Shown one piece after another: positions 1-64,000 of a stretch of DNA of 64,000 nucleotides. Source of the stretch: Aptenodytes patagonicus (taxonomy: Eukaryota; Chordata; Aves; Sphenisciformes; Spheniscidae). Both the position numbers and the translations under genes were made by a program. Below the pieces are notes generated by a model that was not told where the DNA came from, did no database searches, and was given only the letters and a program-made list of their open reading frames with translations. The stretch covers positions 1,309,501 to 1,373,500 of the forward strand of contig NC_134962.1 in NCBI RefSeq assembly GCF_965638725.1. Direction: 5' to 3'. Numbering within the stretch: the stretch's first letter is position 1; each line of letters begins with the position of its first letter.

Positions 1-2618
1 CTGGTTTTCAGCGGGGAGGGACCAGACGCTTGTTCTGGGACACAGGACAAAGCAAGCAGCTGGGGGAGCAGGGGGAAAAACCCTTTAAAACCAGATGAGG
101 GTCGTTGTGCACAGCCCCTGTTCTAGCACGAACCAGAGCCCAGCCCGACCTCCAGCTCGCCCCGGCACTATTTTGCTTTTCGGCTCACCCTTCATGGTCT
201 ACCCCGGCCACTAAGCACTCTGCCTACAAAAGAAATCAGCCCCAAGCCCGAGCCCTGCTCCACGGCCCTGTCTTAGACCGTGCTTACAAGTGAGCCCTCT
301 GCAAGGCAGGCTTGGCGCTCGCTGGCCTTCCCAGAGAGGCAGAGCCAGATGTAACCCCTGGGGCTCTGAGAGGGAGAAGGACTGAAATCAGCCGCCCCTC
401 ACTGTCAATCCCGAAGGACAAACAGAAGCGGAGAAAGCCCGTTGGAGCAGCCAGGTACATCTGTTTTCTCGCAGAGAGAGGACAAGCACGGCGAGCTGGG
501 CGTGCTCAGAGCTGTGCTCATCCATCTCCGTCTCGGTCCAGGACAAACTGTGCGTCCAGAGTGCCCCCAGCGCAGGGCTTGAAGCTGCCGGTGAAATCCA
601 GCCGGGTTCCCTTGAAGCAAGAGGATTTTTAACGAGGGGAAGCTGAAATGCAGATGGGAATGGATATGCAGGGGGTTACAGCTCCTCCGGGCCCCACACG
701 CTGCCCGCAGCATGCAGGGACCCAAGGAGGGCCAGCAAGAGTCCTGGGCACCTACACACACACTTCCAGGCCGAGCGCAGCTCGTGTCTGATTTTGCTCT
801 TTCAAGAAGCAAATCCAGTGTCTGGAACCAAAGGGTTAATCAGAAAAAAAAAAAGAAGGGCTGGTGAAGTCGTGTGAAAAGTTGCAGGGAGGTCAGTGGG
901 AAAGGGCTGCGGGATGGCGGAGAGGGCTCTGGCACGGGCTCCCGCCTGTCAGGGCGGGTAAGCACCAAATGCCTGACTTGTGATGTTACAGAAACTTTCC
1001 ACTTGGGCCTTCCTGCTATTTTTAACTCTTCTCCCAGCCACCCTCAGTAACCCCAGCCCCACCAGCTGTCGAGGCTAATTAATTCCCCTTTTTTATCATT
1101 TTTTTTATCGGAAAAAAATTAAGTTGCACTAATCCATCACGCAGCCGCTCGCCTCCCCCCGCGGTCTCCTGACACGTTCCAGGCTTTCCTCCTGCTTCGG
1201 CTCGTGCCTCCGCAGCGCTGCAGCCATACCTGGCTTCCAGCTAAAACCCCGGCCCTGGAGCGGGAGATCCAGCCCCTCTCGCCGCCCGCACCACCACCGG
1301 TTTGCTGGGCGAGCGTCTGCTCATCCCGAGGGATGATATTTTCATGCAAAATAACCCCCGTGTGCGCGTGAGGTGCGGAGGAGCCGAGGGGCTGGCCTGC
1401 ACCTGCAGCGCCGGGACCCGCTGGGAAGGAATGACTCCATTAACAGGCGTCTCTGTGCCAAGAACAATTTGTATAGGGAGTTGCTGTAAATAAACGCGCA
1501 TATGCACGCTGTTCTGCACACAGCTACGGGTTTCGGGCTACAGCATACTCGAGATTTGAACACGTGACCCATTTTTTCCTCACGTTTGTACCCTTGGTCA
1601 GTGGGCAGCAGAGAAAGCCGAGGCACCTCGGCAGCTCTAAATCGTTTGTGATTTTTGCGATTTGTCCTGTCCTGTGCAGGACCCTGCTGCCACGGGACAA
1701 GGGGCAGCGTTACGCCTTCAGCCTGCCATGGGTATGGTGGAAAATAGCTTCTCACAGCTGGCTGTTGGTATGCTTCAGCCTAGACTTGGCCAGCCCGGGT
1801 CTGTCCCTGGAGAGGAGAGCCCAGCATTCCTGTGACCGAGCTAGCAGGGCCTTCTCCCCACCGACGCTAAGTGAGGATTTGCCTTACGCTTTGTAATTCT
1901 TATATCCAGTATCAGCGCAGCGCACACTGGTAAGCAGGAGCGGGGACTACTCACAACCTCCACTTGGGAAGTAATTAGCTACCAGTGAACTGGGGCAGGG
2001 AAAAGAGCAGTGAGGAAGGTAACAAAGCTTTGCCTTTTTGCTGCCAGCCGATGTCGCCAACGCATTTTTTTAGATATGAGGGAAATGGCTGCCCGTCTTT
2101 GTTCTCACAGAGCGCTGGTGCCATTTCACGCAACCAGCAAGGAGGCTCTAGATGGGCAAGGCCTGCCCTGACAGGGATGCTCCTTGGGAGCCTGCCCCCT
2201 TCCCTCAGTTTTGTTTCCTGACTACAAAGTGAAAACAACAATAAAGTAAGAGTCAGCGTAGGCACAAAGGCCTCGAAAAGCTCTGCTGGTCCTGGCTGTC
2301 CCCGGCTGCAGCCACTAATAATCCCCACTTGCAGGCTGCACAAAGGGAAGCCCAGAAGAGAGAAGTGATGTGACCAAGGCTGACAGCACATCAGTATTAG
2401 AGTGGTGGCTGGTTCCTGGCTGCTCTTAGGCAGGACCACGAGACCCTGCAGCCGCCTTCCCAAGCAGAACCCAACGTAACTGTGGGTTTATACCCTGGGC
2501 TGGGTGTAGGTTTAACAGTGACGTCTGTGGAAACGATGGGGTAAGAGTAGCACTCAGTGCCAAAGACTCTGCAGCCCAAGGCCACAAAGAAAGGGCTGTG
2601 CATGCCCACTGACCAGCC
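1..2618. other. Non-coding flank downstream of C20orf96
   Basis: No exon with recognisable protein similarity is visible on either strand. The stretch contains an AT-rich block at about 1070-1130 with A and T runs, and a moderately AT-rich block at 1430-1500. Plus-strand AATAAA hexamers occur at 1489-1494 and 2240-2245, but no plus-strand coding exon precedes either one. The 3' UTR of the minus-strand C20orf96 gene must begin just below 2619; I could not find a clear minus-strand polyadenylation hexamer for it here. Confidence 0.5.
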
Positions 2619-5600
2619 TTACTTTGGTCTGCGGAGAAGAACGTCAGCGAAGATCAGCTCTCTTGGGTCTCTTGCGCTCTGGCGGAGTGTCTGGATGCTT
2701 CTCTTCAGCTCACCAATCTCCTCTTCCAGGTCCTTAATAATCTGAACGAATGACATTTCTAAGAGTTCTTTACTTTGCAAGAGAAGCAGGAATTAAAGTT
2801 TTAGAGATTTTGCAAACAGCAGAGCTAGAAAACATCCCTCTTGCAAGTAAGCCCCTAACAAGCTTCCTGAAATACTTGCTGGACTGCTCGTCCTCAGGAT
2901 GTCCTAACAGCCCACTGACTCCAGTGGAAACGGAGGGCAACGTACCCCACTAAGGCAGACAAAATCCTCATGAAGGGCAAGGGCTGAGGGTGGCTGGCTC
3001 TGCTGCACTGCGCTGGCTCTTCCCCAGCTCACTCACCTCCCTTTGCCTCAGTATTTCACGTCGCAGAACGTGATTGTTTATCACCATCTGCTTCAGGCCA
3101 TCCTGGTGCAGCAACATCTCCTGTGTGGGTGAAGAGAAGAAAACCAGCTGAAGAAACCCCCCAGTAACCACCAGCATGACACCCTGCCACTGCCGGCTGC
3201 CACTGCCGGCTGTGTCCAGATGTGTCACTCTTCAAGAAAACAGTTTCTGCTCGAAAAAGGTTTGGGCTCCGGCTCTAGAAAGAGCCTGTCATTGAGATCA
3301 CATTGTGCTGATCGTGGAACAAGACTGCGGAACTCAAGACATCCAGTTCAGTTTCCCGGGGAAAGCTTATTAATATTGCTTGGGTTACTTATATCACCCG
3401 TGCTTATGAATTCACCTGTAAAAGGGCACAGCAGTTCTACATCAGAGCAGGCTGTAAATGGAGCCAGTAATTAATATTTTCTTAGTGCTCTCAAGCTGCT
3501 AACCCAGGAAAAGCGCTAAGCACATCATGCGAGCAGGAACCGTGCAACAAGAGTTCCTCCTATTTTGGGAAGAACGACAGCAGTCCCTGCTCTTTTAGTG
3601 CTGCATATAGCTTAATTTCCTCATGAATTTATTACAAACATATGTGCGCTGCCACAGCGGTGTCGCAGCCAATTAGCGAAGCAGCTACCTAAATAATGTA
3701 ATAAAACAGGGACCATAAAAGCAGGGTGAACGTTGGGTCACAGCGCACTCACCTCCATGCAGCAAACTCTCAGCAGCGAGTCTAATATTTCAACACATCA
3801 GACTACAGCAGCGACTCAGAAGCGCTTCTCATGTACCCTCCCAGCCTGACAAACAGCTCCAGTACGGCATCAGGAGGGGAGCAGTGATGCTCTGTTACTC
3901 TTTGGGTGCTGGCTGCACCATGCTATTGCTAATGGGCAATGTGTGGAAGCCCCTGCCTTGCCTCCCAGCACCCAGAAACTGATCCCCCATGCTGGGACGT
4001 CACATGGACTCCACAAACCTCCACGACTTTCTGTAATAGTGCCTCTTGTTCCGCCCGTGCCTTCTCTTCCAATTCCTCTAAGACAGCCTTCCCCATTTCT
4101 TCTGTCTTGTCTATCTCCTCCTGAGAACGGCAGGAAGCAGTGCACAGAAGCAACAGGAGCGTTAGGCAAGATAACCATCGCGTTTCTTCCTCCCCTGCCC
4201 TCTCCTTCCTCCCTGGCAACGCTGCAGGGAAGGAGAGGTGTCGGCACCTGCTGTTGCTCCTTCAGGCTCTGGATGCTGCGCTGCAGAAGGACTATCCGGA
4301 CAGCTTGTTCCGGATACCGCCCATCGATGTAGGTCCGCAGGATGCCGAGCTCGTCCTGGAGAACCTGTACCTTTGATGTGACTTCATCCAGCTGCTGCTG
4401 TAGCCCTGATTGAAAGTCAAAACAGAAAATCCCAACCCAGGGGTTCCAGAGCTTCGCTTTTTCGCTGAGCTAAGGAGTCTGTCCTGCATTTGCCTGAGCC
4501 CTTCCCTCTACAGAGATTACACACCCCGCAGGGAGTGGGAATGGCCACCCCGTGTCAGACCACCTTGACCAGATCCTGCCCCAACGGGACGGTGCAAACA
4601 GCTGCCAAGGAGGCGATTCTTCCGACCCCCCTGAGCACAGGCTGCCGGCTGTCACAGGGCTCTCGCCCTCCTGACAGGCTGACGGGAAGATCGTCCCCAC
4701 AGAGCAAACAGGATTAATTTTCAGAAATGGAATTGTTTGACATTTATAAGATCAACACAGCGTCTTTGACCTAAGAAGATGGAAAGCAAAGGTAACACGG
4801 TTGTCCAGACCGCATTTCATAGTAATGCGAGCAACTCACTTCCCAGATTCTTCTCCATTGTTTTCTCCATTTCCTGGAGCTCTGCCCTTGCTGTGTCCAG
4901 CCGGTTCTGGTTGAAGGTCTGCACCGTTGCCTTCACCCTCTGCACAGGGAGAAATCCAGGCACTGCTCATTCCACAGAGCTCTGAAACGGCCCCCTGCAC
5001 CATCCCTGACCTTCCTTTCACGTGCTGTTGCTTGCATTAGCAGCACAGAGGAATCCATCGCCGTGGCTGGTGCCAGCTCGTGCACGGGAGCTGCTCTGGG
5101 GAGCAGAGTGGTGCTTCAGGAGCCAGCTGGAGCCAAGGACATTATGGAGGGATGTATTTGGGGTGTTACAGGGGTGACTACTGTTGCTTGGGACAGTTAC
5201 AGTCAGGGTGCTCTCGGGGCTTTAAAACAGGCACAAAACAAGAGCACCTCACAGGATCTTTGGGCATCAGAGAGCTCCCCCCCGGTCACACTCGGTGCAG
5301 TGGAAGGGGCCGGGCAGCACCTGACCCTTCTCCAGTACTAACGAACAATGGGAAGTTCTGCATTCTGCTGAATCGGGTCTGATGGCCAACCCCAAAGCCT
5401 CACCTGAAATGCTTCATACTGCTGCAGCAAGACCCTTGCTTGCTTGGCAGTGCTGTCGTCAGTGTGCTGGATGTCCTTAATCAGCCGGCAGTTGGTCTCT
5501 GCCAGGCGGGCACTGCGCTGCTTCAGCTCCTCGATGGCATTTTTCTTCAGATTGGTCAGATTCTATGGGAATTTGTGGGTTAAAGTGTCGCGGATTCCAT

Positions 5601-7029
5601 CAGTCCCACCTGCCCCAAGTTTTCTCAGCATCGTCTGCTGTCCCCGGGACATTCCTGTCCCGTGGTGACAGCGGCCTCACTGCTGAGGCACTCTGACTTC
5701 CCCCATAGAGCACACCTCTGCTCCCACCTTCCTTACTGCCAACTGCAGGATCACCCTCTCTTTTATAACCATCTTTCACCTACTAAAAAGCTGTGGTCAT
5801 GTCCTCCACCTCAACCTTCTCTTTGCTAGGCTGAGAAAATCTGATACCAACAGCCTTTTCTAACAGGTCACATTTCCTAAATCTCATCCCTCCTACTGCT
5901 ACAGCCTGGACTCTCTCCCGGTTTCTCTTAATTTTTCTTGATAGACAGTATCAAGGTTAGATTTCACCAGCATTAAGCAGAGCAGCATAATTACCTCCAG
6001 CATATTAATAAATAAACACGTGCCATTTTGCAAGAGTGAGTCAGGCTGCTAGAATTTCCTCCATAAAGGCAGCTGGGGTAACCGTATGGATTTGCTGCCT
6101 ACATCCCAGCACTGGATATTTGTGGCACGTACCGTGGTAATTTTGATCTCTTCCAAGGTTTTAGCTAATTCAGCCTTCCTGAGTGCTAATTTCCTCTGAG
6201 TAAAACTTCTGTATTTCTCTTGGGATGGTGACGTCTCTGAAGGCAAGGGTGGTTTTTTACTCAGCATAAATGCAACTGGTGAAACAAAAAAGAGGCCTGT
6301 GCTTATTTCACAGCCCAGTTTCAACGCCTTACATCTACTCTTCTCCTGTCATACGTGGCCGAGGGGAATATAAAGAACTGAGAGACTGCATTCAAACCTT
6401 CTGCAGCCCCAGCAAAAGCCACTCGCAGTTACAGCCCAGGAGCTGAGCCTACAAAGCGCTCCCTGGTCTTTTCTAGTTCTCCCCCTTTATTCTCAGCATT
6501 TCCCCTTGGGTAATTTTCTTTTTGTGGCTTTTGCTGAACGTCTCCCAGCAGAAAGCACTGGGTTGATGCGAAAGCGGCACCAGCGGGCAGGGACAGCAGG
6601 GCGATGTATAAGGGAATCTCTCCCAACCTGGCTTGTCCTTCTCTCCTTTCTTCTTCTTGTCCTCATTGGTGAGCGGTGGCAAAGTCAACCTGCGGGCTGG
6701 AGATTTCCTCTCCTCTGCTTCTGTCTTCTGCCATTTGCTGTAATCCTAAACTCAGCACGACAGCAGCACAGCAAAGATGGGGAGTCAAACGAGGTTTGTG
6801 AGCAGAGACCTCTCTGACTTGACCCACAGTTCTGACTCCCCTCCGCAACTCCCCCGGGGCTTCCAGGTGTCCCTTCGAGCCCTTTACCAGCAGCAAATCT
6901 CAGGTCTGTTTGAGAGACGCTGCGCTTATAACCACAGTGTTTTAAGCGCCATAAACCCCACGGGAACAAGAGACTTACTATTCTCTTGAACTCCTCCGTG
7001 ATACTCGGAACCGGGCCCTGTGCATCCAT
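2619..7029 (-). CDS. C20orf96: C20orf96 ortholog, coiled-coil protein (9 coding exons)
   Basis: Coding exons, read on the minus strand: 6979-7029, 6628-6727, 6133-6275, 5404-5562, 4840-4939, 4248-4405, 4019-4120, 3037-3120, 2619-2741. All have GT/AG borders and phases close to 1020 nt (339 aa; the human protein is about 363 aa by memory). The protein is Lys/Glu/Gln-rich. Long coiled coils run from exon 4 (IEELKQRSARLAETN) through exon 6 (LQQQLDEVTSKVQVLQDEL) to exon 9. The end, DPRELIFADVLLRRPK, matches the human C20orf96 tail block and is followed at once by a stop, so the last roughly 18 human residues are missing. Its place beside SOX12 fits 20p13 synteny. Start: ATG 7029 has a strong context (G at -3 and +4). 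An alternative uses ATG 7025 with the acceptor before 6737 (341 aa). An upstream exon cannot be excluded, because a good acceptor lies just before 7042. Function is unknown; a scaffold or ciliary role is only inference. Confidence 0.87.
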
Positions 7030-7059
7030 CTCTGCGCAGGCTCTGGAGGGAAGAAGCGT

Positions 7060-8225
7060 AACGCCAGCGAGGAGGCTGAGCCCCGCAGCTCTGCCTGTCC
7101 CCGCGGACAAGCCTCTGCGGGTCCAAAGTCAGAGCAGGGAGGCAGCGACACCCCCCTGGGCTGTGGTACCCTTAGTGAACCCCATCTTCACCCACCTCCC
7201 CCTGCCCCACGGGGGGCCTCCTGCCCATCCCCTCTGGGGAGACCCCCTCCCCACCCCACGCCCCACGGGGAGTCCTCCTGCCTGTCGCCTGTGGGGAGAC
7301 CCCCCGCCCCCCCGGGACCCCCCTTCGCCATGGCCTCCCGCCATCCTCCTGCCCCTCAGGGATCCCCCCCCATACCCCACGGCCCCCCGGGGATCCCCCG
7401 TTTCCCGCGGGGGAAACCGGCCCCGGGCCGGTCTCCATGGCGACAGCAGGCGGGTACGGAGGCCGGGCGGGGCCCGCGCTCACGGGAAGGGGCGCCCCCT
7501 GCCGGCTCCGCCCCGGCGCCGCACGACAGGAGCCCGGGGTCAGAGGGGCGGGATCCACCGAGGCGGGATCCACCGAGGCCGGATCCACCGGGGCGGGGTG
7601 TCTGGGCCGGACCGGGCAGCCCTGCGAGACGGGCCCCGTGGAACGAGGACTCGGCCGCTTGCGGGGCCGCTGGGGCTGGGAGGGAGCAGAGCCCGCGGCG
7701 GCAGCGCGGGGCGAGGGCCGGCCGCCCCGGAGAGCCCGGGGGATGGCGGCCGCGGCGCACGGCGCCAGCGGGCACGGGGCAGCCGCCTCACGGCCGCGCA
7801 GACCCGTTCTGCGCTACGGGCGTTGCCGTGCTAATGCGCACTCACCCGGTCCCGCCCGCGGGGCCGGGCGCGAAGCCTTGTGGGTCGGGGGGAACGGCCG
7901 AGCAGGTGCACGGTGTCAGGGTCATACGGGAGCTGCGTGGCGGGTGCCCGGTGCCGGGCACGGCCTCCGGCCGCACCGGGCGGCAACGGCTCGGGCAGGC
8001 GCCGCCCGCAGGCCCCGGGCTGCTAGGCCCCGCGCAACGCCCAGCGCGATGGGGAAGCCGCGGTGGAGGGTTGTGTGGTGTTCCCCCCCGGCAGCGGGTC
8101 TCCGGGGGAACGTGGGCGGCCCTGCCAGGGGCTCAGACCGGGCCCGCGGGAGGGCAGGCCCCGGGGCAGGCCGCAGCGCCCGGCGTAGGCCTCGGGCGGC
8201 GGCGCGGCCCCGAGCCCCGCTCGGG
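7060..8225. other. CpG-rich interval upstream of C20orf96
   Basis: Extremely GC-rich DNA with long open frames in several phases, which is expected when stop codons are rare; none resembles a known protein. In particular the CCHC zinc fingers of ZCCHC3, which sits between C20orf96 and SOX12 in human, are not present. A 5' non-coding exon of C20orf96 may lie here. A short direct repeat of GGATCCACCGAGGC type occurs at about 7549-7590. An imperfect X-box-like palindrome (GTCTCCATGGCGAC) lies at 7431-7444. Confidence 0.5.
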
Positions 8226-8230
8226 CCCCT

Positions 8231-8379
8231 GTTACCACAGCAACTGGCGGCGGCGGCTCAGCCAATGGGCGTGCGCCCTGCGGCGGGCCCGCGCGCCGCG
8301 GCGGCAGCCAATGGGCGCGGCCCCTGGCGGGCAGCCCGCGGTCTCCGGGGCAACAGGGCCGCCGCCGCCGCGCCATTGG
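8231..8379. promoter_or_regulatory. RFX X-box plus CCAAT-box cluster
   Basis: GTTACCACAGCAAC at 8231-8244 fits the RFX X-box pattern (GTNRCC, short spacer, RGYAAC). CCAAT pentamers follow at 8262-8266 and 8308-8312, and an inverted one (ATTGG) at 8375-8379, all inside a CpG island. An X-box followed by an NF-Y (CCAAT) site about 17 bp later resembles the X-Y spacing of RFX/NF-Y promoters. It could drive C20orf96 leftward, an unknown transcript rightward, or both; no exon next to it was identified. Confidence 0.6.
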
Positions 8380-9192
8380 TGCCGCCCGCAGCCCCGCGGA
8401 GGGGGCGGGGCTAGGCCGGGAGGGGCGGGGCCGGGCCGCGCCGCGCCGCGGGAGACAAGGCCCCACTCGTGGCACCGGGGGAGCTGCGTGGCTGCCCCGT
8501 GGGCAGCGCATTCCCCGCCCGGCGGCCGCCGTCCCCGCTCCCCGCCGCCCCGCTCTGACCCGCCGGGGGCCGAGCCCCGGGGAGGCGCCGCTGGGGCGGG
8601 GTGGGGGGGGGAGGACACACACGCGTCCACGAAGGCACCGGCCTTCCCACGCCGCGGGGGGCCGAGCGCTGCAAGCCCCAGCGGGGCGGCACGGGGGCTG
8701 TCCCGGGCCAGGGCTCTGCCGGGGGGAGCGGGGAGAGTGGGCGCCCCGGGAGCCCGGTGGACCGGCAGGGGCGGGGTCCGGGGGCAGCGTCCCGGGGGGA
8801 CGTCCCGGGGTCCCGGCTCAGCGTCCCGGCCGGGCAGAGCCGTGCCCGGGCCGGGGTGCGGCTCCCAGGGGGGTGTGGGGGCTCCTGGGGGTGCCCACGT
8901 GCGAGTGTGAGGGGCACCGGGGCCACCGGGGTGCCCAAACCGGGTGAGCAGCGGGTACTGGCAGTAGTTGGAGCATCCCCGGGTGGGTACCGGGGGGCAC
9001 GGGGAGGTACCGGGGTGCCCCGGCCGGGGTACCGGGACGCTCGTGTGAAGGTACCGGGGGGTCACCGGGGGTGCCGTGCTGCTCAGGTGGGGGGCACCGG
9101 GAGCTACCGGGGTGCCGTGCCGGCGGTACCGGCGGTACCGGGGCGTGCCGCCCCTGCCATTCTCTCCAGCAACCCCTCTCCGGAGGGCGCCC

Positions 9193-9323
9193 ATTGGCGG
9201 AGCCGGATATTTCCCCCCCCCCCGCGGCCAATGGGCCGGGGGAGGCGGCGCCTCCCATTGACAGAACCGGCGCGGCGGTGTTTACCGGGGGCGGCGCGGG
9301 GGCGGGGCGGCGGCGGCTATAAG
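9193..9323 (+). promoter_or_regulatory. SOX12: SOX12 core promoter (CCAAT boxes and TATA-like box)
   Basis: An inverted CCAAT (ATTGG) is at 9193-9197 and a direct CCAAT at 9228-9232. A TATA-like CTATAAGAG with TATAAG at 9318-9323 follows. The spacing predicts transcription starting near 9345-9355, about 650 bp before the SOX12 start codon. Placement is inferred from motifs only. Confidence 0.6.
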
Positions 9324-9419
9324 AGCGGCACCGGGGGGCGTGCGGCTCCCGGGCTGCCCGCACCGCCCCCGCGCACCCCCCGACTCGGACCCGCCACAGC
9401 CTCCCCGCACTGCACCCGA

Positions 9420-9710
9420 CCGGAGCATCCGCCGACTCAACCGGGGAAGCATCCCCGGGGCGGTGCGGAGCGTCCCCGGGCCGGTACAGAGCATCCTCGG
9501 ACCGGCGCGGAGCGTCTCCGGGACGGTGCAGATCATCCCCGAGCATCCCCGGGACGGTGCAGAGCATCCTCGGACCGGCGCGGAGCGTCTCCGGGACGGT
9601 GCAGATCATCCCCGAGCATCCCCGGGACGGTGCAGAGCATCCCCGGACCGGTGCGGAGCATCCCGGAGCATCTCCCGACCGGACCGCTGCGGAACATCCC
9701 CGAACCGGAG
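9420..9710 (+). repeat. GC-rich tandem array in SOX12 5' leader (73-bp higher-order period)
   Basis: A basic unit of about 20-25 bp related to GAGCATCCCCGGGACGGTGC recurs across the stretch. Groups of units are duplicated with a 73-bp period: the same block starts at 9489, 9562 and, more diverged, at 9635. The period is not a multiple of three. The array lies between the predicted transcription start and the SOX12 ATG. Confidence 0.8.
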
Positions 9711-9885
9711 ACCGCCGGGCCGGCCCGGGGTCCCCTCCGGAGCATCGCAGAGGCCGCCGCCCCGGCGGAGCCGCCCCCGCCGTGCGCCCCCGGGCCCCGG
9801 CGCGGCCCCCTGCGCCCCGCCCCGCCGCCGCCGCCCGCTCCGCACAATGGGGGCGGCGCGGCGCGGCGCGTAGCGGCGGGCGGGG

Positions 9886-9953
9886 AGGCGGCGGCGGCGG
9901 CGGCGGCGGGCGGGGAGGAGGAGGAGGAAGAGGAGGAGGAGGAGGAAGAGGCG

Positions 9954-9984
<31 letters not shown>

Positions 9985-9990
9985 GGGGGG
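9886..9990 (+). repeat. CGG/GGA trinucleotide tract in SOX12 5' leader
   Basis: Two runs of CGG repeats (about 9888-9909 and 9955-9983) flank a purine-only GAG/GGA stretch (about 9914-9951) and end in a G run only 17 bp before the SOX12 start codon. Such a leader would form G-rich secondary structure in the mRNA. Confidence 0.85.
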
Positions 9991-10006
9991 GGTTCCCGGC
10001 CCCGGC

Positions 10007-10906
10007 ATGGTGCAGCGCGGCATGCGGGGCCGGGGCGCGGAGGCTCGGCGGGAGCCCTGCGCCCCGCTGCCCGCCCGCGACGCCGAACCCGCCTGGTGCA
10101 AGACGCCGAGCGGGCACATCAAGCGGCCGATGAACGCCTTCATGGTGTGGTCGCAGCACGAGCGCCGCAAGATCATGGACCAGTGGCCCGACATGCACAA
10201 CGCCGAGATCTCCAAGCGCCTGGGCCGGCGCTGGCAGCTCCTCCACGACTCCGAGAAGATCCCCTTTGTCAAGGAGGCCGAGCGCCTGCGCCTCAAGCAC
10301 ATGGCCGACTACCCCGACTACAAGTACCGGCCTCGGAAAAAGGGCAAGGTGGGCGCCGGCACGTCCCGCCCGCGGCTCCCGGTGAAGATTAAACCCTCTG
10401 TCCTAGGCCGCGTCTCCGCCAGCCGCAGGCAGCCCGCCAAGCCGCCCGCTGGCCCCGATGCCTCGCAGGAGCCCGCGCCGGAGGTGTCGGCTGAGGACTG
10501 CCCCGTGGCGCCCAGCACGGCCGCCTGGCACGCGGCACCCGCTGGGGAGCGTGACCCCCAGGAGCCCCCCGCGCCCCCGAGCCCCGCCGCCGCCTGCCCC
10601 GAGCCGGGGAGGTCCCCGGAGAGCGGGTCCCCTTCTCCCATGTCAGCCGGGTCCCCTCCCTCCTCCTTCAGCTCCTCCGACGAGGAGCTGGAGGAAGAGC
10701 TGCTGGGGGTCCTGCCCGGGCGGGCCCCCGCCGGTGCCGCCTGCGGTGCCCTGGACTGGTCCGTCTTCGACAAGGACCACGACCTCTTCCCGCGGGGCGG
10801 CTCCTCGCACTTCGAGTTCCCGGACTATTGCACGCCCGAGGTGACGGAGATGATAGCGGGGGACTGGCTCATGTCCAGCATCTCGGACTTGGTCTTTACC
10901 TACTGA
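10007..10906 (+). CDS. SOX12: SOX12, SoxC-group HMG-box transcription factor
   Basis: Single-exon gene of 299 aa. The HMG box lies at about residues 39-107 ([18 protein letters not shown] through [12 protein letters not shown]), the minor-groove-binding and DNA-bending domain typical of SOX proteins. A Pro/Ala/Ser-rich linker follows, then a Ser/Glu patch ([13 protein letters not shown]). The C-terminal transactivation segment contains [16 protein letters not shown] and ends in SDLVFTY, the signature of SOX4/SOX11/SOX12. The N-terminus (MVQRG) and the [18 protein letters not shown] run resemble SOX12 rather than SOX4 or SOX11, and the NRSN2/C20orf96 neighbours agree. The start is the first ATG that gives the family N-terminus; the same frame stays open 150 codons upstream without another ATG. 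Human SOX12 is 315 aa by memory. It acts in the nucleus in neural and mesenchymal progenitors. Confidence 0.96.
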
Positions 10907-13777
10907 GTCCCGTGCTCTGCAGGTAACGCTCTTTTTTTTTTTTCCCCCCCCCCTCACAATCAGGTCGTATCAAAAAAACAAAAAAAAAACAGGAAAAAAA
11001 AAGAAAAAAGAACCGAAACCAGCTGTTTACATGCAGGAATCAGGTATTTTGCCTTGAAGCCGCTGGAAGGCAGAGCTCCCTGCTCACCCCACCCCCCTGG
11101 CACACACCCACTCCTCGTCCGTCCGTCTGTCTGGCCCTTGCCTCGCGACCGCGGGACGCGTGGCTGGCCGCCGCGGTTATTTGCCCGTGAAATGCGAGCG
11201 TCTAATCGGGTTTTCATTGTCAGCGCCCTGCGCCTGGCCCCTTCCCCAGCGGCTCCGGCCGCTGCGGCGCTGCTGGCCATGGCTGCTCCCGGCCGCTCCC
11301 TTCCCCGTGTTCCCTCCCGCTCTCCGGGTGGCGGGAGCACCCACGCCAGCCCCGGCTCTCGGTGCCCATCCCGCCCTCCCCATTCCTCGGGGAATGGCCG
11401 GTTCCTTTTGCTTTTTGACTGCATTTAAAGCACGGCTTCAATCTTCTCCTCTTCCTTGTTGCAGCCCTTGGGGAGGGATCCCCGGCTGCGCCACGTCCAG
11501 GGGTGGCAGAGCCATGCGGAGCCCTCCCTACCCGACGCCCTGTTTTGTGGGGGGGGTCCCCAGCTTCGGGGGTTCAGCGTCCCACAGGACCGGCTGTTTC
11601 CCTGTGTTTTCCCTGCGGTGCGCGCTCCCCACCGCTCACTTTGGGAAGAGCGAAGTTGCACGCACGTGATCCGCACGTGGACGCGGGAGGCTGTGTTGTT
11701 CCTCTCGCCAGGCGGTTGTGCAGAGGAGGCTGTGCTGCGGGGGAGCCCGTGCCCGGAGCCGCCCCGAACCCCAGTGGGGCCAAGCCCTTCCTGAAGCAGC
11801 CATCCCCCATTTTAGCCTTGGACCCGGTGCTTGCGCAGGACCCCCTCTGGGCTGGCTCGCCTTGGCCGGTGGAGCCGGGTCCCACCGTGCCCGGCTGCGG
11901 TGGGCGATGCTGACGGGGTGGCGGGGAGCAGGCGGGGCGGGCTGGCTGGGAAGGGATGCTGAGGGAAATCTGCCTTAAGCAACCACCCAAATGGGGCCGA
12001 GAGCAGCGGCAGCCGATGCCGGTGGGCGTGTGGGGTGTGGGCGATGCTCCAGCACGGTGCTCCTTCACGCAGCACCACGCCATGCCCCCCTGCCGGCTGC
12101 GCCGAGAGCAGGGGCGTCCCGGCAGAGTGCTGCCAAGGAGCTTCCCGTCAGGGAAGGTGCTGCCGCAGCGGCTCCTCCAGCTGGGTTTTTCTTTGCTTTT
12201 CCTAATGGCTCCTTCCTGCAACAAGCCACCTCCTCCCGCTGCCGGGGAGCACATGGCTGCCGTGCCAGCTCGGCGGCGGCCGCCGCAGGCTGCGTTTGTG
12301 GGGCAGGGGCTGCGCTTAGGTGTGGTTGTGCTGTGTGGTGTGCCGGCGGGGACCCCGGCCACCCCGAGCTGCCAGCCCTGGGGATGTGGCCATGGCAGGG
12401 GCTGGCAGTGCCCAGAGGAGCTGTACCGGGTTCGGCAGGGACCGCTGCTTGAAGCAGCCTCTGAGGTCCCCCACGGCTCCGATTCCCCAGGGGCTCTGGG
12501 TGTGCGGGAGCCCCTCTGACCCTTCCCAGGCAGTGGGGTGCTGGGGGCAGTGGGGCACCTGCTCCCCAGGGCTCTGCCTCCCTGTTTTGGGGCTGCTGGT
12601 TCCTCTGGTCACACGCTGCCCCATGCCTGCCCATTGCCGTGGGGCTGGATGGAGCCGCGACCAGGGGAAGGGCATCCCCCCACCGGGTCCTGACATCCTC
12701 CCCGGGGCGGCTCGGAGCGGGGGACCTGCCTGGCCCCGCTGCCAGAGGTGCTGGTGGCCCCGGCTCAGCCGTGGGGACAGGCACCGCGGCGCAGGGAGAG
12801 GTGTGTCCCTGGGCCCTTCGCAGGGATGCTCGGCGTCCCCTAGCCCAGTCCCCGGCGGCCTCGGGGTCCCCTGGCGGCGCCTCCCTGACGGCCAGCCATC
12901 AGCATTGTAGATGTGTCGGTGTGTAGCAGTAGCTGTGCGTGTGTGTGTCAGCGTTGCGTTAGCCACGGTGTTTCAGTAGCCCCGGTGCGGGTGCCAGCCT
13001 GCGGAGGCGGGCGTGCGTCACGCATCAGACACGTGTTCCCTGTATAGAGTGCGTCCCCATCCCTGGCCCCCCCCTCTCCTCCCCCCCCCCCCCCAGGCCG
13101 TTCCCCACCGGACCCAGCCCCACCCAAGCTGGAAAAGCCAAATAAGCGCCGGGCCAGCCACGACGCCGGCAGCCTGCTCCTGCCTCGCCGCCACCCCGGG
13201 GGGCTCTGCCTTCCCACCCCCGGGCAGCCCCGTGCCAGGAGCACCCCCAAGCCCCGTCCCATGCGTGAGCCGGGTTTGGGGTTCCCGTGGGGTCCTGCAG
13301 CCCCGGGGCTCTCCGACGCGCACAGATCTCGCCCAGCACCTCGGTGCCTTCTCGGGGCGCGCGGCCGCCACGTGCTGTGCATGACCCATGGGCCGGGGCG
13401 CTCCCTCCATGGACTGTCAGGCGAAACGTTTCCTCAGGAGCAGGTTCTGGGTCAGCGCCAGAACCGGAGCCAGAGCCGGGGCCCCCCCGCCCCGGCCGCA
13501 AGCACAACACCATCAGCTTTGTCCCCGTCACCCCCCCCCTCCCCGTCCCCCTCCTGCCCCCTCCTCGAGACTCGCTGGGTGTATTTGTCGGGGGAGAACC
13601 GTTGTGGACAGTGGTGGATTTTCTGTGCCGTGTGGTTGTAGTGCTTAGAGACCCCCCCAGCGTGCGGCCCCCTCCCGCTGCGCCCCCCGCCTCCCCGCTG
13701 CCCGGTGCTGGCTGGCATGCGTGTGCGAGCGTGTGTGCGTGCGCGTGTGGCATCCTGTCATCACTAGAGACAAAGCG

Positions 13778-13815
13778 AATAATAATAATAATAATAAATT
13801 AATAATAAAAATAAA
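13778..13815 (+). repeat. (AAT)n microsatellite with embedded AATAAA signals
   Basis: AAT repeats followed by an AATAAT/AAAATAAA tail. AATAAA hexamers at 13793, 13804 and 13810 could serve as a proximal poly(A) signal of SOX12. Confidence 0.8.
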
Positions 13816-14087
13816 CCAAACCTCTCTCAGGAAGAAGCCGCCCCGGCGGTGGCCGAGCGGGCCGGGGGCCCCCGGAGCCGGCGGGGCCCCGGCGCAGCCT
13901 GCGGATGGGCACCAGCGCTCGGGGTCACCTTTGTAGTGTCGTGTTAGTGAAGGGTTCCTGTATCTGTTGTCTTGGAGAAATAGGTTTTTAGCTGAGGGGC
14001 AGCCCCGTCCCGGGGGGGGTGCGACGCGGCCGGGCTCCGGCTCTGCGGGAGCTCGGCTAACGGTTATCCTGACTGTTGTGACTATGG

Positions 14088-14093
14088 AATAAA
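14088..14093 (+). terminator. SOX12: Polyadenylation signal of SOX12
   Basis: AATAAA followed within 10 nt by a GT-rich element (GTGTGTTGGTCTG), the standard arrangement for cleavage and polyadenylation. Confidence 0.7.
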
Positions 14094-14404
14094 GTGTGTT
14101 GGTCTGCTGCCCACGGCTCCGGCTCCTCCTGCGCCGCCTCGCTCCTCCCAGGGGGACGTGGGGCTCCCAGGGGGACGCGGGGTTCACAGGGGGATGTGGG
14201 GTTCCCAGTGGCCGGCATCCAGCCCCCAGGCACGTCAGCTCCCACCCTGGTCCACGGGCTCCCCCCCCCCCCAGCCCAAGGGCTCCCACCCTGAGCCCCT
14301 GGTTCCCGCGGGCTCCCGCACCGACTGTCCCCTGGGAAGGGTTCACCTTCATCAGCCAGAGTGGGCTGGGTGTCCCCTGGGAGCAGTGCCGCGCTGCTGG
14401 GGGG

Positions 14405-14790
14405 CGTGAGCGTGCATGTGTGTGCACGCATCTCCCTGCGTGTGTCTGAGCGTCCGCTTTGGTGTGCAGTGCATGTGTGTGCACCCCGTGCGTGTGTGTG
14501 CACCCCGCGCGTGTGCGTGCACCCCATGTGTGTGCATGCACCCCGGTGCGTGCGCGTGCACCCCGGTGCGTGTGCGTGCACCCCCTGCGTGTGCGTGCAC
14601 CCCACGCGTGTGCGTGCACCCCGCGTGTGTGCGTGCAGGCTGTACGCGTGTGCACGGCCTGTGTGCGTGATGTGTGGATGCACAGCGTGTGCGCGCGCAC
14701 ATGCACGTGCTGTTCACGCCTGTGCTCCATGCACGCGTGTGCTCCGCGTGTGCCTGTGCGTGCGTGTGCGGTGCCTGCTCCGTCCACACG
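14405..14790 (+). repeat. GT-rich minisatellite, about 19-20-bp unit
   Basis: Units containing GTGCACCCC followed by GYGYGTGTGC recur about every 19-20 bp between 14480 and 14610, inside a wider alternating purine-pyrimidine (GT/GC/AC) region from 14405 to 14790. Long open frames rich in Cys/Val (+) or Thr/His (-) across it are repeat artefacts. Confidence 0.8.
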
Positions 14791-14980
14791 CAGCCCCACG
14801 GCACCGTCAGCTCCACCCGTGGGGGGGCGGGGGGGGGGGGCAGCCCCGGCGGTGCCCCCGGCTCGGTTCAGCCCGCGGGGAAGGGACGGGGATGGGGACG
14901 GGGGGGAGGGGGCGCCGGGGCGGGGGCGCTAATCCAGCCCGGCAGGGGGGCCCGGGGGGCCCCGGGGGGGCCCGCACCAC

Positions 14981-15032
14981 TTGCGTCACTCCCCCACCCC
15001 CCCCCCCCGCCCGCAGCTGTTGCCACGGCAAC
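14981..15032 (+). promoter_or_regulatory. NRSN2: NRSN2 promoter: CRE/C-EBP-like site and palindromic X-box
   Basis: TTGCGTCA at 14981-14988 is the reverse complement of TGACGCAA, a CRE/C-EBP composite half-site. GTTGCCACGGCAAC at 15019-15032 is a near-perfect palindromic RFX X-box. A GT donor (CAG|GTACCG) follows at 15056/15057, so a short non-coding first exon probably ends at 15056. The next plus-strand coding exon with a good acceptor is NRSN2 at 16993, which makes this its likely promoter. Confidence 0.6.
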
Positions 15033-15056
15033 AAGGGGAGCCTGGAGCATCCTCAG

Positions 15057-16992
15057 GTACCGCCGGCTCCTCCCGCCGCGCCGGCCCCTGCCCCGCGCCC
15101 CGGGCGATGCTGGGGACCGGGCTGTCTCCGGGAGGGTGGAGGCGTCCGGGGGGTGGCCGTGCTGCAGTGACCCCCCCAGCCCCACGGGAGCGCAGGGCTG
15201 CACCCGCTCTGGGACAGCACCCAGCACCACCCCGGGCCCTGGGGTGCCCCGGCCGCAATCCCAAAACCACGGGGGCAGCGATGTCCCAGCACCGCGGCAC
15301 AGCAGCCCCTGGCCACGGGCCCCCCGCTCCGAGCCGGCCGGGAGCAGGGAGGCCCGTGGCTCCGGCCCGGCCGCAGTCCCGGCTTGCCGGCCATCGCTGC
15401 TGCCCTCCTGACCTCACCACGGGCCGGGGCCACGTGGGGCCGGGTGCCCAGTGCCTGGCGCTGCCCGCGCAGGCACGTGCACACGTCACTGCCACGGGCC
15501 CGGCTCTGAGTCACGCACAGCGGCTGCACGCAGCATCTCGCTGGCTCCGCAGGCAGCCGGGGCTCCCGGCCCTGAAGCAGGGACCCGCTCTGCCCGTTCC
15601 CTTCCACCCTGGCACGGCCCCCCCCCCCCCCCCCCCCATCCCCACCCCACGTCCCTGGGAAGGAGGATGGTGCCGGGGCTGTGTTGAAGCTGGGGGCTAG
15701 CTGCCCACCTGTGGACGGTGCCGTGCGATCCCTCCTGGACGGGAGGACAGCAGAGGGACCGTTACTGGTGACAGCACTGGGACAGGGAAGGATGTGCTAA
15801 GGCCTCTGCCCCCCCAGAGGTAAGCGGGGAGCAGGCAGGGCTGGGAGGCAGGGGTGCGGGCAGGGGTAATCCTGTGTGGGGACACAGGGGGGATGCAGGA
15901 TGAGGGCAGCTGGGGGGGGGGGGGGAGTAATGGGCACCAGGGGTGCACCAGGGTGGTCCCCAGGGTGAGCCCCCCCCTCCCCCCCAAACTGTGGCAGCAC
16001 CAGGCTGGCCCCCCCAGACCCCTGCACGTGAGAAGGGATGGAGGGACAAGCGTGTCCCCAGTTCTAGGGACGCCCAGGCTGAGGCAGAGGGGCTGGGTCT
16101 GTGCTGGGGGACAGCCAGTCCTGCGGGCAGCGTGTTCCCCCCCCCCCGTGAGGCCTCTCCACCACAGGGCTTTGTTCAGCACCGCAGCCGGCACCGAAAG
16201 GGTCCCGGTTCCCCCCCCCCCCCCCCCCCCCCTTTGGGCTGACATTTCCACACACATCCCCCCCCCCCACGCACACGCACACGCCAGGCTGGGGGGCTGC
16301 CCGGGCAAGGGCTGGGCAGGCAGTTCCCATGGCAATGCCCCATCCCTGGGCAGGCAGCGGGGAGGGGACGCGGTGACCCTGTCCCCGCAATGTGGTGGCC
16401 GTGTGCCCGTGTCCCCGCAAGGCAGCGGCCCCTTGGCCACCCCAAAGGTGGCCGCATCCCTCCCTGCCACTGCCCCTCCTTCCCCATCGCCAGCGATTGG
16501 GTGGCTGCCGATGGCCTGATGTCGGGCCTGATCCTGCCAGCACGGCGGCGGGGGCTGTGCTGGGGCTGTGCTGGGGCTGGATCCGGCCCAGGACGGGCAG
16601 GTCCCCGTGGTGCGGGGGGTGGGGGGGGCATTCCCTTCCTCCATCCCATGTGGAAGCCCCACCGGGATAAGGGCAGCGATGCTCTCGGTCACCCCGAGGA
16701 TGTGGCCTCGGCCTCGCTGCCCCGGCTGGGTCCTGGTGGCCAAGACAGAGCCCTGCAGGTGTGTGGGGGGGGCAGCTTTTGGGGTCCCTCTTGGTGCTTC
16801 CCAAAACAGGCAATGGCCCCTGCATGGGGGGTGCATCCAGCGCTGGTGCCCTGTTCCCCTGCCCTGCACCCTGAGGCGAGGGCAGGAGCCGACAGCCCCG
16901 CGGGTGCTGCGGCTGCAGGAGGGGAGTGGCTGTGGGTCCCAGGGTCCTGTTACTTTCCCCACGGCTTGGCCCGGCCCCCCTGTGCCCCCCAG
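15057..16992 (+). other. NRSN2: Presumed NRSN2 intron 1
   Basis: About 1.9 kb of GC-rich sequence between the inferred non-coding exon and the first coding exon. It contains poly-C runs of 20 bp (15618-15637) and 22 bp (16211-16232). No coding exon was recognised. Confidence 0.45.
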
Positions 16993-16997
16993 GCCCG

Positions 16998-17670
16998 ATG
17001 CCCGCCCGTGAGCCGGATTGCAGCTGTGGCCGCGGGCCCAGCGTGGCGCAGGGGAAGTGGTACGGGGTCCGCTCCTACCTCCACCTCTTCTATGAGGATT
17101 GCACCGGGGCCAGCCCCGACTGGGACGGGGACGGGTCCTCACCCCACGGAGCCTGGGCCCCCCTCATCTGGAAGGTAAGAGACCCTGAAAACCCTTCCTC
17201 CCTCTTCCCCCTGGAGATGCACCCCCCCTGCCCGCATCCTGCGTGGGGTGCATCCCACCACGGCATTTGGGTGGCCCTGTCCCCAGGTGAGCCTCTCCAC
17301 GGGGACCCTGTTTCTGCTCATGGGGGCCACTGCACTGGCTGCCGGCTCCCTGGTGCCCCCGAAGCTGGAAGGGATCGGGGAGGAGGAGTTCATGGTGCTG
17401 GACGTGCAGGCAGTGCGGTACAACCACGTGCTGGGGACGTGCCGGCTGGTGGGCATGGCGCTGTGCGCGGCGGCCAGGATGCTGGGTGCCGTCGGGCTCC
17501 TCTCCTCTGCACTGGCCTTGCGCCGCCCCCAGGAAGAGGAGCAGCAGCTCTCGCCCATCCTGTGTGGCAGCCCCCCGCCGCGGCCCCCCGCCACCTTCGC
17601 CCCGGTGGGAACGGCGATGCCCTTCAGCATCTCCCGCGTTCACGGCGTCCAGCCCCAGCGGGACACCTGA
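16998..17670 (+). CDS. NRSN2: Neurensin-2 (NRSN2), two coding exons
   Basis: Exons 16998-17174 (59 codons; acceptor CCCCCAG before 16993, donor AAG|GTAAGA) and 17287-17670 (127 codons plus TGA) join in phase 0 to give 186 aa; human NRSN2 is 204 aa by memory. The N-terminal Cys-rich start (CSCGRGPSV) and [17 protein letters not shown] are the neurensin signature. Two hydrophobic segments at about residues 62-82 and 112-136 are membrane spans; between them is the conserved [12 protein letters not shown] run. The tail keeps EEEQQLSPI and ends VQPQRDT, close to the human ending. Neurensins are small vesicle membrane proteins of neurons. The loop in exon 1 after the EDC motif and the tail differ most from mammals. 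The gene follows SOX12 in the same direction, as in human. Confidence 0.94.
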
Positions 17671-17872
17671 GGCCAGGGAGGTGACGAGTGACGCCCGGCA
17701 CGGGGCCGAGCCGTGCTGCACCCCGGGAGCCGGCTGGATCACCCGGAGCTGGTTTGTGGCGAACACTGTGGAGCACCCGGCTCAGTCCCAGCATGGCTGC
17801 CACGTCCCGCCGTCCCCCCGCCCTGCGGTCCCCGCACCCTCGCTTCCACAGCTGCCGCCGCTGCCACTGCTC

Positions 17873-17878
17873 AGTAAA
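17873..17878 (+). terminator. NRSN2: Probable NRSN2 polyadenylation signal (AGTAAA)
   Basis: The variant hexamer AGTAAA lies 203 bp after the NRSN2 stop and is followed by GTTGCTGTGTCTGTGT, a GT-rich downstream element about 45 nt later. It is the only credible signal close to the gene. Confidence 0.5.
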
Positions 17879-17899
17879 GATGCCGAGAAATCCCTTTGC

Positions 17900-19100
17900 T
17901 GGCGGCTCGGTGGCCGTTGCTGTGTCTGTGTCAGAAATGCCGCGAGCGCCGGGTTTCGTGTGGCGGCCACCACCTGCCCCCACCGCCAGCGGCACCTCAT
18001 TCAGTTCGGCGCGGAACTGGATCAGAACGCGGGAGCGAAAGGATTTGGCCCAGTTTCCCCGTCGGAGGCTGCTGAGGCTGTTGCTGGCGGCTGAGCACAG
18101 GGTATGGGGCTGGAGCAGGGGGCACAGCGTGTGGGGGCACACGCAGGCCACGTGGCTCCATGTGCCCTCTCCTGCCAGCCCAGCACAGCCCCGTGCATCA
18201 CCTGCCTTGGCCACCAACATCTCAGCTCCCCTGGGATGCCCCTGCACCCCGGGGTGCTGCTGCGTCTCGGTGGGACGGTCCTCGCTGCACCACCGGGCCA
18301 TGCTCGGGGGCCAGCATCACTCTGGGAGCAGAGACCACCTGGAGCCCCCGGAGGCATCGCTGCCGCTCACCTGGGGGCTGCCTGCGCTCCCTGGTGCCGT
18401 GAGGCTCCTGTCCCATGTCTCTCCAAGGCTGGGACCCGCCAGGGCCTTGCGTCACCCCACAGCAACCCGTGTGTTGCAATACACAGGTGTTGTGCAGCGC
18501 ACCTGGCATCCCCGGCCCACGCGGCCCTGAGGGCACCCACCCACTGCCGGCACGGGCTGGCTGCAGCAGGCACCATGGGGGTGCCAGGGCCCCAAACTCT
18601 GCCTCCCATTCCCCCCGGCTTGGCCCTGTGTCCTTGAGAAAGCTGAGCTGCTCCTGTGGCCTGGCACGTCCCCTCGCTGCCCCCCCCCCCTGCAGCATCA
18701 GGGCAAGACCATGACCACGTCGCGGCAGAGCCAGGGTGGAGGGATCTGGCCAGCGGCACCCGGCAGCCCCTCCAGTAACCCTGGGCCAGACCCGGTCACA
18801 CTGGCCGGGCTCGGGCGCAGCGGGGCTGGGGCAGCTGTCCCCTCAGCCGGGGACCAGAGCGGGAGGGCGAGGGGGGGACGAGGAGTGGGAGAAGGGCCCG
18901 TCTCCGTGCCCTTGCGGGGTGCCGATACTGGTCGTGCTGATACAGGGAGGCAGGCAGGGCAGGTGGGAAGGGAGGCAGGGCAGGCAGGGCAGGCCGGGCA
19001 GGCAGGGGAGGGAGGGGAGCCGGACCAGGCTGGCATGTTGCAATTGGGCTCGCAGCGGCATCAGCCGCAGCAGGGACGGACAGGACGGGATGGGAGCGGG
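17900..19100. other. Intergenic, no gene seen
   Basis: GC-rich sequence with no recognisable exon. A short hairpin (CAGTTC/GAACTG) is at about 18003-18020, and a GGCAGG-type simple repeat is at 18948-19015. Any promoter or 5' exon of the TRIB3 remnant should lie here, but none was identified. Confidence 0.5.
18948..19015 (+). repeat. GGCAGG-type simple repeat
   Basis: Tandem GGCA/GGGA-like tetra- to hexanucleotides just upstream of the TRIB3-like exon. Confidence 0.75.
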
Positions 19101-19126
19101 CGGCCACCAAGCCCAGCCCGGATCCA

Positions 19127-19339
19127 GCCCGGAGGAAACGGCTGGAGGAGCCCCAGGACAGCCCTGAGCTGGCGAGGCCAAAGCCCCCGCGCCCCCAGCC
19201 CCGTGTGCCGTCCCTGTGCGCGGTGCCCCTGACTGCCGGCCCCGGGGGGATCGGGCCGTACGTCCTGCTGGAGCCGCGGGACGGGGGCCGCTCCTGCTGC
19301 GCCGTGCACGGCTCCACCGAGGCCGAGTGCAGCTGCCAG
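19127..19339 (+). pseudogene. TRIB3: TRIB3 first coding exon, orphaned (kinase exons absent)
   Basis: In one frame this exon reads ARRKRLEEP, a Pro-rich stretch with PQPRVPSLCAVPL, then IGPYVLLEPRDGG and the TEAECSCQ end. This follows the order of the human TRIB3 N-terminus (KKRLEL, PQPRLPPCLLPL, LGPYVLLEPEEGG, TEYTCK) as I remember it. The exon ends in CAG|GTACTG at 19339, the place where Tribbles genes have an intron. No in-frame ATG was found immediately before it; the nearest ATG (19035) is in another frame. None of the later Tribbles blocks (GDMHS, the LRDLKL loop, the CPAYV segment) appears on either strand up to TBC1D20. The position between NRSN2 and TBC1D20 is where TRIB3 lies in human. 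It is a decayed or partly deleted gene unless the assembly has dropped sequence. Confidence 0.7.
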
Positions 19340-19815
19340 GTACTGGCACCCCGCACTCTCCGGTGTGGGCAACTGCTCTTTGAGGAGGATGGGGAGGAAG
19401 AGCTGCACAGTTAAGTGCCCAGAGGTGCAAGGCGAGCAGGAGAGGAAGAGGAGGGCTCCAGGGCCCGAGAGCGGAGGTGCCCAGGAGTGCAGCTGGTGGC
19501 TGTGGCAAGATGCAGCCACCTGGACCGGGATGCCGCTGGGACGCCTCTGTGTGCGCCGTCAGCTCCCGGTGCCCAACCCCGTGCCTTTGGGGAACTGGGG
19601 GACCGTGCCACCGGCAAAGCTGCCATGGCCGGGAGCAGGTACGGGGGGGTCAAACGCAGCCGTGGCCCCCACCCTCAGCACGGTGCTGAGCCGTGTCAAG
19701 CTGTGCCCAGCCTGCACGTGCACAGCGTGCCAGGCTGCACCCACACAACAGCACCTGGGAGGGACCCGGCTATCTGCACAGACCACCGCTTCCCTGATTG
19801 TGCTCTTTTTGGGTA

Positions 19816-19821
19816 AATAAA
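19816..19821 (+). terminator. Plus-strand AATAAA after the TRIB3-like exon
   Basis: AATAAA followed by a T/G-containing stretch (GGGCTGTTCTC about 30 nt on). It lies only 477 bp after the donor of the TRIB3-like exon and may be the preserved 3' end of that former transcription unit. Confidence 0.4.
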
Positions 19822-19859
19822 AGACGTTTTGACATTTCCCTGCGGGCTGTTCTCTCCGC

Positions 19860-20830
19860 TGAGTCCCAAACAGGCCGCAGCTGCCTGGGGCGAGGCCCGG
19901 CTGTGCCTGGGAAGAGCACACGGCAGCTCTGTGCCAGCAGGCGAGGGACCCCGCTGGGCAGCTTAACCCCTCGGCTGGTGCTGGGCTCGCTGTCCGGGCT
20001 CCCGGCAGGGCACCCACCCCGGCAGCGTGCCAGAGCTGGGCATGACATTAATGCAGTAACAGAGGCACGTGGTGCAAGGAACGGTGCTTGGCTGGCTCTC
20101 CAGGCTTCCCTCTGCCGCAAAACCGCAGCCCTGCCTGCCCTCCAACCCCCAAAACCCCACCGAGCCCCCCAGCAGCCCTCCACACCCTGCGGGCCTCCGC
20201 CTGCGTCTCCCTCCCAAAAGGCTTTGAACGCTATTGAGAAGATCGCTCCCGGAGAGGAAGCCACAGGGAACCAAAAATAGCCCCGGCCCGATCCGTTAAA
20301 CACGGCCGCCAGCCTCGTGCCGCCCAGCAAAGCCCGTTCCCAGCCCGGGGAAGGCGGCTGCGTCATCCCGGCTCAGCGGAGCATGCCCGGCCGCTGGAGG
20401 CTGCACGGGGGAAGCGGTGAGGGCCGGGCCTCTGCCAATGGGCACCATGCCCAGGATCTCCTCCCGCAGCCGGGCGCCCGGCCTGGGGTGCAAAAGGGGC
20501 CAGGAGGTCAGGCCATTCACAGCCCCGCTCTGCCCGCCGTGCTGCTGATGGAGGAGGGGGACACACACACAGACGCCCTGGAGTGCCGGCGGCACGTGCA
20601 AGTCCTGGCGTTTAACCAAAGGTAGGCAGACGGAAGGAGAACAGCAGCCGGGGCACGCAAGCGCCGTTTGGCTCTGCTCCTGCTTCTCTTCCCACGGGGC
20701 TGCCGGGTGTGAGGCCACACGGGTCGGTGACCGCAGAGCTGGCCTGGTTGCCGCGGGGATGTGCCAGCTCTGGGCCACGGGGTGCCACGAGAGCAGATCC
20801 GGCAGCCCCGGCCCCTGCCAGCACAGGGGG
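19860..20830. other. Intergenic between convergent units, no gene seen
   Basis: About 1 kb between the plus-strand AATAAA at 19816 and the end of the TBC1D20 transcript. RBCK1, which lies here in human, has no recognisable ubiquitin-like, zinc-finger or RING exon in this stretch. Confidence 0.55.
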
Positions 20831-20856
20831 AGGGAAGGAAGTGTGTTTAGTAACTG

Positions 20857-20862
20857 TTTATT
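20857..20862 (-). terminator. TBC1D20: Polyadenylation signal of TBC1D20
   Basis: AATAAA on the minus strand (TTTATT on plus), about 2.17 kb beyond the TBC1D20 stop. The 20863-23028 interval has no coding exon and reads as its 3' UTR. Confidence 0.65.
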
Positions 20863-23028
20863 TTACAGTTATAGGGTTTGTACAAATCTGCATTTACACG
20901 GGTAGGTATAAGTCTTTGTACAGAGTAACCGAAGCACCCGAAGCGACCGTCTCCTCCCAGGCCCTTCCTCCCCTGGGGACAACGCAGAACTAAAGTGCTT
21001 CATGGCTAGGGAGTGGGGGGGCTGCAGGGGCTTCCCCCCACGGGGGCTCCAGCCATCCCCTCCTTCGGGGCAGCGGGGGGAGTGTACAGAGGGGTCCTGG
21101 GACCGCCGGCAGCACCCCCAGGTCACCACAGACTCTCCTGCACCGCGAGTTTCTAAAGTGCTGAATCGCCCAGCCCTTCGCCCCGCGCCGCTGCTGCCCT
21201 GGGGAGGTGCTGAGGGCCAGAAACAGGCTCCACCGCCTTCAACCACGGTGGGAGAGAAGACCCGTGAGCAGCCGCCGGCTCGCAGCAGGGGTGCGGACAG
21301 CCCTGGCACAAGCGAGCAGCAGAGGGAACAGGTCTCACCGCCCTGCCTGCGCGAGAGCAGATTCACACACTCCGGCTTTCAGCCCGCAGAGGCAAAGGAA
21401 ACCCCTCTGCTCAGAGTTTTACGGAAACACAGGTCAGGCCTGACGACTGCCTGCACGCCCTCCGGCCAGCCCGACGGTCAGAAAGGCACGGCCCCTCCGA
21501 GAGCGAGGGCCCACAGGGCAACCCAGGACTTACCCAGAGGCGGTTACGAACCGACAGGCAGGGGGTTGGGACAGGAGGGTGCTGAGTCTTGCAGGGCACA
21601 AGTTTTGTTCTCTATCCTGAAATCCCTAACTCTTCAACCAACACCTAATTTTCAGGTGTGCAGCCCCTGGGCACGGCACAGAAGGCTTTGGGCACAACAC
21701 AGCAACGGCGGGGGAGCTGGGTGGGAGCCGTAAGGGACGGGTAAGGGCACTTGCGGGAGGTTTAGCAGCTCAGGGGAGAGGTAGAGGCATATAGTATCTA
21801 TTGGCTTTGTCTCACTGGGACACGGAGTTGTCAGAAGGATTTGCTGCTTAGCTTGGAGGGCAGGGAGCGCTAGGACTGTTAACGGGACTGGGTGGGGAGA
21901 CCAGAGCTATGCAGGGATCAGGGGTGGCCTTTCTGGGAAACTCCCTCACTTGCGTTATTCCGAGGGGCAACGCTGAAGTCTGATCAGCTCGTGGGGGAGA
22001 TTTGTGACAGATTTCCTACCACAATGACTTCTGTCCCATGCAAAGTGTTTCACAAGGTGGAAAAAGCCTTTCTCCACATTAGAGCCTGCTTCCAGAGCTG
22101 TAAAAACGTCTGCAACGGGTGTTTATGGTGCCGCTAAGACTTGTGGTGATGCGATCTGGCACATGACAGCAAAAACCTCAGGCAGGGCGAGCAACACTCG
22201 TCTCTCACCTTGCTGACCCAAGATATGACCGTGCTACTGCCAGAGAAGGAGCCCCCACAACCGAGAGCTAAGCTCCCTCTGGCAGTCTTGTGGATCTGCT
22301 CCTGTTCCCTGCCCTTCTCTCCTGTAAACACATCAGGCTGCAAAGATGAGGAAGCAAAAAGAGCCAGGGAGTGTTACAGACCAGAGAGAACCTCGTGGCA
22401 GGGCGCTGACAGGGGTTCGTGAAAGGTTTGGCTCTACTCAGAGGTTGCCTATAGGAAAGGGAAGGGTCGGACCACCAGCAAGGCTGAACGCAGGCGCAGG
22501 GGCATGCTGGCAGCCTGCAGACAGGAGCAATGCAGAGCCAGAGAGCTGCCCTGTTCCTCAGGAGTGTAACAGCCCCTCGCCCCCACACACGCACGCACCC
22601 AGGCCAAACCCTGCCATGACACTCTCCTCCAGGTGAGGATCCACCCTCACTCCCACTAATTATCTCCAACAGAGAACGTGGGATCGTTTCGGCACAGCCC
22701 ACGCACGGCTCTCCACTCGTACAGTCACCTGTGCGCAGCCTGAAGAGCCTGACTCGTCCATACCTCCGGTTCCTCATGAGACGGCGGTAGCGCCCATCTG
22801 CTCACCCCTGCACGGGGAGGAGAGAACAAGGTGAGCGTCGGTGTGGGGAACAATCCTGCTGGGCTGGTTCCCATCAGTCTCTGTCGCAAAGGCCAAAAGC
22901 GTCACTGGACGCAGCAAGAATAAAAAATAATCTTCAGACAGGTCGTTTCCGGACACGTCGTTTCATCAAAACATCACCCTTTCCCGCCAGGGAAGGACGT
23001 GGTGACAGGGAAGGCCCTTCCTCTGGCT

Positions 23029-26000
23029 TTAGGGGAAAATCTGCAGTTCAAACTTGGGTGCCCACTCCAGCGCACTCTTCACCACAGCCAGGGCAGCTGC
23101 TCCCAGCGCGACCGTCAGCCCCATCACCGCCAGCTTGACAAAGCGGTTGGTCCTTGGCTTTGTCAAGATGGATTTTGTCCGCTCCTCCCCTCGGAGCCGC
23201 TCCCTGAAGCGCTGCCTCAACACAGTGTCTGGTCTCTGCTGCACTGACGCCAACTCAAAGTCCTTAAAAGTAGAAGCCGCAGTTCTGCAAGAGAAGAAAC
23301 AGGTAGAGGAGCGTCCCCAGCTCGCCTTTGGGACCAGCCTCCTGCCAGGGAGGAAGATCTTCGTGAGGAAGCAAGACCTGGCAAGGGGATGTACAGAACA
23401 CACGGGCACACGGGCTGCCCTGCACTCACCGTTCAGCCTGCTGCTGAGCTGCCTCCCTGGCAAGTTCGGATGGTGGGAACTGGACAAAAAGGTCCCCAGC
23501 TCTGCTGATCAGAGTCTCATAAGGAAGGTCCTGTGGAATCTGGGACAGGAGGTGGTGGACAGAGGCCATGTCGCACTCGCAGTCCAGAACTTCCTGCTCC
23601 CGGTACAGCACGATCTGCAGAGAGGAGCGAGAGAGCACTGAGGACAGCTGGGGAAGTGGGGATGACTTCTTGTCACTCGCTGGCACTCCCTTCAGAGCCG
23701 GAAGAGAAAAACATTTCGCTTCCAGCTGAAAGACCTGCCCTTCCTCAAGGGGACACACTGCAGTGAAACATTCCCTGCCTGGGAAGAGAAATGCCAAACC
23801 CTTCCCGAGACTCTGAGGCCATGGAAAGCCCCTTTCTGGGTAGTTACACCTGTCTTCTGAGCAGAGCCTGTTACTGGCAGGTCAGAGATGTGGGTAGAAC
23901 CTCAGCAGGGCTTGACTCCACGACTTGCCCTCAAACAGAGATTTGTTTGGATCTCCCACAGGAGAAAGGGCAGATGGACGCACAGTGCAGGGCTGCCCCC
24001 AGCCAGCCGGGCTGCCCCCAGCCAGCCAGGCTCCCCAGCACTCGAGCAAGTGCCCAGCAGCAGGGCCAGCACATGAAAGCAAAGCAAAACACCAGGTCAT
24101 GCTGCCTCCACGGCACTGAACTGGAACAGCCTGCACATCTGGACACCCCCAGGCTGCCCCGAGCTCCCCTGGATCCCACCTGCCCTCCACCACCACCAAG
24201 GACATCGCCGGCCTTGGGGGGCCCCTGCAGAGCGGGGTGCAGCCAGGGACAGCAGCAGCACTGGCTTTGCCAGCCCCCCTCTGCAGCCCCAAGCTATCAG
24301 CACTTCGCAATGGTTCAGTTAATCCCCCTACCATTCCAGCCAGTACCTACCACAGCAGCAAAATAAATGGGCATCAGCGGATGGCAAGCCAGGAAGAAGT
24401 CGTATAATCGCACAACGTGCCTGAAGTCGGACAAAACGTGCCCGAACCAGGTGATCAGCCAGCTGAGAGCAAAGATGGTTCCCACCTCCGCACTGCACAG
24501 AGACAAAGTGCTGTTAGGGCAGCTGCTGCCAGCAGCTTGGAAACAGCGCCAAAATGCTCTTGGGCGATCCCTGCGCCGCACCTCCATGTCTGGGAGGGGA
24601 GACAGACCTGGCTATCAGCAGAGCATTCAGCGCTCAGCACAGATCCATGAACTGCACCTCTGATACAACCCCAAGGCAAAGTACTGCCACTACTCGTCTC
24701 GCACCCAGCGGGGTCCACAGTAGAGGTCCAAATGCTCTGCTTTCAGGAGAACCTGAACGTGTGACGTACCACGTCACTGTCTGGCACACTGACCTGAGGA
24801 CACCTGAAGTCCTGCAGCACAGTCAACTTTCTACATTCCTTTCCACCCTAAAGGCTTACTAACTTCTGGGAGTTTCTAATCAAGCTTGGTACCCAAAGAC
24901 GTCCTGGCCGTGAAATGTAACAGAGACACTTGCCCAGAAAAGGACTCCGGACTGAACCTTCCCACCTACCTTCCTGCTTCTGCTTTATTCTGTCCGGACT
25001 ACACTTGCATGTCCCTATTGCACAACCTGGGAATTATCCCCAGAACTAGCAACAAACTACAGCAAGGTGACACCGACCACAAAACTGGGCGTGTGAAGCG
25101 GTCGTGGCAGCTTTGTATGACACCGTTTGCAACCCTGCAGCCTTTCCAATATGGACTGCAGACCACTGGGATGAAGATGGCACCGTGTAAAACCCCTCCA
25201 AACAGGCAGCATAGGTTTGGGTCTGCTCGGAAGCAGAGTGCCACATGGCTTTGGACTGTCACCGTTAGCTGTGGGTCAGCTGTTGACTCACTCTGAGGAA
25301 GCCACTGTGGTGCCGGGGACATGCTGGTGCAAACGGCCCCATGAACAGTAACGCGAGACTGGCAGGACAGAGCTAGGAGGCTCCGAGGGAACGTCTGCGT
25401 ACCTCTGCATGAAGTCATGCACCTCAGGGTTCACCTGGTCTATGATGGGCATCAGGTAATTTAAAATGTGCTTGGTATTGTCCATCGTTGGGTCCATAAA
25501 ATCCCTGAGGAAAGATTTAAAAGAAGGTCCGTCAAACAACTACATCAGCGAGCTCTCCTCCAGGGAGGCAGCCAGAAGGTAAATAGATGTACTTGCAATA
25601 AACAGCTTTGCTGGCAGGGTGGCCCCCAGCCCCAAGGAATTCTGTCTATTTGGGACAGCCTCCTTCCTGCTTTTCTGGGACACACAGGGCTGATCTGCAC
25701 AGAAAACCCGGACCCAAACAATCACGCCGGTGTCAGCTGACACTTCTTATTCTGCTGAAGTGCACATGTGAACTGTAAAGCCTTTCCAGCACCCAAAACC
25801 TAACTCCCTGTCTGGGAGAGGAGGGAGAATCCCTCCAAATCACTCCTCAGCTGAAGGCTTGTTCTCATTTCAGTGCACAAACAGGAGAGTCATTTGACTT
25901 GGGGCTCAGGACACTGGCGGTACAGACCACGCTGGCCAGGGCTGTACGAGGCTAAGTGGGAGGCACTGTGCTGAGCCAGCCCCCAGGAGCTGGAGAGGCC

Positions 26001-29000
26001 CTGACAGCGGAGATGGCCAGAGAACTATGAATAATGCATGCGCGTTGGCTTTTTCAACTTCAAGAGATGTTACAAATTAATCTGACAGCCTTCAATTATC
26101 CCCTCCCCAGAGCACAACTCCCTGCAAAGCCACGTGTGGTCACGCTGCTCTCTCAAAGCACCCCTCTGGGTATGGACATGACAGGCAGCCGGCCTTAACC
26201 CAAGGCTCTGCCTTCCAGGCTCCCCTGCTCCGGGACAGGCCAACCCATCGGCACAGGCTTCCCCGCAGGCACAGGCGACCCCACAGCTTGAGGACACGCA
26301 GGCGGCTCCTCTTCCCCAGCTGAGCCTGGTGAGTACCTGAGATGATGCGTCGAGAGCTTTTCCACCAGAGCCGTGGCCAGTCTGTCCCCCACCACCAGGA
26401 GGAAGGTGACCACGATGTCATGGTAGCCCTGGTAGTAGTGCAGCTGGGGGTTGCGCTTGAGGACGTGGAGGATAATATCGATGAGCTCCTCCTGCAACCC
26501 TTCCCTCTGGTCATCTGGCATCCCTGTGGGGACAACACCAGGCGGCGGTGGGACAGGCTGTGTCACCTATCGGCGCCTGCCGTGGGAGTGAGCGCGGCTG
26601 CGGTATGCAAGGAGAGGACCCATGCATTTACCAACCTGCCTGATCCCAAGGGATGCGGTGCAAAGGGGAAGGGGGGGGGGTAAAACTAGCAGAAAAAAAT
26701 ATCCCGAGTCCTAATCCTGCCCCCCCAAACCCTGACGGCCCAGGGAAGCCGGCCAGTTGTTAGGTTGTTTAACCTTTGGAGCTGCAGTGCCCCTGCCTGT
26801 GAGGAAGTCACCGTGGAGGATGGGGAGCGGGGTTTACTGATGTTTGTACAGTGCTGCCAAGAGCGAATCATGCTGCACATCCAGCACCGCTAAGGACATT
26901 TTAATCATTTTTAATTTCCCAGGGGTTCTAGAAAAAAATTAAAACAGGACCCATTTTCGCAGCAACTGCGCCAACTGCATCAGATTGCAAGGCCTCCATC
27001 GCCCACAACTTTCTGTCAGTCCCCTGCTAACAACGTGTTTAGGGACAGGATGTCACAGGAAAAACATTGTTCCTGCCATGCACAGCTGCAGCCAGTTTCT
27101 GGCAGCCCTTGTCAACAGATAAAACGCCCAAAGGCCAAGCAGAAAGTCCCAGCGGAGATCCTGCAATGACAAAGTTCTCCTTTTCCCCTGCTTCATTAGT
27201 GCATCTAAAAATAGGCAGGAGGCTGCCATTCAAGGGCAAAAAAATCCGTACTAGCAGACCCTTCAGGAATCAGGCTTGCACACAGTATCTGCACTCGAAA
27301 GAGAACCAGAGTGAATCAACTGTTTACGCAAAATAAAAGCAGCAGAAGGGGGAAGCAGATTCTGGCCAGAGTCAGACAGCTGCTGGATTAAATGTTTTAT
27401 AAATAGCACAAGTAGGCACCAGCCACCCATCAGAACTAAACAACTGCAAAAAGATTTTGCTTCTAAAGGCTCAGAGTTCTCTTAAATTTGGTGCATGAAC
27501 CCGATTTTTGAGACCATTTTACACCAGAATTTGTTCTAACCACTGACAAACCTGCCTGCCACGCCCCTGAGCTAGACCACGGTCTAAAATAAACTGAAGC
27601 AAACGGTACATTTCTCAAGCACTCCATCTATCCTAATCTCACCCTGGTGACAACAGGTGAGGGGCACGCAGGATCTGGGCAGATCCTCTGCGCTGCAACT
27701 GCTCGACGGCACCAGCCTGCTGGCAGAGGGGCTCAGCGGGGCAGGGGGAAGCGTAACATTGGAAGAGCCACATCAAAAACCAGCTGTAGCACAGCCAGCT
27801 GAAGGAAACCGATAGCCACAGAATAGCTCCACTGCATGAAGAAGCTGCTGTAAGCTCACAAGGAAAAGGCTCTCTAGAAGTCGGAGCAACGGAGCATCAC
27901 CTACTGCAACCCCCCGAGCAAGGTCTGAGCCAGGAGGAGCCCCACGGCACAGACCTTCCCCCTGCAGAGCGGGAAGAGGAGAATCCCCTCTCACCTGGTG
28001 GGAAACGGCGCAGGGATCGCCGCACGTCCAGTAGCACTTGCTGGTAATCTTTATTGTCCTCTCGTAGCTCCTTTCCTGCTGAGAAAAAGACGACTGTGAT
28101 TAACACTGAGTAGTGCAAAGGTACCGGGAAGAGAGCTGGGCGAGGGAGCCGGGAGAAACCCTGCTGAGGGCAGGAGGATGAGGCTGCACACACAGACACA
28201 TCACCCCATCGTACGTCCCCTTTTTCGTACCTCACACACCAGCCCTGTCCCCTCACTTGCACTGCCACGCGTTCCGACACTAACGGCACTTCAGTGCGAG
28301 CAAACGAGACTATTATTTCTTTAAACAACATACGTTAAAATGGTTAAACTGACACCACTCCCAGCATTCATGGAAACATCTTTGCTCCACAGTTTTGTTG
28401 TGCAATTCAAAGCATACTCAGCAGCAGCAAGGCATGATACGCTGTGGAGACGACAAAGAATAGTTTATTAAATAGAAATAATTCAGAAGCAAACCCCACC
28501 CATGGGTAGCTAAGATAGTTAAGACAGAAGAGAAAAGAATTTGCTGGCACACTGGACGATCTATGCGATCACGTGAAATTAAATGTTGTCTTCCAGCAGC
28601 TCCGATCACCTAACATAATCCATCTCTTGACTGACGCGGGGGGATGCACAATTCTGAATGGCCACAGATCCAGGAACAACAGCAAAAATCTGTCCTGGGG
28701 ACAGTGACTGTAAAAGCTACAGGACGTGGAGCTTCTGCACTGGTAAGATTTAAAAACCACGCAGGTACCTCATCAGGAAGGTCATTTTCCCTGCTCCTGC
28801 TCTGACCAAACACCACACGTGCTTCACGCAACAAACTGCTTCGTCTATGCCTGGAAGAGACACCTCCGAAGTATTTCGGCCAAGCCAGGGCTCAGCACAG
28901 CCACCTCTCCATGGGAGCAACAAAAATTAAAGTTTGATACTTTCTGCTGCAGATGAACTTACAGATGCCGGCTAACTGCTCAGGGCCACACCAACCTCAG

Positions 29001-32000
29001 TGTGAAATTATTTTTCAACCAAAGTGAACTAATTTCAACCACTTTCAACCAAAGTGAACTAATTTCCATCACTGCCACTAGAGATAACACCACCCTCACA
29101 GCACAACGGAAATGTTGTTTTTCGGAAGTCGCGTATTTCCAAATCTGCCATTTACATACAACACAGCGCGCGAAGCTACGGCGGGCATGCTGCAGCGCGA
29201 GCCCCCTTTGCGCACGAGCTTGGTGGGAAACACACCAGCGTACACAGGGAAAAGGCAGGTCAGAAAGCACGTGCTTCAACCTCTGCCATCCTTCCTCTAG
29301 CGTGCACAGAGATCACCGAGCCGTTCTGCCAAAAGCTCCCGAGTCCAGGCTGTTCCGTACCTGGAAGAGGGGGCAGGTCGTCTGTGTTAACACTTAGCAG
29401 CTTCGGCCACACTTTGCAACGAATCTCATCCGTCAAGAGCCCCCCCTCGCTGATCGCCATCCGCCTGAGCGTGGCCACGTCGATAGGGTCGCTGTTCAGA
29501 GCCTGATAAATTTCCGCCACTTTCCTTTTCTTCTTAGAATCAAAGTCTGTAAGAAGACCACAAAGAGGCAAGCTGATAGGCAACGCCAACACACGGGGGG
29601 CAGCAACTCAGATCAGGGGGGCAAAATCCACTCACAGCGATGTCACACACACATCAAGGGAGATGACACAGGACAGTCGGCACACGCCCTGCCAGGACAG
29701 GCTCGGGACGACCCCGGCGGGTGACCCACCAGCTGACCGTCCCCATGTCCACAGGCTCAGCACCGGGGGCACCTCACGGCTCGCAGGGCACCCCCACCAC
29801 TTCCCTATCAACCCCGCTGGTCTCACCCTGGGAGGCAACCGCTGCTCCTCCCGACACGGGAGCCGCCACCGCTGCCCGAGCGGATCCCTCGGCTCCCGTA
29901 CACCCCAACAGATCACGGCTCCATTCAGGACCGCGACAGCCATGCAAAGTCACCCTGCGACCGTTCGCTCTCTGACGCAGCTGCCAGCTCAGGTGTCAAG
30001 TGTTTCCTAAGACCAGGACTTCGTCTTCCTACCGACTCCCAGCTAGACAGCGGCTCCTGGATGCAGCCGTCCTAGGGAGAAGCCTGAGCATTTCCACTGA
30101 CAGCAACAGTCACAAGAAAGGACTTAATTTTACCAGAGTTAACGAGTCACAAGCATATTGACTTCTCTCCCAACAAACACAAACTGGCCGGCTGTTAGTA
30201 CACGCGCAGGTTAGCCAGTATTAAACAAATACCACTGTTCTGTGGAGCACATGAACTCGGGGGCAGGTAGGGAAGGGAATAACGCACAAAGCACATGGTG
30301 CTCTGGTTTCAGATGGGTTAAACGCACTTACAGGACAGGAGAGCGCTTCCCGGGGAGCTGAGAAGGGACACTATTTCACACTGCATCGTGGTATTTGTCA
30401 CTGCTGCCTCACGCGAGGAAGGAGAGAGGCGGCCGAGGGCCACCCGATATCCCACACCGGAGCAGTTTCCACTAAGGAGGCTTTGCTGAGCAGCCGTGGG
30501 GCTGGAGCGCAGGATGAGGCCGCAAATGCTGCCTTTACTTAAAGGCTTTTTCCGACAGATCCAACTAACACTGCTCTTGGGATCCAAACGGGATTCGTTC
30601 GATAAGCGACGTGTCCGAATAGGATTTGGGGCGGGAGGAATTAAAAGGATCCCGATGGGAGAAACAGCTGTTTCTCAACGCCCCACCCTCCCGGCAGCGA
30701 CTCGGGGAGCACGCTCCTCTGCCCACGTGGCACCTCCGGCATCTCGGCGCTGCCCCGGCCCTCTCCCCGCTCCCGGGGAGCTGCGTGCGAGCGCCTGGCC
30801 AGAAGCACCGCTTTCTGCAGCGTCTGAACGGGAGACGGCGGGACGGCAGGCTGCTCAGACACACGGACGCTAAGTAGGTCAAGTGGTGGATGCTGTCCGT
30901 TCTCCAAGTACCCTTTTTAAACACTTTTTGGATGAAAACAAGCTGTAACGGCCTACGACAGATCTCCAGCTCCCCTCTAAACACCAAGTTCCTGGTAATG
31001 TTAAAGCTTCTAGCGCTCACCCAGTGACCGCGACTTCCTTTTATTTCCTTTCCCGCCCCTTGTGCGAGCAAAGTTATTTGCACACAAACCAGCTCCGCTG
31101 GCTGGCCGTTCCCTATCCCCCGCGGCACGCACATACTGGGCTGTCACATACCGAAGCCTCGGGAAGGAGGAGACAAAGCCTGTGGAAGAAACCCCTGTTC
31201 ACACACAAAGAACTTCAGGAGCAGCACGAAGGAAGGAGCACATATTGCAGGCTCCTCTTCTGAGATTTACTGGCAAATGCCCCAATATTTACACTGTTCA
31301 AACGTGCAGCGGACAACAGCTGCAAGTATTTTAAAAAAAGAAAAATAAAATTGTATTTCAAAACCTTTTTTGTGCACCCACAAAACCTTAACTGGCAGCG
31401 CCAGTTACACTTTGAAGGCGAGACGGAAACACAAGCTCAGAGCGCGGGGGCTTATCGCGCCGTAACTCAAACCGTACCGTCACGAAGGGTCCACCTGACC
31501 GGCCGCGGGTGGATTTTTATTTACTTCCCGCGGCTAAAAACAGCGCCTGGAACAGTTCTCGCTGACGAGCACCCGAGCGCAGCACCCGCCTGCGTGCGGA
31601 GAACGCAGACGATCCCCGCAGGCCGAAGAGGGACGCCCGCCCGCACCGGAGCGCGGTTCCGGAGAGGGAAGCAGCCCTGCGCTCCCAAGGGCTGAAACGA
31701 CGCGCAGGCACCGGGCACCGGCACTTACACAACGCTTCGCAAGGCCGGGCCAGCCCCGGCGCTGCTGCAGAGCCCCCCCCGCCCCCCGGTTACTGCCGTG
31801 ATGGGCGGCCTGGAAAAGCGAGGCCCGGAGAGCTGAGGGGGCCCGGCCTCGAGTCAGGCAGCGGCCAAACCGGCTGCGCCGCGCCTGCCCGAGCCCGCGG
31901 CCTGGCGAGGGAGCCCGCTCCCGCGACGGGGGACGGTTCCGCAGCCGCGGGGGGGGGGGCGGGCCCGAGCGGGGGGTTCGGGCCCCCGGGATCCCCCGGG

Positions 32001-32202
32001 CCGGCCCCCGCCCGGGCGGCTCCGAGGGCAGCGCCGAGCCCCGCCCCGCCGCTAGGGGGCGCCGCCGCGCCTGCAGGGGGCGCTCCAGCCCCCACTCTGC
32101 CTCAGAGGTAACCGGCGCCCCCCGCCCGCCCGCCAGGTCCGGCCCGGCCCAGCCCGTACCGTGGCCGCCGACGCCGTTGCGCAGCGGGCTCCTCCGGGCC
32201 AT
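23029..32202 (-). CDS. TBC1D20: TBC1D20, ER-anchored Rab GTPase-activating protein (8 coding exons)
   Basis: Coding exons on the minus strand: 32160-32202, 29361-29546, 27995-28075, 26337-26523, 25403-25504, 24351-24492, 23430-23614, 23029-23284. Phases close to 1182 nt, 393 aa; human is 403 aa, with the difference in the short N-terminus (MARRSPLRNGVGGH). The TBC domain spans about residues 55-300. It has both catalytic fingers: Arg in LLDVRRSL (about 95) and Gln in HYYQGYHD (about 135). A C-terminal hydrophobic helix (about 358-377, LAVMGLTVALGAAALAVV) anchors it in the ER membrane. The family member inactivates Rab1 (and Rab18) and controls ER-Golgi traffic and lipid droplets; human loss causes Warburg Micro syndrome. 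All key residues are intact, so it should be active. It lies head-to-tail behind CSNK2A1, as in human. Confidence 0.97.
29013..29066. repeat. Two-copy direct repeat, 30-bp period, in TBC1D20 intron
   Basis: TTTCAACCAAAGTGAACTAA begins at 29013 and again at 29043, followed in both by TTTC. A simple local duplication inside intron 2. Confidence 0.9.
32049..32083 (+). promoter_or_regulatory. Two tandem CTCF-like motifs at the TBC1D20 promoter
   Basis: CCGCTAGGGGGCGC at 32049-32062 and CCTGCAGGGGGCGC at 32070-32083 both fit the CTCF core. They have the same orientation and are 21 bp apart, within intron 1 about 80-110 bp inside exon 1 of TBC1D20. Confidence 0.6.
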
Positions 32203-32440
32203 GTTCCCGGGCGCTGCGGCGCATGCCGGGCCGGAGACCGGACCGGGCCGGGCCGGGCTGGGGCTCCGCGCTCCCCGCGCCGTCCGGTCCCGTCCCGTCC
32301 CGCCCCCGCTCGCTCCCCCCGCCCCTCCGCCGCCGGCGCGCGGGCGGTACGTCACGGCGCCTCAACGCGCAGGCGCAGATCCGTGAGGCGGATCACGCGG
32401 GCAGAAGGGGCGCGGCGCGCTCGCGCATGCGCAGAGGGGA
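32203..32440 (-). promoter_or_regulatory. TBC1D20: TBC1D20 CpG-island promoter with CRE-like and NRF1 sites
   Basis: Upstream of the TBC1D20 start codon lie a CRE-like TACGTCAC (32348-32355) and a palindromic NRF1 site GCGCATGCGC (32423-32432), with a related half-site near 32366-32376. There is no TATA box. This is typical of housekeeping promoters. Confidence 0.6.
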
Positions 32441-32516
32441 GAGCGCGGCACGTGCTCTCCCCCCCCCCCCCCCTCCCCCGGAGCCCCGGCGCTGCCGGCA
32501 CGTCTGTTTCAAGGGT

Positions 32517-32522
32517 TTTATT
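32517..32522 (-). terminator. CSNK2A1: Distal polyadenylation signal of CSNK2A1 (candidate)
   Basis: Minus-strand AATAAA (AAATAAAACCC), about 2.46 kb past the CSNK2A1 stop and only about 315 bp from the TBC1D20 start codon. It is a possible end of the longest CSNK2A1 transcript. Confidence 0.4.
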
Positions 32523-33806
32523 TAAAAAAAACCCCAAAACCACAAACCCCTAGGCCTCCACGGCACGGCTTCTTCCCAGCGCAGTCGGGGGCGGGGGACA
32601 CGTCCACCGCGGTGCGGCGCCCGCTGCCACCCCATAAAACAATACCCTTAAACACCCCCCCCCCCCCCCCCCCCCGAATTCCCCCAGCGGGAGCAGCGAG
32701 ACACCGGCCGCGCCGGGGACCGGCGCCCGCCGCATCCAGAAACGTCCCTCCGCGCACGGGCTTCTTCGTGCTTCCCTGCGCAAGGGCTGACGGGCGTCGG
32801 GGACCGTCAGGGCGCTGGCAGCCCCCCTCTTCCCTCCCTCTGGAAGCTCGGAGGGAGCAGCAAGCACCCGCCGCCGTCCGCAAACCTCCCTCCCCGGAGG
32901 TACCGGGGAAGAACCGGGTTGAACGTCCCGCGTGGCTCACAACCTAGTGCAAACAACCGCAAGCTGTATTTTTGTCATACCGGGTGCTTTCACGTCACAG
33001 CACATCAAGGAAAACGGTCAACACGGTCCGACTTTCACGTCATTCGAGGATATATAAAAGATTAAGTACAATATATTCCCACTGGATGAAGTCACGGAGG
33101 AGAAAGCCACCCCGGCGCACGTGAAAAACCTCATCTCCCCTGCCAGTGATCCTCACGGAAAGGGGCCGTGCTTCATGCCCTCCTGCCCCGTTCCCCGTCA
33201 GTCGGTTTAACCCAGCCCACGCGCTCCACCCTACCTTGCAAAAGTAACTGAGGTAACATGGAAGTACGTGGCCATCACCCCCCCAAAGAACAAACGAGGG
33301 ACGGGCGCTCAGGGGACAAGCAGGAGCCGAAGGCCGAGGCTTCAGCGCTTGCTGAGGAACAGGAGGAGCACTCAATGCCCAGGACAAGCAACTGCTGCGA
33401 CGGCTTTAGGACAGGAGGTCACCGAGAGGGACGGGTGCTCCTATGCTTACAGCCGCTCCGGCTGAGCACCACAAGCCTCACGTGACCAAAAACAAGTCAC
33501 TGAAATCCACGCAAAAAACTAAGAATTGGCTCAGCATCTCAGCTCCCCATCCGTCAGGGCTGAGACAGAAGAGGAGGGTTTTTTGGTTTTATGGCGAAAG
33601 GTCCTTCTCCCAGGAGGTACTTTGGCTTGCGACGTTTGTGTAAGGCTCCTCCGCCCTGCTGACCATGCAAGGTGCGTGTGAAGGGGGACACGGCCTCCCC
33701 AGTACGGACGGGGCTGTCGGTCACTCCTGTGTCGAAGTGTACCACTGCCCCAGGGAGGCCTCTACACAGGGAACTGAAATCTAACCTCGATAAATAAAAC
33801 CAAATG

Positions 33807-33812
33807 TTTATT
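33807..33812 (-). terminator. CSNK2A1: Proximal polyadenylation signal of CSNK2A1 (candidate)
   Basis: Minus-strand AATAAA 1.17 kb past the stop codon. With the distal hexamer at 32517 it would give two 3' UTR lengths; 33813-34986 has no other gene. Confidence 0.5.
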
Positions 33813-34986
33813 TACACCAAAGAATTCCAACACTGGATCTTTCACATATGAAGGACAAAGTATATATACACAGCAAGGGGTAGCAGGGCTGTAACAAGGG
33901 TGCTTCTCCGTTGTCAATGATAATATTTGTCCACAATTACTGATCTACCATTTCAGTTTAAGTTAACGTCTGCTCACTCCTTCCTCTCAGTGCATATTTA
34001 CAAGACTGTGAGGTAACTGGTATTCTCACCACATGGCACGTGAGGGAGGGGATGGTGGGTGAAGATGTGATATCGGACTTGGCGCAGTCTGATTTTTCCA
34101 GCTTTAAGTAGCCACCAGCTTGAAACCTATATTATAAACAATTTAAAAACAATATACCCAATAACAAACTAATTCCAGAGATCCAAGCCAAGCAATGGCG
34201 GGAAGAACCCTCCACAAGAAAGGGGCTGATTAGAGTACGGCTTACTCTACAGGAGCACCTCTCTCAGGAGGCGGCAAGGACTCCAATCGGATCAGTAACT
34301 TCATCTTTTAAGACTAAAATTACATGCAAGGGGGTGAGTTGGCATTCTGGCTGGCTCCTAAGGAGACATGATTCAATCCAATTTGGGTTTCAGACATTAT
34401 CTGCACTTACTTCTTTTAAGCTTATACCACCTCTCCATACTGGAATTGTCTCCTCAGTGTACCCCGGCTGAGTCATATGCAGGACATGGGGTAAAAGTGA
34501 GTGGTACTTTAAGAATCCCCCTCCCCTGCCTCACGAAGACTTGGTTTGGTAGTCTCTGGAGAACAGCACAATCCCCCAAGGTGTAGGCTCGTGGAGGAGT
34601 AACGGTGGGAACGTGAAGAGAAGAGACTTCCAGCAGGTTGCAAGAGCTTGGAAATGCTGTTGATTCATCTTTGTTCTTAAATGAAGAGTACTTTTTTTTG
34701 GGGGGGAAAAAAAACTGTCCGAGAAATATTCCATCTGTAGGTATTTTCAGGGAATCCCCTGAGTTACGAAAAGTTCAAGTAAAAAAAGAAAAATCAGCCT
34801 ATAATAATTTTGTATATAATGACTGAACTACTATAAATCCACAAGCAACAGTTCAGACACGGTGCCTCCAAAGCGTTCATCCCCTCCCTTCCCCTGCCAG
34901 GCACGAGCTGCGTCCTGAGGAGAGGTGGAGGGGGAAACCTCTTCCCCACCTGACTCAGCTCAGGCAGCAGGAGACAGAGCCCATCA

Positions 34987-44716
<9,730 letters not shown>

Positions 44717-47700
44717 CTACCCGAACTGCAAAGCTGGACAGAGGATAAAGGCCTCAGATTCTTCCACCTGCAGAGAGAAAATGAACCAGAGGTTAAAATC
44801 TCAAGATACTATAAAAATATTTAAGTTAATCATTAAAAGCTGCTGAGAAGGAGAGGCTGGAGCCCAGCCACAGGCCTGGGATCATTTGTCAGAGCTTGAA
44901 AACAATTTGTCTGCTCTCCCTCGCACAGGATGGGATCACTTGGCCCCACTAGCAAAAGTAACACCCCTCCCCGCAACTTTCAGCATGTAGTTTCCAACTT
45001 ATGGCTGCAAAGATAACTTTCCAAAAGGCAAGAAATGCAACGTGCTCTGCATCTGCAGACAGACTCCTTCCTTTCAGCTCCAGGGTGAAAGCAACAGCCA
45101 TCGGCTGCAATCTCTCCCCCATCCAGGAAGAAGTCTTGTCCCATCCCATGTAACCAAAACACTTCCTTCACTCGAGGTTGCACAACTGTCACCTCTTGCA
45201 ATGCACTAATAAACGATGCTGCAAACAGAGCTGACAGACCAACAAGGGCACCTGTGCAACCTCAATTAAGCACTTTCTGAAGTTTTAACTTCTAGAAACA
45301 CCGATTTGCATTTAAATCAGAACTTCGGGATTTACTTGCAATTCTTAAAAGGATTGAAGCCTTTCATGGGCTCACACACAAAGGTTTGTGTGGCTACGCT
45401 GATTCATGCTGTGGAAAGAAAAAAAAACCTGAACTGATCCACTACTACTCTGCACTTTCCGTCCACTGGAAAATGCAGGTACTAACTGAAGCATTTATGT
45501 ACAACGCAAGGCTGGTCAGCTCAGGAACAGGCTGCTGGAGGAGAGCAGAGAAATGCAGACACCAGGACCAAAACGTTATCCAAAGATAAGATTGCTGAAG
45601 TCTGAACATCACTCTGGGGATTTTCATAGTACAACGTTTTTCCCATTTCCACACACTCCGAAGGAGGCTTTTGCTACTCTGTTCATGCCCTCCTGCACGA
45701 ACATCTCATCCCACCACCTCACAACAGATACCTTCTACATCTAACCCACTGCCCACTTGAAAGTGAGCAAGACTTACAGAGCAGGCAGCCACTGGGCCTC
45801 GTCTCTGGGCTTACTTAAGGAAAAAAGCAGCACCACGCTGTACAATGCCATTAGGTCCTAGCACAGACAACAGTATTCTCCAGAAGATGTAGGGCATTCA
45901 TAGTGATGAGCTACATCCACACTAATTAGACTATCGTGAGGAAAAGTACATCCCCAACTGGCAGTGAGACAAGAAAGGACATCGGGAAGATCTCATAGAG
46001 GCCAGTCGTTACGAACCATTCAGGGATTAAATGGCTTGAGGATGCTCGGAAGACTTCACGGCAAACTGAGGCAGCCAGAAGAGTTCTGCTGGGATGGGGC
46101 ACCAGTTTTGGTCACAACTTCCTATAGTCAAGACATTAAATCCGACTGTCCAAAAGACAGCGGCATCTGTGTTAGATTATGATGCTTTACCCAAACACGA
46201 AAGAAGAATTCTGCTGCAATGGTCTACAGATGTTTCTTTGCATTCTGCTTGTCCAAAAGATTTGGTAAGCACCCCCACTTCTTCCTCTTACAATGTGATT
46301 TTTGCAAAACTTCTGTTAAGTTTTATCAGTATTGAGACCAGTCAAAATAACTCAAAAGAAAGTTACTGTGTCAGTGACAAATACTCTAATTTCTGAATAT
46401 TTAAGACAACAGTAACTTACTACAGTTTTATATCAATATTGTCCTACCTAAAATAAAAGTAGTGCCTCTGCACCTCTCAAATCTTTCATGAGTGAAAGCC
46501 GACGTATTTTTAAACGTTTAAGTACAAGAATCTCTTTGTCAGCTTTCAAAATAACTTACAAGGAAGGAAGCTGTATCGGAGCATGAAAGTATTGTTTGGT
46601 GCGTAGCATATGGCAGACTATACAGCCCTGTTTATAGAAAGGCACTCAGTCAGTGGGCAATGCTATAATCTAAATGAATATAATGTACTATGCCAATCTT
46701 ATCCCTCCACAGAAAACAGGCAACTGCCAGACTGCAGGAGGAAGTAATAGACCCATTAATCAGAAATTAATCAGAAAGACCTAGAAATCTGCTCAGAGCA
46801 GTTAGGCTATCAGGATATGTCACAGCATAAGAAAATTCTAGAAGCAAAATCCTGCTCTATTGGCAGTGTCCTGTTGTTGATTCGAGGTCTGCGGTACTTC
46901 AGTCTGCTGCAAGGACCACAGCAAGGACCACTGGCTATGAAGATGGTGGAGGACCTGGGGGACACAGGTCTGATGTCCTTCACCGCGTGACACAACTTGA
47001 CCAGCAGCTGGTTCTGCATTCAGAGGCAGAAACGTACGCGAGGTCTCTTTCTGGCGTGGACTAAGCCTCCTCAGGTGGTACGGACCTTGGCAGCGTGGGT
47101 TATTTTTTGACCTACTGACACACAAACGGTGTTGAAGGCAGCTCCAGGTAGACGGGGTTGTGGTAATCCAGCCCCACGGTTAAAAAGGGACACGGCACTG
47201 TTCCGAAGTCCACAACAGAGGTGTGACTGAGGCCTCAGCCCAGTAAAGGAAGGACGGGGCACTTCAGCCAGGTGTTCAGCTAATGGAAGAATATGAAGTA
47301 TTACTAAAAAAAAGATTAAAAAAAAATCTATTCCTGGACAAAATGTTAGTCCTCGAACAAAATATACTTTTGGAAGATTAGGCAGCAATTGTCTGAGACC
47401 TCAAACCATTTATGTGACATGACTCAGACACTTGGAAATTAGATGTATATTCCAAAAATGTATTCAGGCATGAACAGAGCATGCAAGTTTACTAGAACAC
47501 TTTTAGTACAGTGAAATTTATTAGATTTCAAAGTTTAATCACTGTGGTTTTACTTCTCCTCATTCCATGTGCTTCTGGCAGGACACGCACTAGCTAATTT
47601 CCTCTGCCCAGTACTCCTTGTGTGGGAATTAACTGAACCTATATATGTCTAAGATGACTTAGCAGTCTTAATTTTTAAGCACAGCGCTGTATCAATAAAG

Positions 47701-48374
47701 AACATGTGACTGCTGCACCTCATCCAGCTTATCAGCAAGATCAGTTTCAGCAAGGAAAAAAGTAGTAAAAAAGAAAAATCAATCACACTATCTAAAGACA
47801 GAACAAATTTCACAGTGGCTATTTTTTTGTCACGTAGCTCTAGCCTAGCACAAGCTGTATGCTGTAACAGACTGCTCAGAGAAGGGCTTTTTCAGGAAAT
47901 CATCGGACTGTAGCTTCTAAGAATGGCACACAATGCCTATTTATGAAGGTAGGTATTATTGTCTACTGTTCTTTATACAGGAAGAGGAGAGAGTCTACAC
48001 AGATAATTTGGTTTTAAAACAAAGTTCCACACATATACAAACTTACCCTGCCTGAAAGCTTCTCACTCTCTCTGCTCAAAACTGCTAAGAAATTTGTATA
48101 TATTTTGCTTTCACTGCCCCTAGAGAGGGATAATTCTGCAGTGGATCCAAGCTCTTTGACAGAAGGGACTGACACAAAAAGGGACAAATCATGGGGACAG
48201 GTGTGGTCATGCAAACGTCAGTTTAGCTTGCAGTTTTAAGGCAGAAAATCTACAGTATGAGCAGCGATTACACCTAGATGAGATGAGTGTCCTGAGCTTG
48301 TTACAAAAGATGAGTTCTGTTTCTGCAGTCAGAATCCAAACAGGACACGTCATTTATTAATTCCTGCATTAATG

Positions 48375-48490
48375 ACAGAATCATAGAATAATTTATATTG
48401 GGAGAGACTGCTGAAAGTAATCTAGTCAAAGTAGATCTAATTAGATCAGGTTGCCATGTCCAGTATAGTCTTGAGCATCTCCAAAAAACA
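48375..48490 (-). mobile_element. CR1 LINE 3' fragment, minus orientation
   Basis: Starts with CAGAATCATAGAATAATTTA and continues with TTGGGAGAGACT, AATCTAGTCAAAG, AGATCAGGTTGCC and CTTGAGCATCTCC, which follow the order of the reverse-complemented CR1 3' end. The octamer tail (ATTCTATG type) is at the low-coordinate side, so the element points leftward. Heavily diverged and 5'-truncated, as most bird CR1 copies are. Confidence 0.8.
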
Positions 48491-50714
48491 CAATGCATTG
48501 CTGAAAATTTTAATTTTTCTGGTAGAGAAGTGCTTAACTGGGAAACATAACCACGAGCTTTTAGGCAATATACCAGAGATCACAGAGAGGGAGACAAAGC
48601 TTCCAGTTACCGTCTGACACACACTGTTCAATGCTAAGGCTCGCCTGCGCAAGGACAGAAAACAGCTCTTCTGTTTTAGCACTTGTGGTGACGCCCCTTG
48701 GGAAGACATTACCAAACAGCGCTCACATGGTAGCTATACCAAAGAAGCAACATGCAAAGATTTCAGTGCCTGGTTTTCCCACCCAGGCCTGCCCTTAAAA
48801 ACTCCATTTAAGTATTAGCAAACTGCCAATTAGCTAATCTCTTACACAGCATCCTTACCGAGAGCACCCCACAGGACCCTGTTCATCCCGTGTACAAAAA
48901 ACCCAAACCGAACACCACAAGAACACAGCCAAATACAGCACTGCATGTACTACTGATAATTACTCCGCAGGAGTGCCCCAGAGCCCCAGTCAAGAGACAG
49001 AAACAATTGTGCTGCCATCATATAGGAATTTTTTTAATTGGAAGGTCTAGTAATTAAAAGAGATCAGTTCTAAAAAGTCTGAATTATTCTAACAGTCACC
49101 TATTGTCAGAGCAGCTTGGTAAGCTAGACTTTTTGTGCCTAAAGTTCAACAAAACAGTAAAAAGCTTCTCAATGTTTACTTTGAATTTTATTTTTAAAAC
49201 CTTTTAATTTAAAGCACTGTTACAACCCCCCTCCTTTTTAAAAAGGGATTTTTTATCATCCTTACAATGCACTCTGATCCCAATGGCAACCCCCGCCCCC
49301 ACGGAGGACTTGGTTTCTTGTGAAGTATCCGTACTTACAGCACCTATACCCAAATAGTATGGGAATTTCCTACGCCCTCTGTCCTTCCAGATGTATCCAC
49401 TTACAGCAAGTAGCAACAAAACACAGCTAAGAAATCTAAACAAATTAGTTTCTGAGAAACACACCTATGTAGCCTCTAGTAAAATTCACCTCTCTCATTT
49501 AGTCAAGAATAACTGAGATACTGGAATCTTTCTTTTCTCCTTTTAAGTGGAAATGTTTTTGGCACGGAGCTTCTCTCAAGCACACAGTTACTCAGAACCT
49601 TAAACCGAAGAAGCTGCAGCACCAGCATGATGCAGCGCACATACAGACTCCCAGTGAGCTGGAAGCCAAGAGCTTCCCAGAAGACTGGTGTCCCGAGGAA
49701 CCTGCGAGCGCTATCCAAGCGATGACTTTTGTGGATGTGGCTTGGAGTATAAATAATGAACCCAAGAACACGAGCACCGCTTGACGCTGGCCTCCCTGTG
49801 GATTGCTGCTAACAGCACAACTTGCCCTCAGCATGAGCAGTACATCGCGGGGTAGCTCCAAGTTCATCCAGACAGAGCAGAGTGAACTCAGTGAACTACG
49901 TGCAACACCACGTAAACATCATTACTGATGACCCACCTGAACTCAGATTCAGTTAGCGGAGAGCAGTCCCCAAGGAGTAAGAAAGGCCCCAAACTGCACC
50001 AAGCCAAACTCAAAGAGCCAAGAAAATACTTCCATCACTTTATCAATTCCAGATAGACCATCCCAGACAACCTCATCTTCCTCTCAAGGAGAAAGCGAGA
50101 TGCACAGATTGGTCAAACGGGTCTAGACACTTTCCTCTCACTTCTACTTTCCCCATGTAAGCTCATTACCAGCTGCGATTGTGACAGACTAAGACCGTAA
50201 ACAGGCTGAGACAGAGAGCAGCCGGTTCATTTTGAAAAAAGAAAAGCCCTCTGTCAGCTGAGAAGAGCAGAATTACACCAAGTAGCCTGGAATCAAAAGG
50301 TTGTTCCTCTCTTTTTATCCACAACTGCAAGCGCAACATTACCTTTCGTAGTAAATGGCTCAAACCCAACCTCTGAAATCATGAGTGTATAACGTGCTTT
50401 ATTAGTGAGAGGAAGCATTACAATTATCAGATAAAATTGATATGATTTCCTTCACATAGCCCATTTATCCCTTGCCTGTAAGCCTCCCAGGGAAGGAGCA
50501 CCCACTTCTTCAGCGTTTGGAGAACATCTGGATAAACACCACTGAAATGAAAAGACATGCCTAACTACTACAGTACAGCCTACTGGCAGCCAACTTTAAT
50601 CAAAACCCAGCTTACCTTTAAAAGAAGACATAATAGTAACCAACTTTATAAAAAATATGTTCTATCTCACAAAAGAAATCTGATTTGCGTATTTTCATGA
50701 TGCTGGAACTGCAG

Positions 50715-50785
50715 CAGTACGAGTATGGAACAGATGACCTCCAGAAGTCCCTTGCAACCTATATTTTTCTATGATTTTATAGCTG
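50715..50785 (+). mobile_element. CR1 LINE 3' fragment, plus orientation
   Basis: GATGACCTCCAGAAGTCCC, TTGCAACCTATATT and TTCTATGATTTTAT match the sense 3' end of CR1 including the ATTCTATG-type tail. Only about 70 bp remain. Confidence 0.75.
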
Positions 50786-53700
50786 AAACAGAAACGAGCC
50801 TTGATTAACAAAACTGACATTTTACATCCTTTCCTGAAGACCATTTACCTACTAAAGGGACAACATCAATAGAAAAGCAGATTTTAAAATCTAATTGAGT
50901 TAAAAAAAAAGCTTAGGTTTGAAATCAAACTTTTCTCTTGGTATTTTTTTGGAACAGCACAGTCTGCTCTAACTACATTTTTCCACCAAAATTATTTTCC
51001 AGATTTCTTTTAAATAGCTGGTTGTGTCCCGCTGTGGAAAAATAACAAATCATAATATATAACAACCATATATAACGACCTCAAACATTCTCTTAAAAGA
51101 AACAGGAACGGTTGTGATTTAATTCAAAATAAGACATGACCAGTCACTAGGGAAAACAGTTGACAGGTTTAGTTAAACTGGAAGAAACATCTTGGAGTAA
51201 TTCTGTAATAGCAATGTCCTAAAATTGAGACTGGTTCTTCCTTCACCAGCTTTACCGATTCCTCCCCTGAATTCCTCGCAGCTCCTGCCAATGAAGAGGT
51301 CACCCCTTGTAATGAGGATCACAATCCATACAGAAGTCACAGGACCGACCATGAAATGGCTTTACCGTAACTCCGTATTTTACGATAACCTCCACAGTCT
51401 TGGGGAAAACTTAACTCTCCCACTTCACTAATGTACAAAGCAGCATCTATCACGTCTGACACTCTCCAGGTTGCCCTGGCAGTATCACTGGTGCCCACAT
51501 GCTCTCCTAGCAGAAGTTCTGTCACAGTTAGTCTTTATTTTTGTTCAGACCTGTAACAGCTAAATTTTAGCGGAGCTTACACAGACCCTCTACGGGTCTC
51601 CAGCATCTCAGCCTAGGTGGACAACTGTCCTCTGCAAAACTTCAGCGTTGGCAACAGCACGCGTGCTTGGGGCAGAAAAGCCGTGATTTTCTCCAGCAGC
51701 AGGGAGCCGCCAGTGACGGGAACGCTCCTCACTCCACCTGCTAAGGGATTTTGTACAGAACAGTCAACTTTGAAAGCTCTTCTCTTCCCACTTCTCCCCA
51801 AAAATCATGGACTCTCCCTCATATTTTCTGAGCTAGGCTAGTCCACAGCACACAGAGCAAAGGGAAAGCTTTTCCTAACACAAAAACGCCAAGACTGGTC
51901 TTGGATGAGGCCGTGTAGCCGCAGTGGGCAGCGACACCAGCAAGACACCCAAGCACCAGCAGCCGAGCGCAGGCTCTGCCGCTTTCCCACGCCTGCGGCT
52001 TCTCCTGCCAGCATTCCCAGACTCCCACAAATCACAGCGGTTATCATTACTGCCGGCGCTGAAGACTCCTGACACAATCAAATAAAAAACGGCTACAAAA
52101 GTAACCAGGAATTGCCAAGCTAACCGGTCAGTACACACACTCCAAAACAGAAACCGGTGACAATACTCTTCTGCTGGCATCTCCTCACCGCCCCGACAGT
52201 TCAGGCTGAGCAGGGAGCGCAGGAAAGGCGGTGGGGATTTTTTGGAGGCACATCTCTTTAGGTCTGACCTAAAGCCAAAGCAAGAGCGCTTGCAAGGACT
52301 TCAACGTGAAGTGATTCTTTTTCTTCTAAGAGCGTTACTAAAACCAAAGCTCCTACTGCTGGAGCTTTGGACAGTATTTTCCAAGAAGTCAATGACCAAA
52401 ACTACTGTTTCTGAGATCCCAGCAACACCAGGTAACTCTTCCTGAAGGCTCACGAATGGGAATGTTTCAGCACCACTACAGGCTCTTCACAGCTGACATC
52501 AGGTCAACTGGCAGCGTCCTCTGGAAAGTTCTACCTTCCTAATTACTGCTAAGTGACACAGTTGTTTTCCTCATTAATTAGTACGCACAGAGTACTGACA
52601 GGCCAATCGTTCAGCTGATTTGACTTCTATGGTTCATGTACAGAGAGTGATTTAGCTAGAACTCAGACAACTGAACTGTACCTACCATCTGTAAAAGTTA
52701 CACGTTTTTAATTGATCTGATCATGCAATTCCTAGAGGCAGGAACAGTTACCAGAGCCAAAGGATAAACCAGCGTACATGGTGTGTAACTATTTCTTCAG
52801 GAAATCCCCCTGATCAGCTGTTCCCATCGAGCAGGCAATGCACTGCAAACCATCTTCACGGTTCAGCTGTCATCCAGAAGGCTCAGCAAGAGACACCCGG
52901 TGCAAACCCCTGCCAGAAAGTAGAAGTTCTAACATAATTCTCTAAAAATTCATCATTATTAACACAAGACGAACCTAACTACAACCGTTCCAAAAACCAA
53001 ATGGAAAAAAACAGCTATTAAACTCCAGAAATCAGCATCTATTATGCACTGGGTACCCTAACACAACACACCGAGTGCTGGGTTTATACAGCTACAGCCA
53101 GACAGGCAGCTCTCCCAGACATTGCAGGTGATGTAAACATATTGACTAGGATTTTAACGTTTCACACCAATGTTTTGGAGATTAACTGAAGCCTGGTGAC
53201 CACAGCATTCATCACGCAGTGTAACCCAGCAGGGACACGAATGCTGAACCCACCCTCGCCATGCCAAACAAACCCACACCGCTGTCGGCCACATACAAGG
53301 ACAAGTTTGCCCATCACCACAGCATCTTTCTTCACACCTTGCAATCACCCAGTAAAGCCACTGCACAGCATTAAGTCACGGCTTAGGACAAGTATACGTT
53401 TATATGCCTGGTAAGATGCATACGTTGGACATATGCCTGGATGCCGTATGTTCTAAAATACCGAAACTTGTAACTTTTTAATTTGTAAGCTGAGTTGACA
53501 CCAATCTGGATGCTGCACAACTTCCGCGGTGAGCAAAAAGCCCTCCTTTTCCTTCTGGAGTTCAATCAAAGTGCTGCTTAATCTGCAGAATGCAAGGCTG
53601 GAATATAACAGCACACCGGTAACAGATAGAGGAATCTGCGACAAAACTTGTAAGAGAAGGAACATTGCAGGAGCTCTTGCTCTTCTGTACCAGAAATTAA

Positions 53701-56700
53701 TTTGTTGTGTGCGTCCACGCTCATCAATTTTCAGAACACTAAAAATAAAGATTACTGACAACTCACGCACACGTATGCAAAGATGCGCTGAGAAACTGCC
53801 TTCTCCAAAGGCTTTGGCCAGAAGACGGGAGAGGCACCATTTCACCTCCCCGGACACGCAGGAGGTCTTTGGGGGCACTTCTTCACAACATGGCGAGACC
53901 TCTCCCACCCAGCGCAAGCAAGTTCTGGCACACATAATTCTGTGTTAACACCGCAGAACACACTGGTCTCTCCCTACCCTCAGCTTAATTAAAAAAGAAA
54001 AAGACTACCTTACCCTTTGGTTATTCCAGAAGGTGCAAGGGCAGAGGCCTACTTCTCTGCAAAAACAGACAGAATAACTTCATTTTTCTAGGACTGCTGT
54101 TAACACTCAAAGACATGACTACCCAATTGGCAACCTGCAGCCAAATCCCACCTTGGCCCAAAATTATTTTCCACTTCCATCTAGTACACATTTTATTCAC
54201 CATTCACTTCAAGTAAATTGCCATAATATAATCCAGCCATTAGATTAAGCGGCTGGACAGCCTGCTTTAGAAAGTGCCTCCCTGCAAATGATAATATTCC
54301 TTAAAAATTAGAAATCGGTCATAAGAAGGACAGAAATAAACTCTGTGGAAAATTAAAATTATTGAAATTGTAGCCTTCCAAATATGAGTCTGTGGTGGTA
54401 TTGTCTTGAGTCCGCAAAGAACTCCAAGGTCTCCCTTCTGCTCTTCAGCTTCCCAAAGCAGCAGCACGAAATGGATAACAAAATCATTTGTTTGAATAAA
54501 ACTGTCCAGAACAGTCTGAACAAAGAGCAGGTAAGACTTGTGTCAGGCTCATGTTGCTGCTCCTCTATTGCTGACGCCTGAGCAACAGAAGATATCTGTG
54601 AACCATTGATCCTATGACATCAACAATCCCATTTCTTATCAACCTTTGCTACTGACAGGTAAGTTTGGCACCTTGATGGCAAACGGCGTCCAAAAAACAG
54701 CTTGTAAAACACTCTGCTTTCAGCAGGAGCACTAACGCCAGTTCAGAAAGCTGCAGTCTCCTCTTCAAAACAGTTTTTCTAGGTCCAAAGGAGAATTCCT
54801 TTTCTCCAATTAGGTTCTGTAAATTCCAGGAAAGTCAGCTCTTGGAAGCCCCTGGAAGGAGATATCCAAGCTCAGAAAAATTATCCAAGAGTTGTCTTGC
54901 AACCAAAACCAGATAATGTTTGTAGTCAGACTAAGCCACAGCAGTCCTTCCTGATCTTAAGATCTGTGGAGTTTATTCTCTCAAGACCCTCGCGGGACAA
55001 TAAAATCTAAGATGGCATCAATCTCGCCCAGATAGCTTATAAAACAGATACCTTAATGTAAGCAATTCAATAATGGAGGAACAGTGGAGGTGACAGGTCT
55101 GGTAACCCAGAATTAAATCCCTGCCTCTTCAGAAATGTGACATGAAATTAATCACACCACCACAATGTCACCCATTTGCTTCTCCTGTCTTCCTTTCCCT
55201 TATTCCTCAGAGGACACGAGGAAAGACAAAAAGAGACAATTAGTTCTGTAAGGAGAAAATGCAGAAGAAGAATTCAAGCAGAAGGTATAAGGACACCCGC
55301 CATTTAATAAAATTGGGAAAAGTTACGTCCCCGTCCCTTTTATCACATTAGAAACACAGTTTCTTTCTCTACAACTCCACAAAGCTATAACCACCTTTTG
55401 TCTTCCCAAGATTCCTACCACGAACCCATTTCATGTCTATGTACCTAACCTGAACTACTTGAAAATGCCCCAAATCTCAAATACTAAAGTCTTTCCGTGT
55501 CTCACCTTCAGGAAACAGTATTTTACCAAGTCTTGCCCCAGTAATCCCCGCTCACAGGTTTGCATCTTCATTCTCACGATTCATCAGCTTTTTTCAAGTA
55601 AACAAGTGCCATTAACTGCCCCTGCACAAAACTAGACTCCACTTAATGTCATGAAACATTCCATGATCCAATTTCCTCCACATTTGCAAGAACCTACTGC
55701 CGATTTTACTATCTCTCTTCCAAAGAGCCATATTCCCAACAGAACCCATTTCCCCTCACTCCACGAACCCACCTGTCCTGCCAAACCCAGAGAACCTGTT
55801 CTGAATCTCCCACTTGGAAGAATCTGCCTTCTCCTCCAGCATCCGATTCTCTCACGTTTTTCCATGCTCTGTGGCTTATCCCTACCACAGCACCTTACCC
55901 GGCTACTCAGCTACATTAGTAGCTCCTTTGCTACAGCCAAGGCCGAGATGATGTTACCTTCCTCAACCCCGTTTCAACTCCTCGTGGGCAGCATCCGACT
56001 CGGCAAGCTCCCCGGCCTGAGCTGCAGGACACGTACACTGAACTCTCTGCTACCACCCACACTGGGAAGCAGAACACAGCAAGGTTTCACTAACAATGCG
56101 TAAATCACAGAAATTATATTACCAGGTAACAGAGAAAGGTGAAAAAAAGGAAATCTCTCTCCATTGCCAAGATGAAAGCGAAGGATCACTGCCTACCACC
56201 AAAGATCTACATACTTCATACTCGGGCAAAGGTCTGGACCTTTACAATAAACCCTTCTCTGCCAGGAGGCATCCGAAGAGCCAGACGTCCAGCCCCAAGG
56301 CACGGCCGGGTTTTCTCATGAGGGCAGAGCGCAGATTGCCCTGTACGCAGGAGCGGACCCTCTTCTGCCGGTGGGAGCCGCATCCTACTCTAGTTTTCTT
56401 TTTCCAGTTATAGACACAGTGTGTGTCTCCACAGAGGACGTACCACTGTTGGTTTTACCCAGGCACGGCATTGTGCTGTTAGGAACTGGAACATTACCCT
56501 TGTCCTAATTCTAGGACTAATTAAAGAGCTGATCAAGCTTCACACTTTCCCCAAATCCTGCCTGAAGTCTTCCCAAGCACAGTCTCCCCTCTCCTAGCAC
56601 AGGCTTCGCCCTTTTCTACATCACACCGACATGAACAATGTACAGGACGAGCGACTTCTCCGCACCTACCTATGCTACACCAGGAATCCGCGCTGGCAGA

Positions 56701-57328
56701 GTCACATCCAACACCCAGGTCGATTGGCAATATGGCGTGAACACCAACTCTGTTTGAGCCCAAATCTTTTGAGCAACTACAATGTTCTTGAAAAGAGAGA
56801 ACGTTCAAAGAGCAAACTAAATTGCTACCTGCCCCCAAGCAGAAACGCTGCTGTCTCCATGTGCTTTTCTCTAAAAAGATGATGTTGCCCCCAGTCACCC
56901 CCGACGGGTGCTGACCCTCAGACGCAGAGAGCTGCTCTTCCCAAGCTGTTTACGGAGCACGCCGAGGACAAAGCTTGCGCGAGCCAGGTGAGCGCACGTG
57001 GAGCACACGGCACAGCCACCTCCAAAAAGACGCACATGGCACCCAGTTTCACAGCCTGGCATCAACGGCCAGCGCAGGAGCAGCTCGCCAAGACCCCAAC
57101 CCGGCGGCAGGTTTGAACAGTGCAAACCCCCCGCGCCATTGCAGACCTCTCTTACAGGTACCGAGGCTCGGCACAGGCGCGAAGGACCCCCGCCACTGAA
57201 CAACACAGGCTCAGGAACCATAAATTTAGCTTGCAGAAGCGAGGCACATGCCCTCGTGAGTCTCTGCATAGATCAACCACTGCTGTCAGCAGAAAATATA
57301 CCAATGACTGAGTGTTCATAATCCAAAC

Positions 57329-57334
57329 TTTATT
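57329..57334 (-). terminator. Intronic AATAAA near the CSNK2A1 promoter (candidate)
   Basis: Minus-strand AATAAA within CCAATAAAGTTTGG, about 0.9 kb downstream of the CSNK2A1 first exon. It could give a short prematurely polyadenylated transcript; no supporting splice site was found. Confidence 0.25.
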
Positions 57335-58225
57335 GGTTGTACCCAAAGCCCTTAGCAAGAAAGAATAAAGTAATCTGACAAACGACACACATGGGGTTTC
57401 ATAATCTTATCTGCCCTTTCGTTTACAAAGCATATTTTACCAACAGCCACACAGCCCGTTGCCCCAGGGCACATTTAACTAAATTATAGCAGGGGCGAGA
57501 CTGACCACCGCTGCTTTCAGAAGAGGAGAGCGACTGGTGTGGAAATCCGTGAAAACCACCTTCCCCTCCACCCAGAAAGGTCCAGAACAGAGTCCCTGCG
57601 CGGCTGGGGGTGGGAGCAAGAAGAAACAGGCCTCTCCTTGTCCCTCCGCACACCTCGCAGCCCCCTGCTTTTTCGGGCAGGGCGGGGAAAAGGCAAAACA
57701 GAGCCTTTTAAGTAAATAACGCCTACACCGCCTGAACGTGCGAACTCGGAGAGCCGGAGGGAGGGGAACGCTACCCTTCCGTGGGGCCCTGCCCTTCCTG
57801 CGTGGCCGGGGGCAGCGGGCGGCCCCAAAGCTGGTCCCAGGCCAGGCTGAGGGCAGCCGAGGCGGCCCCCCCGCAGCGCCCTGCCCTGTCCGTCGTCCCC
57901 CCCCCCCCCCCCCCGGGGGCACGGAAGCCCCCTCCGCGGGCAGGAGGCGGCGGGCCCTGCCCTCCCCGCCGCCGCGGGCCCGCCCGTTCCCCGCCGCCGC
58001 CCCGTTCCCCCTCAGCGTCGCCGGGCCGGGCCCCCCCGCCGCCGCCCAGCTCTCCTGAGGGGCGGCCCCGGCCCCCTCAGCCCACACCGTGCCCGCAGCG
58101 GGGCGGGGGGGGGGGGCGGGCGGGGCGCGGGAGACACGGTGGCGCCTCCCTCCCGTCGCCCCCTCCGCTCGCCCCCGCCGCGTGGCCCCAGGAGGGGCAC
58201 CGGAGCCGCCGCAGCCCGCCGGTAC

Positions 58226-58290
58226 CTGCCGCGGCCGCCCGCTCGCCGCCCGCCCGCCGGCCGCACACAGACAATATGGCGGAGGCACAA
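58226..58290 (-). other. CSNK2A1: CSNK2A1 non-coding first exon (3' end precise, 5' end approximate)
   Basis: On the minus strand a GC-rich stretch ends in GCGGCAG|GTACCGG at 58226/58225, a consensus donor that can splice to the acceptor before 44767 in the start-codon exon. The 5' boundary is estimated from the promoter motifs. Confidence 0.55.
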
Positions 58291-58396
58291 GGCTCGGCCG
58301 CCAGCCGCAGGGACCAGAGCGAGGCGCGCCGGAAGCGGAAACCCCGCAGCCCGCTGGCGCGCGACGTGCCGCGGGGGGGCGGGACGCGCATGCGCA
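58270..58396 (-). promoter_or_regulatory. CSNK2A1: CSNK2A1 CpG-island promoter with YY1-like and NRF1 sites
   Basis: AATATGGCGG at 58273-58282 (CCGCCATATT in the gene's direction) is a YY1-type element often found at or just after the transcription start. GCGCATGCGC at 58386-58395 is a palindromic NRF1 site. There is no TATA box. This matches ubiquitous expression of CK2. Confidence 0.6.
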
Positions 58397-61300
58397 GGGG
58401 ATGGGGAAAGCGCGCCGCAGGGGCTTGTGGGGGCTGTAGTCCGCGGCGGGGCGGGCGGCGGTAGAGGCCTCGGCGGCGCGGGGAGGCCCGGGGGAGGGGC
58501 CTCGGGCCTTGTCCCCGCTCCGTGCCCCCGGGTCGTGTCCCGGCAGGGGCAGCTCGGGCCGCCCCGTGAGGCCAGGCCAGGCCAGGCCGGGCGAGGCGAG
58601 GCGGCGGGATCCGTAGCCCGGCGCGGCCCGCCCGTGTCGGCCTCCCTGCCCCCGCCGCCCCGGCGGGAGGCCTGGCCGTGCGCGGCGGCCGCCCGGGTCC
58701 GGACCCGGACCCCTCCGCGGGGCTCCCGAGGGGCCGCCCCTCAGCGGGGGCTGTGCGCGGGGCCCGCCGCCAGGTGGCAACTGCGGCCTGCCGAGGCGAG
58801 CCGGGCCCGCAGCCCCCGCGGCCCTTCCCCCGGCCCGCCGGGCGGCCCGCCCGCCCTCCAGGCCCGGCGGCCGGAGCCCTGGGGACGCTGCAGAGCGGTG
58901 GGGCCCCGGCGGGCCCCGCACCGGGGGATCCCCGAGCCCTGCGGCTGCAGGGGCTGTGGCGGGGTTGATGGAAGGGGCTCTTCCCCCCGCAGCGTTAGCG
59001 GGGCCTGCGGCCGCGCTGGGCCAGAAGCCGGGCTGAGCCCCGACCTCTTCCAGGGCCCGGTGACCTTCACTCGCTGCCTTTCGTGTTTTTAGCCCCGATT
59101 TCCTGTCGTGCAGCCTGGGAGGTCGGCTTTCCCTCCAAGGGTCGGCCAAAGCAGATCGCCCGCTGACCCCTCTTACCGCAGGCTGAGCCAGGGGAGACCC
59201 CGAGCGGGGGGAAACGCGTCAAGGCACGGCCGACCCTCCTGCCGCTTCCTCCGAAACGGCACCGAGCCCCCCAGGCAGGGCGGGAGCGCGCCCCGGCTCA
59301 CGGCACCCTCAGAACGGGGCTGGCTGGGGACGCGCAGCCCCGGGCCGGTCGCTGCCCTGCCACCGCGGCCGGGCTCTGGCCAAGTGCTGCAGCCCACCTG
59401 GAGCTGTGAGCCGGCCCGGCGGGGAGAAGGGTTTGTGCTGAGCCGCGTCCGCACCCCCCTGCCCCCCCCCCCCCCCCCCCGGAGTCCCCCGTGCCCTTCA
59501 GCACGTGGGCGTGTGGCACAAGCGGACGGGAGCCAGCCCGGCCCCCCGTGAGGCTCCCCCCAGCCGCGGCCTTATGGAAAGCTGAGCACAGCCATGCTTC
59601 ACCCCGCTTCCCTCCCGGCGTGGGAGTCTTCCCCCACGGGAGGTACCGCTGGCCCGAATCTCACAGCCCCTCACCCCGGGTCACTCCCATTAGGTAAAGG
59701 AGCAGCTCGTCTTGGCGGGGGTATCTCCCTCTCGTGCTTTCCTTGTATTGTACGGGCCTGGGTCATCGAGGAAATCTTACAGGTCCTTCTGCTGCCGAGT
59801 GGTCACGGGGGAAGCCCGGCCCCCTTCCCCCCATTGTCAGCGGACGGGCCGTATCCTTGCTCCGAGCCCCGGCCCCTAAAAATAGCTCTTTGTCAGGCGA
59901 TTGTTCCGACACCTTCGCGGCGGCATTGACGTGGGCCGGAGCGGGAGAGCGGTGGGGTAGGTGGAGGGGAAGGGCTGGAGGTCTCCCCTGGGACTGCTCC
60001 GAGTATTCGCCGCTGATAACGGCCCCTGTTGTGGGGAAATGGGCTCCTGGCGCGTGGCTGCGTGCCGAAGGCCTTCCCCTGCCGCTGCCCGCCGCTGCCT
60101 GCTGCTGCCCGACGGTCACCTCTCCCCCACCTGTCCCAGCCCTTCTGCCAGCTCTGCGCCAGACCCCCCGCCCTGGGGTCCCCAAGCGGCCCCGCAGCGG
60201 GGAGGCCTCTGCCCAGGGCGCATGGTGGGGGAGAACGGAGCCCTCCTGAGCCCCGGCTCAGACCCCGCAGGGTGGGGTCCAGCCCTGCACCCCCCAACCG
60301 GCACCCCGGGGCTCCCTGCGTGCCCCTGCCCTGCTCACCCCAGTGGGGCCAGGGCAGGCAGGGGTCTGTCCCAGGGGGGAACGGGGTTGCCAGCGCGTGG
60401 GAAGGCGGCCCAGACCCCCGCCACGTTTTGGAGGGGTTAAGCCCAGCCCTGCAGAGCTGTTCCTGCCCCGGGCACCCGCAGGGGCGACCCGCAGCGCGGC
60501 CCTTCCCCGGCCCCCAGTGAGAGCCCCACTAACACGGCCCCATCTCCGCCGACGGTGCCTGTTTGGTTGAGGAGCCCCTGCAGGGCTCGCCCTGGGGAAG
60601 GGGCTGTGCTGTGGCAGGAGGGGGGCTCAGCCCTCCCCCAGACACCCCTTCCCCAGTGCCGATACTGAATGGCTCCTGGGAGCTGCGGTGCCCGCTGTCC
60701 CCCGTACCCGCTCAGAGGGGCCCCTCACACCGCGCAGCCCCGGCGCTGCCCCACGCAGGGGAGGCACCTCGGGGAGAGTCCCCTCATTTGTCACCCCCTG
60801 CCACCCCAATTGCTGTCAGCTGGAGGTGACCGTCCCCCCGGGGCCCTCTCCTGCCCGGCCACCCCAGCTGCAGAAACAGGATTTTATTTCCCATGAGCGT
60901 GAGCAGATCTGGATTAAAATAAACTCCTGGCCCAGATCCCTTTTCTGGTGTCGCAGGAGATGCCATGCTTGCCGCGAGCGCTGCCCGTGGCCCCGCTGAG
61001 CGCCCGAGCCTCGACCCTCCGGGCCGCGCGTCCCGGTGGCAGGGACATGCCTGTCCCCTGCCCAGCCCTTGGGGACATCTCCCTCTCCCAGCCGTGCCCG
61101 GCCGCGCTGGCTCTTGGGCACGCTGGCTCCACTCAGTGACTGTCCCCAGGCCGGGCTGAGCCCCCTGGGGCCGCTGGATGTGGCGCGGGGCACGGGGCCA
61201 GCCCCGCTCTGATTACCCCCAGCACTTTTTCCTTTTTCTTCCTTAATTTACTGAGTGCTAAATCCAAATATTACAACTTCCCCTCCGCACCGCTGGTTAC

Positions 61301-62281
61301 GCAGGCGGCCCCCGGCCGGGCATTGTCTTATTGTTTGCAGAGGGAAGCTCCAGCGGGAGATTAACCTGGCGTTCACCCCGCGCCACGGCTTCACACCCTG
61401 TCCCTGCCGGCGGGGCCCACGTCCCCGGGGACTGCGGCCGGCACGGTGTCCCGGCGGGGTGAGCAGCTCCGAGGGGTCCGGTGCACGGGGGGACGCGGCG
61501 GGGCGGTGGTACCGAGGGTGGCTGGCAGCGTGGGTGCCCACGGAGGGGTTGGCGTGGGGCTCAGCAGCTGCAGGGCCAGCCGGTGGGGTGGCGAGGAGCT
61601 GACGGGTGTCCTGGGGGTCTCAAGCAGACCCTTTGCCCCGTTCCTTGCCCAGGGACCCTGGCAGGGTGCTGGCGGGGTCAAGTACGGTCTGTGCCTGCTG
61701 GCAGAGGGAGGCAGGGACTGCCCGACACCCCAGCCTGGGGGCCATCACACTGACCCCTGGTCTGCCCGTCCCGTCCCGTCCCATCCCGTCCCATTCCCGT
61801 GTGCCCATCACACCATGGTTCATGCTGTGTCCAGCCCAGCCCAGCCCTGGCTGCCCATCCCTCGCCGGTCCTTCCCCCCACCCTGCCCTGGGCAGCACAG
61901 CTCTGTCCCCCTGTCCCACTGTCCCCCGTCCCCATGTCCCCACCTGCTGCCATCTAGACCTTGGGGGTCGCTTCGCAGTCCTTTGCCCCCAGGTCTGACA
62001 GGGCCGGGGGTGACCTGCAACGCTCGGTTGATTGCTGCGGTCAGTGCAACAGGGAGGATTCCCCAGGCAGCGAGTGGCTGAGCTTTGCTCCAGTGCCGGT
62101 GCAGGACACGTTGGTGTCTTCGCCCTGAGCCTCCGCTCTGGGAGGAGCCCAGGGAGGGCCAGGCAGCACCCAAAGGTGTTGCCAAAGGACAAGGCGTGAG
62201 GAGGGCTGCATCCCGGGGCTGAAATCTGCCTTCCTGTCCCCCATCCCTGGCTGGCTCCGCTTGCTTGGCCGGCAGAGGCCT

Positions 62282-62325
<44 letters not shown>

Positions 62326-63236
62326 ACACAGCTTGACCCTGCTGTCCCATCTTGGGGGCTGTGGGTCGGGAGAGCAGCGCTGCCCACCGACTGCAGGCTC
62401 TGCGAGACCCCTCTGCTGTGGCGGCTCTGTCCTCCCACGCCCCCGTGGCCAGACAGACCTTCCTGGGTCCCCGCGCGGCCGTGGGTCCCTTTCCACCAGC
62501 CCTGGTGTGCAATGGTGCTGGGGACTATAGGGTCCTGGCCTCCCCATCACCGGGGAGCGAGCCCCGGACTAAGCCCCCTGCCCGCCTGCCTGCGGCTCCG
62601 GCAGCTCCTGCCCGTCCAGACCCGGCCTCAGCCGTCCCACCAGCGCGGCAGCTCTTGGCACTGCTGGGCTCCTGCCGCGGGTGCAGCCCTGCTGCATTCC
62701 AGCCTCGCTGGCCCAGCAAGGTTAAACTGCGGAGAGGCTGAAATATTTGGGAGGGGAATGGAGAAGGGAAAGGGGAAAAAAAAAAAAAATCTATAAAAAG
62801 AAAGTTTAAAAACACAAGCTAAAGAAAAAAATACCAGGCGCAGAGTGCAGCTGCGGTTCTGGTTCCAGTTCCCAGGTGATGTCAGGCCTGGAGCCTCTCC
62901 AGCCCCGGCCCCTCGGAGACGGTCTTTGTGGGTTCAGCACTGAGTGTTTTTCCTTCCTGAGACTCGGGGACACCTTCCTGTCTCAGAGAAAGCGGCCAAG
63001 AGCCTTTCCAAGGGTGTCCGCGCGCAGGAAGGGGAGAGGATGGGAGGGGAGCACGAGAGAGGCGGCGTGGCTGGGCTTGGCGCGGGGCTGCGGCAGCCGG
63101 GGAGCCGGGAGCATCCATGGGCGATCGGCTGCGGTGGCCACGGCGTTCGCCCCGCGCGGGGCAAAGGGGCGCCGGGCTCCCACCGGCCCGACAGCCTCTG
63201 GCGCCTCTGAGTCACCGTTTCCCTCTCACGGTGCTG
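58397..63236. other. GC-rich flank beyond CSNK2A1, no supported gene
   Basis: Long open frames occur on both strands but none resembles a known protein; TCF15, SRXN1 and SCRT2, the next human neighbours, are not in view. AT-richer islands stand out at 59876-59920 (with the MEF2-like CTAAAAATAG at 59876-59885), 60885-60940 and 61225-61370, possibly regulatory. A (CCCGT)n stretch lies at about 61765-61800. Confidence 0.5.
62282..62326 (+). repeat. (AGGCTC)n hexanucleotide microsatellite
   Basis: Seven consecutive AGGCTC units with no interruption. The Glu-Pro repeat in one minus frame is an artefact of it. Confidence 0.95.
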
Positions 63237-63246
63237 GGAGGGGTTG

Positions 63247-64000
63247 GAATGTACTGGGACCCGCGGGATTGGCACCGGCACAGGCTGGGACCCATGGGCT
63301 TGGCACTGGGACATGCTGGGACCCACGGTCCCAGCGCTGGGACACGCTGGGATCCACAGTCCCAGCACTGGGACGTGCTGAATTCCACAGCCCCAGCACT
63401 GGGACTTAACTGGGACCCATGGCTGTTACGCTGGGGCTTACTGGGGCCGTAGTCTCTGGCACTGGGACCCGTGGGCTTGGCACTGGGACATGCTGGGATG
63501 TGCAGCCCCAGCACTGAGATGTGCTGGATTCCACAGCCCCAGCACTGGGACATACTGGGTGCACAGCTCCTGCACTGGGACGTGCTGGGACCCATGGCCC
63601 TAGCACTGGGATGTGCTGGATTCCACAGCTCCGGCACTGGGACGTGCTGGGACCCATGGCCCTAGCACTGGGATGTGCTGGATTCCACAGCTCCGGCACT
63701 GGGACGTGCTGGGACCCATGGCCCTAGCACTGGGATGTGCTGGATTCCACAGCTCCGGCACTGGGACGTGCTGGGACCCATGGCCCTAGCACTGGGATGT
63801 GCTGGATTCCACAGCTCCGGCACTGGGACGTGCTGGGACCTATGGCCTTTATATTGGAGCTTGCTGGGGCCCTAGTCGCTGGCACTGGGACATGCTGGGA
63901 CGCTCGTGCTCAGCCCTGGGACACACTGAGACCCACGACCTGGCGGTTGGGACACACTGGGACCTGCGCACTCAGTGCTGGGACCTGCTGTGCCCCCAGC
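63247..64000 (+). repeat. Minisatellite with 31-bp unit and 62-bp higher-order repeat, runs off window end
   Basis: Units of about 31 bp built on CACTGGGACGTGCTGGGACC repeat from about 63247 to the window edge. Between 63601 and 63840 the units pair into a nearly perfect 62-bp dimer (same phase at 63601, 63663, 63725 and 63787), while both flanks are more diverged. Open frames across the array are repeat artefacts. Confidence 0.9.

Follow-up and report, generated by a model that had tools for sequence, protein, structure and literature searches.

A probable unitary pseudogene of TRIB3, represented by its first coding exon between NRSN2 and TBC1D20, in Aptenodytes patagonicus

The DNA considered here is a stretch of 64,000 nucleotides of Aptenodytes patagonicus (hereafter the window, C14:1309501-1373500), which was analyzed together with the whole assembly of 1.352 Gb in 618 contigs. 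It contains what is likely a unitary pseudogene of TRIB3, that is, a first coding exon decaying in its ancestral place, from which the pseudokinase exons 2 and 3 have been deleted. As far as the assembly goes, a disabled copy occupies the ancestral locus and no functional copy was found elsewhere. An earlier, sequence-only reading had described the piece as an orphan first coding exon. The lone relic is indeed in place, but it is not intact, its start being out of phase. The features of the locus are summarized in Table 1.

Table 1. Features of the TRIB3 locus and of its surroundings, in window positions.
Feature	Position	Strand	Remarks
HMG-box open frame, presumably SOX12 by position	9323..10903	+	Pfam HMG_box E 1.7e-25
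NRSN2 exon	17179..17670	+	Upstream neighbour; Pfam Neurensin E 1.6e-23
Nearest upstream ATG, 25-codon frame	19090..19167	+	Conserved peptide lies in another phase; frame closed by TGA 19165
TRIB3 first-coding-exon relic	19127..19339	+	KRL block, PQPRVP, IGPYVLLEP core at 19250-19276; frame open; third-position GC 93%
Last exon codon CAG (Gln)	19337..19339	+	Lys in this genome's TRIB1 and TRIB2, and in human TRIB3
Splice donor GTACTG	19340..19345	+	Same intron position and phase (0) as in this genome's TRIB1 and TRIB2
Continuation of the open frame beyond the donor, candidate C-tail remnant	19340..19414	+	Acidic peptide GQLLFEEDGEEELHS, TAA 19412
Residual interval, donor to TBC1D20 3′ end	19340..20850		Without TRIB-kinase or RBCK1 match above chance, N, or second assembly copy
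AATAAA	19816..19821	+	One of two on the + strand in 17-23.5 kb (the other at 22919)
TBC1D20 exons	23032..29550	-	Downstream neighbour; tblastn with human TBC1D20; AATAAA at 20862 (-)

The translation of the exon, ARRKRLEEPQDSPELARPKPPRPQPRVPSLCAVPLTAGPGGIGPYVLLEPRDGGRSCCAVHGSTEAECSCQ, is followed directly in the 3′ direction by GTACTG, and it displays along its length the landmarks ARRKRLEE...PQPRVP...IGPYVLLEPRDGG...ECSCQ. Its homology was estimated by tblastn with a query which we take to be human TRIB3; among solved structures, this query matched Tribbles 1 and Tribbles 2 with 299 bits. In the window, it matched 19112-19342 with E 4.5e-10 (unadjusted) and 19250-19342 with E 1.35e-5 (composition-adjusted). 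The Tribbles-3 N-terminal signature noticed in the sequence-only reading was right in frame and coordinates, with a homology above chance. The site was also matched by a TRIB2 query (E 0.004, local tblastn), and a TRIB1 query gave no match at the exon in the composition-adjusted list. Over the 30 residues that precede the splice site, identities amounted to 16/30 with human TRIB3, 13/30 with TRIB2 and 8/30 with TRIB1, the last two from the same genome, so that TRIB3 is the nearest of the three to the N-terminal exon. The six-frame search of the whole assembly scored the exon at E 0.023 only, and neither Pfam nor the solved structures gave a match of note when queried with the exon and its run-on, presumably because the piece is short and lies mostly ahead of the structured domain.

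The TRIB1 and TRIB2 genes of the same genome provide a reference for the end of the exon. The search with TRIB located two exons of TRIB1 on C2 (11.857-11.860 Mb) and three exons of TRIB2 on C3 (16.304-16.322 Mb), and TRIB1 exon 1 was located by motif. The two genes are alike in that exon 1 ends in C-K/gt, in phase 0, exon 2 starts with ag/GTG and exon 2 ends in EER/gt (the slash marks the splice site). The junction of the relic, TGC CAG/GTACTG, has the same position and phase. This sharing with TRIB1 and TRIB2 is strong evidence that the piece is the first exon of a Tribbles gene and has kept the ancestral donor, and the donor anticipated in the sequence-only reading is found at the codon boundary where TRIB1 and TRIB2 break. 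The Lys that closes the exon in these genes, replaced by Gln in the relic, is one that we take to be the beta-3 Lys.

The chromosomal location points in the same direction. The order in the window is HMG box, NRSN2, exon, TBC1D20, with seven exon matches of TBC1D20 at E 6e-10 or better, and fragments at 37-40 kb are presumably parts of CSNK2A1. According to the literature, the order in human 20p13 is SOX12, NRSN2, TRIB3, RBCK1, TBC1D20, CSNK2A1 (PMC6625104), and the order in sheep is CSNK2A1, TBC1D20, RBCK1, TRIB3, NRSN2 (PMC6853132); mouse Trib3 and Tbc1d20 are named as neighbours of Rbck1 (PMC4298697), and coho salmon has tbc1d20, trib3 and rbck1 inside one 540 kb region (PMC8102513). Because of these gene orders, the ancestor probably had RBCK1 here or nearby. 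The case for 19127-19339 being a relic of TRIB3 is strong.

Concerning the pseudokinase domain, no exon of it was recognized in the window. The best TRIB match in 19340-23000 had E 6.5 (composition-adjusted tblastn), in agreement with the earlier statement that no such exon comes before TBC1D20, and the AATAAA said to lie 477 bp past the exon was confirmed on the + strand with its start at 19816. The space at hand had been considered too short for the missing coding sequence. It is smaller still than was then assumed: the coding end of TBC1D20 lies around 23032, its minus-strand AATAAA at 20862, and the distance from the donor to the TBC1D20 3′ end is about 1.5 kb, with a GC content of 67%.

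The six-frame search of the assembly with TRIB yielded 48 matches at E ≤0.1 (92 candidates scored). Five of them, at E from 3e-46 to 2e-4, were TRIB1/TRIB2 exons, one, at E 0.023, was the window exon, and 42 were others. Fifteen of these 42 were inspected as loci: DFG was present in seven, the S/N-LED motif in none of the 15, and seven were left without assignment; the 27 matches outside this inspection had E 5e-4 or worse, and most were short. The best-scoring of the 15 loci (L008) was most similar to TSSK6. A locus on C21, with the top identity among the 15 (45%) and two stops, was considered as a TRIB3 remnant and discarded, its open part being STK40 (E 9.5e-30 versus 1.4e-12 for Tribbles 1). 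TRIB1 and TRIB2 appear to be the only Tribbles kinases recognizable in the assembly. The search recognized no third Tribbles kinase; an intact TRIB3 elsewhere would, according to the sequence-only reading, have refuted a loss.

The start of the exon is altered too. No ATG occurs in frame from the in-frame stop at 18938 up to the donor, and the ATGs at 18711, 19035 and 19090 are all out of frame. The last of these lies 40 nt upstream of the RRKRLEE block, a distance which is not a multiple of three, and in human TRIB3 the start is 14 codons upstream of the equivalent RKRLE block. So, compared to human TRIB3, the ATG of the relic is located where it should be, only not in the right phase. There is good reason to consider the exon as non-coding at present. 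The open frame is weak evidence to the contrary, since random DNA of this composition runs through 71 codons without a stop 23% of the time. On the other hand, the third-position GC, 93% in the exon versus 62.5% in 19340-19411, indicates that the exon still bears a coding signature.

The persistence of the 71-codon open frame and of the intact 9-residue core goes against a pseudogene, as neither would be likely to survive in an exon dead for long. With 0.2 neutral substitutions per site, a decay simulation kept both together in about 5% of cases, and with 0.3 in 0.4%, figures that are biased by the core having been picked for its conservation. This hints that the loss may not be very deep, or that the exon may have been constrained for some time.

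Under the interpretation as a unitary pseudogene, one or more deletions in the TRIB3-RBCK1 interval would have taken out TRIB3 exons 2-3 and RBCK1, the DNA itself, and not merely the assembly, would be devoid of the kinase exons and RBCK1, and the frame shift would have arisen with or after the loss. No ATG would allow a transcript from the old promoter to yield the conserved peptide; the nearest one opens a frame of only 25 residues. A single deletion may have spanned the TRIB3 exons and RBCK1, or the losses may have been separate, and this point ranks below the identity of the relic, which is strong, and its non-coding state, which is good. A deletion mediated by transposable elements was considered and found unsupported: a search that skips very common words gave 19090-20850 as a single copy, without a second match in the assembly. 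The short repeats around the exon suggested nothing.

A variant of the loss, compatible with the pseudogene, is an internal deletion running from intron 1 to the COP1-binding tail. Both ends of TRIB3 would be kept, the AATAAA at 19816 would be the original one, and the disappearance of RBCK1 would be a second loss. The stop at 19412 sits where such a relic should have it. Among the 329 stops in 7-23 kb of both strands that were ranked against the C-tails of TRIB1 and TRIB2 (own genome) and human TRIB3, leaving out those with fewer than 12 preceding residues, it came first when scores were summed (23, the runner-up having 13) and second when only the best single score was taken. However, the acidic tail had been noticed ahead of this ranking, the third-position GC, 93% up to the donor, is only 62.5% immediately past it, and the published C-tail motif DQXVP[D/E] (PMC5382568) is not preserved, a doubtful GQLLFE being all that precedes the stop. 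We regard this variant as possible but rather doubtful.

An assembly dropout would mimic the pseudogene, since the assembly would be no different if a GC-rich stretch had been collapsed or dropped. In that case, TRIB3 exons 2-3 (and RBCK1) would be present in the animal, a GC-rich stretch would have been collapsed or skipped somewhere from 19340 to about 20850, and the start phase would come from an indel error of the consensus. Phase problems of one base are typical of consensus errors, and the GC content of the exon is as high as 77%. Yet comparable GC was assembled in the HMG-box frame (75%) and over 420 nt of TRIB1 exon 1 (76%), the interval itself has only 67%, the window is free of N, and the sole tandem array found in 17-23.5 kb, at 18943-19016, lies on the 5′ side of the exon. 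Moreover, kinase exons, start phase and RBCK1 are three defects, all of which would have to be errors. It seems reasonable to consider a dropout rather improbable. As to the array itself, it is short and CAGG-rich and stands just upstream of the exon.

It is still less probable, to the point of being a minor concern, that the exon is still in use, the TRIB3 promoter giving a transcript, short or chimeric, in which it serves as the first exon, with a regulatory or non-coding role that is under selection. The conserved donor, the open frame and the high third-position GC would agree with such a use. They are opposed by the lack of an in-frame ATG and by the upstream DNA, where no TGATGNAA stress element occurs on either strand of 17.6-19.4 kb and there are only two TGTTGCAAT look-alikes. 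These two TGTTGCAAT sites, at window positions 18472 and 19036, precede the exon and, in our understanding, resemble C/EBP-ATF sites.

Finally, it is hardly credible that the resemblance arose by chance in GC-rich DNA or that the exon belongs to another gene: many long open frames do arise here from GC-rich DNA, and the piece is short, has no notable Pfam or structure match and scores only E 0.023 genome-wide, but local E values of 4e-10 to 1e-5, the correct intron position and phase, and the syntenic place stand against it.

The apparent loss of RBCK1 (HOIL-1) alongside TRIB3 is a new observation, which goes beyond the sequence-only reading. No convincing match of RBCK1 was found in a search of the window alone (best E 0.046 at 6288-6404). 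In the assembly there were no matches at E 0.001, and relaxing to E ≤10 gave 12 matches of 36-81 residues (19 candidates scored), the best of which had E 0.015 and corresponded to the RING stretch 276-314. The query, human RBCK1, scored 658 bits over 279 residues with its solved chains. Two genes that are likewise divided into small exons served as positive controls: TBC1D20 gave nine assembly matches, seven of them on C14, and the gene of the RBR protein parkin gave 20, with 11 in order on C3.

Concerning HOIP (RNF31), an RBR-LDD query, which matched solved RNF31 with 907 bits over all 376 residues, yielded a single match in the assembly (E 0.055, 32%). The Pfam model PF18091 (HOIP family) gave one match just over the cut-off (E 0.088), which speaks mildly against the absence of HOIP; the frames of this match were not HOIP-like by eye. 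A LUBAC-tethering Pfam model, for which there was no positive control, gave no match in the assembly. In an interferon-response study, RBCK1 and RNF31 are starred as common only to its mammals (PMC5747502), which fits an absence without showing it.

RBCK1 is described as a LUBAC subunit, the mutation of which in humans leads to amylopectin-like deposits and immune disease (PMC4298697). We propose tentatively, as a conjecture with the odds against it, that the relic is where a TRIB3-RBCK1 segment, now lost, had one of its edges, and that the bird lineage concerned is also devoid of HOIP, in which case LUBAC would be missing. The loss of RBCK1 together with the TRIB3 exons could follow from its partner HOIP being gone already. 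RBCK1 and HOIP could also be located on unassembled dot chromosomes. A separate observation concerns the 43.7 kb contig C331, which carries at 1-3000 a second, divergent TBC1D20-like gene, with about 70% GC over these first 3 kb; it may represent contamination, or else a GC-rich paralogue of the dot-chromosome type.

A gene loss that leaves a relic is ordinary in kind and useful in detail, and the bolder lead is the apparent absence of LUBAC subunits. The located relic would make the loss placeable on the bird tree, and it helps to tell real loss from assembly failure, the long-running dispute over avian missing genes. No report of avian TRIB3 loss was found among the matches listed from the openly licensed PMC literature, as judged by title and opening of the abstract, and the main texts of Lovell 2014 and Hron 2026 name neither TRIB3 nor RBCK1. 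According to Eyers et al. 2017, reptiles including alligator have all three Tribbles, and a legend gives chicken TRIB1, chicken TRIB2 and alligator TRIB3, with chicken TRIB3 not among its entries (PMC5382568). The same source has mammalian TRIB3 binding and modulating AKT. A consequence of the loss for metabolism was supposed in the sequence-only reading. If the loss is real, the Tribbles share of stress and insulin signalling in this lineage would fall to TRIB1 and TRIB2 alone, and the stress-induced restraint of AKT by TRIB3 would be either absent or assumed by TRIB1 or TRIB2.

Compared to the TRIB3 of mammals and reptiles, the relic has in common the N-terminal blocks of the first exon and the chromosomal neighbours, but it differs in that no pseudokinase exons were found with it, and in lacking an in-frame start, the Lys at the exon end and a recognized COP1 tail. 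With TRIB1 and TRIB2 of its own genome it shares the end of exon 1 at the same codon boundary, in phase 0, whereas these two genes have kept three coding exons, with DQIVPE and DQLVPD tails. The avian missing genes (Lovell 2014; Hron 2026) offer another parallel, in that a conserved vertebrate gene of a GC-rich region is absent from a bird assembly. In the account of Hron et al. 2026, avian losses are extensive and real, and no pseudogenes were encountered for the genes lost from dot chromosomes (PMC12954441). In contrast, TRIB3 leaves a relic exon, and it does so on a scaffold of 18.9 Mb.
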